A program made the translations under genes and the position numbers. Under the pieces are notes generated by a model. The model was not told the DNA's origin. It worked only from the letters and a program-made list of their open reading frames with translations, and did not search any database. 64,000 nt of DNA from NCBI RefSeq assembly GCF_013378075.1, contig NZ_CP051131.1, forward strand, positions 310,001 to 374,000, written 5' to 3'. Shown here in pieces: positions 1 through 64,000 of the stretch (position 1 is its first letter; each line of letters starts with the position of its first letter). This DNA is from Parasphingopyxis algicola (GTDB taxonomy: Bacteria; Pseudomonadota; Alphaproteobacteria; Sphingomonadales; Sphingomonadaceae).

Positions 1-1477
1 CAAGACTCACATCCTCCGCCCCCGATCCGCCGAGCAGCAGCTGGTAATTCTCGACGCCTTTCCGGTCGACGCCCAGGATACCGATATGGCCGGCGTGATG
101 ATGGCCGCAGGCATTGATGCAGCCCGAAATCTTGAGCTTGAGCTCGCCCAGCTCCTTCTGCCGGTCGATATCGGCGAAGCGCTTGGCGATCTTCTGCGCC
201 ACGGGAATCGAGCGCGCATTGGCGAGGCTGCAATAATCGAGCCCCGGGCAGGCGATAATATCGCTGATCAGGTCGAGATTGGGGCTGGCGAGATCGGCCT
301 CGACGAGCGCCTGCCAGAGCGCATGGAGATCCTGCTTCCGGACATGCGGAAGAACGATGTTCTGCGCATGCGTCACCCGGCATTCGTCGAAGCTGTAGCG
401 TTCGGTGAGATCGGCCATCACTTCCATCTGCGCGGCGCTCGCATCGCCCGGGATGCCGCCGACCGGCTTCAGGCTGATCGTCGCGATCGCATAGCCGGGC
501 TGTTTGTGCGCGCTGACATTCTGGTCGAGCCAGACCGCGAAATCGGGATCGGAGCGGTCGATGTCGTCGCTGAGCCCGGTCTCGAAAGCGGGGTCCTCGA
601 AATGCGAGAGGATGCGCTCGAGTTCGGCGGCCGGTGCGTCGATATTCTGACCCTGGAGGTGGGTGAACTCCTCCTCGACTTCCTCGATGAACTTCTCCGC
701 GCCCATCTCGTGGACGAGGATCTTGATCCGCGCCTTGTACTTGTTGTCGCGGCGTCCGTAGCGATTGTAGACGCGCATGATCGCCTCGGCATAGCTGACC
801 AGCTCGCCGATCGGTACGAAATCGCGGATCAGCGGGGCGATCATCGGGGTCCGGCCCATGCCGCCGCCCGCATAATAGCGCGCGCCGATTTCGCCATCCT
901 CGTTCTTGACGATCTGGATGCCGATGTCGTGGAGGCGCATCGCGGCGCGATCCTCGTCGGACGCGATGACGGCGAACTTGAACTTGCGCGGCAGGAACGA
1001 GAATTCCGGGTGGAAGCTCGACCATTGGCGCAGAAGCTCTGCATAGGGGCGGGGATCGGCGACCTCGTCGGCTGCCGCGCCCGCAAACTGGTCCGAGCTG
1101 ATATTGCGGATGCAATTGCCGCTGGTCTGGATCGCGTGCATTTCGACCGAGGCGAGATCGGCGAGCAGGTCCGGCGTCTCTTCCAGCTTGATCCAGTTAT
1201 ACTGGATATTCTGCCGGGTCGTGAAATGCCCGTAATCGCGGTCGTACTTGCGCGCGATATGGGCGAGCATCCGCATCTGTGCGCTCGACAACGTGCCATA
1301 GGGAATGGCGACGCGCAGCATATAGGCGTGCAGCTGCAGATAGAGGCCGTTCATCAGCCTGAGCGGCTTGAACTGGTCCTCGGTAAGCTTGCCGGCGAGG
1401 CGGCGCTCCACCTGGTCGCGAAACTCCGCGACGCGCGTGTCGACCATCTCCTGGTCGTAGGAATCATATTTATACAT
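1..1477 (-). CDS. cysI: Nitrite/sulfite reductase hemoprotein (CysI-type), 3' end outside window
   Basis: Siroheme/[4Fe-4S] reductase that takes sulfite to sulfide (or nitrite to ammonia) in the cytoplasm. The reading frame starts at the ATG at 1477 (MYKYDSYDQEMVDTR) and is still open at base 1, so about 492 codons are visible. The cluster ligands are seen as C-P-G-L-D-Y-C (CX5C) and, further on, S-G-C-I-N-A-C-G-H-H (CX3C), the pattern that binds the 4Fe-4S cluster and siroheme. The N-terminal part has the ferredoxin-like repeat typical of the family (HFTTRQNIQYNW). It starts 2 bases after the stop of the DUF2849 gene and follows the siroheme gene cobA, which supports a siroheme enzyme. Sulfite versus nitrite as substrate cannot be settled from sequence; the neighbours favour sulfate assimilation. 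Confidence 0.93.
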   Translation of the reverse strand, partial: MYKYDSYDQEMVDTRVAEFRDQVERRLAGKLTEDQFKPLRLMNGLYLQLHAYMLRVAIPYGTLSSAQMRMLAHIARKYDRDYGHFTTRQNIQYNWIKLEETPDLLADLASVEMHAIQTSGNCIRNISSDQFAGAAADEVADPRPYAELLRQWSSFHPEFSFLPRKFKFAVIASDEDRAAMRLHDIGIQIVKNEDGEIGARYYAGGGMGRTPMIAPLIRDFVPIGELVSYAEAIMRVYNRYGRRDNKYKARIKILVHEMGAEKFIEEVEEEFTHLQGQNIDAPAAELERILSHFEDPAFETGLSDDIDRSDPDFAVWLDQNVSAHKQPGYAIATISLKPVGGIPGDASAAQMEVMADLTERYSFDECRVTHAQNIVLPHVRKQDLHALWQALVEADLASPNLDLISDIIACPGLDYCSLANARSIPVAQKIAKRFADIDRQKELGELKLKISGCINACGHHHAGHIGILGVDRKGVENYQLLLGGSGAEDVSL

Positions 1478-1478
1478 G

Positions 1479-1775
1479 TCAGATTACCCAGTTTCCGGCA
1501 GCCGGATCCGGCGGCGCGATTTTGAGATCGGGGCGGACCGTGGGGCCGGTCGCGCGGACCTTTTCCTTGATATGGACGGGCAGGATGCCGTCGTCCGTGC
1601 GTTCGGCATCGACCAGATAGCAATCGTTGACGGCGCGCTTCGCGATCTCGCGCGCCATCACGTCCGGCGCATTGTCATGCAATTCGGCTGCGTCGGACAC
1701 ATGACGGGACCAGTCATAGCCGGTCCACCAGACGACATCGCCGGTCTTGAGGTCGTTGCCGGTCAGGATCTTCAT
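1479..1775 (-). CDS. DUF2849 domain protein
   Basis: A 98-residue protein beginning MKILTGNDLKTGDVVWW and ending DPAAGNWVI. Function is unknown; the family is regularly found between cobA and cysI-type genes in alphaproteobacteria, which is the arrangement here. Its ATG (1775-1773) overlaps the cobA stop in an ATGA junction, and its TGA ends one base before the cysI ATG, so the three genes are almost certainly translated from one message. No signal peptide or membrane segment is visible. A small accessory role in sulfite/nitrite reduction is inferred from context only. Confidence 0.85.
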   Translation of the reverse strand: MKILTGNDLKTGDVVWWTGYDWSRHVSDAAELHDNAPDVMAREIAKRAVNDCYLVDAERTDDGILPVHIKEKVRATGPTVRPDLKIAPPDPAAGNWVI

Positions 1776-2569
1776 GCCAATTTCTCCGCATTCTCGGCCA
1801 GCGCGACCAGCCGATCCTCGGCCAGCGACCGGTCGACCACTTCGCCGACGATGATTACGGCCGGGCTCGCGACCCGCTCCCGCTCGACGAGCCCGCCGAG
1901 ATCGGCTAGCAGGCTGCGCATCGCCCGGGCACCGGGAAGCGTCGCGCGTTCCACGATCGCGACCGGCATGGACGGCGAAACGCCATCGGAGATCAGCTTG
2001 TCGGCAATGTCCGCCGCCGTCGCGACGCCCATATAGATAACCAGCGTCCGGCCGGTGCCGGCAAGGCCCGACCAGTTCTGGTCCGACAGGCCCTTGCACT
2101 GGCCCGCCACGAAAGTAACCGCACTCGACGCCTCGCGATGGGTGAGGGGGAGCACTGCCTCCGCGGCAGCGCCGAGCGCGGCGGATATGCCGGGAACGAT
2201 TTCTACGGCGATCCCGGCCTTGCGGAGCGATTCGGCTTCTTCGCCGCCCCGTCCGAAAATGAATGGGTCTCCGCCCTTGAGGCGCAGCACGGTCAGTCCT
2301 TCCGAAGCCTTCTCGACAAGCAGCGCATTGATGCCGGGCTGCGGTACCGTATGCCGGCTGCGCTTCTTGGCGACCGAAATGCGCGGCGTGGCCGCGGGTA
2401 TCAGATCGAGTATCCGCTGATCGACCAGTCCGTCGTGCACGACGATATCGCCCGTCGCGATCGCCCTCGCGGCGCGCAGCGTCAGCAGGTCGGGATCCCC
2501 GGGACCCGCGCCGACGAGCAACACCTTTCCGGCGTTCTCGGAAGCCAGATTGTCGTGCGAACTTTCCAT
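1772..2569 (-). CDS. cobA: Uroporphyrinogen-III C-methyltransferase (SUMT)
   Basis: SAM-dependent enzyme making precorrin-2, the first step towards siroheme. It is 265 residues, the usual size for a stand-alone SUMT. Seen motifs are the N-terminal V-G-A-G-P-G-D-P-D-L-L-T-L, the R-L-K-G-G-D-P-F-I-F-G-R-G loop and the Y-M-G motif, all characteristic of the tetrapyrrole methylase fold. It is the first gene of the cobA-DUF2849-cysI operon and supplies siroheme to the reductase encoded downstream. It lacks the CysG-type dehydrogenase/ferrochelatase domain, which must be encoded elsewhere. Confidence 0.93.
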   Translation of the reverse strand: MESSHDNLASENAGKVLLVGAGPGDPDLLTLRAARAIATGDIVVHDGLVDQRILDLIPAATPRISVAKKRSRHTVPQPGINALLVEKASEGLTVLRLKGGDPFIFGRGGEEAESLRKAGIAVEIVPGISAALGAAAEAVLPLTHREASSAVTFVAGQCKGLSDQNWSGLAGTGRTLVIYMGVATAADIADKLISDGVSPSMPVAIVERATLPGARAMRSLLADLGGLVERERVASPAVIIVGEVVDRSLAEDRLVALAENAEKLA

Positions 2570-2654
2570 GACCGCAACATGGCCAAACCGGCCTTCCCGA
2601 ACAAAGCATGGTTGCTTGTCCGGAGTTTAGCTGAGCTTTGCGGGCTCCGGGACG

Positions 2655-4085
2655 TCAGACTTCCGCTTCCGGATCCTTCAGGCCGACGGCGATCGACGCG
2701 CGCACCGCGGGCGCTTCGGCCGAAGCGACCGGATAGGCGCAATAGTCGGCCGCGTAATAAGCGCTGGGCCGGTGATTGCCGGAAAAGCCGATGCCGCCGA
2801 AGGGCGATGCCGAGGAGGCGCCGTTGGTCGGTTTGTTCCAGTTGACGATGCCAGCGCGGATATTGGCCCAGAACCGGTTGTAGAGGTCCGGCGAGCCGCT
2901 GAGCAGCGAAGCCGAAAGGCCGAACCGCGTATTGTTCGCCTCCACCAGCGCGCTGGTGAAATCGGGGACGCGGACGACTTGCAGCAGCGGTCCGAAAATT
3001 TCCTCGTCTGCGCGCCGCTCCACGCTCGTCACGTCGATCAGGCCGGGCGTCAGAAAGGGCTTGTCGTCCTCGACACGCCGAAGATGGGCGATCGGGTTGC
3101 CGCCCTTCATCATCAGGTCGAGGAAACCGTCGGTCACGGCTTCGGCCGATTCGTTGTCGATGACGCAGCCCATGAACGGGGCGGGGTCGGCATCGGGCGG
3201 ACCGATGATCATCCGATCGATGATCTTGCAGACCGCTTCGATCAGCGGCTCGTGCTGGCCCTCCTCGACGATCAGCCGCCGCGCCGCGGTACAGCGCTGG
3301 CCGGCCGTCATATAGGCGGACTGGACGACGATCGCGGCTGTCGCCTCGATATCGGGCGAGTCCCAGACGACGAGCGGGTTGTTGCCGCCCAGTTCGAGCG
3401 CCAGGATCTTGTCGGGCCGCGGGCCGAACTGCTGGTGCAGGGCGAGGCCGCCGCGGACCGAACCGGTGAAGAGCAGCCCGTCGATACCCTCATGCCCGGC
3501 GAGCTTCTTGCCCTGTTCGGGACCGCCGATGAGCAGGCGAACGACATTTTCCGGTACCCCGGCTTCGCGATAACAGCCGACCAGGAACTCGCCGACCGCC
3601 GGAGTCTTCTCCGATGGCTTGAAGACGATCGCGTTTCCCGCAATCAGCGCCGGCACGATGTGGCCATTGGGCAAGTGTGCGGGAAAGTTGAACGGGCCGA
3701 GTACCGCGAGCACGCCATGCGGTTTGTGGCGCAGCGCATTCTGTTCGCTGAGCGCGCCCTCCTTCTTGCGCGAGGGCGTCCGCTCGAAATAGGCCTCGGC
3801 CGAAATATCGACCTTGGCGACGACGGCTTCGACTTCGGTGCGCGCCTCCCAGAGCGGCTTGCCGGTCTCGCGGGAAATGAGTGCGGCAAACTCGTCGATC
3901 TTGCCGCGGACGATATTGGCGAAGCGCCGCATCGTTTCGATCCGATAGCTGCTCGATTGCGAGGCCCAGCCGGCCCATCCGCCGCGCGCCGCCGTCACCT
4001 CGGCATCGGCATCGCCGACGGGCGCTTCCCAGATGGTCTCGCCGGTGGCCGGATTGGTGGAAATGATGGAATCAGTAACAGACAT
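2655..4085 (-). CDS. astD: N-succinylglutamate 5-semialdehyde dehydrogenase
   Basis: NAD-dependent aldehyde dehydrogenase (476 residues) of the arginine succinyltransferase pathway, oxidising succinylglutamate semialdehyde to succinylglutamate. The AstD subgroup is recognisable from L-G-P-F-N-F-P-A-H-L-P-N-G-H and L-E-L-G-G-N-N-P-L, the latter carrying the general-base Glu. The catalytic Cys lies in A-G-Q-R-C-T-A-A-R-R. No other ast gene (astA, astB, astE) is next to it here, so the rest of the pathway, if present, is elsewhere. It is 85 bp downstream of nothing obviously related on the same strand and probably has its own promoter in the 4086-4151 gap. Confidence 0.9.
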   Translation of the reverse strand: MSVTDSIISTNPATGETIWEAPVGDADAEVTAARGGWAGWASQSSSYRIETMRRFANIVRGKIDEFAALISRETGKPLWEARTEVEAVVAKVDISAEAYFERTPSRKKEGALSEQNALRHKPHGVLAVLGPFNFPAHLPNGHIVPALIAGNAIVFKPSEKTPAVGEFLVGCYREAGVPENVVRLLIGGPEQGKKLAGHEGIDGLLFTGSVRGGLALHQQFGPRPDKILALELGGNNPLVVWDSPDIEATAAIVVQSAYMTAGQRCTAARRLIVEEGQHEPLIEAVCKIIDRMIIGPPDADPAPFMGCVIDNESAEAVTDGFLDLMMKGGNPIAHLRRVEDDKPFLTPGLIDVTSVERRADEEIFGPLLQVVRVPDFTSALVEANNTRFGLSASLLSGSPDLYNRFWANIRAGIVNWNKPTNGASSASPFGGIGFSGNHRPSAYYAADYCAYPVASAEAPAVRASIAVGLKDPEAEV

Positions 4086-4151
4086 ATCAACTCTTCACGA
4101 TGAGCGACGATGCCCCCACTGGTACGCCGCTAGCACGCCAGATAGCGGGGT

Positions 4152-5549
4152 TCAGTGGCCCTGCATAGCTTCCCCCATGCGGCGGATGCCCTCGACCTTG
4201 GCGGTGAGCGGCTGCCAGTCGTCGGCCTCGTCGATTCGCGACCAGATCGCCTCTACTTCCTCGATAAGCATCGAACAGGGATCGGGGTCCGACCAATAGG
4301 CGTGACGGGGCGAGGCCGCGCGATAGGCCGGCATCGCCTCGGCCACGGCGGCGAAAGCGTCATCGTCATAGGCCGGATCGGCGGGTGATCCGCCGCGCCT
4401 CTGCCCGCCGCGCCAGTCGAAGAAGAAACGGTCGATCGTGACGTCGGACTCCCGGAGCGCCTTTTCGATGGCGGTCAGCAGCGCGACATCCTCTTTCCGG
4501 CTTCGGGATTCCACGCCGAGCCGGCCCAGCATGCTCTCGCGATAGGCGTCCTGATAGAGCGGTCCAAAGCCTTCGATCAGTTTGATCAGCGGCTCGGCTT
4601 CCTCGATCAGGCGCAGCGAGACGGCAAGCTGGGCGATGTCCCAGTGGATGGCCTCGGCCTGGCGCGCGAACGCGTAGAGACCGGTCTGGTCGAAATAGGC
4701 GGCGGTGAAGCCCGGTTCCCAGTTCGGCGTGAAGCGCCAGGGGCCGTAATCGAAGCTCTCGGTCGTGATCGCGATATTGTCGCTGTTGAGGACCCCATGG
4801 ACGAAGCCTGCCGCCATATAGGAGGCCGCGAGCCTGGCGCCGCCCGCGACGACATGGGCGAGCAGTTTTTCCGGACCATCCTCTGCCGCTTCCTCGCCGA
4901 AATAATGTTTGAGGCAATAGGCGATGAGCGTCTTCATATTTTCCGGTTCGCGCAGGGTCGCGAGCCGCTGGAAAGTGCCGATCCGGATATGGCCGTGGCT
5001 GAGCCGGACCATTACCGAGGAGCGGGTGGGGGAGGGTTCGTCGTTGCGCTCCAGCGCCTCGCCGGTTTCGATCAGCGAGAATGTCTTGGAGGTCTCGACG
5101 CCCAGCGCTTCGAGCATTTCGGTGGCGAGGATCTCGCGTACGCCGCCCTTCAAGGTCAGCCGTCCGTCGCCGAATCGGCTATAGGGCGTCTGGCCCGATC
5201 CCTTGGTGCCGAGATCCATCAGCCGATCCGCGCCGTCGCGCATCTGGGCGAAGAGAAAGCCGCGGCCGTCGCCGATTTCAGGATTGTAGCTGCGGAACTG
5301 GTGACCGTGATAACGGAGCGCCAACGGTTGCTGGAGCGAACCGTCCAGCGGTTCGAACCGCCCGAAATGGGCGATCCACTGCTCGTCGCTCAGGCCGGCC
5401 AGCCCAACCGTCTCCGCCCAGCGGTCGTTGCGGAAGCGGAGGACGTGTTGCGGGAATTGTGCGGCCTCGACCGGATCGTAAAAATCGGCACCCAGCTCGT
5501 GGATCGCGGTTTCGGGACGGTAAGTTGAAGCTTGCGGCAAAATCGACAT
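4152..5549 (-). CDS. selO: Protein adenylyltransferase SelO (YdiU family)
   Basis: A 465-residue pseudokinase-fold protein. SelO family members transfer AMP to Ser/Thr/Tyr residues of other proteins and are linked to redox stress. Seen family motifs are L-G-T-K-G-S-G-Q-T-P-Y-S-R (nucleotide-binding loop), G-D-G-R, and G-V-L-N-S-D-N-I-A-I-T followed by F-D-Y-G-P-W, the catalytic/metal-binding region. Length is close to other bacterial SelO proteins. It is divergently transcribed from the alpha/beta hydrolase gene, with 37 bp between the proposed starts. Confidence 0.92.
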   Translation of the reverse strand: MSILPQASTYRPETAIHELGADFYDPVEAAQFPQHVLRFRNDRWAETVGLAGLSDEQWIAHFGRFEPLDGSLQQPLALRYHGHQFRSYNPEIGDGRGFLFAQMRDGADRLMDLGTKGSGQTPYSRFGDGRLTLKGGVREILATEMLEALGVETSKTFSLIETGEALERNDEPSPTRSSVMVRLSHGHIRIGTFQRLATLREPENMKTLIAYCLKHYFGEEAAEDGPEKLLAHVVAGGARLAASYMAAGFVHGVLNSDNIAITTESFDYGPWRFTPNWEPGFTAAYFDQTGLYAFARQAEAIHWDIAQLAVSLRLIEEAEPLIKLIEGFGPLYQDAYRESMLGRLGVESRSRKEDVALLTAIEKALRESDVTIDRFFFDWRGGQRRGGSPADPAYDDDAFAAVAEAMPAYRAASPRHAYWSDPDPCSMLIEEVEAIWSRIDEADDWQPLTAKVEGIRRMGEAMQGH

Positions 5550-5586
5550 GGTCCGATATGGGGGGCTCCAAGGGGAGGACGCAAGC

Positions 5587-6447
5587 GTGGCGGACTATAG
5601 CGACGGAGTTTGGTGGTCGAATGACGGGCTGCGCCTGCATTATCGCGCCTATGACGGGCCGGACGACAAGCCGCCGATCCTGTGCCTGCACGGCCTGACC
5701 CGCAATGCGCGGGACTGGGAACCGGTGGCCGACCGGCTGGCCGGCGACTGGCCGCTCCATGTGCTCGAGATGCGCGGGCGCGGCGAAAGCGCCTATGCGA
5801 CCGACCCGATGACCTATGTGCCGCTCACCTATGTCCAGGATGTCGAGGCGTTTCTCACGAGCCTGAACATCAGCCGCTATGTCGCCTTCGGCACCTCGCT
5901 CGGCGGGATCATCACGATGCTGCAGGCGGCGACGAATCCGGAGCGGCTGGCGGGCGTGCTGCTCAACGATATCGGGCCGGTCATCGAGGAAGAGGGAGTC
6001 GAGCGGATCCGCGGCTATGTCGGCAAGGGCGGCACTTTCCCGACCTGGCTGCACGCTGCGCGGACGCTGCGAACCGGCTTTGGCGACGTCTATCCGAAAT
6101 GGGCGCTGGCCGACTGGCTCGCGATGGCCAAACGGCTGTGCAAGGTCCAGCCCTCGGGCCGGATCGGCTATGATTACGACATGCGGATCGCCGAACCGTT
6201 TCGCGTGCCGGGCGGCGAGGCCGGTTTCGACATGTGGACGGCCTTTGCCGGCCTGAACGGCGTGCCCACGGCGCTGGTGCGCGGCGGCCATTCGGAAATC
6301 CTGTCGGAAGCGACCGCGCAGGAGATGCAGCGGCGCAAGCCCGATCTCGCAATCGCGACCGTGCCCGATGTCGGCCATGCGCCCGTGCTCAACGAGCCCG
6401 AAGCGGAAGCCGCGATCGATGCACTGCTGGAGCGCGTGCGGGCGTGA
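5587..6447 (+). CDS. Alpha/beta hydrolase
   Basis: A 286-residue alpha/beta-fold hydrolase. The oxyanion region L-C-L-H-G-L-T-R-N, the nucleophile elbow G-T-S-L-G-G and a C-terminal D-V-G-H catalytic His are visible. The GTG at 5587 is chosen because a strong ribosome-binding site (AGGGGAGGA, 5571-5579) sits 7 bases upstream; the in-frame ATG at 5548 would overlap the selO start and lacks such a site. Substrate unknown. Its stop overlaps the start of the glycosyltransferase gene in a GTGA junction, so the two are co-translated. Confidence 0.85.
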   Translation: MADYSDGVWWSNDGLRLHYRAYDGPDDKPPILCLHGLTRNARDWEPVADRLAGDWPLHVLEMRGRGESAYATDPMTYVPLTYVQDVEAFLTSLNISRYVAFGTSLGGIITMLQAATNPERLAGVLLNDIGPVIEEEGVERIRGYVGKGGTFPTWLHAARTLRTGFGDVYPKWALADWLAMAKRLCKVQPSGRIGYDYDMRIAEPFRVPGGEAGFDMWTAFAGLNGVPTALVRGGHSEILSEATAQEMQRRKPDLAIATVPDVGHAPVLNEPEAEAAIDALLERVRA

Positions 6448-7580
6448 GCGAACCGGCCCGGATCCTCCATCTCCATTCGACATTTTCGCTGGGCGGGAAA
6501 GAGGCCCGGGCTGTCCGCCTGATGAACGCCTTTGGCGGCCGCGCGCGGCACACGATACTGAGCGCGATGCCCGATGAGCTGGGCGCGCGCGAGGCCATCG
6601 ACGCGTCCGTCGTCGCGGATTTTCCCGCCGACGCGCCGTCGCTGGCGGGCAAGCCTGGCCTGGGCCGGTACCGGGCGCTGGCCGACTATATGCGCCGGTT
6701 CGATCTCGTGCTCAGCTACAATTGGGGCGCGATGGACGGGGTGATGGCCCATCGACTGTTCGGAGCGGGCTTGCCGCCGATCATCCATCATGAAGACGGG
6801 TTCAATGCCGACGAGGCGGATCGCCTGAAAACGAAGCGATCGGTTTTCCGGCGGCTGGCCTTTCCCACTCTCTACAAGCTTGTCGTGCCGTCCGATCGGC
6901 TCCGCGCCATCGCCCGTTCCGTGTGGAAACAACCCGAAGATCGCGTGCAGCAGATCGCCAATGGTATTCCGGTCGAGCGATACGCCGCTCCGCCCGAGGC
7001 CGATGCCATTCCTGGTCTCACGCGGCGGCTCGATGAGATCATCGTCGGAACGATCGCCGGTTTGCGCGCGGTGAAGGACCTGCCGCGGCTGGTGCGCGCG
7101 GTTGCGGCGCTGCCGGAAAATGTCCGGCTCGTGATCGTGGGCGAGGGGCCCGAGCGCGCTGCGATCGAGGCGGAGGCCGCGCGTTGCGGTATCGCCGAGC
7201 GGGTATTGCTGGCCGGCTTTCTCGACCGGCCCTGGCGCTATGTCGGCAATTTCGACATTTTCGCGCTGTCTTCGCGCAGCGAGCAGTTCCCGATTTCGGT
7301 CGTCGAAGCGATGGCGTCTGGTCTGCCGGTCGCATCGCCCGCGGTCGGTGATGTCGCCACTATGGTCTCGGACCAGAACAAACCGCTCATCGGGTCCGGC
7401 GATGGCGATCTGCGGGCCGCTCTCGAACGGCTGGTGACGGACGCCGCGAACCGCGATTCGATCGGCGCGGCGAACCGCGAAAAAGCGCGGGCCGAATATG
7501 GCGAAGGCCGCATGATTGGGGCTTATGCCGCGCTTTATGGCGAAGCGCTCGGAAATCGCCGGTTGCTGACGGGTGAGTAA
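6444..7580 (+). CDS. Glycosyltransferase, GT4 family
   Basis: A 378-residue GT-B fold glycosyltransferase. The N-terminal half starts with H-L-H-S-T-F-S-L-G-G-K-E (donor/acceptor-domain glycine loop) and the C-terminal half carries V-G-E-G-P-E-R and the E-X7-E signature S-E-Q-F-P-I-S-V-V-E-A, which binds the nucleotide sugar. The start is the GTG at 6444 overlapping the hydrolase stop (GTGA); the open frame extends further upstream but only inside the hydrolase gene. No other polysaccharide genes are nearby, so the sugar and acceptor cannot be inferred. Confidence 0.85.
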   Translation: MSEPARILHLHSTFSLGGKEARAVRLMNAFGGRARHTILSAMPDELGAREAIDASVVADFPADAPSLAGKPGLGRYRALADYMRRFDLVLSYNWGAMDGVMAHRLFGAGLPPIIHHEDGFNADEADRLKTKRSVFRRLAFPTLYKLVVPSDRLRAIARSVWKQPEDRVQQIANGIPVERYAAPPEADAIPGLTRRLDEIIVGTIAGLRAVKDLPRLVRAVAALPENVRLVIVGEGPERAAIEAEAARCGIAERVLLAGFLDRPWRYVGNFDIFALSSRSEQFPISVVEAMASGLPVASPAVGDVATMVSDQNKPLIGSGDGDLRAALERLVTDAANRDSIGAANREKARAEYGEGRMIGAYAALYGEALGNRRLLTGE

Positions 7581-7639
7581 ATAGTTCGCATCGTCCCCAA
7601 AAAGCCCCTATATGCGGGTGAAACGGGGTCGGAGTTTCT

Positions 7640-9043
7640 ATGTTCAAGGGTCTAAATGCCATCAACTATGGCGGTCGCGAAGTACTGCCGCTGATCGAAG
7701 GCGGCAAAGGGGTCGCCGCTACCAATCATATGAGTTCGGGCGCATGGGCCGCAGCAGGCGGTATCGGGACGGTATCCGCCGTCAATGCCGACAATTATGA
7801 TGCGGACGGCCGGGTGATCCCGCAAATCTATCACGGCAAGCGCCGCGTCGACCGGCACGAGGAGCTGATCCAATATGCGATCGACGGCGCGGTCGAGCAG
7901 GTGCGCCGCGCGTTCGACATCGCGAGCGGCAAGGGCGCGATCAATATCAACGTACTCTGGGAAATGGGCGGCGCGCAGGATGTGCTTCACGGCGTTCTCG
8001 AAAAGACCAGGGGTCTCGTCGCGGGCGTGACCTGCGGCGCGGGCATGCCATACAAGCTGTCCGAGATCGCGGCGTCCTACCAGGTCCATTATCTGCCGAT
8101 CATCAGTTCGGCCCGCGCCTTTCGGGCGCTGTGGAAGCGCGCTTACTCGAAAGCGGCCGAATGGCTGGGCGCGGTGGTCTATGAGGATCCGTGGAAGGCC
8201 GGCGGGCATAACGGTCTCTCCAACGCCGAAGATCCGCTGAAACCCGAAGATCCCTATCCGCGCGTCAAGGCGCTGCGCGATACGATGCGCGCCGAAGGGA
8301 TTTCGGACGACCTGCCGATCGTGATGGCGGGCGGTGTCTGGTATCTGAGGGACTGGGATCACTGGATCGACAATCCCGAGCTCGGCCAGATCACCTTCCA
8401 GTACGGGACGCGTCCGCTGCTGACGCAGGAAAGCCCGATCCCGCAAGCGTGGAAGGACACGCTGACGACGCTCGAAGAGGGCGATATCCTGCTCCACAAA
8501 TTCTCGCCGACGGGATTCTATTCCTCCGCCGTTCGCAATGAGTTCCTGCAGAATCTTGAGGCGCGGTCTGAACGACAGATCGCGTTCTCGCGCGAAGCGG
8601 CTGGCGACCATCAATATCAGCTCGATGTCGGCGTGAAGGGCAAGAATTTCTGGGTAACGCGCGGCGATCTGCTGCGTGCGCGCGAATGGGATGCGCTGGG
8701 CTTCGCCATGGCGCTGAAAACGCCGGACAACACGCTGGTGTTCGTGACCGCCGAAGAAGCCGCCCTGATCCGCAAGGACCAGGCCGATTGCATGGGTTGC
8801 CTCAGCCAGTGCCAGTTCTCGTCCTGGAAGGACAAGGACAATTACACGACCGGCAGGCTCGCCGATCCGCGCTCCTTCTGCATCCAGAAGACGCTGCAGG
8901 ACATCGTCCATGGCGGGCCGATGGAGCACAACCTGATGTTCGCCGGCCATAACGCCTTCAACTTCAGGACCGATCCCTTCTATTCGAACGGATTCGTGCC
9001 GACGGTGAAGCAGCTGGTCGAACGCATCCAGACGGGCGACTGA
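7640..9043 (+). CDS. Nitronate monooxygenase family flavoprotein with C-terminal Cys cluster
   Basis: A 467-residue TIM-barrel FMN protein related to nitronate monooxygenase/2-nitropropane dioxygenase. Glycine-rich segments (M-A-G-G-V-W, A-G-V-T-C-G-A-G-M-P) correspond to the FMN-binding barrel. It is longer than typical 320-360 residue family members; the extra C-terminal part contains D-C-M-G-C-L-S-Q-C and a further Cys (S-F-C-I-Q-K), which could bind an Fe-S cluster. Its substrate is unknown. It stands alone, 59 bp after the glycosyltransferase. Confidence 0.82.
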   Translation: MFKGLNAINYGGREVLPLIEGGKGVAATNHMSSGAWAAAGGIGTVSAVNADNYDADGRVIPQIYHGKRRVDRHEELIQYAIDGAVEQVRRAFDIASGKGAININVLWEMGGAQDVLHGVLEKTRGLVAGVTCGAGMPYKLSEIAASYQVHYLPIISSARAFRALWKRAYSKAAEWLGAVVYEDPWKAGGHNGLSNAEDPLKPEDPYPRVKALRDTMRAEGISDDLPIVMAGGVWYLRDWDHWIDNPELGQITFQYGTRPLLTQESPIPQAWKDTLTTLEEGDILLHKFSPTGFYSSAVRNEFLQNLEARSERQIAFSREAAGDHQYQLDVGVKGKNFWVTRGDLLRAREWDALGFAMALKTPDNTLVFVTAEEAALIRKDQADCMGCLSQCQFSSWKDKDNYTTGRLADPRSFCIQKTLQDIVHGGPMEHNLMFAGHNAFNFRTDPFYSNGFVPTVKQLVERIQTGD

Positions 9044-9118
9044 CCGGAGCGTTTACCCGCGAGGTAATTGCGACGCTTCCCGGAATGCGTGAAACCGTCC
9101 CAAGGATCGGGAGGGTAG

Positions 9119-9478
9119 ATGGTCGATCGTATCGCTTGGGTCGTATTGGCGTTGGTGCATCTGTTGCCCGGCATCGCCTTTTTCATGCCGTCGATGATTT
9201 CCCGGCTTTACGGCGTGGAGGCGGGCTCATCCGTCTTTCCGCTGCTCCATCACCGCGCGGCGCTGTTTGCCGTCGTGCTGATCATCTGCATCTGGGCCGC
9301 TGCGGAATCGGACGTGCGCCGGTTGGCGGCCGTTGCAACGGCGGTCTCGATGCTCAGCTTTCTCGGCATCTACTGGTCGGCCGGGCAGCCGGTGTCGCTG
9401 CGGACGATCGCCCTGGTCGATCTGATCGGCCTGCCATTTCTGCTGTTCGCGGCCTGGCGCGCCTTTTTCAGCGGCTGA
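9119..9478 (+). CDS. Small four-helix membrane protein, unknown function
   Basis: A 119-residue protein with about four hydrophobic segments (residues ~5-25, ~40-62, ~68-88, ~95-117). A good Shine-Dalgarno sequence (GGGAGGG) precedes the ATG. I do not recognise the family. It converges on the ammonium transporter gene, with only 3 bases between the two stops, so no terminator is visible there. Confidence 0.7.
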   Translation: MVDRIAWVVLALVHLLPGIAFFMPSMISRLYGVEAGSSVFPLLHHRAALFAVVLIICIWAAAESDVRRLAAVATAVSMLSFLGIYWSAGQPVSLRTIALVDLIGLPFLLFAAWRAFFSG

Positions 9479-9481
9479 CGC

Positions 9482-10792
9482 TTACTCCCAGTCCCAGGCC
9501 TTTTCGCCGTGCTGGGAAAGATCGAGGCCTTCCTGCTCCTGCTCCTCGGTCGCGCGCATCGGGAAAACGAGGCCCGTGATCCAGGCGAGCCCGGCCGTCG
9601 CGACGAGCGACCAGAGCGCGACGACGCCGATCGCGGTGAGCTGGCTGACGAGCTGGCTCGTCATGGTGACGCCCGGCGCATAGCCGGTGCCGCCAAGCCC
9701 CTCGGCCATCAGGATCGCCAGCATCGCGGCGCCCAGCATCCCGCCGACGCCATGGACCGCAAAGACGTCCAGCGAATCGTCGATCGCGAACCGCCGCTTG
9801 ATCAGGCCGACCGCGCCGAAGCAGATGATACCGGCGAGCAGGCCGAGCAGGATCGCGCCGCCCGGCCCGACGACATTGGCCGCCGGCGTGATCGTCGCGA
9901 GGCCGGCGATGACGCCGGTCGCGACGCCGATGCCGGTCGATTTGCCAAACCGTATCTTCTCGATCGCCGCCCAGGTCAGCGCGGCCGTGCTGGCCGCGAC
10001 ATGGGTGTTGAGGATCGCGGAGCCCGCGCCGAAATCGGCGACCAGGCCGGAACCGCCGTTGAAGCCGAACCAGCCGACCCAGAGCAGGGCGGCGCCCGTC
10101 ATCGTCAGCGCGGCGCCGTGCGGCGGGATCAGCTTTTTGGGGAAACCGCCGCGGCGGCCGAGCAGCAGGGCGATGACCAACGCCGAAAAGCCGGCCGTCG
10201 TATGGACGACGATGCCGCCGGCGAAATCGAGCGCGCCGAGCGCCGCCAGCCAGCCGCCGCCCCAGATCCAGTGGGCGACCGGGATGTAGACGACCAGCAG
10301 CCAGAGCGCCGTGAACACCATGACCCATCCGAAACGCGCGCGCTCCACCCAGGCGCCCACCATCAGCGCGGGGGTGATGATCGCGAAGGTCATCTGGAAC
10401 AGGACGAAGCTCGATTCCGGAATGGTCGTGCCGGGAAACACCTCGCCGAGCCCGGACAGCATGGCGAGGCCGGTGCCGCCGACAAAGGCGCCACCTTCGC
10501 TGAAGACCAGGCTGTAGCCGATCGTTACCCAGATCAGAGACGCGACGCAGCAGATGCCGAAACACTGCATGACGACCGACAGGAAATTCTTGGTGCGAAC
10601 GAGCCCGCCGTAAAAGAGCACGAGGCCGGGCAGGGTCATGAGCAGGACGAGTGCGCTCGCCGTCAGGATCCAGGCCGTATCGCCCGAATTGACAACCACG
10701 GGGGCGGGCGGGAAGCCGGGCTGAGCGTGCGCAGCGCCGGTGGCTGTAGAGGCAAGAATCGCAGCAGCGATCCCGTTCCAAATCCTGTGCAT
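9482..10792 (-). CDS. amtB: Ammonium transporter (Amt/MEP family)
   Basis: A 436-residue inner-membrane ammonium channel with an N-terminal signal peptide (MHRIWNGIAAAILAS...AHAQ) and roughly eleven membrane helices. Family motifs are G-L-V-L-F-Y-G-G-L-V-R, D-F-A-G-G-I-V-V-H-T-T-A-G (conserved pore His) and D-D-S-L-D-V-F-A-V-H-G-V-G-G. The start at 10792 has CAGGGGAG 6 bases upstream; a much longer open frame extends past it but is only the antisense of neighbouring genes. No glnK is adjacent, which is unusual because amtB is often paired with glnK. Confidence 0.92.
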   Translation of the reverse strand: MHRIWNGIAAAILASTATGAAHAQPGFPPAPVVVNSGDTAWILTASALVLLMTLPGLVLFYGGLVRTKNFLSVVMQCFGICCVASLIWVTIGYSLVFSEGGAFVGGTGLAMLSGLGEVFPGTTIPESSFVLFQMTFAIITPALMVGAWVERARFGWVMVFTALWLLVVYIPVAHWIWGGGWLAALGALDFAGGIVVHTTAGFSALVIALLLGRRGGFPKKLIPPHGAALTMTGAALLWVGWFGFNGGSGLVADFGAGSAILNTHVAASTAALTWAAIEKIRFGKSTGIGVATGVIAGLATITPAANVVGPGGAILLGLLAGIICFGAVGLIKRRFAIDDSLDVFAVHGVGGMLGAAMLAILMAEGLGGTGYAPGVTMTSQLVSQLTAIGVVALWSLVATAGLAWITGLVFPMRATEEQEQEGLDLSQHGEKAWDWE

Positions 10793-10836
10793 GTTCGCTC
10801 CCCTGTCTTTCGTGCGCCGGATTGAACTCCGGTCGG

Positions 10837-11826
10837 TTAGGCCCAGCCTTCGAGCACCTGGTCCGGCGGACGATGGCCGTCTGCCCAGATGCGGATATTC
10901 GCGATTACCTTGTCGCCCATCGCCTCGCGCCCCTCGAAGGTCGCCGAGCCGAGATGCGGCAGCAGCACGACATTGTCGAGCGCGAGCAGGCGATCGCCGA
11001 TATGCGGTTCGTTCTCGTAGACATCGAGCCCGGCTCCGGCGATCGCGCCCTTTTCGAGCGCGTCGGTCAGCGCTTCCTCGTCGATAATCTCGCCGCGTGC
11101 CGCATTGATCACGTAGACGTCCTTGCCGAGCAGGCCGAGCCTGCGCTCGTCGAGCAGATGATGGGTCTCGGCCGTGTAGGGACAGTTGATCGAGAGGATG
11201 TCGATATCGGCGAGCATGTCGTCGATATCCTCGCGCCAGGTCGCCTCGAGCGTCTGCTCGACGGCCTCCGGAAGCCGATGACGGTTGTGATAGTCGACTT
11301 GGATCCCGAAGCCGCGCGCCCGCCGCGCCACCGCCTGGCCGATCCGGCCCATGCCGACGATGCCGAGCCGCTTGCCGTTGACCCGGTGGCCGAGCATGCC
11401 GGTCGGCGCCCAGCCTTTCCATTTGCCGGCGCGGACGAATTTCTCGCCTTCGGCCAGCCGGCGCGGCACCGAGATGATCAGGGCCATCACCATATCGGCG
11501 GTGTCTTCGGTCAGCACGCCGGGCGTGTTGGTGACCATGATATCGCCGGCGCGCGCGGCCGAGAGGTCGATATGATCGACGCCGACGCCGAAATTGGCGA
11601 TCAGCTTCAGCTGCGGCCCGGCGCTCGCGAGTATGTCCGCCGTGATATCGTCGGTAACCGTCGGCACGAAGACTTCGGCGCGCGCGACGGCGTCTTTCAG
11701 CTGGTCGGCCGACATCGGCGTATCGTCCGCATTGAATTCCGCATCGAACAGCTCGGCCATCCGCGCCTCGACCTGATCGGGAAGCGTGCGGGTGACGATG
11801 GTTTTCGGGCGTTCGATCTGCGGCAT
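10837..11826 (-). CDS. D-2-hydroxyacid dehydrogenase (glyoxylate/hydroxypyruvate reductase-like)
   Basis: A 329-residue NAD(P)-dependent enzyme. The Rossmann motif G-M-G-R-I-G-Q-A, the catalytic Arg in N-A-A-R-G-E-I-I-D, the Glu in D-V-Y-E-N-E-P and the His in L-P-H-L-G-S-A-T are all present, as in glyoxylate reductases. It ends 44 bp upstream of the amtB start on the same strand, so the two could share a transcript. It is divergent from the SH3-domain gene. The exact 2-oxoacid substrate cannot be told from sequence. Confidence 0.87.
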   Translation of the reverse strand: MPQIERPKTIVTRTLPDQVEARMAELFDAEFNADDTPMSADQLKDAVARAEVFVPTVTDDITADILASAGPQLKLIANFGVGVDHIDLSAARAGDIMVTNTPGVLTEDTADMVMALIISVPRRLAEGEKFVRAGKWKGWAPTGMLGHRVNGKRLGIVGMGRIGQAVARRARGFGIQVDYHNRHRLPEAVEQTLEATWREDIDDMLADIDILSINCPYTAETHHLLDERRLGLLGKDVYVINAARGEIIDEEALTDALEKGAIAGAGLDVYENEPHIGDRLLALDNVVLLPHLGSATFEGREAMGDKVIANIRIWADGHRPPDQVLEGWA

Positions 11827-11956
11827 CGCGACGTGAATTGCAGGCTGCGTCGCGATGCGTCAAGCGGATCGCGGGTTGAAGCCTTGACCGGGCTTTGCTT
11901 AGAGACGGGTACGGACCTTCCCAGGAGGGGCCGTCGACAGAGGGGCGGTGCACAAT

Positions 11957-12448
11957 ATGCGCAATGGCGTGCGATTGATGGCGGTGATGATCGGGCTGGC
12001 GCTGCTGTTCGTGCCCGATGGCGCATGGGCGCAGGCGCGCGAGACGCCCTACTGGGCCTCGATCTCGGCCGGGCAGGCCCGGATGCGGACCGGGCCGGGC
12101 CGCAATTTTCCGATCAGCTGGCTCTATCAGCGCGCCGGGCTCCCGGTCCGGGTGGTCGAGGTCTACGAGAATTGGCGCAAGATCGAGGACCCCGACGGCA
12201 CGCAGGGCTGGATGCTCGTCAATCTCCTGAGCGCCGACCGCACGGCGATGATCATCGACGATATCCACCCCATGCGCGAGACGCCGCAGGAGGGCGCGCA
12301 GATCCGCTACCGGGCCGAGCCGGGCGTCGTGGGCCGCATCCGCAGCTGCCGACGCGGCTGGTGCGAATTCGATGTGCGGGGGCGCAGCGGCTTTGTCGAA
12401 ACCCGACATCTCTACGGGATCGAGGATGACGAGCGTGTCGACGACTAG
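11957..12448 (+). CDS. Secreted bacterial SH3-domain protein
   Basis: A 163-residue protein with a signal peptide (MRNGVRLMAVMIGLALL...AWAQA) and an SH3_3-like fold: R-M-R-T-G-P-G near the start of the mature chain and W-R-K-I-E-D-P-D-G-T-Q-G-W-M in the middle, typical of cell-wall-binding SH3 repeats. A second half-repeat follows (R-Y-R-A-E-P-G-V-V-G-R). Start: the ATG at 11957 is used; an in-frame GTG at 11948 is possible, but the AGAGGGG at 11939-11945 would then be only 2 bases away. Probably periplasmic; function unknown. Confidence 0.8.
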   Translation: MRNGVRLMAVMIGLALLFVPDGAWAQARETPYWASISAGQARMRTGPGRNFPISWLYQRAGLPVRVVEVYENWRKIEDPDGTQGWMLVNLLSADRTAMIIDDIHPMRETPQEGAQIRYRAEPGVVGRIRSCRRGWCEFDVRGRSGFVETRHLYGIEDDERVDD

Positions 12449-12454
12449 GGCGGC

Positions 12455-13279
12455 ATGGTGCCCGGTGGCGGCGGCGCGACCGTCGCCGATGTGATCGAAG
12501 CATGGGCCGGTCTGCCACTGGCATGGCGGCTGGGCGCGGGCGCGCTGCTCGGCGCGATCATCGGCAGCTATCTCGCGACGCTCGCCTTGCGCTGGCCCAG
12601 GGGCGAGCCGGCGTCGCGCGGACGCTCGCGGTGCGACGGGTGCGGCCGGGCGCTCGGTTGGGCCGACCTTGTTCCGCTGGCGAGCTACGTCATGCGACGC
12701 GGCCGTTGCCGGGTCTGCGGCGCACAGATCGATCCCGTCCATCCGCTGACCGAATTGGCGGCCGCGCTGATCGGCGGCCTGTCGTTGGCGCTCTATCCGG
12801 GCGTAAACGGTTTCGCGGGCGCGATCTTCGGCTGGGTACTGTTGCTGCTGGCGACACTCGATATCCGGCACTTCTGGTTGCCCGACCGGGTGACGCTGCC
12901 GCTGGTCGGTCTGGGGCTCGGCTCGGCCTGGCTGACCGGAACGCCAAGCCTGGCCGACGCCCTCATCGGCGCGGCGGCCGGTTTCCTGCTGCTCGTCGCG
13001 ATCAATATCGCCTATCGCGCGCTGCGCGGTCGGGACGGGCTCGGGGGCGGCGACTCGAAACTGCTCGCGGCGATCGGCGCCTGGCTCGGCTGGCCGATGC
13101 TGCCGTTCGTCCTATTGCTGGCCAGCGCGACGGGGCTTCTCGCGGCGGTTGCGGCGCGGCTGCGCGGCGTATCGATCCGGGCGACCGATCGCCTGCCTTT
13201 CGGCGCGTTTCTGGCGGTTGCCGCCTGGCCGCTCTGGCTGGCTCGCGACGCGCTTGCGACATTTTTGCACCTTTTGTGA
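12455..13279 (+). CDS. gspO: Prepilin peptidase/N-methyltransferase
   Basis: Inner-membrane aspartic protease (274 residues) that cleaves and N-methylates the pseudopilins GspG-K. Seen features are the cytoplasmic zinc motif with two Cys pairs (C-D-G-C-G and C-R-V-C-G), the first catalytic Asp in L-D-I-R-H-F-W-L-P-D, and the second in G-G-G-D-S-K-L-L-A-A-I-G. About seven hydrophobic helices follow. It lies immediately upstream of gspC on the same strand and supplies the maturation activity for the secretion system, although an 85-bp gap with a possible promoter separates them. Confidence 0.92.
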   Translation: MVPGGGGATVADVIEAWAGLPLAWRLGAGALLGAIIGSYLATLALRWPRGEPASRGRSRCDGCGRALGWADLVPLASYVMRRGRCRVCGAQIDPVHPLTELAAALIGGLSLALYPGVNGFAGAIFGWVLLLLATLDIRHFWLPDRVTLPLVGLGLGSAWLTGTPSLADALIGAAAGFLLLVAINIAYRALRGRDGLGGGDSKLLAAIGAWLGWPMLPFVLLLASATGLLAAVAARLRGVSIRATDRLPFGAFLAVAAWPLWLARDALATFLHLL

Positions 13280-13286
13280 TTCGCTC

Positions 13287-13304
13287 ATGTCACTGAATTG
13301 TCAT
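13287..13304 (+). promoter_or_regulatory. Candidate Pho box upstream of gspC
   Basis: ATGTCAC-TGAA-TTGTCAT: two 7-bp TGTCA-containing direct repeats separated by 4 bp, the 7-4-7 layout of the PhoB-binding Pho box (CTGTCAT repeats). A further GTCAT follows at 13313-13317 but with a 12-bp rather than 11-bp period. The site lies 61 bp upstream of the gspC start in the gap after gspO. PhoB control is inferred from the match alone. Confidence 0.5.
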
Positions 13305-13364
13305 AAAAGCCGTCATCGCGGTGTAACACTCAACGCCTAGCGGGCGTGTTTCGGGGATTTATAC

Positions 13365-14234
13365 ATGCGCCTATCGCTCGATGCCCGTGCCCAGCTCCTG
13401 CTGAGACGGCTACCGCGAACAACCTGGTTCACCGTGCTGGAGATCGTGCTGCTCTCCGTGCTGGCCGTTCAATGCGCGCGACTCGTCTGGGCGATCGCGA
13501 CGCCGGTCGGACCGATCGGCGACTGGCGCAGCGATGCCGGCGTCCCGTCGCTCTCCGCGCCCGACATGGCGCTCTTCGAGACCTTCGATCCCTTTTTCCG
13601 GCTGGAGGGCAATGCGCGGGTCGTCGTCACCGATCTCGACCTGAGCCTGTTCGGCGTGCGGCAGGACCAAGCGAGCGGCCGCGGCTCGGCGATCATCGCG
13701 CTGCCGAATGGCGAGCAGGACAGCTTCCTCGTCGGCGATGAGCTGATGCCCGGTGTGACATTGGAGTCGGTCGGCTTCGACTTCGTGACGATCTCGCGCA
13801 ACAGCGCGAGCGAACAGATTTTCCTCGATCAGTCGGGCGGTGCGTCGCCACCGGCGCGATCCGCCGCGCGCCCCGCACGGAACAATGCGGCCAGGCCGGG
13901 TGCCGCACCGGGCGGCAGCGCCGCGGCGCAAAGCCGTCGCCCGGCGGTCGAAACCGTTACGCCGGCGGCGCTGGCGGCGGGGACCCAGATTTCGCCGCGC
14001 CGCGAGGGCAACCGGCTCACGGGAATAGTGCTGCAGCCGAGCGGCGATAGCGCGGCGGCGTTGAACGCCGCGGGTTTCCAGCCCGGCGACGTGATCGTCT
14101 CGATCAACGGCGAGCGGATACAGGATATGGGGCAGGCGGTCAGTTTCGCCCGCAATCTCGGCGCCGGGGACGGCTTCGTCCAGGTGGAGCGCAATGGCGA
14201 AACGGTGTCGTTTCGCGCAAGGGTGGGTGAATGA
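13365..14234 (+). CDS. gspC: Type II secretion system protein C
   Basis: Bitopic inner-membrane protein (289 residues) that links the inner-membrane platform to the secretin and helps recognise substrates. A single transmembrane helix is at residues ~22-45 (W-F-T-V-L-E-I-V-L-L-S-V-L), followed by the homology region (F-R-L-E-G-N-A... L-F-G-V-R), an Ala/Pro/Arg-rich linker at ~160-200, and a PDZ-like C-terminus (F-Q-P-G-D-V-I-V-S-I-N-G). It is the first gene of the main gsp operon and overlaps gspD by ATGA. Confidence 0.9.
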   Translation: MRLSLDARAQLLLRRLPRTTWFTVLEIVLLSVLAVQCARLVWAIATPVGPIGDWRSDAGVPSLSAPDMALFETFDPFFRLEGNARVVVTDLDLSLFGVRQDQASGRGSAIIALPNGEQDSFLVGDELMPGVTLESVGFDFVTISRNSASEQIFLDQSGGASPPARSAARPARNNAARPGAAPGGSAAAQSRRPAVETVTPAALAAGTQISPRREGNRLTGIVLQPSGDSAAALNAAGFQPGDVIVSINGERIQDMGQAVSFARNLGAGDGFVQVERNGETVSFRARVGE

Positions 14235-16366
14235 AAAAGATAACGACCGTTCTTGCCGCGATGGCGATGCTGGCGACGCCGATCGCGCCGCTTGGCGCCC
14301 AGCATGTGCTGAACCTGCGCAATGCCGATGTCCGCGCCTTCATCCAGGACGCCTCGCGCGTAACGGGGCGGACCTTCGTGATCGATCCGTCGGTCAGCGG
14401 CACCGTGACCGTGGTGACCGACCGGCCGCTCTCCCAGTCCGAATATTTCGAGGTTTTCCTGTCGACCCTGCGGGCCAACGGGCTGGTCGCCATACCGACG
14501 GCGGGCGGCGCGCTGCGCATCCAATCGACCGCGAGCGCAGCCGGGCAGCCGGGCGCGGTCGGAACCGCACGGACCGGCAACAACGCCTTCGTCACCGAGA
14601 TTTTCCGCCTGCGCAACGTCCCGGCCGCCTCGGCCGTCGAGACCCTCCGGCCGCTGGTCAGCCAGGAAGGCTCGATCACCGCGAATACGGCGGGCAACTC
14701 GCTGGTGATTGCGGATTTCGCCGACAATGTCCGCCGGATGCGGGCGCTGATCGATCGCGTCGATGTCGATTCCAGCGCGAGCGAAATCGTCGCGCTCGAC
14801 AATGCGGGCGCGCGCGAGATCGCGGCTTCGCTGCAAGGGCTGGTGTCGGGCGGGGAGGGCCCGTCCCCGGCGTCGGTGGTTCCGGTCGACAGTTCAAATT
14901 CGCTCGTCCTGCGCGGGGATCCCGCGACCGTCGCCCGGATGGCAGCGCTGGCGCGCGAACTCGATACCCGCGCGGCGAGCGGAACCGAGATCCGGGTCAT
15001 CTTCCTCGAATTCGCCGATGCCGGGCAAATCCTGCCGGTACTCGAACGGGTCACGGGACAAGTCGGTTCGGTGTCGGCATCGACATCCAGCGCGGCGGTC
15101 GCGCCAAACGCGGGCGAAGGCGGGTCCGGCGGCGGCTCCGCCGAAGCGGCGGGCGGGCGGCCGGGCCAGCGCGTTATCGTGACGGGTTATGAGGGCGCCA
15201 ATGCGATCATCATTTCCGCGCCACCCGAAATGCAGCGCACCCTGGGCGAGCTTGTGCGCCAGCTCGATACGCGGCGCGACCAGGTCCTTGTCGAGGCAAT
15301 CATCGTGGAGATTTCCGATGCGGCGGCGCGCGAGCTCGGCGTGCAGTTCCTGTTCGGTGGAGAGGATGCGCCCTTTGCCGTCACCAATTATTCGAACGTC
15401 CAGCCACGCATCCTGGACATTGCCGGTGGTCTGCTGGCCGACGAGATCGACCAGACGACGACTGTCATCAATGGCGATGTCGTCACCACGACCACCAACT
15501 CGGCGGTCGGCGATCTGCTGCGCGAGAATGCGGCGCGTTCGATCCTCGGCGCGCGGGGCGGCTTCCTCGGCTTTGCGTCCGAGCTCGGCTCGGACCTGAT
15601 CTTCGGCGCGATCCTCAACGCCGTGCAGGAGGATACCGATTCCAACGTCCTCTCGACGCCCTCGATCACCACGCTCGACAATCAGGAAGCGAGCATCCTG
15701 GTCGGCCAGGAAATCCCGATCTCGACCGGCGAGGCGCTGTCCGACAATTTCGACAATGCCTTCCGCACGATCCAGCGCGAAAATGTCGGTATCGAGCTCG
15801 AGGTCCGGCCGCAGATCAATGCGGGCGGCGCGATCCGCCTCGATATCCGGCAGGAAGTCAGCTCGATCGCCGGCCCCGTGTCGGACGATTTCAACGAACT
15901 CATCATCAACAAGCGCGAGATCGAGACGACGGTGACGGTCAACGACAGCGAGATCATCGCGCTCGGCGGCCTGCTCGACGACAATGAACGGCGCACGATC
16001 CAGCGGATCCCGATCCTCGGCGATATTCCGATCATCGGCGAGCTGTTCCGCTCGCGCGCGCGGACCCGCACCAAGACCAATCTGATGGTCTTCATCCGGC
16101 CGACCATATTGTCGAGCGCCGACGACCGGCGCGCGGTCATGGAGCGGCGCTACGGCTATATTCGGGCCCGACAGTTTCTCGCCGATCCCGATCGCGAGCC
16201 CGGGATCGACACGCTCGTCCGGCAATATCTGGGCGTAACGCCGCCCGGCCGTCCGCCGGCGAACCCGCCGCCGGTCGATCCGAGCATCATCGTGCCGGAC
16301 GTCAGCACGAGCAGTTCGACCGTTCGTCCGGTTCCGGTACCCGAGCCGGAGGAGCCGCAGCCATGA
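14231..16366 (+). CDS. gspD: Type II secretion system secretin
   Basis: Outer-membrane secretin (711 residues) forming the exit channel. It has a signal peptide (MKKITTVLAAMAML...LGA), an N0 domain (V-L-N-L-R-N-A-D-V-R-A-F-I), several N1-N3 ring modules (L-R-N-V-P-A-A-S-A-V-E; D-R-V-D-V-D), and a C-terminal secretin domain with V-G-Q-E-I-P-I and the closing I-P-I-L-G-D-I-P-I-I-G-E-L-F motif. A Gly/Ser-rich stretch at ~295-310 interrupts the N3 region, as is common. The tail is Pro-rich. Overlaps gspC and gspE by 4 bp each. Confidence 0.95.
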   Translation: MKKITTVLAAMAMLATPIAPLGAQHVLNLRNADVRAFIQDASRVTGRTFVIDPSVSGTVTVVTDRPLSQSEYFEVFLSTLRANGLVAIPTAGGALRIQSTASAAGQPGAVGTARTGNNAFVTEIFRLRNVPAASAVETLRPLVSQEGSITANTAGNSLVIADFADNVRRMRALIDRVDVDSSASEIVALDNAGAREIAASLQGLVSGGEGPSPASVVPVDSSNSLVLRGDPATVARMAALARELDTRAASGTEIRVIFLEFADAGQILPVLERVTGQVGSVSASTSSAAVAPNAGEGGSGGGSAEAAGGRPGQRVIVTGYEGANAIIISAPPEMQRTLGELVRQLDTRRDQVLVEAIIVEISDAAARELGVQFLFGGEDAPFAVTNYSNVQPRILDIAGGLLADEIDQTTTVINGDVVTTTTNSAVGDLLRENAARSILGARGGFLGFASELGSDLIFGAILNAVQEDTDSNVLSTPSITTLDNQEASILVGQEIPISTGEALSDNFDNAFRTIQRENVGIELEVRPQINAGGAIRLDIRQEVSSIAGPVSDDFNELIINKREIETTVTVNDSEIIALGGLLDDNERRTIQRIPILGDIPIIGELFRSRARTRTKTNLMVFIRPTILSSADDRRAVMERRYGYIRARQFLADPDREPGIDTLVRQYLGVTPPGRPPANPPPVDPSIIVPDVSTSSSTVRPVPVPEPEEPQP

Positions 16367-17946
16367 TCGAGATCCGGCGCGGCGACGAGATCGAGCCTGA
16401 AGCGGCGCCTGCCGAACCTGCGGCCGCTCCGGACGCCGATGGCGACGCGACGCCGCTGCCCGGCATGGCGATCAACATCCCCTATGGCTTCGCCCGGAAA
16501 TTCGGCGTGGCGCTGCTCGACGGCGATCCGGAAGACGAGCGGTTCAGGGTGGCGCTGCGCGAGGGTGAGGATCCGCGCGCGCTGCTCGAGGTGCGCCGCT
16601 TTCTGAGCCGGCCCTTCGATGTCGAGATGGTGCCGCCGGAGCGGTTCGATACGATCCTCTCCGAACGCTATGCGGTGGACGGGCAGGCGGCGGCGGACGC
16701 GGCGAGCGGGCTCGGCGATCTCGACATGCTGGCGAGCGACATCCCGACCGCCGAAGATCTGCTCGACAGCGCCGACGACGCACCCGCGATCCGGCTGATC
16801 AACGGCATCATCGCCGATGCGGCGCGGCAGGGCGTGTCGGATATCCATATCGAACCCTATGACACGGGCCTCGTCGTCCGGATGAGGATGGACGGCGTGC
16901 TGCAGGAAACCTTGCGCATGCCCCCGCATGCCGCCTCGACCGTGGTCAGCCGGATCAAGGTGATGGCGCGGCTCGATATCGCCGAGCGCCGCATTCCGCA
17001 GGACGGGCGGATTTCGCTGACTCTGGGCGGCAAGCTCCTCGACGTGCGTGTCTCGACCCTGCCGAGCAGCGCCGGCGAACGTGTGGTGCTGCGTATCCTC
17101 GATAAGGACAATGCGGGCATCGGGCTGGAGGAACTCGGCATGCCCGAGCGCGTCGATACCGTGTTCCGCCAAGCGATGGCCGAACCCAACGGCATCATCC
17201 TCGTCACCGGGCCGACCGGATCGGGCAAGACGACGACGCTCTATGGCGGGCTGCGGCTGCTCAACGATGGCTCGCGCAATATCCTGACCGTCGAGGATCC
17301 GGTCGAATATGCCATCGAGGGTGTCGGCCAGACCCAGGTCAATCCGAAGGTCGGCCTCGATTTCGCCACCGGGCTGCGCGCGATCTTGCGCCAGGATCCC
17401 GATGTCGTGATGGTCGGCGAAATCCGCGACCGCGAAACGGCCGAGATCGCGGTGCAGGCCTCGCTGACCGGTCATCTCGTGCTCTCGACCGTGCATACCA
17501 ACGATGCGGTCGGTGCGATTACGCGCATGCGCGATATGAAAATCGAACCCTTTCTGCTCGCTTCGACCCTGCGCGCCGTCGTGGCGCAACGCCTTGTCCG
17601 CAAACTCTGCCCCCATTGCCGCGAGCAGGTGCAGGCGTCGAACGCGGTTGCGGCCCTGCTCGGCTTCGATGCGGGGACTCCGATTTTCGAAGCGCGGGGC
17701 TGTCCGGAATGCAGCCAGACCGGCTACAAGGGCCGCACGGGCGTGTTCGAGATCATACGGATCGATGACGATATCCGGCGGATGATCAATGCCGGCGGCG
17801 ACGAATCACAGATCGCCCGCCACGCCTATCTCCATGCGCCCAATCTCGGTTCCGCCGCCCGCGCGCTGGTGCGCGATGGCGTGACGACCGCGGAAGAGGC
17901 GGTGCGGATTTCACGGATCGAGGAGCCCGAACCCGTCGATGCCTAG
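16363..17946 (+). CDS. gspE: Type II secretion system ATPase
   Basis: Cytoplasmic hexameric ATPase (527 residues) that drives pseudopilus assembly. Walker A is G-P-T-G-S-G-K-T-T-T at about residues 283-292, the Walker B region D-P-D-V-V-M-V-G-E-I-R-D at ~346, and a tetracysteine zinc module consists of C-P-H-C (~415) and C-P-E-C (~447). The N-terminal ~100 residues form the GspL-binding domain. Starts inside the gspD stop (ATGA) and overlaps gspF by 8 bp. Confidence 0.95.
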   Translation: MIEIRRGDEIEPEAAPAEPAAAPDADGDATPLPGMAINIPYGFARKFGVALLDGDPEDERFRVALREGEDPRALLEVRRFLSRPFDVEMVPPERFDTILSERYAVDGQAAADAASGLGDLDMLASDIPTAEDLLDSADDAPAIRLINGIIADAARQGVSDIHIEPYDTGLVVRMRMDGVLQETLRMPPHAASTVVSRIKVMARLDIAERRIPQDGRISLTLGGKLLDVRVSTLPSSAGERVVLRILDKDNAGIGLEELGMPERVDTVFRQAMAEPNGIILVTGPTGSGKTTTLYGGLRLLNDGSRNILTVEDPVEYAIEGVGQTQVNPKVGLDFATGLRAILRQDPDVVMVGEIRDRETAEIAVQASLTGHLVLSTVHTNDAVGAITRMRDMKIEPFLLASTLRAVVAQRLVRKLCPHCREQVQASNAVAALLGFDAGTPIFEARGCPECSQTGYKGRTGVFEIIRIDDDIRRMINAGGDESQIARHAYLHAPNLGSAARALVRDGVTTAEEAVRISRIEEPEPVDA

Positions 17947-19180
17947 CTTCGATTATCTTGCCCTCGATACGGCGGGCCGCGAGAAACGCGGCACGGTCGA
18001 TGGCGAGACGCTCGAAGCGGCGCGTGCGCGGCTCGATGCGCGGCGGCTCTATGTCGTCCGGATCGCGCCGGGCACGGGTGGACCACGAAAGGCGGCGGCC
18101 AACGATACCGCGCCGCTGCTCAGCCGCTCGATCGAACTGCGCAACCATCTGTCGGCGAAGGAACTGACGCTCTTCACCCGGCAGCTGTCGACCCTGGTCG
18201 ATGTCAGCCCGCTCGAAGAAGCGCTGCGGACGATCGCGCTGCAGGCGGAAAAGCAGCGCGTGCGCCGCGTGCTCGAAACCGTCCATGCCGGGGTCGTCGA
18301 GGGCCAGCGGCTGGCGCGCGCGATGGAACGCGAGGAGAAGAGCTTCCCCCCACTGTACCGCGCGATGATTGCAGCAGGTGAGGGGTCGGGAGCGCTGCCG
18401 AGCATCCTCGCCCGGCTCGCCGATCTGCAGGAGCGCCAGGCCGAAGTCCGCGGAAAAGTGCTGACCGCGCTCGCCTATCCGATCATGCTGACCATCGTCG
18501 CCATCGCCGTCGTTTTCGCCCTGATGATCTTCGTCGTGCCCCAGGTGGTGGAACAGTTCGACAGCGTCGGGCAGCAATTGCCGCTGCTGACGCGGATCGT
18601 GATCGGCCTCTCGAACTTTCTCGCCAATTGGTGGTGGGCGCTGTTGCTGGTTCTCGCACTCGCCGGTTTCAGCCTGTGGCGCGCGCTGCAAAATCCCGAT
18701 TTCCGTTTGCGCTTCGACCGGCGCCTGCTGCGCCTGCCGATACTCGGGCGGCTGATCCGCGATCTCCATGCCGCGCGGATGGCGCGGACGCTGGCGACGA
18801 TGATCGGCAGCCGGTTACCGGTGCTCGAGGGGCTGACCCTGACCGCCAAGACGGTGCGCAACGCCGCGCAGCGCCAAGCGTCCGAAGAGGTCGCCGAGGC
18901 CGTGCGTCAGGGTGGCAGCCTCTCGGCGGCGCTGCGCAAGGCCGATATCTTCCCGCCGCTTCTCGTCTATATGGCGTCGAGCGGCGAGGCGTCCGGGCAG
19001 CTGGACGTGATGCTCGAACGCGCCGCCGACTATCTCGAACGCGAATTCGACGCCTTCACCTCCGCCATGCTCTCGCTGCTCGAGCCGGCGATCATCATCG
19101 TTATGGGAGTGATCGTCACCTTGATCGTGCTCGCGATCCTGCTGCCCATTCTCCAGCTCAACACTTTAGCCGTCGCATAG
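17939..19180 (+). CDS. gspF: Type II secretion system inner-membrane platform protein
   Basis: Polytopic platform protein (413 residues) with two GspF repeats, each followed by membrane helices (residues ~180-205, ~225-250 and ~380-405). Family landmarks are F-T-R-Q-L-S-T-L-V-D, M-I-A-A-G-E-G-S-G-A-L in repeat 1 and Y-M-A-S-S-G-E-A-S-G-Q-L in repeat 2. It sits between the ATPase and the major pseudopilin, the standard gsp order. It ends 9 bp before gspG. Confidence 0.94.
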   Translation: MPSFDYLALDTAGREKRGTVDGETLEAARARLDARRLYVVRIAPGTGGPRKAAANDTAPLLSRSIELRNHLSAKELTLFTRQLSTLVDVSPLEEALRTIALQAEKQRVRRVLETVHAGVVEGQRLARAMEREEKSFPPLYRAMIAAGEGSGALPSILARLADLQERQAEVRGKVLTALAYPIMLTIVAIAVVFALMIFVVPQVVEQFDSVGQQLPLLTRIVIGLSNFLANWWWALLLVLALAGFSLWRALQNPDFRLRFDRRLLRLPILGRLIRDLHAARMARTLATMIGSRLPVLEGLTLTAKTVRNAAQRQASEEVAEAVRQGGSLSAALRKADIFPPLLVYMASSGEASGQLDVMLERAADYLEREFDAFTSAMLSLLEPAIIIVMGVIVTLIVLAILLPILQLNTLAVA

Positions 19181-19189
19181 GGTTTCATC

Positions 19190-19657
19190 ATGTCGCTTAT
19201 TCGCCTCCTGTACCGCCAGCTCGAAAAAGAGCGCTCCGACGAGGAAGGCTTTACGCTGACCGAGCTGATGGTCGTGCTCGTCATCATCGGCCTGCTCGCC
19301 ACCGTCGTGGTCATCAACGTGCTGCCGGCCGCCGATCAAGCGAACGCCACCAAGGTGCGCGCCGATATCAGCACGCTTGAATCCGCGCTCGAACAGTATC
19401 GGCTCGACAATATGACCTATCCGCGCAGCGAGCAGGGGCTGCAGGCGCTGGTGACGCCCCCGGGCGATCTCGCACAGCCGCAGCGCTATCGCCGCGGCGG
19501 CTATATCCGCCGCCTGCCCAACGATCCCTGGGGCAATCCCTATCAGTATACGATGCCGGGCGCGCAGAGCGGCGGCCCCTACGACATCTTCACCTATGGC
19601 GCCGACGGCCAATTGGGCGGCGAGGCGGAAAATGCAGATATCGGCAACTGGCAGTGA
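19190..19657 (+). CDS. gspG: Major pseudopilin
   Basis: Main subunit of the periplasmic pseudopilus (155 residues). The prepilin signal ends E-E-G^F-T-L-T-E-L-M-V-V with the conserved Glu at +5, followed by a hydrophobic helix. The C-terminal half has the GspG signature L-P-N-D-P-W-G-N-P-Y and a calcium-site region Y-G-A-D-G-Q. The leader is about 18 residues, longer than the usual 6-8 but without any repeat insertion, unlike gspH, gspI and gspK downstream. Confidence 0.95.
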   Translation: MSLIRLLYRQLEKERSDEEGFTLTELMVVLVIIGLLATVVVINVLPAADQANATKVRADISTLESALEQYRLDNMTYPRSEQGLQALVTPPGDLAQPQRYRRGGYIRRLPNDPWGNPYQYTMPGAQSGGPYDIFTYGADGQLGGEAENADIGNWQ

Positions 19658-19658
19658 A

Positions 19659-20216
19659 ATGAAAACTCCGCCCTCCCTGAGCTTGTCGAAGGGTCGTTCT
19701 CCTTTTTCTGCATCGTTGAAGAAGAGAAAGACAGGGCTTCGACAGGCTCAACCCAAACGGATGGTAGGGTTGGCCCGGGAGCGGGGCTTCACGCTGACCG
19801 AATTGATGGTCGTGCTCGTGATCCTGGGTATATTGGCGTCCGCCATCGTTTTCGTCATGCCCGACCCGCGCGGCCGCCTTATCGACGAGAGCGAGGCCTT
19901 CGCCGCGCGCGCCCATGCGGCGCAGGAAGCGGCTATCGTCGAGATGCGGGACACGGCACTCTGGGTGTCGCCGGCCGGCTACGGTTTCGAGCGGCACGAC
20001 GGCGAGGGTTGGACGCCGATGGGCAGGCCGCCTTTCGAGGACCGGCAATGGCCGGCGGACACTGCGGTGACAATCGCGCAGCAGGACGGCGAGCGGACCC
20101 GGATCGTGTTCGACGCCACCGGTCTCAACGATCCGCTGGACGTGACCTTGGCGCGCGACGAGAGCCGCGTCAGCGTCGCCATCGGGGCGGACGGGACGAT
20201 CCGGGTCGATGGTTAA
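19659..20216 (+). CDS. gspH: Minor pseudopilin H with repeat-derived leader
   Basis: Minor pseudopilin (185 residues from the ATG at 19659). The prepilin signal is R-E-R-G^F-T-L-T-E-L-M-V-V followed by a hydrophobic helix, and the rest matches the GspH size class. The ATG lies one base after the gspG stop, fitting the overlapping-gene pattern of the operon, but this gives an extended leader of about 42 residues encoded by an inverted repeat (LSLSKG...LRQAQPKR). An internal ATG at 19761 would give a normal 8-residue leader (MVGLARERG) but has no evident ribosome-binding site. Which start is used is uncertain. Confidence 0.85.
   Translation: MKTPPSLSLSKGRSPFSASLKKRKTGLRQAQPKRMVGLARERGFTLTELMVVLVILGILASAIVFVMPDPRGRLIDESEAFAARAHAAQEAAIVEMRDTALWVSPAGYGFERHDGEGWTPMGRPPFEDRQWPADTAVTIAQQDGERTRIVFDATGLNDPLDVTLARDESRVSVAIGADGTIRVDG
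19678..19750. repeat. REP-like inverted repeat in the gspH leader
   Basis: Arms TGAGCTTGTCGAAG (19678-19691) and CTTCGACAGGCTCA (19737-19750) are reverse complements with one mismatch. The loop contains a second imperfect pairing of T/C-rich (19698-19709) and G/A-rich (19718-19730) tracts. The same arms occur at 21353-21427. It translates in frame into the gspH leader. Confidence 0.85.
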
Positions 20217-20727
20217 GCCTCGCATGATATCGGTCGTCCCCCAACCGTTGGTCTCGAGTGGATGTTCGAGCGAAGTCGAGAACGCAGTCGAGAGGCAGGC
20301 AGCGTGTCTCGACTCCGCATCTCGGCTTCGCTCGATGCTCGCTCGACATGAGCGGGCGGGGAGATTGTCCGACGAAGCGGGCTTCACCCTGCTCGAAATT
20401 CTGGTGGCGCTCGCCGTGTTCAGCATTGCGGCGCTCGCTCTGCTCAATCTCGAAACGGTGACGGTGAGCAATACCAACCGCATCGCGGACCGGACGTTCG
20501 GCCAGATCGTCGCGCGCAATGTCGCGGTCGAAACGCTCACCGATCCCGCGCCACCCGCGATCGGCACGGCGACGGGCGAAGAAGTGAATGGCGGGCGGAT
20601 CTGGCAATGGACGCGGATCACGGGACCGTCACCCGAGGCGCGAATCCTGCAGATCGAAATCGCGGTCGTCGACGAAGCCGGCGATCGCGCCGCGGATCTC
20701 ACCATCTTCCGGTTTGCGGCACAATGA
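20209..20727 (+). CDS. gspI: Minor pseudopilin I with repeat-derived leader
   Basis: Minor pseudopilin (172 residues from the ATG at 20209). The prepilin signal is D-E-A-G^F-T-L-L-E-I-L-V-A-L-A-V-F, and the C-terminal part (T-V-S-N-T-N-R... W-Q-W-T-R) is GspI-like. The ATG overlaps the gspH stop by 8 bp, like other junctions here, but the frame then crosses a palindromic repeat before reaching the pseudopilin signal, giving a leader of about 60 residues. A TTG at 20365 just after the repeat, with GGGGAG close upstream, could give a short leader (LSDEAG). Start uncertain, identity good. Confidence 0.83.
   Translation: MVKPRMISVVPQPLVSSGCSSEVENAVERQAACLDSASRLRSMLARHERAGRLSDEAGFTLLEILVALAVFSIAALALLNLETVTVSNTNRIADRTFGQIVARNVAVETLTDPAPPAIGTATGEEVNGGRIWQWTRITGPSPEARILQIEIAVVDEAGDRAADLTIFRFAAQ
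20266..20335. repeat. Inverted repeat in the gspI leader
   Basis: Arms TCGAGCGAAGTCGAGA (20266-20281) and TCTCGGCTTCGCTCGA (20320-20335) pair at 15 of 16 positions. A nested perfect pair GTCGAGA (20287-20293)/TCTCGAC (20307-20313) lies inside. The arm sequence differs from the repeats in gspH and gspK, so this is a second repeat family. Confidence 0.8.
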
Positions 20728-21326
20728 CGGGGCGGCGTGTTTCCGAGGGCGGTTTCACGCTCGTGGAGCTGATGGTGGCGCTGTTCATCTTCGGCATCCT
20801 TTCGGCCGCCGGGGTGGCACTGCTCCGTTTCAGCGTGGACTCGCAAACAGCCTCTAGCGAAGCGCTGGCCGATATGGGCGCGATTCGCAGGTTGAACGCG
20901 GCGCTGACCAACGATCTCGGCCAGATCGCGCCTCGCCCCGCGCGCGACGTCGCCGGCCAGCGGCAGAACGCCTTTTACGGCGGCGGCGGTGCGGACGGCG
21001 ACCTGCTGATCAGCTTCGTGCGGCGCGGCTGGAGCAATTATAACGGTGAAGCGCGCTCCTCGCTCCAGAAAGTCGACTACCGGCTCGTCGACGGCGTGCT
21101 CGAGCGCCGCGCTTATCCTTATGTCGACGGTGCCGATGCCTTGTCGTCGGCGCGCCTCGTTTCGGGGATCGAGAGTATCGCGCTCCGCTATCGCAGCGAG
21201 GGCGAGTGGCGCGACCGCTGGGACCCGACATTGGCGACCGAGCTGCCCGATGCCGTCGAACTGATCGTCGAGATCGAAGGGCTGGGTCCGCTCCGCCAGC
21301 TGTTTCAGACGGGGGCAACGGCGTGA
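20724..21326 (+). CDS. gspJ: Minor pseudopilin J
   Basis: Minor pseudopilin (200 residues) of the pseudopilus tip complex. The short leader MTGRRVSEGG is followed by F-T-L-V-E-L-M-V-A-L-F-I-F-G with Glu at +5. GspJ-like features include R-R-L-N-A-A-L-T-N-D-L-G-Q in the helix after the membrane segment and a periplasmic beta domain. It starts inside the gspI stop (ATGA at 20724); the frame is open further upstream but only within gspI. This gene has a normal leader and no repeat. Confidence 0.92.
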   Translation: MTGRRVSEGGFTLVELMVALFIFGILSAAGVALLRFSVDSQTASSEALADMGAIRRLNAALTNDLGQIAPRPARDVAGQRQNAFYGGGGADGDLLISFVRRGWSNYNGEARSSLQKVDYRLVDGVLERRAYPYVDGADALSSARLVSGIESIALRYRSEGEWRDRWDPTLATELPDAVELIVEIEGLGPLRQLFQTGATA

Positions 21327-22432
21327 GCGGCCGACTTCATTCGCCGTTTGCACTGAGCTTGTCGAAGTGCCGTACTTTCTTTTCCTCTACGCGGAAAAAG
21401 AAAAGGGCAGGGCTTCGACAAACTCAGCCCGAGCGGAATAGCGAGTTTCAACCACCCCGCACCGAAGAAGGCGCGGCCTTGCTCGCCGTGCTGTTGCTCG
21501 TCGCGATCATGGCGGCGCTCGCGGCGGCTTCGCTCGAACGGTTGCAACTGGCGACGCGGCTGGCGGGCAATATCGCGGCGCTCGATCAGTCCCGCGCTTT
21601 TGCGACCGGTGCTGAATCGCTCGCCGTGCTGCGGATCAACGATCTGCTGGCGCGCGATATCGGCAAGACGACCCTGGCCGGCGGATGGCTCGGAGAGGAG
21701 ACCGCGCTGCCGCTTCCCGGCGGCGGCGCGGCGCTGGCGCGGATGTGGGATGGCAGCAACTGTTTCAATCTGAACAGCGTGGCGCGCGGCGAGGAGCCGA
21801 CAGCGTTGACCGTCGATCAGGTCGGCGTCATCCAGTTCAGCGCGCTGATGACGGCCCTCCAGATCCCGCGCGGCGATGCGGAGCGGATCGCCTGGTCGCT
21901 GGCCGACTGGATCGACGCGGATTCGATTCCCGCACGTCAGGGCAATGAGGACCGCAGCTACGGTAACGCCGATGCGCCCTATCGAACGGGCAATACGCTG
22001 CTCGCCGAAGTCAGCGAGTTGCGCGCGGTTGCGGGTGTCACGCCCGCCTATTATGAGCGGATGCGTCCTTGGCTCTGCGCGCTGCCAACCACCGAATTGT
22101 CGCCGATCAACGTCAACACCCTGCTTCCGGAACAGGCCCCGCTTATCGCCATGCTCTTGCCCAACCGCCTCGATGCAAACGGCGCCCGCCAGGCAATCGC
22201 CGCGCGCCCCGAGACGGGTTGGAATTCGATCGCCGATTTCTGGAACCAGCCGGTCCTCGCCAACCAGGAGCCGATGAGCGAAGTGATCGGCCAGCCGCAA
22301 ATCCGCACGCGCTACTTCCGACTCGAACTCGATGTGCGGCTTGGCGATGTGGATATGCAGCAATCGGCACTGATCGATGCGAGCACGGCGCCGGCCAGGG
22401 TCGTGTCGCGGCGCTGGGGGCGCGACGAATGA
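21323..22432 (+). CDS. gspK: Minor pseudopilin K with repeat-encoded N-terminus
   Basis: Tip pseudopilin (369 residues). After a long N-terminus comes T-E-E-G^A-A-L-L-A-V-L-L-L-V-A (no Glu at +5, typical of GspK), then the GspK domain with D-W-I-D-A-D and P-I-N-V-N-T-L. The start is the GTG at 21323 overlapping the gspJ stop (GTGA). The first ~45 codons read through an inverted repeat (FALSLSKCR...LRQTQPERN). Between the repeat and the membrane segment there is no ATG, GTG or TTG in frame, so the repeat must be at least partly translated. Confidence 0.9.
   Translation: MSGRLHSPFALSLSKCRTFFSSTRKKKRAGLRQTQPERNSEFQPPRTEEGAALLAVLLLVAIMAALAAASLERLQLATRLAGNIAALDQSRAFATGAESLAVLRINDLLARDIGKTTLAGGWLGEETALPLPGGGAALARMWDGSNCFNLNSVARGEEPTALTVDQVGVIQFSALMTALQIPRGDAERIAWSLADWIDADSIPARQGNEDRSYGNADAPYRTGNTLLAEVSELRAVAGVTPAYYERMRPWLCALPTTELSPINVNTLLPEQAPLIAMLLPNRLDANGARQAIAARPETGWNSIADFWNQPVLANQEPMSEVIGQPQIRTRYFRLELDVRLGDVDMQQSALIDASTAPARVVSRRWGRDE
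21353..21427. repeat. REP-like inverted repeat in the gspK leader
   Basis: Arms CTGAGCTTGTCGAAG (21353-21367) and CTTCGACAAACTCAG (21413-21427) pair with one mismatch; an inner pairing of CTTTCTTTTCC (21375-21385) with GGAAAAAGAAAAG (21393-21405) extends the hairpin. Same family as the repeat at 19678-19750. Confidence 0.85.
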
Positions 22433-23541
22433 GCGAGGCGCGCTTCCTTCTGCTGTTTCTCGGTGCGGAGCCGGGCTGGATCCGCATCGCCGACGGCCGG
22501 AGCGTCGTCCGTCAGGCAGGATTCGACGCGCTTCCCGTGCAGGACGACGAGCGAGAGGAAAATGAGGCCGAAACGACGATACTCGTCGTGCCCGGTAGCG
22601 ATGTCGTGATCCATTGGGCCGAGATCCCGGCCGGATTGGCACCGGCCCAGGCAATTGCAGCGGCCCGGATCATGGCCAGCGAGGTCAGCGCCGATCCGCT
22701 CGATATTCAGCATGTTACGATCAGCCGTCCCGAAGAGGACGACGAACGCTGTCTCGCCATCGTTTCGCGGGCGAGTATGGATGCCTGGCTTGCCGAGGCC
22801 GCGGCGCTGGGCGTCGATCCGGACGGGATCGTGCCCGAACCGCTTCTGCTCGTGCCGCCCGAAACCGGAGTACGGACCTTCCGCCGCGCCGGACTCGATA
22901 CGGTGCGCGGGCCGAAACGCGCTTTCGCCGCCGAGCCCGAGCTCGCCGCGATCCTGCTCGCCGATGAGGCGATCGAACCGCTGACCGCGGAGGATTTCGA
23001 ACGCGAACTTGGCGGCGTCCTCGCCGATGCGCCGCTCAATCTGCGTCAAGGTGATTATGCCAAACGCAGGCGCTGGAAGATCGATGCGAATTATGTGCGG
23101 CGCGTGGCGCTCCTCGCCGCGACGATTCTGCTCGTCACCTTGCTGATCCAGTTGACGATGATCGCGCGTTACAGCTTTGCCGCCGATGCGCTGGAGCGGG
23201 AGATCGCCGAGCGCGCACGCGACGCGATTCCCGGGACCATCAAGATTGTCGATCCTGATGCACAATTGCGCGACCGGCTCGCCAGCCTGGGCGGCGGGCC
23301 CGGCTATGGCGAACTGGCCAATGCGGCGTTCGGCGCGATTCGCGATACGGCAGGAGTGGAGCTGCAGGCGATGATTTACGATGCCAACAACAATCTGCAG
23401 CTGACCGCTGCCGCGCCCGGTCAACCGGAGCTGACGGCCCTTCAGCAACGCATGATCGCAGCCGGGCTGTTGGTGACCCAGGGCACGGTGCGCGATGGCG
23501 GCGGCCGCCAGATCGCCGAATTCACGGTGACGGCGCCATGA
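22429..23541 (+). CDS. gspL: Type II secretion system protein L
   Basis: Inner-membrane protein (370 residues) that docks the GspE ATPase. The N-terminal ~215 residues are the cytoplasmic actin-like domain (D-P-L-D-I-Q-H-V... P-E-P-L-L-L-V-P). A membrane helix lies at ~222-245 (R-V-A-L-L-A-A-T-I-L-L-V) and a small periplasmic ferredoxin-like domain follows. The ATG at 22429 overlaps the gspK stop by 4 bp; the longer open frame upstream is antisense-free but lies in gspK. Confidence 0.9.
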   Translation: MSEARFLLLFLGAEPGWIRIADGRSVVRQAGFDALPVQDDEREENEAETTILVVPGSDVVIHWAEIPAGLAPAQAIAAARIMASEVSADPLDIQHVTISRPEEDDERCLAIVSRASMDAWLAEAAALGVDPDGIVPEPLLLVPPETGVRTFRRAGLDTVRGPKRAFAAEPELAAILLADEAIEPLTAEDFERELGGVLADAPLNLRQGDYAKRRRWKIDANYVRRVALLAATILLVTLLIQLTMIARYSFAADALEREIAERARDAIPGTIKIVDPDAQLRDRLASLGGGPGYGELANAAFGAIRDTAGVELQAMIYDANNNLQLTAAAPGQPELTALQQRMIAAGLLVTQGTVRDGGGRQIAEFTVTAP

Positions 23542-24023
23542 TCGATCGGTTCAACAGCTGGTGGAAAACCCGCACGGCGCGCGAACGCTGGCTGATCGGC
23601 GTTGCGGGTGGGTTGGCCGCCCTGGTGCTGAGCTGGCTGCTGATCGTGCGGCCGATCGACCTGATGCGCGAATCGGCGAAAGCGCGGCACTACGCGGCCG
23701 TGATTGCTTTGGGCCGCGTCGAAGCGCGACTGGACGCTATTGAGATGGTTGCCGCGAACCCGCGGACGCGTGTTCCGGGCCGGATCAGCGATGTCGTGAC
23801 GGCCGAGGCGGTTCGCGTCGGGTTTAACGCCGCCCGGACCGAACCGGCCGGAACGGACGGGGTGCGTGTGATCATCGGCGCGGCCCGCCCCCAGACCTTC
23901 TTCGCCTGGGTCGCCGATCTCGAAACCCGGTTGGGGCTCGATGTCGACGCGCTGACCGCGCGGCCCAATGCCGACGAGACCCTGTCGGTCGATGTGACGT
24001 TCCGCCGGGGAGGGCAGGGCTGA
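23538..24023 (+). CDS. gspM: Type II secretion system protein M
   Basis: Inner-membrane partner of GspL (161 residues). A short cytoplasmic N-terminus (W-W-K-T-R-T-A-R-E-R-W) leads into one membrane helix at ~18-40 and a periplasmic coiled/ferredoxin-like domain. The W-x3-R-x-x-R-E-R motif before the helix is typical of GspM. ATGA overlap with gspL and one-base TGATG overlap with gspN. Confidence 0.9.
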   Translation: MIDRFNSWWKTRTARERWLIGVAGGLAALVLSWLLIVRPIDLMRESAKARHYAAVIALGRVEARLDAIEMVAANPRTRVPGRISDVVTAEAVRVGFNAARTEPAGTDGVRVIIGAARPQTFFAWVADLETRLGLDVDALTARPNADETLSVDVTFRRGGQG

Positions 24024-24751
24024 TGCGGATTGCGCTTCCGATGGGGCGGACGCTGTTCTTCGCCTGCATTTTCCTGCTCGCGATCCTGGTGCTGATCCCG
24101 ATGCGGCTTGGGCTCGACTGGCTAGGCATGGACGAGCGCGGCATCGCAGCGCGCGAGGCAGCGGGCAGCGTCTGGAATGGCCGGCTGGTCGAGGCGCAGT
24201 TCGGCGATGCGGCAGTAGGCGATGTCGATGCCGGGCTCGGTTTCTTTCCGCTGCTGGTCGGCCGGGCGAGGGTCGCCATGGCGCGCAGCGGGACGGACGC
24301 CGGCGATTTCGGCGATTTTCGCGGCGCGATGAGCGTATCGGGCGGCGAGTTCGGGTTCGACGATATGCAGGCGTCGCTGCCGGTCGCTTTGTTGTTCGCG
24401 CCGCTGCCGATGACGGCGCTCGAACTGGAGGATGTGACGGTCCATTTCGATAACGGTCTGTGTTCGGAAGCCGAAGGGCCGGTGCGCGCGCGGATCGCCG
24501 GCGACCTGGGCGGCGTCGCGCTGCCCGATACGGTGATGGGCAATGCGCAATGCGACGAGGGCGAGTTGCTATTGCCGCTGATGAGCCAGAGCGGGATGGA
24601 GCAGCTCGAGATCCGCATCGGCGCGAGCGGTGCCTATCTAGCAGAGTTTCGCGTGGCGGCGGTCGACGACAATGCGCGCGAGCGACTCACGCTTGCCGGG
24701 TTTGCGCCCGGGCCCAACGGCTATGCGCTGACGATTCAGGGCGAATTCTGA
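24023..24751 (+). CDS. gspN: Type II secretion system protein N
   Basis: Single-pass membrane protein (242 residues) with an N-terminal helix (R-T-L-F-F-A-C-I-F-L-L-A-I-L-V) and a periplasmic part containing A-A-G-S-V-W-N-G, a GspN landmark. GspN is a non-essential accessory in many systems. It is the last gene of the gsp operon. Its final 16 bp overlap the end of the convergent xdhC gene, so there is no room for a dedicated terminator. Confidence 0.88.
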   Translation: MRIALPMGRTLFFACIFLLAILVLIPMRLGLDWLGMDERGIAAREAAGSVWNGRLVEAQFGDAAVGDVDAGLGFFPLLVGRARVAMARSGTDAGDFGDFRGAMSVSGGEFGFDDMQASLPVALLFAPLPMTALELEDVTVHFDNGLCSEAEGPVRARIAGDLGGVALPDTVMGNAQCDEGELLLPLMSQSGMEQLEIRIGASGAYLAEFRVAAVDDNARERLTLAGFAPGPNGYALTIQGEF

Positions 24752-25653
24752 GCGAAGGCCGCGACCATCGCCGCGGCGATGGAGAGTGCGATTTCCGCCG
24801 GGCCGGCGCTGCCGATATCGAGGCCCGCCGGACCGTCGATCCGCGCCAGATCGTCATCGGTAAAACCCTGCAGGCGCAGCCGTTCGAGCCGCGCCGCATG
24901 GCTTTTGCGCGAGCCGAGCGCGGCGATATAGGCGGCCGGCGAGTTCAGCGCGGCAGTCAGCGCCGGATCGTCGATCTTGGGATCATGGCTGAGCACTACG
25001 ATGGCAGTGCGGTTCGTGGGCGCGCGTGCGGCGACCGCTTCGTCGGGCCAGCGCGCATCGCGTTCGACATCGGGAAAACGGTCGGCCGTCAGGAAGGCTG
25101 CGCGCGGATCGACGACGACCGGGGCGATATCGATCTCGGCGGCGATCCGGGCTAGCGACTGGGCAATCTGGACCGCGCCGACGATCAGCAGCTTGCGGGG
25201 CGGCGCATAGCGGTTGATCCAGAGCTTATCGTCGTCCGCAGCGGCCAGCCGCGTGATCCCTGTATCCAGATCGGTTGCCGCCGAGATCGTTTTGCCGTTG
25301 CGCCGGGCCTCGTCGATCCGGGCAAACAGCTCCGGCGGAAAACCGTTCGGCCCGACGGGCTGGACCAGAATCTCGATCTCGCCGCCACAGGGCAGCCCGG
25401 CCTGCCAGGCGGTTTCATCCTCCACGCCGAAGCGCAACAGGCGGAATCGGCCGTTGGCTATAACGTCAGCCGCCGCGTGGAGAATCTCGCCCTCGACGCA
25501 TCCGCCCGACACCGATCCCTCGAAGCGCCCATCCTCGTGAATCAGCATATGGCTACCCGCTGGTCGCGGCGCCGAACCCCAGGTACGGATGACGGTCGCT
25601 ACGGCAAGCTGGGCTTCCCGCCATTCCCTTTGCCGCGCGATAATGCGGTTCAT
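24736..25653 (-). CDS. XdhC/CoxI family protein
   Basis: A 305-residue protein of the XdhC family, which inserts or sulfurates molybdenum cofactor for xanthine dehydrogenase-type enzymes. The N-terminal XdhC_CoxI module has G-S-A-P-R-P-A-G-S and V-S-G-G-C-V-E-G-E, and the C-terminal module is Rossmann-like (P-R-K-L-L-I-V-G-A; A-A-L-G-S-R-K-S-H). The ATG at 25653 is chosen because AAGGGC lies about 4 bases upstream; ATG 25665 is the alternative. No molybdo-hydroxylase is adjacent in the window. Confidence 0.83.
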   Translation of the reverse strand: MNRIIARQREWREAQLAVATVIRTWGSAPRPAGSHMLIHEDGRFEGSVSGGCVEGEILHAAADVIANGRFRLLRFGVEDETAWQAGLPCGGEIEILVQPVGPNGFPPELFARIDEARRNGKTISAATDLDTGITRLAAADDDKLWINRYAPPRKLLIVGAVQIAQSLARIAAEIDIAPVVVDPRAAFLTADRFPDVERDARWPDEAVAARAPTNRTAIVVLSHDPKIDDPALTAALNSPAAYIAALGSRKSHAARLERLRLQGFTDDDLARIDGPAGLDIGSAGPAEIALSIAAAMVAAFAQNSP

Positions 25654-25757
25654 TTCGCCCTTCATGCACACTCTTTGCGCTGCCCGCGCCGGAAAGCGCA
25701 AGCGCCGGTTGCGTGTCCGCGCGCTGCTGTGCCAGAGTTGACGTAAAGGAGAAGCTG

Positions 25758-26585
25758 ATGACCGATCGCGTGACCATTGCCATCGACGACGAGGGTGTCG
25801 CCGATGTGCGTCTCAACCGTCCCGACAAGATGAATGCGCTCGATCCGGCGATGTTCGACGGGATCATCGACGCCATCGAGCGGCTCGAAGGCGAGGCAGG
25901 CGTGCGGGCGGTGGTGCTGTCCGGCGAGGGCCGGGCTTTCTGCGCCGGGCTCGATATGGCGAGCTTTGCCGGCATGGCGCAGAAGAGCGCGGATAATGAC
26001 GATGGCGACGAGCCGAAATCGGACGGGCTGATGGCGCGCACCTATGGCGATGCCAACAAGTTCCAGCAGGTGGCCTGGGGCTGGCATACGTTGCCGGTTC
26101 CCGTCATCGCGGCGGTGCACGGTGTAGCGTTCGGCGGCGGGTTCCAGATCGCCTGCGGGGCCGATATCCGGATCACCGCGCCCGACACGCGCCACGCGAT
26201 CATGGAGATGAAATGGGGCCTGGTGCCCGATATGGCCGGCATCCCGATCGTCCGGAACTTGGCGCGAGACGATGTGGTGCGCGAGCTTTGCTACACGGCG
26301 CGGATCTTCGACGGCGCCGAAGCGCTGGACCATGGTTTCGCCACAAGGCTGTCCGACGATCCGCATGCCGATGCGATGGAACTCGCGCACGAAATCGCCG
26401 CTAAGAGCCCCGATGCCGTGCGCGCCAACAAGCGCCTCCTTAACATGTCGCGGGACCAGCACGCGCCGGAAATCCTGCTCGAGGAATCGCGCGAACAGGC
26501 GGGCGTGATCGGCCGTCCCAACCAGATCGAGGCCGTGATGGCCGGCATGGCGAAGCGCCCCGGCAACTTCAAGGATGTCGCATAG
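25758..26585 (+). CDS. Enoyl-CoA hydratase/isomerase family (crotonase) protein
   Basis: A 275-residue crotonase-fold enzyme acting on an acyl-CoA thioester. The oxyanion-hole segments are seen in G-R-A-F-C-A-G-L-D and H-G-V-A-F-G-G-G-F-Q, and the M-E-M-K-W-G-L-V-P-D segment is typical. A strong AAGGAGAAG precedes the ATG at 25758; the frame opens earlier but without a signal. It ends directly against the start of the dehydrogenase gene (TAG followed by ATG), so they form an operon. Substrate not determinable. Confidence 0.86.
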   Translation: MTDRVTIAIDDEGVADVRLNRPDKMNALDPAMFDGIIDAIERLEGEAGVRAVVLSGEGRAFCAGLDMASFAGMAQKSADNDDGDEPKSDGLMARTYGDANKFQQVAWGWHTLPVPVIAAVHGVAFGGGFQIACGADIRITAPDTRHAIMEMKWGLVPDMAGIPIVRNLARDDVVRELCYTARIFDGAEALDHGFATRLSDDPHADAMELAHEIAAKSPDAVRANKRLLNMSRDQHAPEILLEESREQAGVIGRPNQIEAVMAGMAKRPGNFKDVA

Positions 26586-27596
26586 ATGAAGGCCGCAACC
26601 CTCAAGAAGCCCGGCGGGCTCGACAATATCGTCATCGCGGACCGCGCCCAGCCCGAGGCCGGGCTCGGTGAGATCCTTGTGAAAGTCGGCGCCAATTCGC
26701 TCAACTATCATGACTATGTCGTCGCGCTGGGCGGCATCCCGACCGTCGATGGCCGGATCCTGATGTCGGACGGCGCGGGCGAAGTCGCCGCGGTCGGAGA
26801 GGGCGTTTCCGGTTGGAAGACCGGCGATCATGCCCTGTCGGTCTTTTTCCCGGGCTGGCGCGACGGGCCGGGCGAGAACGAAAAGCGGCTTGGCGTGCCG
26901 GGCGACCATGCCGACGGCTTTGCCGCGGAATATGTGGCTGCGCCGGCCAGCGCGTTCACGAAAATGCCGAAGGATTACAGCTTCACCGAGGCGGCGACCC
27001 TGCCCTGTGCGGCGCTGACGGCCTGGCGCGCGCTGTTCGTTTCCGCCCAGACCAAGCCCGGCGATATCGTGCTCGTGCAGGGTTCGGGCGGGGTGTCGAT
27101 ATTCGCACTGCAATTCGCCAAGGCGGCGGGAGCGACGGTGATCGCGACATCCTCGTCGGGCAAGAAGCTGGAGCGGCTGACCGAACTCGGCGCGGATCAT
27201 GTCATCAACTACAAGGAGGAGCCGGATTGGGGTAAAGCCGCGCTCGCCTGGACTGCGGGTCGTGGCGTCGATTCGGTCGTCGAGATCGGCGGGCCCGGGA
27301 CGTTGACCCAATCCATCCATGCCTGCCGCACCGGCGGTCATATCGGACTGATCGGCGTGCTGACCGGCCTCTCCGGCGAAGTGCCGACCGCGCTCTTCTT
27401 CCAGAAGAATCTGGTGATGACGGGAATCACGGTCGGCAGCCATGCCGACCAGCGCGACATGATCGCGGCCATCGACACGAACGGAATCAAGCCGGTGATC
27501 GACAGCCATTTTCCGCTGGAGGGGTTGGCGGATGCCTTCCAGCATCAGGCGGCGCAAAAGCATTTCGGGAAGATCGTAATCGACATTCCAGGCTGA
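26586..27596 (+). CDS. Zinc-type alcohol dehydrogenase/quinone oxidoreductase family protein
   Basis: A 336-residue medium-chain dehydrogenase/reductase. The N-terminal GroES-like domain and a Rossmann domain with V-Q-G-S-G-G-V-S-I-F-A-L-Q are clear. N-S-L-N-Y-H-D replaces the catalytic-zinc Cys, as in quinone oxidoreductases, so it may be zinc-free; the label 'zinc-binding' reflects fold only. Immediately follows the crotonase gene, suggesting a shared CoA or aldehyde/enone substrate pathway. Confidence 0.83.
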   Translation: MKAATLKKPGGLDNIVIADRAQPEAGLGEILVKVGANSLNYHDYVVALGGIPTVDGRILMSDGAGEVAAVGEGVSGWKTGDHALSVFFPGWRDGPGENEKRLGVPGDHADGFAAEYVAAPASAFTKMPKDYSFTEAATLPCAALTAWRALFVSAQTKPGDIVLVQGSGGVSIFALQFAKAAGATVIATSSSGKKLERLTELGADHVINYKEEPDWGKAALAWTAGRGVDSVVEIGGPGTLTQSIHACRTGGHIGLIGVLTGLSGEVPTALFFQKNLVMTGITVGSHADQRDMIAAIDTNGIKPVIDSHFPLEGLADAFQHQAAQKHFGKIVIDIPG

Positions 27597-27630
27597 GCGC
27601 GGTGGCGCTGCCGAAACGAGGGGACGCAAG

Positions 27631-29427
27631 ATGATGAGACCGATTTTCACGGCGATGGCAGCGGTTGCGGCGATCCTGTGGCCGATGGCTTCGCCCGCGA
27701 TGGCGCAGGACGAAGGTGTCGCCGCGACCGAGACGATCGGCGCCGGTGGCCGGCCGGTCGGCGCGGCCTGGTCGCGCAGTCCGGTCTATGCCCAGCACGG
27801 CATGGCCGCGACCGCCCATCCGCTGGCAAGCCAGATCGCTATCGACATCCTGCAGCGGGGCGGCAGCGCGGTCGACGCGGCGATTGCCGCCAATGCCGCG
27901 CTCGGCCTGATGGAGCCGACCGGCAACGGCATCGGCGGCGATCTGTTCGCGATCGTCTGGGACCCCGAAACCGAGCGGCTGTACGGCCTCAACGCGTCGG
28001 GCCGCAGCCCGATGGGTCGCAGCTATGAGGAACTGCGCGCGGCGCTTGGCGATGCGACGTCGATCCCGCCGCTCGGCCATTTGCCGGTCACAGTACCGGG
28101 CGCGGTCGATGGCTGGTTCGAGCTGCACGGCCGGTTCGGCCGGCTCGCCATGGACCAAATACTGGCGCCGTCCATCGCCTATGCCGAGGACGGTTTTCCG
28201 ATGGCGCCCGTGATCGCCTATTATTTCCAGCGCAACCTGCGGGCCTTCGAGCAACGGCTCGAGATGATCGGCGATTTCGACAATGCGCGCGCCACCTATT
28301 TCGCCGACGGGGCGCCGCAGGTCGGTTCGATCTTCCGCAATCCCGATCTGGCGAATACCTACCGCGCAATCGCGACGGGCGGGCGCGAGGCGTTCTATGA
28401 AGGCGAGGTCGCCCGGACGATCGACGCCTATATGCGGCGGATCGGCGGCGATCTGCGCTATGAGGACATGGCCGCGCACGAGAGCGAGTGGGTCGATGTC
28501 GGGTGCGTCGAGTATCGCGACGGCTATGAGCTGTGCGAACTGCCCCCCAACAGCCAGGGCTTCGCGGCGCTGCAGATGGTCAACATCCTGCGCAATGTCG
28601 ACCTGTCGCAATGGCCGCGCGGTTCAGCCGAAGTCCTGCACTATATCACCGAAGCGAAGCGGCTCGCTTTCGAGGATCTCGGCCGGTTCTACGCCGATCC
28701 GGCCTTTGCCGACATCCCGATCGAGGGTCTGCTGTCGCAGGAATATGGTCGTCGCCGCTTTGCCGAAATCGATCCCACGCGCGCCAATCCGGAGCCCGCG
28801 CCCGGCGATCCGCGGATCGAAGGGGAGGGCGATACAACCTATCTCACCGTGGCGGACAGCAGCGGCATGATGGTCTCGCTGATTCAGTCCAACTATCGCG
28901 GGATGGGATCGGGCCTCGTGCCGGACGGGCTCGGCTTCATGTTCCAGGATCGCGGCGAGCTGTTCTCGCTCGATCCCGATCATCCCAACGTCTATGCGCC
29001 CGGCAAGCGGCCGTTCCAGACGATCATCCCGGCGTTCGTCATGCGCGACGGCGCGCCGTTCATGAGCTTCGGCCTGATGGGCGGCGGCATGCAGCCGCAG
29101 GGCCATGTCCAGGTGCTGATCAACATGGTCGATTATGGCATGAACGTGCAGGAGGCCGGCGATGCCGCGCGCTTGAACCATGACGGCGGCCGGCGGCCGA
29201 CCGACGATCTCGCCGGAACGGGCGCGGACCTGCTCGGCACGCTCAGCGTCGAGCCCGGCATTCCGGCCGAGACGATCGAGCGGCTGCGCGCGATGGGCCA
29301 CAATGTCGAAATCGTCGAGGATGGCGTGATGTTCGGCGGCTATCAGGCGATCGTCCGCGATCCTGAAACCGGCGTTTATGCAGGCGCGACCGAGATGCGC
29401 AAGGACGGGCAGGCGCTCGGATACTGA
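27631..29427 (+). CDS. ggt: Gamma-glutamyltransferase
   Basis: Periplasmic N-terminal nucleophile hydrolase (598 residues) that cleaves glutathione and other gamma-glutamyl compounds. It has a signal peptide (MMRPIFTAMAAVAAIL...AMAQ). The large subunit starts R-S-P-V-Y-A-Q-H-G-M-A-A-T, with G-N-G-I-G-G-D-L-F in the core. The autoprocessing Thr is expected in E-G-D-T-T-Y-L-T-V-A-D at about residue 405; the first residue pair differs slightly from the common TTH-S-V-D. A perfect hairpin follows immediately after the stop. Confidence 0.9.
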   Translation: MMRPIFTAMAAVAAILWPMASPAMAQDEGVAATETIGAGGRPVGAAWSRSPVYAQHGMAATAHPLASQIAIDILQRGGSAVDAAIAANAALGLMEPTGNGIGGDLFAIVWDPETERLYGLNASGRSPMGRSYEELRAALGDATSIPPLGHLPVTVPGAVDGWFELHGRFGRLAMDQILAPSIAYAEDGFPMAPVIAYYFQRNLRAFEQRLEMIGDFDNARATYFADGAPQVGSIFRNPDLANTYRAIATGGREAFYEGEVARTIDAYMRRIGGDLRYEDMAAHESEWVDVGCVEYRDGYELCELPPNSQGFAALQMVNILRNVDLSQWPRGSAEVLHYITEAKRLAFEDLGRFYADPAFADIPIEGLLSQEYGRRRFAEIDPTRANPEPAPGDPRIEGEGDTTYLTVADSSGMMVSLIQSNYRGMGSGLVPDGLGFMFQDRGELFSLDPDHPNVYAPGKRPFQTIIPAFVMRDGAPFMSFGLMGGGMQPQGHVQVLINMVDYGMNVQEAGDAARLNHDGGRRPTDDLAGTGADLLGTLSVEPGIPAETIERLRAMGHNVEIVEDGVMFGGYQAIVRDPETGVYAGATEMRKDGQALGY

Positions 29428-29458
29428 AAAACCCCGCCGCGCGGAAACGCGGCGGGGT
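29427..29458 (-). terminator. Rho-independent terminator for katG, shared hairpin with ggt
   Basis: An 11-bp perfect stem (29431-29441 with 29448-29458, ACCCCGCCGCG/CGCGGCGGGGT) and a 6-base loop. The A-run at 29427-29431 becomes a U-run on the minus strand, so it is a textbook terminator for katG. Reading from ggt there is a hairpin but no T-run, so termination in that direction is weaker. Confidence 0.88.
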
Positions 29459-29486
29459 CTATCATTATGCAGCGATAGCGCGCCGC

Positions 29487-31682
<2,196 letters not shown>

Positions 31683-31901
31683 CTATTTCCTCGGGTGTAT
31701 AGTTGAATATATCGCAAGAGCGGCGTCGGGAGAAACGACTAAGCTTTGTCAGTGATAATCAGAAAAACGATTGTGTCGCCGATTAAGTTCGAAACTGTTT
31801 TCGATTTCGTCGAAGTGATGGGCTTTCAGTCCCAGAGCTTGACGCCTTTAATGGCCCGGCCGATAGACTGTGCCGGGCAGTAGGGTGATACGAGAGACGA
31901 G

Positions 31902-32918
31902 ATGGAACTCCTGGTCGATTTCCTCGCCCGTCTCGTCACGCAGTTCCAGTCTCCCGCATTGGCGTTTCTGATCGGCGGCATGTTGATCGCCGCTTTCCGC
32001 AGCAAACTCGATATTCCCGATGCGATCTACAAATTCGCGGTCTTCATGCTGCTCATGCGGATTGGCATCGAGGGCGGACTGGAGATACGCGAAGCCAATC
32101 TCGCCGATATGTTGCTGCCTGGTATCGCAACCGTGTTCATGGGTTGCGCGATCGTGCTTATCGGGCGCTTCACCCTGGCCTTGCTGCCGGGCGTGAAGAC
32201 CGAGGACGCCATCGCCACCGCCGGGCTGTTCGGCGCAGTCAGTGCCTCGACGCTGGCGGCCGCCATGGTCCTGCTCGAGGAAGACGATATCTTCTACGAA
32301 GCCTGGGTCCCGGCGCTCTATCCCTTCATGGATATTCCCGCGCTGGTGCTCGCCATCGTGCTGGCCAATCTCTATTTCGCCAAGCGCGACGGCGAGGCGG
32401 GCGAGCGGCCGAAGATCGGGGTGATTATTGCCGACAGTCTGCGCGGTTCGGCGCTCTCGGCGCTGCTGCTCGGCCTCGCCCTCGGATTGCTGACGCGTCC
32501 TGAACAGGTGTTCGAGGGTTTTTACGATCCGCTGTTTCGCGGACTGCTCTCAATCCTGATGCTGATCATGGGAATCGAGGCCTATCAGCGGCTCAACGAG
32601 ATCCGCAAGGTTGCGCATTGGTACGCGGTATATGCGGTCGTCTCTCCGTTGGCGCACGGGTTGATCGCCTTCGGGCTTGGCTATCTGCTGCATCTTGCAA
32701 CCGGTTTCAGTCCGGGCGGGATCGTGGTGCTCGCTGTCATGGCAGGTTCGAGTTCCGATATCTCCGGGCCGCCGACCCTGCGCGCCGCGATCCCGTCGGC
32801 CAACCCTTCCGCCTATATCGGTTCCTCGACAAGTATCGGAACACCGGTCGCAATTGCCATCGGCATTCCGCTCTATCTCGCGCTCGCCCAGATCGTCTTC
32901 GGCGTCGGTGCCGGTTAG
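31902..32918 (+). CDS. Sodium-dependent bicarbonate transporter family permease (SbtA-like)
   Basis: A 338-residue polytopic inner-membrane protein of the SbtA family, whose cyanobacterial member imports bicarbonate with sodium. About ten hydrophobic segments are arranged as two inverted halves. The family-specific segment A-G-S-S-S-D-I-S-G-P-P-T-L-R-A-A and N-P-S-A-Y-I-G lies near the C-terminus. It faces a PII-like gene end to end, 14 bp apart, which strengthens the SbtA/SbtB reading. The substrate in a heterotroph is not proven. Confidence 0.82.
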   Translation: MELLVDFLARLVTQFQSPALAFLIGGMLIAAFRSKLDIPDAIYKFAVFMLLMRIGIEGGLEIREANLADMLLPGIATVFMGCAIVLIGRFTLALLPGVKTEDAIATAGLFGAVSASTLAAAMVLLEEDDIFYEAWVPALYPFMDIPALVLAIVLANLYFAKRDGEAGERPKIGVIIADSLRGSALSALLLGLALGLLTRPEQVFEGFYDPLFRGLLSILMLIMGIEAYQRLNEIRKVAHWYAVYAVVSPLAHGLIAFGLGYLLHLATGFSPGGIVVLAVMAGSSSDISGPPTLRAAIPSANPSAYIGSSTSIGTPVAIAIGIPLYLALAQIVFGVGAG

Positions 32919-32932
32919 GACCGCGCGCGCGG

Positions 32933-33256
32933 TCAGTCGTGCAGGAATTTGTGCGGCCGGAGGATCTCGACTTCCTCGAGATAGGTGATGCCCGAATAAT
33001 CGCTGAAATAGCGGGCGGCGACAGTGTCCGTTATGCGCTCGGCGATGTCATGGTCGGAGACGATTACCTCGACCTTCACATTTCTGAATGCGTCGACCAC
33101 GGATGCGCGGTTCGTAGGACGCACGCCGCGGCTGCCCTTGCCGCCCGCCGCAACGACCGTATAGCCGGTCCCGCCCGCTTCTTCGATGATGTCGGTGACG
33201 CCGTCGAATATCAGTTTTTCGGTGATGATCACGACTTTGATCGCTTTATAGGTCAT
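32933..33256 (-). CDS. PII-like signalling protein (SbtB-like)
   Basis: A 107-residue ferredoxin-fold trimer-forming protein of the nitrogen-regulatory PII superfamily. The T-loop region is A-A-G-G-K-G-S-R-G-V-R-P, and it lacks the uridylylated Tyr context of GlnB/GlnK. Such proteins, e.g. SbtB, bind adenine nucleotides and gate the partner transporter. It is convergent with the SbtA-like gene rather than in the usual sbtA-sbtB operon, so the two have separate promoters. Confidence 0.8.
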   Translation of the reverse strand: MTYKAIKVVIITEKLIFDGVTDIIEEAGGTGYTVVAAGGKGSRGVRPTNRASVVDAFRNVKVEVIVSDHDIAERITDTVAARYFSDYSGITYLEEVEILRPHKFLHD

Positions 33257-33390
33257 GCGCCGCGGCCTCCTGCGACCGGCCTATGCATGGTCCATCTACG
33301 GGTCAAGCGAGGATCGGTGACGGCTGCCGTTGTGCCGCGGCTGCGTTTTCGAATCGATGGCGTTTGGCGATCTCTACCGGCACAGGACCC

Positions 33391-33462
33391 ATGTCCCCGG
33401 CTGCTTTGAAGGTGAAGACCGCGCCGCCGGGCCAGCATAGAGAAGGGTGGAGAGCGGTCTAA
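33391..33462 (+). pseudogene. 5' remnant of a tyrosine integrase gene
   Basis: The first ~19 codons read M-S-P-A-A-L-K-V-K-T-A-P-P-G-Q-H-R-E-G and match the start of the intact integrase at 47950 (M-S-L-T-A-L-K-V-K-T-A-P-P-G-R-H-G-D-G). At the DNA level 33388-33428 is nearly identical to 47947-47987. The frame then hits TAA at 33460. The rest of the integrase is missing. Confidence 0.75.
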
Positions 33463-33476
33463 CCCGTTGCAACGAG

Positions 33477-33765
33477 GCGCGGCCAGCAAGCGGCGGGCGA
33501 TCATCCGCTATGCGCGCAGCCTTCAGGCCGTCGCCCGGATGCGCGACCCGGGCCTGCCGGTGCTGCCGCATCAGCGCGAGGCGCTGGCCGACGCGAGGGC
33601 AGCGCTCACCACCACCGACGAACACATGCGCGCTCGAGCGGGTCTTTGCGCGGGCGCCGGTGCTGATCGACGAGGCGGCCGATGGACACACGAGGCGAAC
33701 CATGCGCGACAAGGCGCAAATACGCACGGATCCCGCGCTGCATGCCGAGCAATTCATCACGCGGC
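33477..33765 (+). pseudogene. Frameshifted C-terminal fragment of a TraA-type relaxase
   Basis: Two adjoining frames join into one relaxase-like tail. The first, up to about 33627, gives R-Y-A-R-S-L-Q-A-V-A-R-M-R-D-P-G-L-P-V-L-P-H-Q (split here for length: RYARSLQAVARMRD, then PGLPVLPHQREAL). After a +1 shift near 33630 the second gives ALERVFARAPVLIDEAADG and IRTDPALHAEQFI. This order is what I recall for the extreme C-terminus of Ti-type TraA relaxases (nicking enzymes for conjugation). The catalytic N-terminal domain is absent. Recognition is from memory of the family, not from alignment. Confidence 0.6.
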
Positions 33766-34074
33766 GGCCGCGCTCGGTCACGCGATGCGATCCGGCCGCA
33801 TGGCGAACGATCAGCGGCGATGCGTGATCCGCAGCGCGGCTGGCGGGATGGTCGCGGGCGGTCCTTATGGTTGGTGTACGGGGTATGATCCTGCGCGCCT
33901 TGCCGGAGAGTTGGCTGGCTGTGCTGTCTGGTTAGCCAAGGCATCGATCCGCTCGATACACATTGCTGCGACCATATCTTTGAAAGTATCGACCGTTCCT
34001 GCTGTTTGAGCGTTTGGACAGCGCTCGGCAAGCGATCGTCTGACTTGGGGGCGAAAGCGGACACGGTACGATAT
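33766..34074. other. Non-coding scar with no recognisable gene
   Basis: About 310 bp between the relaxase remnant and the first FNR-type box. Open frames here are short and look like nothing known. No terminator, tRNA or repeat was recognised. Base composition is more mixed than in the flanking genes, in keeping with decayed mobile DNA. Confidence 0.5.
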
Positions 34075-34088
34075 TTGATATATATCAA
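34075..34088 (+). promoter_or_regulatory. FNR/DNR-type box upstream of the porin gene
   Basis: TTGAT-ATAT-ATCAA, a perfect match to the Crp/Fnr-family half-site pair TTGAT-N4-ATCAA. Its centre lies only about 31 bp before the ATG at 34113, closer than expected for a class II activator site at -41.5 with a leader. Confidence 0.8.
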
Positions 34089-34112
34089 ATACGATTTGGG
34101 TTTTCTCGCTAG

Positions 34113-35354
34113 ATGGGCGGAATGCGAAATTCGTTTTTCCGCTGTCTCGTAATCCTCGCCGGACTGTGCGGCACGCCTGCGGCCATTAGTGCGAACGAGG
34201 TCGACTCCGCCGAAGAAACGCCGTCGATCGTCGACCCCTATCTCGATTTGCGCTACCGGCTCGAACTTGTCGACCAAGACGGATTGCCAAATGATGCAAC
34301 GGCGTCGACGCTTCGGGTGCGGGCCGGGCTACGTACCCGCGATTGGCATGGGCTGAGCGCGCAGGTCGAGGCCGAGGGGATCCTGCATCTCGGGCCCGAG
34401 GATTTCAACGACACGGTCAATGGACGCATCGCTTTTCCCGTCGTTGCCGATCCCGATGACCTGCTGCTCAACCAGGCCTATGTCCGCTGGCAGTTGCCCG
34501 ACCGCATCGATGCACGGGTCGGGCGACAGGTCATCAATCTCGACAATCAACGCTGGGTCGGTTCGGTCGGCTGGCGGCAGAACGACCAGACGTTCGACGC
34601 GGCCTTCGCCACCGTCAATCCATCCGCCTCGACCAGCTTGACCTATGGCTATGCCTGGCGGGTCAACCGGATCTTCGGCCCGGATTCGCCGATGGGCATC
34701 TGGCGCGACAATGACATTCACATGATCCGCGGCTCCGTCGAGGTTCCGGATTTCGGCACGATCAGCGCCTATGGCTATCTGCTCGATATACCGGATGCGC
34801 CGGCGAATTCTTCACGGACCTGGGGCGTGCGCGTGACGGGACGGCGGCCCGTTGGCGGCGATATCGGCCTCATCTATGCCGCCGAATATGCGCGGCAGAG
34901 CGATCGGGCCGGGCATCCACGCGATTTTTCGCTCTCCTATCTTCTCCTCCAACCCGGCGTAGCAGTCGGGCCGGTTGCGCTTCGGGTCGGCTATGAGCGG
35001 CTGGGCGGCAACGGGGTGGATGCCTTGCAGACCCCGCTCGCGACGCTCCACGCGTTCAACGGCTGGGCCGACAAATTCCTGCGAACACCGCCGACTGGCT
35101 TGCGCGATCTGTATGTCGACGCCACCGTCCGGCCGTTTCGTGCCGGATTTTTGGAGAATGCGGCCTTCCGGGTCGTCTATCACGACTTCCGGTCGACGCG
35201 CGGGGATATCCATTATGGCAGCGAATGGGATGCGCAATTCTCGGTCCCGCTGCGTCCGGGCTGGTCGATGGCGATCAAATATGCTGACTATGACGCGGAT
35301 CGCTTTGCGACCGATACGCGCAAATTCTGGCTGACGACGCAGATAAGATTTTGA
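34113..35354 (+). CDS. Outer-membrane porin, alginate-export domain type
   Basis: A 413-residue beta-barrel protein with a signal peptide (residues ~1-30, A-A-I-S-A-N) and the alginate_exp domain pattern G-R-Q-V-I-N-L-D-N-Q-R-W-V-G-S-V-G-W-R-Q (given in part). It ends in Phe, as outer-membrane barrels do. In nitrate-respiring bacteria porins of this family are often next to nar or nap genes and are thought to admit nitrate or nitrite; here it is headed by an FNR-type box and followed by nnrS. An alternative start is ATG 34122. Alginate export itself is unlikely. Confidence 0.82.
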   Translation: MGGMRNSFFRCLVILAGLCGTPAAISANEVDSAEETPSIVDPYLDLRYRLELVDQDGLPNDATASTLRVRAGLRTRDWHGLSAQVEAEGILHLGPEDFNDTVNGRIAFPVVADPDDLLLNQAYVRWQLPDRIDARVGRQVINLDNQRWVGSVGWRQNDQTFDAAFATVNPSASTSLTYGYAWRVNRIFGPDSPMGIWRDNDIHMIRGSVEVPDFGTISAYGYLLDIPDAPANSSRTWGVRVTGRRPVGGDIGLIYAAEYARQSDRAGHPRDFSLSYLLLQPGVAVGPVALRVGYERLGGNGVDALQTPLATLHAFNGWADKFLRTPPTGLRDLYVDATVRPFRAGFLENAAFRVVYHDFRSTRGDIHYGSEWDAQFSVPLRPGWSMAIKYADYDADRFATDTRKFWLTTQIRF

Positions 35355-35365
35355 CCAACGCCGCG

Positions 35366-36535
35366 ATGACCGCCGGGGACAGACGCCGCGCCTATACCGG
35401 CCCGGCCTTTCTGAGCCATGGCTTCCGGCCGTTCTTCTTTCTGGGCTCCTGTTTCGCCGCGCTGGCGATCCCGCTCTGGCTCGCCGCTTTTGCTTATGGC
35501 TATGGCATCGCCGGAGACGCGATGCGCTGGCACGCCCACGAAATGCTGTTCGGTTATCTAGCGGCGATCGTCGCCGGTTTTCTGATGACGGCCATCCCCA
35601 ACTGGACGGGGCGGTTGCCGGTCATGGGAACGCCGCTGTTTCTGTTCGTATTGGTCTGGATCGCGGGACGCATCGCGATGTTCATCGGTGACGGCGGTTT
35701 CGTCGCCGCAATCGACAGCGCGTTCCTGGTCCTGCTGGCCGGTTTCGCATGGCGCGAAGTGCTGCGTGGCAAGAATTGGCGCAACCTCCCCGTCTGCCTT
35801 TTTGTCAGCCTGTTCGCGATCGCGAACATCCTGTCCCACGTCGAGCAACACGCTTCCCTGCCAACCGGGATCGGCGAGCGCTTCGGTCTGGGCGTTGCCG
35901 TCATGCTGATGTCTCTCATCGGCGGGCGGATCATTCCGTCCTTCACGATCAACTGGATGAAACGGAGAGGAAAGCGGCCTCTAGCTTCGCCCTTCGGCCC
36001 CTTCGACAAGGCCGCGCTGCTGGCAACCGGATTGGCAACGACTGCGTGGATCGCCGCGCCGGACACCGCATTAGCCGGCTATGCTCTGCTGGCCGTTGGC
36101 GGTCTCCATCTGGTGCGGCTGGTGCGTTGGCGGGGCTGGACGACCTTTGTCGAGCCTTTGGTCGCGATCCTGCACATAGCCTATGCTTGGTTGGTCGCTG
36201 CGTTCCTCGCGATGGGCACATCGGTCGTTCGGCCCGATCTCGTCACGCCTTCGCTGGCGTTGCACGTGCTGACCGCCGGTGCGATCGGGCAACTCACGAT
36301 GGCCGTGATGACGCGCGCGAGCCTCGGCCATTGCGGCCGGGCGCTGGAGGCGGGTGTGGGCACGGTGACGATCTATGCGCTGATCTTTCTCGGGGCGGCC
36401 TTCCGGGTCGCGGGGCCGTTCACGCCGCTCGACTATGCGCTCGTCATGTCGTTGAGCGGAGCCTTGTGGATTTCGGGCTTCCTGCTGTTTGCCATCCTTT
36501 ACGGCCCGATGCTCTTCACGCCGCGCCGTTCGTAG
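35366..36535 (+). CDS. nnrS: NnrS family membrane protein
   Basis: Heme- and copper-containing membrane protein that protects against nitric oxide stress in nitrate-respiring bacteria. About twelve hydrophobic segments are seen, with the signature F-L-S-H-G-F-R-P-F-F and W-H-A-H-E-M-L-F-G-Y near the N-terminus and G-G-R-I-I-P-S-F-T in the middle. 389 residues from ATG 35366; a TTG at 35351 overlapping the porin stop (TTGA) is an alternative. Probably co-transcribed with the porin. Its 3' end overlaps the convergent regulator gene by 37 bp. Confidence 0.9.
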   Translation: MTAGDRRRAYTGPAFLSHGFRPFFFLGSCFAALAIPLWLAAFAYGYGIAGDAMRWHAHEMLFGYLAAIVAGFLMTAIPNWTGRLPVMGTPLFLFVLVWIAGRIAMFIGDGGFVAAIDSAFLVLLAGFAWREVLRGKNWRNLPVCLFVSLFAIANILSHVEQHASLPTGIGERFGLGVAVMLMSLIGGRIIPSFTINWMKRRGKRPLASPFGPFDKAALLATGLATTAWIAAPDTALAGYALLAVGGLHLVRLVRWRGWTTFVEPLVAILHIAYAWLVAAFLAMGTSVVRPDLVTPSLALHVLTAGAIGQLTMAVMTRASLGHCGRALEAGVGTVTIYALIFLGAAFRVAGPFTPLDYALVMSLSGALWISGFLLFAILYGPMLFTPRRS

Positions 36536-37233
36536 ATTTCCTCCACCGCATCGATCAGCGGCGTGGGTTTGGCATAGTCCGCCAATGCTGCCGCATCGTC
36601 GATATGAATATTGCCGCCCCGGACGCGCACGCCGTGCGCCGACAAGGCCCCAAAGGCGCGCGAGAGGTTTTCGGGCGTCATGCCGAGCAGCGCCGCGATA
36701 GTCCCCTTGCCGGCCGGCAGCTTGAAATGCCTCGGATCGCCGCGTGCCTCGGATTGGCGGAGCAGGTAATTGGCCAGCCGCTCGGCGGCTAGGCGCAGCT
36801 TGATCTCCTTGTGCTGCTTGACGAGCTGGCGATAGGCCTTCGAAAGTTCGGCGGCCACGGCCGCGGCGAAGGCCCGGTCCTCGGCGAAACACCGCCGGAT
36901 ATGTTCATTGGGAATCATCATAATCCGCGAGGGCAGGAAAGTCCGCGCCGACATCAGGAAGACCGCATCGTTCAACACCGCTGCCAGGATGAAGGCCGAA
37001 GTCGGCTCGATCACCGCCATCGTCGTCTCGCGCCCATTATGGCCGGCGTAAAGTTCGACCGCGCCTTCGACGAGGACATAGAGAAAATCGGCCGGATCGC
37101 CCTCTCGGATCAGGTCGACCTGTGGCGGGAAGGTTTGCAGCAATGCGGCTTCGACCAATTCGTCGAATCGCCGATCGTCCATATCGGCGAACAGCGGAAG
37201 ATTGCGCACGATCGGTATGTCTTCAGGGCGCAT
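36499..37233 (-). CDS. Crp/Fnr family regulator (DNR/NnrR-like)
   Basis: A 244-residue regulator with a cyclic-nucleotide-binding-type beta roll (residues ~1-120) and a C-terminal winged helix. The recognition helix reads M-T-P-E-N-L-S-R-A-F, i.e. E-x-x-S-R, the residues that in FNR contact TTGAT half-sites. The N-terminal Cys cluster of oxygen-sensing FNR is missing, so it more likely senses nitric oxide or another signal, as DNR/NnrR do. A strong AGGAAG lies upstream of the ATG, and a perfect TTGAT-N4-ATCAA box sits ~51 bp upstream, suggesting autoregulation. Confidence 0.88.
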   Translation of the reverse strand: MRPEDIPIVRNLPLFADMDDRRFDELVEAALLQTFPPQVDLIREGDPADFLYVLVEGAVELYAGHNGRETTMAVIEPTSAFILAAVLNDAVFLMSARTFLPSRIMMIPNEHIRRCFAEDRAFAAAVAAELSKAYRQLVKQHKEIKLRLAAERLANYLLRQSEARGDPRHFKLPAGKGTIAALLGMTPENLSRAFGALSAHGVRVRGGNIHIDDAAALADYAKPTPLIDAVEEIYERRGVKSIGP

Positions 37234-37277
37234 GTGCGTTTCTTCCTTCCGTTGCCGGCTCCCGCACCGACAATCGT

Positions 37278-37291
37278 TTGATAAATATCAA
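37278..37291 (-). promoter_or_regulatory. FNR/DNR-type box upstream of the Crp/Fnr regulator
   Basis: TTGAT-AAAT-ATCAA, a perfect match to the half-site pair recognised by E-x-x-S-R regulators. Its centre is ~51 bp upstream of the regulator start codon, within the divergent region shared with narK. Confidence 0.82.
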
Positions 37292-37380
37292 AGCTACACT
37301 TGTCGATAGAGCGACGATCAGCCGAATTATGTCAAATGATTGTCCGATAAATGTATGATTTGCATCGGTAAACCCGAGAT

Positions 37381-37394
37381 TTGATATAAATCAA
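37381..37394 (+). promoter_or_regulatory. FNR/DNR-type box upstream of narK
   Basis: TTGAT-ATAA-ATCAA, perfect consensus. Its centre lies ~85 bp before the narK ATG at 37473; placed at -41.5 it predicts transcription from about 37429 and a 44-nt leader with GGGGAG, a plausible class II activated promoter for the whole nar operon. Confidence 0.85.
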
Positions 37395-37472
37395 AACGCT
37401 TCACGGTCCGCTTCACCAAACAGAGGCAACAGAGAATCCTCTGCGATTCTCATGCGGTCAGGGGAGCGCATA

Positions 37473-40223
37473 ATGCACGATGTTGCCGAGATGAGACCGG
37501 CCCAGCAGCACAAGGCGCTGGGCATGAGCACGGCGGCCTTCACCATCTGTTTCGCCGTCTGGACGATCTTCTCGATCATCGGGATCCAGATCAAGGCCGA
37601 TCTCGGATTGAGCGATACGCAGTTCGGTTTGCTGGTCGGCACGCCGATCCTCACCGGATCGCTGTCGCGGATATTCCTCGGCATCTGGACCGACCAATAT
37701 GGCGGCCGGCTCGTATACACGCTCACAATGCTCAGCGCGGCCGCTGCGACCTTCCTGCTGTCGCTCGCGACCAGTTATTTCGTCATGCTGCTGGCCGCGC
37801 TGGGCGTCGGGCTGGCCGGCGGCAGTTTCGCGGTCGGCATCGCCTATGTCTCCAAATTCTACCCGATTGAAAAGCAGGGCACCGCGCTCGGCATTTTCGG
37901 CGCGGGTAACGTCGGTGCCGCCGTTACCAAGCTGCTCGCGCCGATGGTGCTCGTCGCCTTCGGCTGGACGATGGTGGCCCAGGTCTGGGCGGTGGTTCTC
38001 GCCGCCACCGCGATCATTTTCTGGCTGACCACAGACGACGATCCCGAACATCGGGCGCGCAGGACTACGGGCGAAAAACCGCGCTCGATGCTGATGCAGC
38101 TCGAACCGCTGAAGAACCAGCAGGTCTGGCGTTTCGCGCTCTATTATTTCTTCGTCTTCGGCGCTTTTGTGGCGCTGGCGCTGTGGCTGCCCCACTATCT
38201 GATCGACGTCTACGGCCTCGACATCAAAACGGCGGGACTGTTGGCTGCCGCCTATTCGATCCCGGCCAGCCTGTTCCGGGCCTATGGCGGCTATCTTTCC
38301 GACAAATATGGGGCGCGCAAGGTGATGTACGCGACGTTCGGCGTCTCGCTGCTGTGCCTGTTCATGCTGTCCTATCCGGAGACCGACTATGTCATCCACG
38401 GGATTCGCGGGCCGATCGAATTTTCGACCTCCATGGGGCTTGTTCCCTTCGTCCTGACCATCTTCATCCTCGGTTTCTTCATGTCGCTCGGCAAGGCGGC
38501 GGTCTACAAGCATATCCCGGTTTATTATCCCGGTCATGTCGGCGCCGTGGGAGGCCTTGTCGGCATGATCGGGGGGCTTGGCGGTTTCTTCCTGCCGATC
38601 GCGTTCGGCGCGATGAACGATCTCACCGGGATTTGGACGAGCTGTTTCATGCTGCTCTTCGCGCTCGTCGCCGTGGCTCTATTCTGGATGCATGCCGCCG
38701 TCCGGCAGATGGAACAGCGGGCGATGGGCAAGGAACTCGCTGAACTGCCGGAATTCCCGGAAATGCAGGAGCTCCACGAACCCGAAACGCATCCCGAGCA
38801 ACGCTCGCCGACGCTCACCGACTGGCGGCCGGAGGACGATGAATTCTGGGCGGACAAGGGGGCGAAGATCGCCCAACGCAATCTGTGGATTTCGATCCCC
38901 TGTCTGCTGCTCGCCTTTTCGGTCTGGATGGTCTGGTCGGTCGTCGTCGCCAAACTGCCGGCGATCGGCTTCGATTATTCGACGGACGAGCTGTTCTGGC
39001 TCGCGGCGCTACCCGGTCTGTCCGGAGCGACCCTGCGGATATTCTACAGCTTCATGGTGCCCATCTTCGGCGGACGGCTCTGGACGACATTATCGACCCT
39101 GTCGCTGGCGATTCCGGCCTTCGGCATCGGTTATGCCGTGCAGGATCCCGACACGCCCTATTTCATCTTCCTGACGCTCGCGCTGCTCTGCGGCCTGGGC
39201 GGCGGCAATTTCGCCTCGTCGATGGCCAATATCAGCTTCTTCTTCCCCAAGCGGCAGAAGGGCAACGCGCTCGCGCTCAACGCCGGGCTCGGCAATGCCG
39301 GGGTTTCGGTCATGCAGTTCGTCGTGCCGATCGTCATCACGATGAGCGTGTTCGGCGCGATCGGCGGCGATCCGCAACCGGTTGCCGATGGCGATCCGCT
39401 GTGGATCCAGAATGCCGGCTTCATCTGGATACCCTTCATCCTCGTGAGCGCCGCGCTCGCCTGGTTCGGAATGAACGACATTGCATCCGCCAAGGCGAGC
39501 TTTTCCGAACAGGCCGTCATCTTCCAGCGCAAGCACAACTGGATCATGTGCTTCCTCTATACCGGCACATTCGGTTCGTTCATCGGCTATTCCGCGGGCT
39601 TCCCGCTGCTCGCGAACATCGCCTTTCCCGATGCCAACTCGCTCCAATATGTGTTCCTCGGACCGTTGATCGGCGCCGTATCCCGCGCTGCCACCGGATG
39701 GGTCTCCGACAAATGGGGCGGCGCGCGGGTCACCTTCTGGGTGTTCCTCGTCATGATCGTCGCGGTCGCCGGCGTCCTTTATTTCCTCGGCATCAAGGAT
39801 GAGCCGGGCGCCTTCTGGGGCTTCTTTGCGATGTTCATGCTGCTCTTCTTCGCGACCGGCGTCGGCAATGCATCGACCTTCCAGATGATCCCGATCATCA
39901 TGCGCAAGGAAGTGGGACGGTTGATGCCGGGCCTTCCGGCGAACGATCAGTTGCGCAATGCGGAGAAGGAATCCGCGGCGATCATCGGCTTCACCTCGGC
40001 GATCGCAGCCTATGGCGCCTTCTTCATCCCAAAATCCTACGGCAGTGCGATCGCGATGACCGGCCGGCCGGATGCAGCGCTCTGGGGCTTCCTGATCTTC
40101 TATGCGGCCTGCGCGGCGGTAACCTGGTTCGTCTATTCGCGCCGCGGCGGCCTGCTGCACGACATCGAACGCGGCAGGGAAACGCCTATCCAGCCACAGC
40201 TTGAACCGCAGCCCGCCGAATAA
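37473..40223 (+). CDS. narK: Fused double nitrate/nitrite transporter (NarK1-NarK2 type)
   Basis: A 916-residue fusion of two major-facilitator NarK units. The first spans ~15-425 (F-A-V-W-T-I-F-S-I-I-G and the nitrate-signature-like A-G-G-S-F-A-V-G), the second ~465-895 (G-G-G-N-F-A-S-S-M-A-N-I-S-F-F-F-P and F-I-G-Y-S-A-G-F-P). An acidic linker (E-L-P-E-F-P-E-M-Q-E) joins them. In Paracoccus such a fusion combines a proton-nitrate importer with a nitrate/nitrite antiporter. The start is ATG 37473 because GGGGAG lies 7 bases upstream; ATG 37452 lacks one. First gene of the nar operon. Confidence 0.93.
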   Translation: MHDVAEMRPAQQHKALGMSTAAFTICFAVWTIFSIIGIQIKADLGLSDTQFGLLVGTPILTGSLSRIFLGIWTDQYGGRLVYTLTMLSAAAATFLLSLATSYFVMLLAALGVGLAGGSFAVGIAYVSKFYPIEKQGTALGIFGAGNVGAAVTKLLAPMVLVAFGWTMVAQVWAVVLAATAIIFWLTTDDDPEHRARRTTGEKPRSMLMQLEPLKNQQVWRFALYYFFVFGAFVALALWLPHYLIDVYGLDIKTAGLLAAAYSIPASLFRAYGGYLSDKYGARKVMYATFGVSLLCLFMLSYPETDYVIHGIRGPIEFSTSMGLVPFVLTIFILGFFMSLGKAAVYKHIPVYYPGHVGAVGGLVGMIGGLGGFFLPIAFGAMNDLTGIWTSCFMLLFALVAVALFWMHAAVRQMEQRAMGKELAELPEFPEMQELHEPETHPEQRSPTLTDWRPEDDEFWADKGAKIAQRNLWISIPCLLLAFSVWMVWSVVVAKLPAIGFDYSTDELFWLAALPGLSGATLRIFYSFMVPIFGGRLWTTLSTLSLAIPAFGIGYAVQDPDTPYFIFLTLALLCGLGGGNFASSMANISFFFPKRQKGNALALNAGLGNAGVSVMQFVVPIVITMSVFGAIGGDPQPVADGDPLWIQNAGFIWIPFILVSAALAWFGMNDIASAKASFSEQAVIFQRKHNWIMCFLYTGTFGSFIGYSAGFPLLANIAFPDANSLQYVFLGPLIGAVSRAATGWVSDKWGGARVTFWVFLVMIVAVAGVLYFLGIKDEPGAFWGFFAMFMLLFFATGVGNASTFQMIPIIMRKEVGRLMPGLPANDQLRNAEKESAAIIGFTSAIAAYGAFFIPKSYGSAIAMTGRPDAALWGFLIFYAACAAVTWFVYSRRGGLLHDIERGRETPIQPQLEPQPAE

Positions 40224-40235
40224 GGACCGGATGCC

Positions 40236-43200
40236 ATGAGCCATCTTCTCGATCGCCTCAATTTCTTCAGTGAAAAACAGCCCTTCTCGAACGGCCATGG
40301 CGTAACGACGAAGGAGGATCGCCGCTGGGAGGACGGCTATCGCAAGCGCTGGCAGCACGACAAGATCGTGCGTTCGACGCATGGCGTGAACTGCACAGGG
40401 TCCTGTTCGTGGAAGGTCTATGTCAAAGGCGGGATCGTCACCTGGGAAACCCAGCAGACCGACTATCCGCGCACCCGGCCCGACCTGCCCAACCATGAAC
40501 CACGCGGCTGTTCGCGCGGCGCGAGCTACAGTTGGTACATCTATTCGGGAAACCGGCTCAAATACCCCCTCGTCCGGTCGCGGCTGGTGAAGCTGTGGCG
40601 CGAGGCGCGCAAGACGATGGAACCGGTCGCGGCCTGGGCGTCGATCGTCCAGGACAAGGCGAAGCGCGACAGCTACACCAAGATCCGCGGTCATGGCGGC
40701 TTCGTCCGCGCCGATTGGGACGAGGTGACCGAGATCGTCGCTGCGGCCAACGCCTATACGGCGAAGGAACATGGTCCCGACCGGGTCATCGGTTTCTCGC
40801 CGATCCCGGCCATGTCGATGGTGAGTTACGCCGCCGGCTCGCGCTATCTCTCGCTGCTCGGCGGAACCTGCATGTCCTTTTACGACTGGTATTGCGACCT
40901 GCCGCCCGCCTCGCCGATGACCTGGGGCGAGCAGACCGACGTCCCGGAAAGCGCGGACTGGTATAATTCGGGTTTCCTCATGCTCTGGGGCTCCAACGTC
41001 CCGCAGACGCGCACGCCCGACGCGCATTTCTACACCGAGGCGCGCTACAAGGGCACCAAATCCGTGGTCGTCTCGCCCGATTATTCCGAAGCCGCAAAAT
41101 TCTCCGATATCTGGCTCCACCCGAAACAGGGTACCGACGCCGCGCTCGCCATGGCGATGGGCCATGTCATCCTGCGCGAATATCATCTCGACCGGCAGGC
41201 CGAGTATTTCGAGGACTATGCCCGGCGCTACACCGACATGCCGATGCTGGTCCGCCTCGTCGAGACGAACGGCAATTTCGTTCCCGAACGGTTGCTGCGC
41301 GCGAGCGAATTCGGGGACGGCCTCGGCGAAGACAATAATGGCGAATGGAAGACCGTCGCGATCGACGAGAAAACCGGCGATATCATCGTTCCCAACGGTT
41401 CGGTCGGCTTCCGCTGGGGCGATAAGGGCAAATGGAATCTCGAGGAAAAGGAAAGCGGCGGAGCGGAGACCAAGCTGCGCCTGACCAATATCCTCGACGG
41501 TGACTATGACGATGTGCTCGACGTCGCCTTCCCCTATTTCGGCAATCGCGACCATGACTATTTCGAAGGAACCGACCATCCCGATACGCTGATGCGGCGG
41601 ATCCCGGCGATGAAGCTCAAGCTGGCCGAGGGCGATGCCTATGTCGCCACCGTCTACGACCTGTTCATGGCCAATTACGGCCTCGACCGGGGCCTGGGCG
41701 GCGAACATCTCGCTACGAGTTTCGAGGAAAACGAGCCCTATACGCCCGCCTGGGCCGAGCAGATCACCGGCGTGCCCGCCGATCACATCGTCACCGTCGC
41801 GCGCGAATTCGCGGACAATGCGGAAAAGACCCAGGGCAAGTCGATGGTGATCCTCGGGGCGGGGCTCAACCACTGGTATCATATGGACATGAACTACAGG
41901 GGGATCATCAACCTCCTGATCATGTGCGGGTGCGTGGGCCAGTCGGGTGGCGGCTGGTCGCACTATGTCGGCCAGGAGAAACTGCGCCCGCAAACCGGCT
42001 GGCTGCCGCTCGCCTTCGGCCTCGACTGGGGCCGCCCGCCGCGTCAGATGAACTCGACGAGCTTCTTCTACGCCCATTCCGATCAGTGGCGCTACGAGAC
42101 GTTGGGCGTCGACGAAATCCTGTCGCCGACCGCTCCGGACGGCGATTGGGGCGGATCGCTGATCGACTATAACGCCCGTGCCGAGCGGATGGGCTGGCTG
42201 CCGTCCGCGCCGCAGCTCAAGACCAACCCGCTCGAGATCACGAAAGCCGCGCGGGCGCTTGAAAAAGAACCGGCGGATTATGTCGCGGACGCACTCAAAT
42301 CCGGCACGTTGGAACTCAGCTGCCACGATCCCGACGATCCGGCCAACTGGCCGCGCAACATGTTCGTCTGGCGCTCGAACCTGCTCGGCTCGTCGGGCAA
42401 GGGGCATGAATATCTGCTCAAGCATCTGCTCGGCACCAGCCATGGCGTGCAGGGCAAGGATCTGGGCGAAATGGGCCATGCCAAGCCCGAGGACGTCGCC
42501 TGGCACAATGAAGCGCCGGAAGGAAAACTCGACCTGCTCGTGACGCTCGATTTCCGCATGTCGACGACCTGCGTCTATTCGGACATCGTTCTGCCGACCG
42601 CGACCTGGTACGAGAAAAACGACCTCAACACGTCCGACATGCATCCTTTCATCCATCCGCTTTCGGCGGCGGTCGACCCGGTCTGGGAGTCGAAATCCGA
42701 CTGGGAAATCTACAAGGCGATCGCCAAGAAATTCTCCGAGATCGCGCCCGAGGTTCTGGGCGTGGAAGAGGATGTGGTCCTCACACCGATCCTGCACGAC
42801 ACGCCGGGTGAGATCGCCCAGCCGATGGACGTTGCCGACTGGAAGAGAGGCGATACCGATCCCGTCCCGGGCAAGACGATGCCGCAGGTCGCGGTCGTCA
42901 AGCGCGATTACCCGAATCTTTACAAGCGCTTCACGGCGCTCGGTCCGCTGATGGACGAGCTCGGCAATGGCGGAAAAGGCATCGCCTGGAACACCGAGCA
43001 TGAGGTCGAGCATCTGAAGGCGCTCAACGGTGTCGTTACCGAAGACGGTCCGACCCAGGGCATGGCCCGGATCGAAAGCGATATCGACGCCACCGAAGTG
43101 ATCCTGATGCTCGCGCCGGAGACCAATGGCGAGGTTGCGGTCAAGGCGTGGAACGCGTTGTCCGAATTTACCGGACGTGAGCATGCGCATCTCGCGCAGC

Positions 43201-43982
43201 CCAAGGAGGACGAGAAGATCCGCTTCCGCGATGTCGTCGCGCAGCCGCGCAAGATCATTTCCTCGCCGACCTGGTCGGGCCTGGAAAGCGAGAAGGTTTG
43301 CTACAATGCCGGCTATACGAACGTCCATGAGCTGATCCCGTGGCGAACGCTCACCGGGCGCCAGCAACTCTATCAGGATCATCTCTGGATGCGGGCCTTT
43401 GGCGAAGGCTTTTGCGTCTATCGCCCGCCGATCGACACCAAGACGGTCAAGCCGATGCTCGACCGGGCAGAAGGGCAGGACCATGTCGTCCTCAACTTCA
43501 TCACGCCGCACCAGAAATGGGGCATTCATTCGACCTATACCGACAATCTCCTGATGCTGACCCTTTCCCGGGGAGGCCCGATCGTCTGGATGTCGGAAAC
43601 CGACGCGGGCAAGGCGGGGATCGTCGATAATGACTGGGTCGAGGCCTTCAACGCCAACGGCGCGCTCGTCGCGCGCGCCGTCGTCTCTCAGCGGATGAAG
43701 GAAGGCACGCTCTTCATGTATCATGCGCAGGAGAAGATCGTGAACGTGCCGGGATCGGAGATCACGGGCCAGCGCGGCGGCATCCATAACAGCGTCACCC
43801 GCGCGGTGCTCAAGCCGACGCATATGATCGGCGGCTATGCCCAGCAAAGCTATGGCTTCAACTATTACGGCACGGTGGGATCGAACCGCGACGAGTTCGT
43901 GATCGTCCGCAAGATGGCCGAGGTCGACTGGCTCGACGGACCTGAAAACAGGCTGTCCCCGGATATGGAGGCAGCAGAATGA
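40236..43982 (+). CDS. narG: Respiratory nitrate reductase, alpha subunit
   Basis: Catalytic Mo-bisPGD subunit (1248 residues) reducing nitrate to nitrite on the cytoplasmic side. The FS0 cluster ligands are visible in T-H-G-V-N-C-T-G-S-C-S-W and R-G-C-S-R-G-A. The Mo-ligand Asp region is Y-D-W-Y-C-D-L-P-P-A-S-P. Length is standard for NarG. It starts 12 bp after narK and overlaps narH by ATGA. Confidence 0.97.
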   Translation: MSHLLDRLNFFSEKQPFSNGHGVTTKEDRRWEDGYRKRWQHDKIVRSTHGVNCTGSCSWKVYVKGGIVTWETQQTDYPRTRPDLPNHEPRGCSRGASYSWYIYSGNRLKYPLVRSRLVKLWREARKTMEPVAAWASIVQDKAKRDSYTKIRGHGGFVRADWDEVTEIVAAANAYTAKEHGPDRVIGFSPIPAMSMVSYAAGSRYLSLLGGTCMSFYDWYCDLPPASPMTWGEQTDVPESADWYNSGFLMLWGSNVPQTRTPDAHFYTEARYKGTKSVVVSPDYSEAAKFSDIWLHPKQGTDAALAMAMGHVILREYHLDRQAEYFEDYARRYTDMPMLVRLVETNGNFVPERLLRASEFGDGLGEDNNGEWKTVAIDEKTGDIIVPNGSVGFRWGDKGKWNLEEKESGGAETKLRLTNILDGDYDDVLDVAFPYFGNRDHDYFEGTDHPDTLMRRIPAMKLKLAEGDAYVATVYDLFMANYGLDRGLGGEHLATSFEENEPYTPAWAEQITGVPADHIVTVAREFADNAEKTQGKSMVILGAGLNHWYHMDMNYRGIINLLIMCGCVGQSGGGWSHYVGQEKLRPQTGWLPLAFGLDWGRPPRQMNSTSFFYAHSDQWRYETLGVDEILSPTAPDGDWGGSLIDYNARAERMGWLPSAPQLKTNPLEITKAARALEKEPADYVADALKSGTLELSCHDPDDPANWPRNMFVWRSNLLGSSGKGHEYLLKHLLGTSHGVQGKDLGEMGHAKPEDVAWHNEAPEGKLDLLVTLDFRMSTTCVYSDIVLPTATWYEKNDLNTSDMHPFIHPLSAAVDPVWESKSDWEIYKAIAKKFSEIAPEVLGVEEDVVLTPILHDTPGEIAQPMDVADWKRGDTDPVPGKTMPQVAVVKRDYPNLYKRFTALGPLMDELGNGGKGIAWNTEHEVEHLKALNGVVTEDGPTQGMARIESDIDATEVILMLAPETNGEVAVKAWNALSEFTGREHAHLAQPKEDEKIRFRDVVAQPRKIISSPTWSGLESEKVCYNAGYTNVHELIPWRTLTGRQQLYQDHLWMRAFGEGFCVYRPPIDTKTVKPMLDRAEGQDHVVLNFITPHQKWGIHSTYTDNLLMLTLSRGGPIVWMSETDAGKAGIVDNDWVEAFNANGALVARAVVSQRMKEGTLFMYHAQEKIVNVPGSEITGQRGGIHNSVTRAVLKPTHMIGGYAQQSYGFNYYGTVGSNRDEFVIVRKMAEVDWLDGPENRLSPDMEAAE

Positions 43983-45505
43983 AAGTCCGCGCGCAAATCG
44001 GCAAGGTGCTGAACCTCGACAAATGCATCGGCTGCCACACCTGTTCGGTCACGTGCAAGAATGTGTGGACCAGCCGCGAGGGCATGGAATATGCCTGGTT
44101 CAACAATGTCGAGACCAAGCCCGGCATCGGCTATCCGAAGGACTGGGAAAACCAGAAACGCTGGAACGGCGGCTGGGAGCGGCTGCGCAAGGGCCGCCTC
44201 CGCCCGCGCATGGGCGGCAAATGGCGGGTGCTCGCCAAGATCTTCGCCAATCCCGACCTCCCCGAGATCGACGATTATTACGAGCCCTTCACCTTCGATT
44301 ACGAGCATCTGCAGACCGCGCCCGAGATGAAGGCGATGCCGACGGCGCGGCCGCGCTCGCTGATTTCGGGCGAGCGGATGGAGAAGATCGAATGGGGGCC
44401 GAACTGGGAGGAAATCCTCGGCGGCGAATTCTCCAAACGCTCGGAGGATTACAATTTCGAAGGCGTGCAAAAGGAGATTTACGGCGAGTTCGAAAACACC
44501 TTCATGATGTACCTGCCGAGACTCTGCGAACATTGCCTCAACCCGACCTGCGTCGCGGCCTGTCCCTCGGGCGCGATCTACAAGCGCGAGGAAGATGGCA
44601 TCGTCCTGATCGACCAGGAGAAATGCCGCGGCTGGCGGATGTGCGTTTCGGGCTGCCCCTACAAGAAGATCTACTACAACTGGAACACCGGCAAATCGGA
44701 GAAATGCATCTTCTGCTATCCGCGGATCGAGGCCGGCCAGCCGACCGTCTGTTCAGAAACCTGCGTCGGCCGTATCCGCTATCTCGGCGTGCTGCTCTAC
44801 GATGCCGACCGTATCGAGGAGGCGGCTTCGGCCGAGAATGTCGAAGATCTCTATCAGGCACAGCTGGATATCTTCCTCGATCCCAACGATCCCGAAGTCA
44901 TCGAACAGGCGCGCAAGGACGGCGTGCCCGACGCTTGGCTCGAGGCTGCGAAAAACTCGCCCGTCTACAAGATGGCGATGGAGTGGAAGGTCGCCTTCCC
45001 GCTCCACCCCGAATATCGGACTCTGCCGATGGTCTGGTATGTACCGCCTTTGTCGCCGATCAGCGCCGCGGCCAGTGCCGGGCAGATCGCGGTCAATGGC
45101 GACATGCCGGACGTCCGCAGCTTGCGCATCCCGCTCAAATATCTCGCCAACCTGCTGACCGCGGGCAAGGAAGAGCCGGTCGCGCTCTGCCTCGAACGGA
45201 TGCTCGCGATGCGCAGCTATATGCGCTCGAAGACGATAGACGGCGTGATTGCCGCAGACGTCGCCGAAAGTGTCGGTCTGAGTGCGCAGCAGATCGAGGA
45301 CATGTACCATGTCATGGCGATCGCCGATTATGAGGATCGCTTTGTCATTCCGACTACGCACCGCGAGGAAGTCGAAGACGCCTATGACGTGCGCGGCTCA
45401 TGCGGCTTCTCGTTCGGCAATGGATGCTCCGGCGGCGCGTCCGAACCCAATCTGTTCGGGACGCCTAGGAAGAAGCGCATCCAGACCCCTTCGGAGATGT
45501 TCTGA
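43979..45505 (+). CDS. narH: Respiratory nitrate reductase, beta subunit
   Basis: Electron-transfer subunit (508 residues) with four Fe-S clusters. Cys groups seen are C-I-G-C-H-T-C-S-V-T-C, C-E-H-C-L-N-P-T-C-V-A-A-C, C-R-G-W-R-M-C-V-S-G-C (Trp in place of one Cys, as expected for the 3Fe-4S cluster) and C-I-F-C. It passes electrons from NarI heme to NarG. Overlaps narG and narJ by a few bases. Confidence 0.97.
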   Translation: MKVRAQIGKVLNLDKCIGCHTCSVTCKNVWTSREGMEYAWFNNVETKPGIGYPKDWENQKRWNGGWERLRKGRLRPRMGGKWRVLAKIFANPDLPEIDDYYEPFTFDYEHLQTAPEMKAMPTARPRSLISGERMEKIEWGPNWEEILGGEFSKRSEDYNFEGVQKEIYGEFENTFMMYLPRLCEHCLNPTCVAACPSGAIYKREEDGIVLIDQEKCRGWRMCVSGCPYKKIYYNWNTGKSEKCIFCYPRIEAGQPTVCSETCVGRIRYLGVLLYDADRIEEAASAENVEDLYQAQLDIFLDPNDPEVIEQARKDGVPDAWLEAAKNSPVYKMAMEWKVAFPLHPEYRTLPMVWYVPPLSPISAAASAGQIAVNGDMPDVRSLRIPLKYLANLLTAGKEEPVALCLERMLAMRSYMRSKTIDGVIAADVAESVGLSAQQIEDMYHVMAIADYEDRFVIPTTHREEVEDAYDVRGSCGFSFGNGCSGGASEPNLFGTPRKKRIQTPSEMF

Positions 45506-46215
45506 TGACGGCGAAAACCTTCAAAATTCTCTCGCTGCTGCTCGCCTATCCGACCGTGGAGATTCAGGCCGCATCCTGCGAATTCTACGATATCCTTGCC
45601 GGTGAAGGTCTTGTGCCCGGTGATCGTCTGCCATCGCTGCGTACCCTGATCGAAGAGTACCGGACCCGCGAACTGCTCGATCTGCAGGAACGCTATGTCC
45701 TGCTGTTCGACCGCACCCGCTCGCTGTCGCTCCACCTGTTCGAGCATGTCCATGGCGAAAGCCGCGACCGCGGCCAGGCGATGGTCGATCTCAAGGCGAT
45801 GTACGAAGAGCGCGGGCTCGCGATAGAGAGCAAGGAACTGCCGGATTTCATCCCGCTATTCCTCGAATTCCTATCGACCTTACCTCGAACCGAGGCACTC
45901 GACCTGCTTGGCCAGCCGGCCCATGTGATCGCGGCGCTCGGCGAGCGGCTCGCCAAGCGCGAAAGCAGCTATGCCGCCGTGATGCTGACCCTCGCGGCAA
46001 TCGCCGAAGCCGACCCGAAAGCGACCGAGGCGCTTCTCGACGAGCCCGACGACGATCCCCGCGATCTGGAGGCCATCGATGCGATCTGGGAAGCCGAACA
46101 GGTGACCTTCGGACCGGGGTCGCCCGATGAAGGCTGTCCGAAAGTCGCCGGAATGCTCGATCGTCTGGCGGCCGAAATGCCCGCCGAACAAGATGGGAGT
46201 GCGGACAATGGCTGA
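45505..46215 (+). CDS. narJ: Nitrate reductase assembly chaperone
   Basis: Cytoplasmic chaperone (236 residues) needed for Mo-cofactor insertion into NarG; not part of the final enzyme. Family features are K-I-L-S-L-L-L-A-Y-P near the N-terminus, L-F-E-H-V-H-G-E-S-R-D-R-G-Q-A-M-V-D and P-D-F-I-P-L-F-L-E-F. The ATG shares its last base pair with the narH stop (TGATG). Acidic C-terminus. Confidence 0.94.
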   Translation: MTAKTFKILSLLLAYPTVEIQAASCEFYDILAGEGLVPGDRLPSLRTLIEEYRTRELLDLQERYVLLFDRTRSLSLHLFEHVHGESRDRGQAMVDLKAMYEERGLAIESKELPDFIPLFLEFLSTLPRTEALDLLGQPAHVIAALGERLAKRESSYAAVMLTLAAIAEADPKATEALLDEPDDDPRDLEAIDAIWEAEQVTFGPGSPDEGCPKVAGMLDRLAAEMPAEQDGSADNG

Positions 46216-46903
46216 ATTCCTCAACAGCCTGGTCTTCGGTATCTATCCCTATATCGCGCTCTCGGTGCTCGCGATCGGGTCGATCGTGCGCTACGACCGC
46301 GAACCCTATAGCTGGCGCTCGGGGTCGAGCCAGCTCTTGCGCCGCCGCCAGCTCATGGTGGGTTCCGTTCTGTTCCATCTCGGCGTGCTGGTCGTATTTG
46401 TCGGCCATCTGGTTGGCCTGCTGACTCCGATCGAGCTCTTCGACTGGATGGGAATTAGCCATCCGTTCAAACAGGTCATGGCGATCGGGGTCGGCGGCGT
46501 TGCGGGTGCGATATCGCTGATCGGTGCGACGATGCTCGTCCATCGCCGGCTGTTCGATGCCCGTGTCCGCCGCAATTCGAGCTTTGCCGACACGGCGGTG
46601 ATTCTGCTGCTTTGGCTGCAGCTCGTGCTCGGCCTGTCGACGATCCTGATCTCGCTCGAGCATCTCGACGGCGCGGAGATGGTCCGCTTCATGGCCTGGG
46701 CGCAGGGCATCTTCACCTTCGACGCGGCGGCCTCAAGCTATGTCCTCAACGCGCACTGGATCTTCAAACTGCATATCTTCCTCGGCCTGACGATCTTCCT
46801 GATCTTTCCCTTCACCCGGCTCGTCCACATGCTGTCGGCACCGGTCCGCTATATGTGGCGCCCGGGTTATCAGGTCGTGCGCAGTAAAAAGGCGTTGTCG
46901 TGA
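46208..46903 (+). CDS. narI: Respiratory nitrate reductase, gamma subunit
   Basis: Membrane cytochrome b (231 residues) that oxidises quinol. Five hydrophobic helices are seen; heme-ligand His candidates are in L-F-H-L-G-V-L and F-V-G-H-L-V-G in helix 2, and in L-N-A-H-W-I-F-K-L-H and R-L-V-H-M-L near the C-terminus. ATG 46208 with GGGAG upstream overlaps the narJ stop by 8 bp; an upstream extension of the frame lies in narJ. Confidence 0.95.
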   Translation: MAEFLNSLVFGIYPYIALSVLAIGSIVRYDREPYSWRSGSSQLLRRRQLMVGSVLFHLGVLVVFVGHLVGLLTPIELFDWMGISHPFKQVMAIGVGGVAGAISLIGATMLVHRRLFDARVRRNSSFADTAVILLLWLQLVLGLSTILISLEHLDGAEMVRFMAWAQGIFTFDAAASSYVLNAHWIFKLHIFLGLTIFLIFPFTRLVHMLSAPVRYMWRPGYQVVRSKKALS

Positions 46904-47712
46904 GTATGCGGCCGACCAACGAAACGATCCGTGTCGACGGCAGGGAAATCCCGGCCGCCGTGATCGCCGCGGAGGCGCAGAACCATCCGTCCGACGATCC
47001 GGATACGGCCTGGGCCGCCGCGAGCGAAGCGCTGGCGATCAAGGCGCTGCTGCTAGCCGAGGCGTACCGGGTAGGGATTGAAGCCACCGCATTGGAGGAT
47101 GACAGGGGCCGTGAGCTCGCGCCTGACGATGCACGTATCGAAGCGCTACTCGAAAGCGAGCTCAGTACGCCCGAAGCCGATGAGGAAACATGCCGGCGCT
47201 ATTATGAACGCCATATCGCCCAATTCACGAGCCCCGACCTTGTCGAGGCGTCGCATATCCTCTTCGCCGCGCCCCGGGAGGACGAAAGCGCTTTCGCTCA
47301 AGCCATCGGCGATGCGGAAGCGACAATTTCTGAATTGCAGGAGCAGTTGGGATTGTTTTCCGATCTGGCGCAAGCGCGATCCGCCTGCCCATCGGCGTCG
47401 CAAGGCGGCAATCTCGGCCAGCTCGGCCCCGGCCAGACGGTCGACGAGTTCGATACCTTCCTCTTCAATCTCGAAGAGGGCCAGCTGTGTCCGGTCCCGG
47501 TCAAGACGCGCTACGGTGCTCATGTGCTGAAGGTCGGCCGCAAGATTGCAGGCCGGACACTGCCGTTCGAATCCGTGCGAGCGAAGATCGCCAGCTATCT
47601 CGAGGAAGCGAGCTGGCGGCGCGCCGTGGCACAATATATTGGTATCCTTCTCGGTCGCGCGCGCATCGAGGGGATCGATCTGAACGGGAATTCCGACCCA
47701 CTCGTGCAATAA
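46900..47712 (+). CDS. Parvulin-type peptidyl-prolyl isomerase of the nar operon
   Basis: A 270-residue PpiC-type foldase. The parvulin domain is at ~115-225: V-E-A-S-H-I-L-F-A-A-P, G-G-N-L-G-Q-L-G-P-G-Q and V-K-T-R-Y-G-A-H-V-L-K-V. No signal peptide is seen, so it is probably cytoplasmic, unlike PpiA/SurA. It overlaps narI by GTGA (GTG 46900; ATG 46906 is an alternative), making it the sixth gene of the operon. Such genes accompany nar operons in other alpha- and betaproteobacteria and probably help fold or assemble the reductase. Confidence 0.87.
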   Translation: MSMRPTNETIRVDGREIPAAVIAAEAQNHPSDDPDTAWAAASEALAIKALLLAEAYRVGIEATALEDDRGRELAPDDARIEALLESELSTPEADEETCRRYYERHIAQFTSPDLVEASHILFAAPREDESAFAQAIGDAEATISELQEQLGLFSDLAQARSACPSASQGGNLGQLGPGQTVDEFDTFLFNLEEGQLCPVPVKTRYGAHVLKVGRKIAGRTLPFESVRAKIASYLEEASWRRAVAQYIGILLGRARIEGIDLNGNSDPLVQ

Positions 47713-47774
47713 GCCAAATGTCCGCTCTTGGGGTCGCAAAGCAGAAGCCAGATAGCCGGCTTACAGGAAAGCGC

Positions 47775-47791
47775 TGGTGACCCCTACGGGA
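47775..47791 (-). repeat. tRNA 3'-end fragment, candidate attachment site
   Basis: On the minus strand this reads TCCCGTAGGGGTCACCA, which matches the acceptor stem, part of the T arm and the CCA end of an alphaproteobacterial tRNA-Glu as I remember it. The following bases (47792-47807) only loosely resemble the rest of a T arm, and no tRNA body is present. It lies 159 bp upstream of the integrase start, a typical place for an att core. Confidence 0.5.
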
Positions 47792-47949
47792 ACATAACCC
47801 TAGTTCCATGCATAGTCATTCTGTGCTGTAAAGTGCATTAAAGCTGGATATTTGGACGATATCGATTTCGGCCCGTTTCAGCCCATCGCTTCAAATCCCA
47901 CACATTATGTGGTAACAAATGTGGGATCGAAATCGCGGGAACAAAGCCC

Positions 47950-49119
47950 ATGTCCCTGACTGCATTGAAGGTGAAGACCGCGCCGCCCGGCCGTCACGGC
48001 GATGGCCGGGGACTTTATCTCGTGGTCAAGGACAGCGGCACCCGGTCCTGGGTGCTGCGTATACAGCATCGGGGCCGGCGCCGCGATCTGGGTCTCGGGC
48101 CCTTTCCCGATGTCTCGCTTGCAGAGGCGCGGATTGGGGCGATGGAGTTGCGCAAACAGGTGCGCGCCGGTCTCGATCCGGTGGCTGAGCGCCGCAGAGG
48201 CAATGCGGTTATTCCAAGCTTCGAGGCGGCGGCCCGGGACTGTTATGATGCACTGAAAGAGGGTTGGAAGAACCAGCGCCATGCGTCCTGGATATCCAGC
48301 CTGGAAAACCATGTCTTTCCCGCGATCGGAACACTGCCGGTCGAGGAAGTGGACAGCGCTGTCGTGCGCGATGTGCTGGAGCCGATCTGGCTGACCATTC
48401 CCGATACCGCGCGGCGGATATTGCAGCGGATCGGCGCGGTGCTCGACTTTGCCCATATCCGCGGCTGGCTGCCGAACGAAGTATCGCTACGCTCGGTCCG
48501 CAAGGGTCTACCGCGCCAGACAGCGACGACCAACCATCTGGCGGCGATGCACTATAATGAAGTACCGGCCTTTATGGCGAAGCTTACAGACTTGCCGCCG
48601 ACCGTCGGCCGCGATGCTCTACGGTTGACGATCTTGACGGCCGTGCGATCGAACGAGACGCGCTTGGCAACCTGGCCCGAGTTCGATCTGCGCAAGGCGC
48701 TGTGGACCATCCCCGGTGCGCGGATGAAGATGAACGAGCCGCATATCGTGCCGCTGTCGCGGCCAGCGATCGTCCTGCTCAGGCGAGTGAAGAGGGAGCG
48801 CAGCGGCAATAGCGATCTGGTCTTCTCGGTATCGAGCGACAAGCCGATCAGCGATATGACGATGATCAAGGTGTTGCGCGACATGGATATCGAACAGGTG
48901 ACGGTGCACGGGTTCAGGAGCAGTTTTACCGACTGGGTGGCCGAAGAAACGGATACTCCCAAGGAGGTCGCGGACAAGGCGCTGGCGCACAAGATCCCAA
49001 ACCGGGTCGAGGCGGCCTATCGCCGTACCGACTTTCTGGCCAAGCGGCGCAAGCTGATGACAGCATGGGCGAAATATTGCATGAAGCGAGCAAACGGGAA
49101 AGCGGCGGCTTGTAATTGA
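47950..49119 (+). CDS. Tyrosine-type integrase (DUF4102/P4-like)
   Basis: Site-specific recombinase of a genomic island (389 residues). The N-terminal DUF4102 domain starts L-T-A-L-K-V-K-T-A-P-P-G, with G-L-Y-L-V-V-K. Catalytic residues of the C-terminal domain are seen: Arg in T-A-V-R-S-N-E-T-R (~232), H-G-F-R (~319-322), a His in A-L-A-H-K-I and the Tyr nucleophile in E-A-A-Y-R-R-T-D (~356). The gene appears intact. It marks the left end of the accessory region and has a truncated relative at 33391. Confidence 0.93.
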   Translation: MSLTALKVKTAPPGRHGDGRGLYLVVKDSGTRSWVLRIQHRGRRRDLGLGPFPDVSLAEARIGAMELRKQVRAGLDPVAERRRGNAVIPSFEAAARDCYDALKEGWKNQRHASWISSLENHVFPAIGTLPVEEVDSAVVRDVLEPIWLTIPDTARRILQRIGAVLDFAHIRGWLPNEVSLRSVRKGLPRQTATTNHLAAMHYNEVPAFMAKLTDLPPTVGRDALRLTILTAVRSNETRLATWPEFDLRKALWTIPGARMKMNEPHIVPLSRPAIVLLRRVKRERSGNSDLVFSVSSDKPISDMTMIKVLRDMDIEQVTVHGFRSSFTDWVAEETDTPKEVADKALAHKIPNRVEAAYRRTDFLAKRRKLMTAWAKYCMKRANGKAAACN

Positions 49120-49151
49120 GCCAGATGCCGAAGGCAGCGGGGTGGGGTGAT

Positions 49152-49385
49152 CTATCCCTTCAACTCCGTCTCGACTTCCTCGCAGTGATAGGCGGGCGGA
49201 TCGGCGATCCAGCGGTTGATCTCGGACTCGCGCCAGCCCGAGCAATAGTCGCTGATCTTAACCTGACGTGGGAAGGTGCCGTCCTTCATCTTGCGGTACA
49301 GCGTCGAGCGGCTGAGGCCGGAACGGTCGAGCACGGTCCTGATACGCAGGATTTTATCAGGTTCGGTCATCACAAATTCAATCAT
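49152..49385 (-). CDS. AlpA-family excisionase/regulator
   Basis: A 77-residue (72 from ATG 49370) helix-turn-helix protein: L-R-I-R-T-V-L-D-R-S-G-L-S-R-S-T-L-Y-R (in part) and F-P-R-Q-V-K-I with W-R-E-S-E-I-N-R-W-I, the standard AlpA pattern. AlpA-like proteins control integrase expression and excision of P4-type islands. It is convergent with the integrase, 32 bp apart. No good ribosome-binding site decides between the two starts. Confidence 0.85.
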   Translation of the reverse strand: MIEFVMTEPDKILRIRTVLDRSGLSRSTLYRKMKDGTFPRQVKISDYCSGWRESEINRWIADPPAYHCEEVETELKG

Positions 49386-49642
49386 GGAGTGATAAGGGAT
49401 GGCATAGCTTCCTATGCGCAAAGCCCCGTAGCAAGAGGGATCGGCGGCGATTCGGCGTAAAGGCGGTAAACACTGGTGAACGGCGGGTATTTGCGGCGAA
49501 CGGCGACCCCATCGCAAGTCCAGTCATGACAAAGCCAAACTTTTTTGTGGCATAATCCATGGCATTTCGGAGCATGTGCTGAAAATCATCGTATTACATC
49601 AGCACGTTAAGTCGCGAGTTCGAATGCTGCGCTATCCACGCT

Positions 49643-50104
49643 TTACGAGATATAGTCCAAAGGCAGTTCGGTCGTTGCCTTAAGTTTTTCCATCGAAAAG
49701 CTTGCAGAAACGTCGTACATAGCAACATTCCGGATCATCCGCCTGTAGATTGTATCGTAGCCTTTCATATCAGGCGCAACTACCTTTAGCACATAGTCGA
49801 CATCACCTGATGTGCGATGCACTTCCACTATCTCCGGAATGGACGCGACAGCCGCATTGAAGGTCTCCAGCCAATTGTCGCTGTGGTCGCTCGTTCGGAT
49901 CAGAACAAAGCCAGTTAGACCCAAACTGATTGCTTCTTGATCGAGAAGTGCGACCCGGCGGTCGATAACGCCATCGTCTTCAAGTTTTCGAATTCGTCGC
50001 CATACTGGAGTTGGTGAGATCCCTGCTCGTTCGGAGAGTTCCGCCACCGGAAGGCTCGCATCTTGCTGCAAGATACGCAGTATCTTTTTGTCGATGCTGT
50101 CCAA
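49643..50104 (-). CDS. Lrp/AsnC family transcriptional regulator
   Basis: A 153-residue regulator: N-terminal winged helix (D-K-K-I-L-R-I-L-Q-Q-D; S-P-T-P-V-W-R-R-I-R-K-L-E) and C-terminal RAM ligand domain (G-D-V-D-Y-V-L-K-V-V). Translation starts at TTG 50104: a perfect AGGAGG (50116-50111) lies 6 bases upstream, while the nearby ATG at 50109 is in another frame and too close. It is divergent from the DUF6356-yeiH-aminotransferase-E1 operon. MdeR-like Lrp regulators control methionine catabolic genes in Pseudomonas, so the same kind of role is inferred. Confidence 0.9.
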   Translation of the reverse strand: MDSIDKKILRILQQDASLPVAELSERAGISPTPVWRRIRKLEDDGVIDRRVALLDQEAISLGLTGFVLIRTSDHSDNWLETFNAAVASIPEIVEVHRTSGDVDYVLKVVAPDMKGYDTIYRRMIRNVAMYDVSASFSMEKLKATTELPLDYIS

Positions 50105-50125
50105 AACATTCCTCCTAAGAGCGAT

Positions 50126-50157
50126 AATCTAAAAAATTTATCTACTATAAATAGATT
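50126..50157. promoter_or_regulatory. AT-rich palindromic operator candidate for the Lrp-type regulator
   Basis: Nested inverted repeats in the divergent region: outer AATCTA (50126-50131)/TAGATT (50152-50157), inner TTTAT (50137-50141)/ATAAA (50147-50151). On the minus strand it contains ATAGTAGATAAA, which recurs with one change at 57759-57770. It is strikingly AT-rich in a GC-rich setting, as Lrp sites tend to be. Confidence 0.55.
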
Positions 50158-50235
50158 CCGGCCGCAACTTTGGTGACATTCTCTCAGAGGTCAACGCTAT
50201 CCCTCCGCGTAGAAGTTCATAGGGAGGTCGAAACG

Positions 50236-50469
50236 ATGAAACTGTTCACCAATCACCCAAACTCGGTCGGCGAAAGCTATCTGGAGCATATGGGCATGGC
50301 GTTCGGGTTCGGATTTCGCCTCATATGGTCAGGCATCGCCTGTATCCTTCACGGACTATTTCCATTCCTGTTCGTCAGCACTGGCAGCAAGACAGTAGGC
50401 GACCTTCATGACCGGATGATAGCCAATCGTAATCGCAGGTCGTCGGATCAAGCGGTTCCGGCTGAGTAG
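50236..50469 (+). CDS. DUF6356 family small membrane protein
   Basis: A 77-residue protein (M-K-L-F-T-N-H-P-N-S-V-G-E-S-Y) with one hydrophobic stretch of ~25 residues in the middle (I-A-C-I-L-H-G-L-F-P-F-L-F-V). Sphingomonads carry many relatives of this unknown-function family. GGGAGG lies 8 bases before ATG 50236; the upstream open frame has no such signal. It ends 6 bp before the yeiH-type gene and is the first gene of the operon. Confidence 0.8.
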   Translation: MKLFTNHPNSVGESYLEHMGMAFGFGFRLIWSGIACILHGLFPFLFVSTGSKTVGDLHDRMIANRNRRSSDQAVPAE

Positions 50470-50475
50470 AGGGTT

Positions 50476-51522
50476 GTGAACACGGCCGTCCTGCGTCGCG
50501 GCGCCTCGGTCTACGCCGCCAGCATTCTGTCCGCGGTGCGAGACTATGGCGCTGGCACAGCGGTATCAGTGGCACTCGCTTTGACTGCGCTCGCAATCAA
50601 CTCCTGGCTGGGCGGTCCGGCGATGATTCATGCGCTCTTACTTGGCTTCGTCCTGCGCTGGGCTGTATCGGGAAGACGGTTCGATGCAGGAATCGACTTT
50701 TCTGCCAAGACACTTCTGCGCCTCGGTGTCGGATTGCTCGGCGCTGGTATTTCATTTCAGCAAGTTTTGGCGCTTGGCCCGCAGGTCGTAGCGTTGGTGG
50801 CGGGTGGGGTGGTCTTTACCATCATTCTCGGACTCATCTGCGCACGCTTGCTCGGCTTGGGTCGTGATCTCGGTTTGTTGTTGGGTGGGGCGGTAGCGAT
50901 TTGCGGTGCGTCCGCGGCGCTCGCGATTGCGTCGGTATTACCCAAAAGTGAGCGAAGCGATGCCAATACGCTCCTGGCAGTGGTCGGCGTTACCGCGCTT
51001 AGCACAATCGCGATGGTTCTCTATCCGCTCGCTTCGATCGCATTGGTAATGTCGGCCAAAGCGAGCGGTGTGTTTTTCGGCGCTACGATCCATGACGTCG
51101 CGCAGGTGGTGGGAGCCGGCTATATGATCTCCGACCACACCGGAGAAACCGCAACTATCGTTAAACTTCTTCGGGTTGGCTGCCTCGTCCCGGTCGTGGC
51201 GGCAATCAGCCTTTGGACCGGCAATTCGCACAAAGACAGAACTCGCAGCATCGGTCACCTATTCCCATGGTTCTTAGGGCTTTTTATCTTATTGTCGGCG
51301 GTCGCCAGTCTGCAATTGGTGCCAAACGCCATCATGGATATGGTCAGTTCTGCGGCCAAAATTCTCCTGTTGATCGCGATTGCGGCCCTAGGTTTAAAAA
51401 CGTCGCCCAGCGGACTTGCCAAAGTCGGGATTAAGCCGGTGCTGGTGCTTGCCGTGGCAACGCTCGGCTTGGCGCTGCTGGTTTTGACTTTGCTTTTCTT
51501 CCTTCCGGAGCATTTTGCATGA
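50476..51522 (+). CDS. YeiH-type putative sulfate exporter family protein
   Basis: A 348-residue polytopic membrane protein (about ten helices) of the UPF0324/YeiH family, annotated as putative sulfate or sulfonate-related exporters. Signature stretches are L-G-V-G-L-L-G-A-G-I-S-F, G-G-A-V-A-I-C-G-A-S-A-A-L-A-I and F-F-G-A-T-I-H-D-V-A-Q-V-V-G-A-G. GTG start at 50476. It overlaps the aminotransferase gene by ATGA. In this company it could export sulfite or another sulfur product of amino acid breakdown. Confidence 0.82.
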   Translation: MNTAVLRRGASVYAASILSAVRDYGAGTAVSVALALTALAINSWLGGPAMIHALLLGFVLRWAVSGRRFDAGIDFSAKTLLRLGVGLLGAGISFQQVLALGPQVVALVAGGVVFTIILGLICARLLGLGRDLGLLLGGAVAICGASAALAIASVLPKSERSDANTLLAVVGVTALSTIAMVLYPLASIALVMSAKASGVFFGATIHDVAQVVGAGYMISDHTGETATIVKLLRVGCLVPVVAAISLWTGNSHKDRTRSIGHLFPWFLGLFILLSAVASLQLVPNAIMDMVSSAAKILLLIAIAALGLKTSPSGLAKVGIKPVLVLAVATLGLALLVLTLLFFLPEHFA

Positions 51523-52697
51523 GAAGCCTTTTCATGCAGTTGCACCTCCCGCCACCGGATGCGCTGCACGGCATAACCATGGCGCATGCCGCCGATCCGC
51601 GCTTGCACAAAATGGATCTGGGCGTTGGCGTATATCGCAACGAAGAGGGGTATTCGCCGGCTATGGAGGCGGTTAAGAATGCTGAGCGGATACTTGCCAA
51701 CTCGGATGGCTCTAAGGCGTATTTGCCGACGCGAGGGCATCCCGAATTTCTCGAGGGCATGGAGGGATTGCTTTTTCCAAGTGACCCTATCGACTCAATC
51801 GTTTCGATCCAAACTGTGGGCGGGACCGGCGGTATATATCTCGCTCTAGAACTGGTCCGTAGAGCAAATCTCGATGTCACAGTTCATATCGGCACCCCCA
51901 GTTGGCCCAATCATGCCGGTATATGCCGGCATTTGGGCGTTCCCGTCCGCGAGTTCGCGCACTGTGATCCGGACAGCGGCGTTCCGTCTTCCAAGGGGTA
52001 TCTGCGAAGCCTTGAGGGCGCGAAGCCGGGCGACCTTCTTATCCTGCATGGACCTTGTCATAACCCAACAGGACGCGATCTCGCCTTTGATGACGCCGTT
52101 TTTTTGGTTCGCGAGGCATATGATCGCGGTGTGACCTGTTTAATCGATGCCGCCTACTACGGTCTTGGCAACCGGCTAGAAGACGATCTCGAATATCTGA
52201 AGGCTATGCTGGTTGCCGCACCCGCTACGATGCTGATCATGTCGGGCTCAAAGGCGTTCGGATTGTACCGGGACCGGATCGGCATCTTGTTCGTCAATTG
52301 CATGTACGCAAGAGGCGAAGACATTGTCGCCGTGCTTGGCAACATTGCCAGGACAACCTACTCGGTTCCCGCTGCCCATGGGGCGCAGGTCATAGGTACG
52401 ATTCTGGGCGATCCCGACCTGAAATCGCATTGGATCGGAGAGCTGGATGCGATGCGTGATCGGATCAATGGTTTGCGCGATCAAATTCATCAATTAGCAG
52501 ATGGCGCACCGATTTTCAGTTCCCTACAGGCTGAAAAAGGCATTTTTTCTCTTCTTCCGCTTTCATCCGATACGGTCACCAAACTTGCCGATACGTATGG
52601 AATTTACATTGCCGGCTCGGGTCGAATCAACTTAGCGGGGCTAAGCCGTCAAACAGTGCCGTTGTTTGTTGAGGCGATACGCTATGCTAATGGGTAA
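51519..52697 (+). CDS. Class I aspartate/aromatic aminotransferase
   Basis: PLP-dependent aminotransferase (392 residues) of the AspC/TyrB type. It has D-L-G-V-G-V-Y-R-N-E-E-G (typical N-terminal hallmark), H-G-P-C-H-N-P-T-G with the PLP-phosphate Asn, and the PLP Lys in M-S-G-S-K-A-F-G-L-Y (~244). The substrate could be cysteine sulfinate, methionine, or an aromatic amino acid; AspC-type enzymes transaminate cysteine sulfinate to an unstable product that releases sulfite. Overlaps the YeiH gene; 84 bp before the E1 gene. Confidence 0.87.
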   Translation: MRSLFMQLHLPPPDALHGITMAHAADPRLHKMDLGVGVYRNEEGYSPAMEAVKNAERILANSDGSKAYLPTRGHPEFLEGMEGLLFPSDPIDSIVSIQTVGGTGGIYLALELVRRANLDVTVHIGTPSWPNHAGICRHLGVPVREFAHCDPDSGVPSSKGYLRSLEGAKPGDLLILHGPCHNPTGRDLAFDDAVFLVREAYDRGVTCLIDAAYYGLGNRLEDDLEYLKAMLVAAPATMLIMSGSKAFGLYRDRIGILFVNCMYARGEDIVAVLGNIARTTYSVPAAHGAQVIGTILGDPDLKSHWIGELDAMRDRINGLRDQIHQLADGAPIFSSLQAEKGIFSLLPLSSDTVTKLADTYGIYIAGSGRINLAGLSRQTVPLFVEAIRYANG

Positions 52698-52781
52698 CAG
52701 TATTATCCTGGTCAATCGCCCTACTCGCAGTCATCCGCGCGCTCAGGACAGGTACAATGTATATTTGCAGAAGTTTGGGCC

Positions 52782-55145
52782 ATGAGCACACATCAGTCGC
52801 GGGCCGGGACGAACATACTCGATCCAAAACCTTCTGAAATCGTACATCTTGAATATATCGAGCGCCGCCTTCGCTGGCTCAGTTCGTGGATGGTCCACGA
52901 TGCCAACAATTTGCGGGAGAAGCGCGACGGGCTTAAGGTGGGCGGCCATCAGGCGAGTTGTTCGTCGATAACGGCCATCATGGCAGCGCTATATTTCCAT
53001 GCTCTGCGGCCGCAGGACAAGGTTGCGGTCAAGCCGCATGCAGGCCCTGTTCTTCACGCGATCCATTACCTGATGGGCGAACAGACGCGCGATCGAATGG
53101 AACGGTTTCGCGGTCTCGGCGGGGTGCAGAGCTACCCCTCGCGCACCAAGGATGCGATCCCGGTCGACTTCTCGACCGGTTCGGTCGGGCTGGGGGTGGC
53201 GATCACGGCCTTTTCCTCTTTGGTTCAGGACTATCTCATTGCCCATGGCCGGCTTGCGGAGGAGCAGGCCGGGCGGATGATCGCGTTGATGGGCGATGCC
53301 GAGCTCGACGAAGGCAATATCTATGAATGTCTGATCGAAGCGTACAAGCATGATATCCGCAATTGCTGGTGGATTGTCGATTACAACCGCCAGTCGCTCG
53401 ACGCGACGACCGCGGACCGGATGTTCCGCCGCTTCGACGATATCTTCGAGACCTGTGGCTGGCGGGTCGTCACACTCAAATTTGGGAAGCTCCAGCGCGA
53501 GGCCTTTGACAAGCCGGGAGGTAAGGCGCTGGAGGACTGGATCGAGAACTGCCCCAACGCGGACTTTGCTGCACTCACTTATCTCGGTGGCGCGGCCTGG
53601 CGTGAACGGCTGAAGCAGGACATTGGCGGCAAGCGTGGGGTCAAAGCCCTGTTGGCCAGGTATGACGACGAGCAGTTAGCGGCGCTTATGACGAATCTCG
53701 GCGGTCATTGCATCGAGACTCTGGTCGAGGCGTTCGACGGGATGGACGACGAGCGCCCGACGCTGATGATCGCCTATACCGTCAAGGGCTACGGCCTGCC
53801 GCTCGCCGGGCACAAGGACAACCATTCCGGCATGATGAACACCGCACAGATCGAGAGGCTGCGCGATGCGATGGACATTGCCGAGGGGGCCGAGTGGGAC
53901 AAATGGGGCGGGGTGGGCGACAATGCCGTCGCCTCGCTCGAAGCGTTTGTTGCGGACAGCCCTATTGCGCGCAAGCAGCGCGAGGCCGCAGCGCCAACCG
54001 TGCCGGTGCCGGAAAGGCTGTCGACTGGTGCGAAGGCCGACATCTCGACGCAGGCCGCCTTCGGCGCGATCCTACACGACCTCGCCAAGTCGGACGATCC
54101 GCTGGCCGACCGCATTGTGACCACCGCGCCCGACGTTACGCAGACCACCAATCTCGGCGCCTTCGTGAACCAGCGCGGCCTGTTTCGGCGGCAGGAACTG
54201 GCCGACGTGTTCCAGACGGAGAGCATCCCTTCCGCGCAGAAATGGACCGGCGGCGGAGCGGGGCAGCATATCGAACTGGGCATCGCTGAGCACAACTTCT
54301 TCTTGGTACTGGCCGCTCTCGGGTTGTCGGCCGAACATTTCGGCACCCGGCTCATTCCCATCGGCACGGTATACGACCCGTTCATCGCCCGCGGGCTCGA
54401 TGCGCTCAATTACGGCTGCTACCAGGACTCGCGCTTCCTGCTAGTCGGCACGCCCTCAGGCATCACGCTGGCCGGCGAAGGCGGCGCACACCAGTCGATC
54501 AACACGCCGCTTATAGGCATGGGGCAACCCAACCTTGAGAGCTTCGAGCCGGCTTATGCGGACGAACTCGCGCTGACGATGCGCTGGGCCTTCGACCATA
54601 TGCAGCAGCTCGATGGCAGTTCGGTTTATCTCCGGCTGACCACGCGCGCAATTCCGCAGCTCGAACGCAAGGATGCAGCTTGGGAAGCTGATGCGCTCGA
54701 AGGTGCCTATTGGCTACGCGAGCCTTCGGAAGGGGCGGAAGCGGCTATCGCTTATTGCGGCGCGGTCGCGCCCGAAGCCCTTGCTGCGTCGGAAGTGCTG
54801 GCGGACGACATACCTGGGCTCGGCCTTCTCGCCGTTACGTCGCCCGACCGGCTGCACCGGGCCTGGTCGGCGCGGCGGGCCGCGCGCTGGACTGGCGGGC
54901 AGGCTTGGCCGAGCCATATCGAACGTCTGCTGGCCCCGCTCGCGCCCGATGCCGGTATCGTGACGGTGCTCGACGGATCGCCCGCCGCGCTGTCGTGGAT
55001 CGGCGGCGTGAGAGGACACCGCATCAGCCCGCTGGGAACCGACCGGTTCGGGCAGACCGGCGACTTACCCGACCTTTATCGCACGTATCGGCTCAACAGA
55101 GAGGCGATCTTTGATGCCATGGCCGAACTGTTCATCGAGAGCTGA
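52782..55145 (+). CDS. Homodimeric 2-oxoacid dehydrogenase E1 (AceE/MdeB-like)
   Basis: Thiamine-diphosphate enzyme (787 residues) of the transketolase fold. The ThDP motif starts G-D-A-E-L-D-E-G at ~170 and ends with the Asn of V-D-Y-N-R-Q at ~202. The catalytic-Glu region of the pyrimidine domain is E-L-G-I-A-E-H-N (~501). It resembles AceE (pyruvate dehydrogenase E1) but is shorter; MdeB, the 2-oxobutyrate dehydrogenase E1 of the Pseudomonas methionine gamma-lyase operon, is the closest match in context. An E2 gene begins 3 bp after it. No E3 is nearby. Confidence 0.85.
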   Translation: MSTHQSRAGTNILDPKPSEIVHLEYIERRLRWLSSWMVHDANNLREKRDGLKVGGHQASCSSITAIMAALYFHALRPQDKVAVKPHAGPVLHAIHYLMGEQTRDRMERFRGLGGVQSYPSRTKDAIPVDFSTGSVGLGVAITAFSSLVQDYLIAHGRLAEEQAGRMIALMGDAELDEGNIYECLIEAYKHDIRNCWWIVDYNRQSLDATTADRMFRRFDDIFETCGWRVVTLKFGKLQREAFDKPGGKALEDWIENCPNADFAALTYLGGAAWRERLKQDIGGKRGVKALLARYDDEQLAALMTNLGGHCIETLVEAFDGMDDERPTLMIAYTVKGYGLPLAGHKDNHSGMMNTAQIERLRDAMDIAEGAEWDKWGGVGDNAVASLEAFVADSPIARKQREAAAPTVPVPERLSTGAKADISTQAAFGAILHDLAKSDDPLADRIVTTAPDVTQTTNLGAFVNQRGLFRRQELADVFQTESIPSAQKWTGGGAGQHIELGIAEHNFFLVLAALGLSAEHFGTRLIPIGTVYDPFIARGLDALNYGCYQDSRFLLVGTPSGITLAGEGGAHQSINTPLIGMGQPNLESFEPAYADELALTMRWAFDHMQQLDGSSVYLRLTTRAIPQLERKDAAWEADALEGAYWLREPSEGAEAAIAYCGAVAPEALAASEVLADDIPGLGLLAVTSPDRLHRAWSARRAARWTGGQAWPSHIERLLAPLAPDAGIVTVLDGSPAALSWIGGVRGHRISPLGTDRFGQTGDLPDLYRTYRLNREAIFDAMAELFIES

Positions 55146-55148
55146 TCC

Positions 55149-56464
55149 ATGTCGAGATCGATCAAGATGCCCGCTTTGTCGCCGACGATGGAGGAGGCGA
55201 AGCTGGCCCGGTGGCTGGTGCAGGAGGGTGATGCCGTGAGCGCGGGCGACATCATGGCCGAGATAGAGACCGACAAGGCGACGATGGAGTTCGAGGCTGT
55301 GGACGAGGGCACGATCTCGAAGATCAAGATGGTCGAGGGCACTGAGAGCGTGAAGGTCGGCACTGTGATCGCGATTCTCGCCAAGGAAGGTGAGAATTTG
55401 AGCGAGGCGGCCGCGGGTGCGAGTGATGATAGCGGGAACGAAAAACCCACCGAGTCCGGGCCGACAGAAGAGCGAGTCTCCGCTCAAACGGAGGCCTCAG
55501 GCGAGGGTGCGAAACCGGCTGAGACCCCGGTGTCAGCGGTGGATCAGGCCAAGACTTTCGCTTCTACGCCCTCCAGCGATCGGATTTCTGCTTCTCCACT
55601 AGCGGAGAGAATTGCCGAACAGAAAGGTCTCGATCTTTCACAGGTTAAGGGTAGCGGCCCGAACGGACGGATCGTGAAGGCCGATTTCGAGGATGCCAAG
55701 CCCGGTGCCGCTCCGGTGAAAGGCGAAGTTGCGGCTCTCGCGCCTCCCGCGCATGCTCCGCAGGGCGGAGAACCCGACGCGCCTTACGAAGCGCAGAAAC
55801 TGAACAATGTCCGTAAGGTCATCGCGCGTCGCCTGACCGAGGCGAAGCAGACCATTCCGCATATCTACCTCACTGTCGATGTGCGGCTCGATGCGTTGCT
55901 CGACCTCAAGAAGCAGCTCAACGCCTCGCTCGAGATTGATGGCGTCAAGCTGTCGGTTAACGATTTGCTGATCAAGGCGCTCGCTCGCTGCAGCGTGTGC
56001 CTAAGTGCAATGTCAGCTTTCAGGGCGATGAGCTGTTCCAGTACAGGCGCGAGGATATTTCGGTCGCAGTCGCCGCGTCCTCGGGCCTGATCACTCCGAT
56101 CATCCGCGATGCGGGCCGCCAGGGCCTCGCGCAGATCAGCGCCGAGATGAAGGAACTGGCGAGCAAAGCCAGGGACGGCAAGCTGCAACCGCACGAATAT
56201 CAGGGCGGCACCGCTAGCCTGTCCAATCTCGGCATGTTCGGCACCAAGCAGTTCGATGCGGTGATCAACCCGCCGCAAAGCATGATCTTGGCGGTCGGTG
56301 CGGGCAAGCAGCGTCCGCATGTCGTCGACGGCATGCTTCAGGTCGCCACTATGATGAACGCCACCGGCAGCTTCGACCACCGCGCCATCGACGGCGCCGA
56401 CGGAGCGGAGCTAATGCAGGCGTTCCAGCAGCTGTGCGAGAACCCGATGGGGCTGATGGGCTAG
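55149..56464 (+). pseudogene. Dihydrolipoamide acyltransferase E2, broken by a frameshift
   Basis: E2 of a 2-oxoacid dehydrogenase complex. One frame (from ATG 55149) encodes the lipoyl domain (E-I-E-T-D-K-A-T-M-E-F with the lipoyl Lys), a Pro/Ala linker, the E1/E3-binding domain (S-P-L-A-E-R-I-A-E-Q) and the start of the catalytic domain up to L-L-I-K-A-L-A-R, then runs out of homology and stops at 56090. The catalytic remainder, from V-P-K-C-N-V-S-F through the H-R-A-I-D-G-A-D-G-A active-site motif to 56464, is in another frame. The shift is near 55990-56000 and fits loss of 1 or 4 bases. It may be a real mutation or a sequencing error. Confidence 0.85.
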
Positions 56465-56467
56465 AGT

Positions 56468-57649
56468 CTAGAGCGCTCCAAAAGCTATCTCCAGCTGCTC
56501 TATGAGATCGCCAGAGTCCTCTACGCCGCAGGAATAACGAAGCAACGTTTCCGGTATGCCGAGCGCCGCGCGTTGCTCAGGCGTGCACTCGACATGACTC
56601 GTAACGGATGGCGGGCCGACCAGTGTGTTGACTGAGCCAAGGCTGGCGGCTCGGTGGACGTAGTGCAGCTTGCTTAAAAAGACCTTCAGCTCTTCGAATC
56701 CGCCATCAACTGAAAAGCTCAACATCCCTCCAAAGCCGCGCATTTGCGATTTAGCAACGTCGTGTTTGTCGTGGCTTTCCAATCCAGGGTAAAAGACTTG
56801 GCTAACCTTCGGGTGCTTATCGAGAAAGCGCGCAATCTCCATTGCCGTTGCGTTCTGTTTTTTTACTCGCAGATCCAGCGTCTTCATCCCACGAAGGAGA
56901 AGATATGCCGAAAAAGCCGAAAGAACGGCGCCGCATATCTCGCGATACTCGTAGACCGCCTGCACCAACTCAGCCTTTCCGATAAGAACGCCGCCCATCG
57001 CGTCATCATGTCCGCCGAGATATTTGGTCGCGGAATGTACGACGAGGTCGGCTCCGAGTGCCAAGGGATTCTGATTGATTGGGGTTGCAAAGGTGTTGTC
57101 TACTACGCAGATTGCGCCTTGCGCTTTTGCTGCTTTGATGGCGCGCGCCAGATCGATAATCTTGAGGGTCGGGTTAGTTGGCGTTTCCAAATAAACGATC
57201 TTGCAACCCTTGCTAATCGCGTCATCGATGGCGTCGCCATCATTGGTCTCAATCAGATCAACGTCGATCCCCATATGCGGCAAGTGGTCGAGAAAAATAC
57301 GGCTGGTTCCGCCATAGCTATCCTTGATTGATACGACCCGGTCGCCTGGGCGCAAATGCGTGAATAGCGTGTTGGAGATTGCCGCCATTCCGCTGGCGAA
57401 AGAAATTGCATTTTCGCCCGCTTCCAAAGCGCGGCATTTCTCCTCGAATACTGCCATCGTCGGGTTGGTGTTGCGACTGTAAATATGTCCATCCGCTTGG
57501 CCGAGCGCGACGGCGAGCCATGTATCGAGATCGTCGTACGCGAACGGCGCGCTCTGCACGATCGGAACTTGTGCGGCTCCGAACGCCAAAGGGTCTTCCT
57601 CGCCTGCCCAGACGGCGATCGTGGACTTATCCTGATCTGCGATTGTCAT
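56468..57649 (-). CDS. Cys/Met metabolism PLP enzyme (gamma-lyase/trans-sulfuration family)
   Basis: PLP-dependent enzyme (393 residues) of the cystathionine gamma-synthase/lyase and methionine gamma-lyase family. Seen are Y-S-R-N-T-N-P-T (Y57, R59 contacting PLP phosphate of the partner subunit), Y112 in S-Y-G-G-T, the PLP Lys at ~209 in H-S-A-T-K-Y-L-G-G-H, and the substrate-binding R-Y-S-C-G-V-E-D. The position of the methionine gamma-lyase Cys (after Y-G) is Gly here, so cystathionine or homocysteine may be favoured over methionine. It converges on the E2 gene, 3 bp apart. Confidence 0.88.
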   Translation of the reverse strand: MTIADQDKSTIAVWAGEEDPLAFGAAQVPIVQSAPFAYDDLDTWLAVALGQADGHIYSRNTNPTMAVFEEKCRALEAGENAISFASGMAAISNTLFTHLRPGDRVVSIKDSYGGTSRIFLDHLPHMGIDVDLIETNDGDAIDDAISKGCKIVYLETPTNPTLKIIDLARAIKAAKAQGAICVVDNTFATPINQNPLALGADLVVHSATKYLGGHDDAMGGVLIGKAELVQAVYEYREICGAVLSAFSAYLLLRGMKTLDLRVKKQNATAMEIARFLDKHPKVSQVFYPGLESHDKHDVAKSQMRGFGGMLSFSVDGGFEELKVFLSKLHYVHRAASLGSVNTLVGPPSVTSHVECTPEQRAALGIPETLLRYSCGVEDSGDLIEQLEIAFGAL

Positions 57650-57758
57650 GAGGCTTTTTGCTCCTTTTCACGTTTCACCACTCGGCCTTCGAACGATGGT
57701 TCGGCCAATCTCCTTTGGCCTTAATCACTTGAGTCTTGCCACCATCCGCTAAAAATTG

Positions 57759-57770
57759 ATAGTATATAAA
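57759..57770. promoter_or_regulatory. Second copy of the AT-rich operator-like motif
   Basis: ATAGTATATAAA matches 11 of 12 bases of the minus-strand motif ATAGTAGATAAA at 50137-50148. It lies in the divergent gap between the gamma-lyase gene (start 57649) and the porin gene (start 57805), suggesting that the same Lrp-type regulator controls both. Statistical support is modest. Confidence 0.4.
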
Positions 57771-57804
57771 TAAAATTAGATAGCAGAGTGGGGAAAGTGG
57801 GAGC

Positions 57805-58986
57805 GTGAAAAGCGGGCACAAATCGAAGAGCCGTGTATTGCGCCGGTTACTGGGGCAGGTGGCCTTGTTTGCCGTAGCAGTGCCTGGAGTTGCCGTTGCA
57901 CAAGATGATTCCGATGTGGCTACGGTAACGCTTGGTTACATCGGCGACTTCTGGACGGTGCTCGACGGTGCTGAAGATAACGGCTTGGTATATCTCGAAA
58001 ACGCGGATGCTGCGATCGAGTTGAATCTCGAACAAGTAATGGGATGGGATGGGAGTACGCTCTTCGTTCGGGGACTCTACAATAATTCAAACTCGATCAG
58101 CCAGATCGCAGGTGACGCGCAAGTCATTTCCAATATCGAGACTGGCGTCAACGCCATACGACTTTATGAGGCATGGGTAGAACAACGAATCGGCGATCGC
58201 GTATCGGTGAAGCTGGGTCTTTATGACCTCAACTCGGAATTCGATGTGCTGGATAGCGCAGGTTTGTTTATCAATTCGGCTCATGGCATTGGTTCGGTGA
58301 TAGGCCTCTCCGGCGAAAATGGTCCCTCTATCTTCCCGGTTACCAGCCTTGCAGCACGTATATCGTTCGAGCCTGCGGACGGTTGGGCAATCAGGGGAGC
58401 GGTGCTCGACGGAGTTCCTGGTGATCCCGACAATCCGGACTCTACAGTGATCGAACTGGAAGATGGTGACGGAGCACTGATCGTGGCCGAAGTGGAAGCG
58501 CCGTTGCCGAGGGGTAAGGTGCTTCTCGGGTACTGGCGCTATACTGCGCAATTCGAGACGTTCGACGGACTGACAGGCACTGGTAATGATGGCTGGTATG
58601 TGCGTGCCGAGAGCCAGCTATACCGCGATCCTGCGAATGCCGGACGTGTTCTAACCGGATTTGGACGGCTTGGATGGGGCGATGGAAGATACAATGCTTT
58701 CCACCGTTTTGCCGGGGCCGGATTGACGTTATCCAGTCCATTTGTCGGACGGCCCGAAGACGAGTTTGGCGTCGCGATCGCTGCAGCTTTCCCATCGGAC
58801 GATTTCGAGAGCGTCACTGAGAATAATTCGACTGAGGTGAATGTGGAGCTGACCTATTCTGCGCAAGTGACTGATTGGCTCAGGATCCAGCCCGATATTC
58901 AATGGATATTTAACCCATCGGCCGATCCAGCTGCGGACGATGTCGTCGCCGCAGGCCTGCGTTTCGAACTGGGGTGGGAGTTCTAG
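57805..58986 (+). CDS. Outer-membrane porin, OprB/carbohydrate-porin type
   Basis: A 393-residue beta-barrel protein with a signal peptide (L-F-A-V-A-V-P-G-V-A-V-A-Q, cleavage near residue 33) and a C-terminal Phe. The OprB-like pattern is seen in L-Y-E-A-W-V-E-Q-R-I-G-D and V-K-L-G-L-Y-D-L-N-S-E-F, and F-I-N-S-A-H-G-I-G. GTG start with GGGAG close upstream. Divergent from the gamma-lyase gene; probably imports a substrate of the cluster, not necessarily a sugar. Confidence 0.83.
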   Translation: MKSGHKSKSRVLRRLLGQVALFAVAVPGVAVAQDDSDVATVTLGYIGDFWTVLDGAEDNGLVYLENADAAIELNLEQVMGWDGSTLFVRGLYNNSNSISQIAGDAQVISNIETGVNAIRLYEAWVEQRIGDRVSVKLGLYDLNSEFDVLDSAGLFINSAHGIGSVIGLSGENGPSIFPVTSLAARISFEPADGWAIRGAVLDGVPGDPDNPDSTVIELEDGDGALIVAEVEAPLPRGKVLLGYWRYTAQFETFDGLTGTGNDGWYVRAESQLYRDPANAGRVLTGFGRLGWGDGRYNAFHRFAGAGLTLSSPFVGRPEDEFGVAIAAAFPSDDFESVTENNSTEVNVELTYSAQVTDWLRIQPDIQWIFNPSADPAADDVVAAGLRFELGWEF

Positions 58987-59046
58987 GACTCTGTGAATTG
59001 ATCGGCTGGGAAAGATTTGGACTTTGCAGCCAGAACTGTCGGCCGA

Positions 59047-59937
59047 CTAGCCGATCGGCTGTGCCCAGTCGACATCGGCAAAGGTGCGCTGGCATGCATT
59101 CCGTAACCAACGATTTGCGCCATCGCTCCTCATTCGCTCGTGCGCGTAAGAGAAAATCTCGATCTCAGGAACTCCGATCGGAACATCGGCTAGTCGCAAC
59201 CCCAGCCATCGGGCATAGATCAGCGCCACTGGCAGCGGTACTATGGCGGGAATGCCCGCTGCCCGAACGGCGTGGGGCACAGCCAGAAAATCGGGCATCC
59301 GCAGCGCGACCGCGCTGTCGCCGAACGCTTGCCGGATACCAGCCGCCACGACCTCGTGCCCCGTGCCCTTGCCCTCAACGACGACAAACCGGGGTGCAGG
59401 GCCGAGCGAGTAATCTTGCGGTGCGAGCAGAACATAGTTCGTCGTAAAGAGTAGCTGGCGGATTAGCGGACCATCGCTTCTCTGAATGAAGCCGATAGTC
59501 AAATCGATATTCCCTCGGCCAAGGACTCCGGCCAGATCGCTGCGCGGGATCGGACGGGTGACGATTGATAGATTGGCGCGATCGCGAAAATTCTGGGCAA
59601 CTATGCGAGGAAGGACGACGGATTCGGCAATTCCCGACATCGCTATGGTGAAGCGTCGCTTGTCCCGTTCAGGATCGAACGCCCGTGCTTGCGTGCTGGC
59701 GGCGTCTAATAGCACTAGCGCGCGTGCGACTGAAAGATGGTATTCCTGTGCGAAGGGCGTCGGTTCGACGCCGTTGCCGCTCCGCACGAAAAGGGCGTCG
59801 CCCAATTCGAGGCGGAGTTTTGCAATCGCATTGCTCAACGCAGGTTGCGTCAGGCCGAGTTCCTCAGCAGCGCGCGAAACCTTGCGTTCGCGCATCACCG
59901 CATCGAAAGCGCGCAGGAGGTTGAGGTTTTTTATCAT
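59047..59937 (-). CDS. LysR family regulator (NahR/NagR-like)
   Basis: A 296-residue regulator: winged helix L-N-L-L-R-A-F-D-A-V with L-T-Q-P-A-L-S-N-A-I-A-K-L, and a C-terminal inducer domain. The start sequence N-L-N-L-L and V-S-R-A-A-E-E-L-G-L-T-Q-P-A-L-S-N (in part) resemble NahR, the salicylate-responsive activator. The ATG at 59937 gives the standard LysR length; an upstream ATG at 59970 is less likely. It faces the hydrolase gene across a short promoter region and probably activates the aromatic cluster to its right. Confidence 0.86.
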   Translation of the reverse strand: MIKNLNLLRAFDAVMRERKVSRAAEELGLTQPALSNAIAKLRLELGDALFVRSGNGVEPTPFAQEYHLSVARALVLLDAASTQARAFDPERDKRRFTIAMSGIAESVVLPRIVAQNFRDRANLSIVTRPIPRSDLAGVLGRGNIDLTIGFIQRSDGPLIRQLLFTTNYVLLAPQDYSLGPAPRFVVVEGKGTGHEVVAAGIRQAFGDSAVALRMPDFLAVPHAVRAAGIPAIVPLPVALIYARWLGLRLADVPIGVPEIEIFSYAHERMRSDGANRWLRNACQRTFADVDWAQPIG

Positions 59938-59948
59938 CACAAAAAATA

Positions 59949-59963
59949 ATGAATGATATTCAT
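59949..59963. promoter_or_regulatory. LysR-type palindrome between regulator and hydrolase genes
   Basis: ATGAAT-GAT-ATTCAT, a perfect inverted repeat containing the T-N11-A core (T59950, A59962). It lies ~12 bp before the lysR start and ~46 bp before the hydrolase start, a typical place for LysR autoregulation and activation. Confidence 0.6.
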
Positions 59964-60008
59964 ACATCACAATAGATGATGCTGTATCCCGCGTCTATGG
60001 TCATTCAT

Positions 60009-60758
60009 ATGATCAATATCGCAACGACCGAGATCGATTTCGATACGGGCGAGCAGCAGCTTTCGGCCCGTCTGGCGCTGCCGCAGGAGCGCCACGAGGG
60101 CGGCGTGCCGACAGTCATTCTCCTACCGGCAATCGCGGGGGTAAACGACTATATTTCCCGCACTGCCGAACGGCTTGCTGCCCAAGGATACGGCGTAGCC
60201 GTTCTCGATTACTATCAACGAGAGGGGCAGGCGCCTGACGTGTCGAGTCCCGAGAAGATCGGCGCCGCTGTCAACGCCTTGCCCGATCCGAGAGTTCTTC
60301 GGGATATTTCGAGTTTGGTGAAGGCGCTGCACGACCATCCGGATTGTGATGGCTCGCGGATCGGCGCGCTGGGGTTCTGTATTGGTGGAATGTACGCCTT
60401 TCTTGCCGGCACCGAACAGTCCGGACTGGCATGCGCAGTCGATTATTACGGTGCCATCAAGTACGCCGAGGTTTCGGCCAATAAGCCCGTTTCGCCGATC
60501 GACCGTGTGCCCGATCTCGCCGTCCCACTGTTATGTCATTTTGGCGATTACGACCGACTCATAAGCGCTAAGGATCGCGAGGAATTCGCAGCTGCCATGC
60601 AGGCGGCTCAGCGACAGTATGAAATGTTCGTCTATCACGGTGCACCTCACGCATTCGACGAAGATTTCCGCCTGCAGGTTTTCCGCCCGGCCGCATCCGC
60701 TGACGCGTGGCGACGAAGTGTGGCATTTTTCGATTTTCACTTGCGCGGTAAGCGCTAG
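60009..60758 (+). CDS. Dienelactone hydrolase family protein
   Basis: A 249-residue alpha/beta hydrolase with the dienelactone hydrolase nucleophile in L-G-F-C-I-G-G-M (Cys), an Asp in F-G-D-Y-D-R-L and the His in H-G-A-P-H-A-F. Start: ATG 60009 (MINIATTE) is preferred; in-frame ATGs upstream at 59976 and 59997 have no better signal. It is the first gene to the right of the LysR gene. In a gentisate cluster it might act on a ring-cleavage product, but that is not proven. Confidence 0.83.
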   Translation: MINIATTEIDFDTGEQQLSARLALPQERHEGGVPTVILLPAIAGVNDYISRTAERLAAQGYGVAVLDYYQREGQAPDVSSPEKIGAAVNALPDPRVLRDISSLVKALHDHPDCDGSRIGALGFCIGGMYAFLAGTEQSGLACAVDYYGAIKYAEVSANKPVSPIDRVPDLAVPLLCHFGDYDRLISAKDREEFAAAMQAAQRQYEMFVYHGAPHAFDEDFRLQVFRPAASADAWRRSVAFFDFHLRGKR

Positions 60759-60780
60759 CATCATTTGCGGAGACTGACTT

Positions 60781-61365
60781 ATGGCCACCAAGCACAACGA
60801 TCACGAGCAGGTGCACGACAAGCCCGAAGCACCGACTGCCGAGGAAACGACCTGGGCGCGTTTGATGACGGACGATGAATACTACCCGTTTCTGGTCAAG
60901 CCAAAAGTCCGCCCGGCCATGTGGAAGTGGGCCGATGTGGAGCCGAGGCTGAGGGAGCTCTCAAAAGATCCCCTCCGCCGTGCCGACCGGCGCTTCGTGT
61001 CACTGGTCAACGAGGATACCGGGGATGCCGGCGGTGCCCTTCCGAGCGTTTTTATAGGCATCCAGATTATCAATCCCGGCGAGCACATCGTGCCCCACCG
61101 TCACAATAGTTACGCGATCTACCATATCGTGGCCGGAAGCGGCTATTCCATTCTCGACGGAGAGCGCCATGACTGGGTTCGGGGCGACACATTGGTATGT
61201 CCGGGTATGGCCAGCCACGAACATTATAACGACGGCGATGAGCCCGCGATCCAGTATGTCATCCAGGACATGCCCGCCCGCGCGATGGAGCGGAACCTAA
61301 TCTGGGAAGAGCCGATCGGCCGCATGTTTCACATGGTAGAAGGCAACCGGCCACATCAGGACTAG
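60781..61365 (+). CDS. Single-cupin protein related to gentisate/salicylate dioxygenases
   Basis: A 194-residue cupin. The metal-binding motif is H-I-V-P-H-R-H-N-S-Y-A-I-Y-H with a later His in M-A-S-H-E-H-Y-N-D; both resemble half of a gentisate 1,2-dioxygenase. GGAG precedes the ATG. It lacks the second cupin of the full-length neighbour at 61372-62430, so it could be an isomerase-like or auxiliary protein rather than the main dioxygenase. Confidence 0.78.
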   Translation: MATKHNDHEQVHDKPEAPTAEETTWARLMTDDEYYPFLVKPKVRPAMWKWADVEPRLRELSKDPLRRADRRFVSLVNEDTGDAGGALPSVFIGIQIINPGEHIVPHRHNSYAIYHIVAGSGYSILDGERHDWVRGDTLVCPGMASHEHYNDGDEPAIQYVIQDMPARAMERNLIWEEPIGRMFHMVEGNRPHQD

Positions 61366-61371
61366 ATTGCT

Positions 61372-62430
61372 CTAGAGCGAAGCCTCGCCACCGACTGTTT
61401 CCTCGCGCCATAATCCGAGCTTGCGCTGGGCAGCTCTGTCTGAAAAATCGAACAGGACCAAGTCGGATTCGGCTGCAATGCCGCGCTCCGTCCATCCGGG
61501 CACGGCCACGATATCGCGCGGGCCGATATCAAATTGCCGCTCCCCGACATGAATGGAACCGTGCCCCTCGACGCCAACGAAGACTTGACTTTCAGTCGTT
61601 CGATAAGACGCTGTTGCAAAACCGCAGCGTAACAACCGTACTCCAGCTGATATCGTGCGCAACACGTCCCCGCCGGTTTGTGGGTCGATGAATTCCATTG
61701 CGAAGCCTTGTCGGGGATCGCAGTCCGAATCTCGGGAAAACGCTTCCAGTGCTGCCCGCCAGCGATCGTAGGGATAATGGAATAGGCTGCGGTAATCTCG
61801 CCCCGCGTGTTCGGCCTGGAGTAAGGGACGCATGTTTTCACCAAATATGGCGTGGCTCGTCCCGGCGGGCTGTGCATTGGGATAGGCGGGCCCGTCGGCA
61901 AAAGACTCGGCGAAGCTGGCGCCGAATGCGGTTACGATCGGGATATCGAGGCCGTCGAGCCAGATAACGGTCTCGTTGCCCTCGTTGCCATGATCATGCC
62001 ATCGGCCAGCAGGTGTCAGCACAAGGTCGAACGGATTCATATGCACTTTCTCGCCATCGACCGCAGTATGGGCGCCTCCACCTTCGAGCACGAAACGCAG
62101 CGCGCTTTGGCTATGCCTATGGCAAGGGGCTGTCTCTCCGGGAAGCAGGAGTTGCAAGCCGGCATAAAGCATTTCAGTAATGCGGGCCTCGCCAGGGTAT
62201 GCCGGATTCTCAAGCATCAGCACGCGTCGCTCCGCTTCGGCTGCCGATATGACCTCTCCTGAGCGATCGAGCAGAGGCAGCATGTCCTCGAAGTGCCAAG
62301 CGTGGGGCTGAGAGCCGAGATTGGGCTCCGAGCTGACAAGGCTGCTCAGAACCGTCCATAGTGGCGCGGCCGCTGATTCTCGAAGGTCAGCATAAAGCTG
62401 TTCCCGGTCAATGGTTCGGTTCTCGGACAT
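61372..62430 (-). CDS. Gentisate 1,2-dioxygenase
   Basis: Ring-cleaving Fe(II) dioxygenase (352 residues) with two cupin domains. The N-terminal iron-binding motif is A-P-C-H-R-H-S-Q-S-A-L-R-F and the downstream W-H-D-H-G-N-E; the second cupin (~270-330) carries G-H-G-S-I-H-V-G. It converts gentisate to maleylpyruvate. Its ATG follows the hydroxylase beta-subunit stop by one base, so it is in an operon with the hydroxylase, and it converges on the small cupin gene. Confidence 0.9.
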   Translation of the reverse strand: MSENRTIDREQLYADLRESAAAPLWTVLSSLVSSEPNLGSQPHAWHFEDMLPLLDRSGEVISAAEAERRVLMLENPAYPGEARITEMLYAGLQLLLPGETAPCHRHSQSALRFVLEGGGAHTAVDGEKVHMNPFDLVLTPAGRWHDHGNEGNETVIWLDGLDIPIVTAFGASFAESFADGPAYPNAQPAGTSHAIFGENMRPLLQAEHAGRDYRSLFHYPYDRWRAALEAFSRDSDCDPRQGFAMEFIDPQTGGDVLRTISAGVRLLRCGFATASYRTTESQVFVGVEGHGSIHVGERQFDIGPRDIVAVPGWTERGIAAESDLVLFDFSDRAAQRKLGLWREETVGGEASL

Positions 62431-62431
62431 T

Positions 62432-62902
62432 CTACACGGGATAGATCAGCGAATTGGGGATCAATTCTGAGTCGAATATGCACTGCTTCTCGGCGATGCG
62501 GAGCGCGCCATCCTCTTCAATGAGAGTATCGCGATACTCGCCAACAAGCAGGATGTCGCTTGGTTGGTCATTATGGGTCCGAATCACGAGCACATTCATA
62601 GTAACTGCCAGTGACTCATCGCTTGGATCCAACAGTGGGATCCCGAGAATGTGCCGTTGGTAGTACGGGGCATGGTAAAGTGTTTCGGTGACCCCATAGA
62701 TCCGATCGGCAATCATATCACGGCTTTCGAAGCGCATAGTGGCAAGCGGCAATCCAGCCTCGAAGTTTTCACGAGGTTGGACGAGATACGAGCATTCCTG
62801 CGCGAACACGCCGAGCCATTCGTCGTATGCGCCGCTATCGAGCAGGGAAGCGTAACGAGCATAGAGGGCTTGCACAGCAATTTGCGTTTGGGCGTCGATC
62901 AC
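62432..62902 (-). CDS. Aromatic ring hydroxylase, beta (small) subunit
   Basis: A 156-residue SnoaL/NTF2-like structural subunit of a Rieske oxygenase. Seen are Y-A-R-Y-A-S-L-L-D-S-G-A-Y-D-E-W and L-V-G-E-Y-R-D-T-L. The start is GTG 62902, overlapping the alpha-subunit TGA (GTGA); the longer open frame upstream lies inside the alpha gene. With gentisate dioxygenase next to it, a salicylate 5-hydroxylase (NagH-like) is the best guess. Confidence 0.87.
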   Translation of the reverse strand: MIDAQTQIAVQALYARYASLLDSGAYDEWLGVFAQECSYLVQPRENFEAGLPLATMRFESRDMIADRIYGVTETLYHAPYYQRHILGIPLLDPSDESLAVTMNVLVIRTHNDQPSDILLVGEYRDTLIEEDGALRIAEKQCIFDSELIPNSLIYPV

Positions 62903-64000
62903 AACTCCATGACCTCGCGATAGTATTCGTACATACCCCGGATCAAACACTCGGTTACCATGTGCTCGGTATTCTTGGTGCCGGTACCGTCGAGTTCCGA
63001 AACAGTTAGCGACCACGGGTCGCTAACCATACCTTGTTGGGCAAATTCGATTACCTCGCCGTCGTCGGCCGAAACGAAGCCGGCCGGGCCGAACAGGTTC
63101 GCTTGGCGCAATCTTCGTCGCGTCATCTCCTCGCTATCCTCGGCGAATCCAAAATGGGTCCACACGAAGTCGAAAGCATCGGGTCCGCGTGGAATGATGT
63201 GACGCGTGGACAGGGAGTTCACTTGCTGTTGTAAAATGACACTTGGAAATAGGGTGGTCATTACTACCGTCGGTTCACCCCACCATTCCTCGGGTACAAC
63301 GTCGAGCAAACGGCCGTCATTAAGCTCAAGCCCCTTGCGAAAACTCGAAACACCTTTGGTGACTTCGCCGTCTCCTCCCGCATTGCGCGATGACACCATG
63401 CAGGCATGCCGTTTTCTCGCATCCATGATCATGCAACTTTTCTGATCCGCGCGCCAAAGACCGAAAGTGACAAACCAAGTGTGGAGAAGACCCGGGTGAT
63501 AGCCATCCTTGATGTTTTCCATCATCAATTTCCAGTTTCCCGGAATTCGCTGGCGCGAATAGCCGAGCACCTTGAGGTCCCGTCCATCAAAGGTACGATC
63601 ATAATAGGCGAGAACCTCGGGGCCGAGATATTCCTCCAACGGTTCGACATCGTGATCAAAGCAGGCGAAGATCAGGCCGCCGCGCACGGCAACTTTGAGC
63701 TTGGTTAGACCGTGATCCTCAAGCGCGAAATCTTCTGGCATCCCGCCTTGGCCCTTCACACCATTGCGGAACGGCACGCCGAGCAGCCGACCGTCGAGAG
63801 AATAGCTCCACTGATGGTACGGGCACACGAGCGTTTTTGCCTGGCCGAACTTTTTGCGACAGAACCGGACCCCGCGATGTGCACAGTGGTTCTCGACGAC
63901 ATGTACTTCGCCGTGCCGGTCGCGCGTAACAATAACAGCCCGTTCGCCAACCCAGCTTGTCTTGAAGGATTTGGGTTCCGGTAGCTCGGCTTCGAGTCCG
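62899..64000 (-). CDS. Rieske ring-hydroxylating oxygenase, alpha subunit (5' end outside window)
   Basis: Catalytic large subunit; the frame is still open at the window edge, so about 366 codons are visible. The Rieske cluster ligands are N-H-C-A-H-R-G and V-C-P-Y-H-Q-W (CXH...CXXH), and the mononuclear iron site is N-I-K-D-G-Y-H-P-G-L-L-H. Followed by the beta subunit and gentisate 1,2-dioxygenase, so it most likely hydroxylates salicylate (NagG-like) or a similar benzoate to gentisate. Ferredoxin and reductase partners are not in the window. Confidence 0.88.
   Translation of the reverse strand, partial: GLEAELPEPKSFKTSWVGERAVIVTRDRHGEVHVVENHCAHRGVRFCRKKFGQAKTLVCPYHQWSYSLDGRLLGVPFRNGVKGQGGMPEDFALEDHGLTKLKVAVRGGLIFACFDHDVEPLEEYLGPEVLAYYDRTFDGRDLKVLGYSRQRIPGNWKLMMENIKDGYHPGLLHTWFVTFGLWRADQKSCMIMDARKRHACMVSSRNAGGDGEVTKGVSSFRKGLELNDGRLLDVVPEEWWGEPTVVMTTLFPSVILQQQVNSLSTRHIIPRGPDAFDFVWTHFGFAEDSEEMTRRRLRQANLFGPAGFVSADDGEVIEFAQQGMVSDPWSLTVSELDGTGTKNTEHMVTECLIRGMYEYYREVMEL

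Follow-up and report, generated by a model that had tools for sequence, protein, structure and literature searches.

Do the genes between positions 49643 and 58986 of the window, the 64,000-nucleotide stretch of the Parasphingopyxis algicola genome analyzed here, form a single pathway for the breakdown of sulfur amino acids? The initial annotation read them in this way, with an Lrp-type regulator, a sulfur exporter, an aminotransferase, a 2-oxoacid dehydrogenase E1 with its own E2, a Cys/Met gamma-lyase and a porin acting together. Lrp, the YeiH-type permease, the AspC-type enzyme, E1, the Cys/Met PLP enzyme and the porin were all recovered, but E2 is in two pieces and a gene for a small DUF6356 protein had been overlooked. 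The locus is a mosaic bordering a catabolic island, and the named gene set is not kept as one unit: the full set was found at none of 77 other E1 loci and at none of the best 80 of 585 loci of the NF006097 family, to which the Cys/Met enzyme belongs.

Immediately beyond the left edge of the locus lie a phage-type integrase (47950-49119, plus strand; PF13356, PF22022 and PF00589 above cut-off), which forms the left border of the island, and an AlpA-like protein (49152-49517, minus strand; PF05930, 61.9 bits, cut-off 21). A search of the island edges found no tRNA, nor a direct repeat of at least 16 bases between 345-362 kb and the region beyond 372 kb. All genes except E2 have intact reading frames. 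The G+C content of E1 and E2 (0.63 and 0.62) stands apart from that of the remaining genes (0.50-0.58), and E1 is missing from all 9 congeners. When positions 47900-60000 were searched against plasmids for near-identical DNA, 11 records were returned, matching the E1 and E2 region.

The E1 (52782-55145, plus strand; PF17831 above cut-off) is AceE/MdeB-like and scores 184.5 bits against TIGR00759, the homodimeric pyruvate dehydrogenase E1 model, far under the cut-off of 859.9. The mde operon of Pseudomonas putida encodes MdeR, MdeA and MdeB. The window E1 belongs to the family seen in Lrp/methionine gamma-lyase/E1 loci: this order occurs in 6 of the 77 other E1 loci and a methionine gamma-lyase lies within 2.5 kb of E1 in 8, but no such lyase is present here. 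In this count, 7 of the 77 loci had less than 3 kb on one side, and L079, with a broken E1, had been dropped beforehand. Like the window, the 6 loci (L073, L241, L243, L244, L247 and L252) have a regulator of Lrp type, and their E1s fall in one family with the window E1 (53-57% identity), whereas the window lacks their lyase and has YeiH, DUF6356, an aminotransferase and an Lrp of another kind. Identity is 56% to the E1 of L073, which follows a lyase exceeding both methionine gamma-lyase cut-offs, the comparison being to L073 and not to MdeB itself. Within 9 kb of E1, or as far as the available stretch reached, none of the 77 loci holds an NF006097 enzyme, YeiH, AspC or the porin. The E2 that had been called dedicated is broken by a frameshift near 55985-55997. 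Its first piece (55149-56090, plus strand; TIGR01349 positions 2-275 of 437; PF00364, PF02817) carries the lipoyl and E3-binding domains and the start of the acyltransferase domain, and the second (55997-56464, plus strand; TIGR01349 positions 280-436 of 437) carries the rest of that domain, including DHRAIDG, in a different frame, so that the three domains are not in one frame. By comparison, E2s that directly adjoin E1 elsewhere are each encoded in one uninterrupted frame and carry both motifs (5 of 5). The Lrp/E1-E2 locus of Novosphingobium pentaromativorans pLA3 resembles the window in its E1 (78% identical), with E2 directly after it; unlike here, that E2 is intact, the locus has its own Lrp, and the stretch examined contains neither YeiH nor AspC. 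The E1-E2 pair has an ancestry separate from those of the Lrp module and the PLP enzyme.

The Cys/Met-metabolism PLP enzyme (56468-57649, minus strand), convergent with the operon, passes the cut-off of NF006097 (PRK08249; 628.4 bits, cut-off 600); of the 25 top-ranking NCBIfam models listed, no other has its cut-off passed. The enzyme is not a methionine gamma-lyase, given its scores against TIGR01328 (399.8, cut-off 549.7) and NF005695 (374.1, cut-off 666) and its active-site loop, which reads YGGT, as it does in 8 aligned relatives. A cysteine after Tyr-Gly (YGCT) is an active-site loop feature of methionine gamma-lyase, and 7 of the 8 lyases near E1 have it. None of the 80 named NF006097 loci, the best of 585 and many of them on short contigs, has E1, E2, YeiH or AspC nearby. 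The family, labeled "cystathionine gamma-synthase family," is widespread and often found in clusters for four-carbon amino-acid breakdown, and membership in it is no basis for calling an enzyme a methionine lyase. In the available text on the Bacillales pucR-eutBCD-atf-abgB-thrA-adh clusters (PMC13188858), the atf gene, judged by gene order, would be the same gene as the NF006097 relative of the window enzyme that occupies the "atf" position in L138, although the gene set here differs. Canavanine gamma-lyase was also considered as kin of the PLP enzyme, by its description in the accessible part of PMC10018355.

The porin (57805-58986, plus strand; OprB family, PF04966, 202.4 bits) shares a palindromic motif with downstream gentisate-type genes. 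A PWM scan with a leave-one-out test placed the motif at seven intergenic sites: one at the operon, one at the porin and one at each of five promoters farther downstream. Site 1 (50133-50151, minus strand) lies between Lrp and DUF6356 and site 2 (57756-57774, plus strand) in the gap that separates the PLP enzyme gene from the porin gene. In the leave-one-out test all 7 sites scored above a null of five simulated sequences only. The 13-base pattern used for the genome-wide search was drawn from the two window sites, whose exact matches are therefore by construction, and the reversed pattern, as a control, also gave one match. Independent of that derivation are the leave-one-out scores and the position of the genome's sole further site at a single mismatch, 7.7 kb away from the second of the two. 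The motif was considered as an Lrp operator and dropped: among 15 other Lrp/DUF6356 regions, only that of G115 exceeded the null maximum, and it is an 81% A+T stretch. In our best explanation, held tentatively, both the NF006097 enzyme and the porin count as further additions within a catabolic island gained by horizontal transfer.

What recurs in other genomes is the left part of the locus. The Lrp/AsnC regulator (49643-50104, minus strand; PF01037, PF13404), one of only 3 Lrp genes in the whole genome, is divergent from an operon of DUF6356, YeiH and the aminotransferase. DUF6356 (50236-50469, plus strand; PF19883, 106.4 bits, cut-off 24.4), a small hydrophobic protein of 77 amino acids, is followed after 6 bp by YeiH (50476-51522, plus strand; PF03601, 224 bits, above cut-off), the stop of which lies in a 4-base overlap with the aminotransferase. 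The gene lists for relatives' loci are simple ORF calls. Lrp lies within 1.5 kb of YeiH in 8 of 59 other YeiH loci, divergently in 6 of the 8, and was not found within that distance in the other 51; all 8 also contain DUF6356, which is present in 12 of the 59. This count leaves out 6 of 65 other YeiH matches, among them G030 C1, where Lrp likewise adjoins YeiH. Of the five best YeiH relatives, three have no Lrp within 1.5 kb (G047, G012 and G100, the last on a short contig). Among 30 DUF6356 loci, the window included, 13 have Lrp, 11 have YeiH and 7 have both. Because 6 of the 13 loci with Lrp have no YeiH in the stretch of about 3 kb, the Lrp-DUF6356 pair occurs without the exporter too. In G014, Lrp faces DUF6356 and the aminotransferase with no YeiH adjoining; in G136, the order is Lrp/DUF6356-YeiH-D-amino-acid transaminase (344.4 bits, cut-off 320); and in G040, an aminotransferase is 4.6 kb away from YeiH. 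The window Lrp is 67% identical to the G014 Lrp, versus 35-41% for six E1-adjacent Lrps (of 32 linked to E1), and by these identities appears to differ in kind from the E1-linked regulators. Lrp, DUF6356 and YeiH thus recur as neighbors, as do Lrp-DUF6356 and aminotransferases, and they represent a real module. The initial annotation had named separate conservation of its genes as evidence against it; this is what we find for E1 and the PLP enzyme, with the Lrp-DUF6356-YeiH/aminotransferase part, which is conserved, as the exception.

The aminotransferase (51519-52697, plus strand; PF00155) is a class I enzyme of AspC/TyrB type, scoring 355.3 bits against NF006719, the aromatic amino acid transaminase subfamily, below the cut-off of 377. 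Aligned to solved aspartate/aromatic aminotransferases, it retains the residues that correspond to their PLP lysine and to the arginines that bind the substrate. Cysteine sulfinate is a substrate of AspC, and aspartate or aromatic amino acids are further substrates for aminotransferases of this type. The best relative, in G014, is 52% identical. In a class sample of 385, only this genome reached E<=1e-95, and in a family sample 4 of 397 reached E<=1e-88, counting this genome; a plasmid search returned 149 records, all below 60% identity, the 20 listed reaching at most 40.4%. Reading YeiH as a sulfur exporter is reasonable in view of Salmonella, whose resistance to sulfite is driven mainly by YeiH according to PMC12880088, but the window protein misses the cut-off of TIGR00698, the YeiH family putative sulfate exporter (131.5 versus 232.6 bits). 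A Hyphomicrobium YeiH is likewise taken as a sulfite exporter in the accessible portion of PMC12423496. As judged by eye, the genes next to YeiH in G012 and G047 include apparent TauD-type dioxygenase and flavin-dependent oxidoreductase genes.

We tentatively favor, as the likeliest explanation, that the core combines export and transamination under an amino-acid sensor. It would handle an amino acid that yields a toxic product when broken down, most plausibly cysteine sulfinate, with sulfite as the product exported. The Lrp-type regulator would sense an amino acid and control the operon that it faces, and the aminotransferase would convert an acidic sulfur amino acid, cysteine sulfinate being our best guess, to its 2-oxoacid. 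That of cysteine sulfinate would fall apart into pyruvate and sulfite, the latter leaving via YeiH, possibly with the help of DUF6356. The downstream E1, in the same direction, could turn the 2-oxoacid into an acyl-CoA with another E2, which it would need because its own is broken. The substrate, the direction of transport, the role of DUF6356 and the use of E1 are what we infer rather than observe. Of the sulfur amino acid pathway first proposed, the cysteine sulfinate part is thus retained and methionine cleavage dropped. The more specific idea that an Lrp-controlled clade of YeiH exporters has DUF6356 as its small membrane partner, serving with a dedicated aminotransferase in acidic sulfur amino acid breakdown and sulfite export, is unlikely as it stands.

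Sulfur may not be involved. YeiH and DUF6356 could export either an ordinary amino acid or the corresponding 2-oxoacid; Lrp would sense that amino acid and the aminotransferase would interconvert the two. This is somewhat unlikely, although the Lrp type of the regulator, the transaminase adjoining YeiH in G136, two RidA-like genes (named by eye) adjoining Lrp in G146, the low TIGR00698 score and the several genomes with DUF6356 and Lrp but no YeiH all fit it; the YeiH functions tested in the accessible parts of the papers concern sulfite only, and the neighbors in G012 and G047 also speak against it. A distinctly unlikely view is that the locus has no joint function and consists of partly decayed leftovers of several transfers beside an integrase, in which only Lrp-DUF6356-YeiH still holds together and serves merely an incidental use in this genome. 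The broken E2, the integrase and AlpA genes at the edge, the absence of E1 from congeners and the deviating G+C of E1/E2 agree with such a mosaic, but every other frame is intact, the operon is tightly spaced, and seven intergenic sites of one motif link the operon, and likewise the porin, with genes farther downstream. Far less probable is an mde-type cluster splitting methionine or homocysteine, with 2-oxobutyrate converted to propionyl-CoA and the sulfur product exported: the E1 family does occur beside true methionine gamma-lyases, but against this stand the NF006097 identity and YGGT loop of the PLP enzyme, its convergent orientation and lack of E1 linkage elsewhere (0 of 77 E1 loci, 0 of 80 NF006097 loci), the broken E2, and an Lrp unlike those linked to E1.

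The favored module, sulfite export coupled to amino-acid sensing, is comparable to the YeiE-YeiH system of Salmonella, where, in the available text of PMC12880088, a YeiH-family permease with an adjoining regulator has an established part in sulfite resistance; there the regulator is a LysR-type sulfite sensor, whereas here Lrp, DUF6356 and an aminotransferase accompany the permease. No LysR gene was detected beside YeiH in the 59 loci with one distant query, a weak test. If the idea of DUF6356 as a partner of YeiH is true, an amino-acid sensor replaces the sulfite sensor YeiE, which would be a new control logic, and DUF6356, for which a full-text search on the name yielded only an entry in a gene-cluster table of a single paper, would receive its first role, one that is testable. 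A gene set with the look of an mde-type methionine pathway proves here to be a mosaic, and the YeiH family, lately linked to sulfite resistance, is now tied to amino-acid sensing.

The genes that the initial annotation had placed in one sulfur amino acid catabolic cluster are all found in the window (contig positions 310001-374000) of this 3.67-Mb, single-contig Sphingomonadales genome, with three corrections. The proposed methionine pathway spanning the whole cluster is unsupported: what is conserved is a smaller module, Lrp/DUF6356-YeiH with an aminotransferase. The Lrp gene (49643-50104, minus strand) diverges from a plus-strand series comprising a 77-aa DUF6356 gene missing from the earlier gene list (50236-50469), YeiH (50476-51522), a class I, AspC-type aminotransferase (51519-52697), E1 (52782-55145) and E2 (55149-56464). 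Six bases separate DUF6356 from YeiH, the aminotransferase start overlaps the YeiH end by 4 bases, and gaps of 84 and 3 bases precede E1 and E2, respectively. A pyridoxal phosphate (PLP) enzyme of the Cys/Met family (56468-57649, minus strand) is convergent to this operon and directed away from an OprB porin gene (57805-58986, plus strand). To the left, the cluster is bordered by an integrase gene and an AlpA-like gene. The G+C content is higher in E1 (0.63) and E2 (0.62) than in the other cluster genes (0.50 in Lrp; 0.53-0.58 in DUF6356, YeiH, the aminotransferase, the PLP enzyme and the porin).

Lrp lies within 1.5 kb of YeiH in 8 of 59 other YeiH loci, divergently in six, on the same strand and following in one (L120) and convergently in one (L296). 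DUF6356 is present in all eight and in 12 of the 59 overall. The 30 DUF6356 loci read include that of the window; Lrp is found in 13, YeiH in 11, both in 7 and neither in 13. DUF6356 occurs in 61 of 148 relatives and also adjoins Lrp without YeiH (e.g., in genomes G115, G100 and G094). Among the five best YeiH relatives, a divergent Lrp is found in G146 and G134 and no Lrp in G100 (a short contig), G047 and G012. Because the genome holds 3 Lrp genes, we informally judge chance linkage of Lrp, DUF6356 and YeiH unlikely. An Lrp of G014 is 67% identical to the window Lrp and faces DUF6356 and the best aminotransferase relative (52%); on the downstream side of this Lrp lies a DUF819 permease. An AspC-type aminotransferase accompanies the module in the window, G014 and G040 (there 4.6 kb from YeiH), and a D-amino-acid transaminase lies beside it in G136. 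Literature searches returned no description of the Lrp/DUF6356-YeiH and aminotransferase module. Elsewhere, YeiH neighbours resemble, by eye, a TauD-type dioxygenase and a flavin-dependent oxidoreductase (fetched stretches L219, 8933-9802, and L217, 8119-9231), and from such neighbours other YeiH genes may have a role in sulfonate use.

At E≤1e-60, E1 has relatives in 46 of 148 related genomes, this one counted, and in no congener out of 9; at E≤1e-120, they occur in 33 of 319 genomes of the phylum sample, none outside the class. A second E1 in the same genome is 69% identical. Of 77 other E1 loci, 32 have an Lrp and 8 a methionine gamma-lyase-like gene no farther than 2.5 kb away, and 5 have an E2 at a distance of 100 bases or less; not one has the PLP enzyme, YeiH, aminotransferase or porin of the window nearby. 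Six of these loci have the order Lrp/lyase-E1, and the lyase of L073 scores over both methionine gamma-lyase cut-offs, which supports the earlier prediction that E1 is of the MdeB-like kind, as judged from the neighbours of its relatives. In L073 (genome G134), a gene resembling, by eye, an E3-like dihydrolipoamide dehydrogenase (5325-6767) adjoins the Lrp/methionine gamma-lyase-E1 locus. The window Lrp is just 35-41% identical to six Lrps from Lrp/E1-type loci. Novosphingobium pentaromativorans pLA3 carries an Lrp/E1-E2 locus that is intact; in the window, E2, previously read as a single gene, is split over two frames (55149-56090 and 55997-56464), with the lipoyl and E3-binding domains in one piece and the DHRAIDG motif in the other. 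The break, at 55985-55997, is away from any long single-base run and may be genuine or a sequencing error.

Methionine cleavage by the PLP enzyme, one of the routes proposed initially, finds no support in its motif, family distribution and neighbours. The enzyme scores over the NF006097 cut-off and over that of no methionine gamma-lyase model, and it has YGGT versus YGCT in 7 of the 8 lyases near E1. Close relatives (E≤1e-110) are patchy across the order (11 of 148), and family members are spread over many phyla. Among the best 80 of 585 family loci, with family names taken from L138 and PucR assigned by eye, the recurring neighbours are DoeA-like (24), homoserine dehydrogenase-like (18), M20 hydrolase, aldehyde dehydrogenase and PucR-like (17 each), EutC-like (10) and EutB-like (9). 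The same gene order has been published as a putative Bacillales ectoine cluster with atf at the PLP enzyme's place (PMC13188858). The gene occupying the atf place in L138 (9998-11206) and in comparable loci of Bacillota resembles a gamma-lyase-family enzyme of NF006097 rather than an ordinary aminotransferase; gamma-elimination or hydrolysis to homoserine would fit such loci, consistent with the adjoining homoserine dehydrogenase. In congener G005, a 78% copy adjoins an EutB-like gene (400 bits, below the cut-off of 413). A protein from an Erythrobacter MAG is 80% identical; there it follows a 710-aa protein with fused S51-peptidase-like and asparaginase_2 parts (L131, 7817-9949). Further family members elsewhere in the genome are MetZ-like, MetY-like and MetC-like proteins and an NF005455 enzyme. 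That the enzyme acts on a four-carbon amino acid is no more than a lead.

The 120 kb scanned around the window contain seven sites of a 19-base palindromic motif, all within about 34 kb: between Lrp and DUF6356 (50133-50151), between the PLP enzyme and the porin (57756-57774), and at five sites within 26 kb downstream (near 1484, 2873, 6555, 17020 and 19687 of L351, a stretch right of the window). Six are clearly intergenic by ORF lists, and the remaining one is found upstream of a dehydrogenase-like gene where the stretch read ends. Leave-one-out scores were 20.3-30.6, and the five simulated sequences used as the null reached at most 17.6; the motif is mostly absent from other Lrp/DUF6356 regions. 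These seven promoter-like places form a predicted local regulon. Downstream of the cluster lie a gentisate dioxygenase-like gene (61372-62430; 430.1 bits, below the cut-off of 442.1) and an aromatic-acid transporter-like gene, also below cut-off. L351 holds DoeA-like (7931-9109; 321 bits, cut-off 613) and DoeB-like (10572-11573; 234 bits, cut-off 402.7) genes, both below cut-off. Together with an amidase, an aldehyde dehydrogenase and a class III aminotransferase, they may make up a variant cluster for ectoine-like or acyl-amino-acid breakdown. Farther on, roughly 40-48 kb to the right of the integrase, two genes that by eye look ParB-like and TraA-relaxase-like (L355, also right of the window, 5606-7375 and 9651-12548) hint at an integrated plasmid or conjugative element.

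AspC-type aminotransferases can convert cysteine sulfinate to pyruvate and sulfite. For YeiH, published work describes YeiH-driven sulfite resistance in Salmonella (PMC12880088) and a likely sulfite exporter in Hyphomicrobium (PMC12423496). Given this chemistry, the sulfite role of YeiH and the adjoining amino-acid-sensing regulator, the most economical reading of the module is cysteine sulfinate breakdown with sulfite export; close behind comes a general amino-acid or 2-oxoacid exporter. Under cysteine sulfinate breakdown, Lrp would sense amino acids beside the exporter and the aminotransferase, the aminotransferase would yield pyruvate and sulfite, YeiH would export the sulfite, and E1 may carry the 2-oxoacid onward using another E2.
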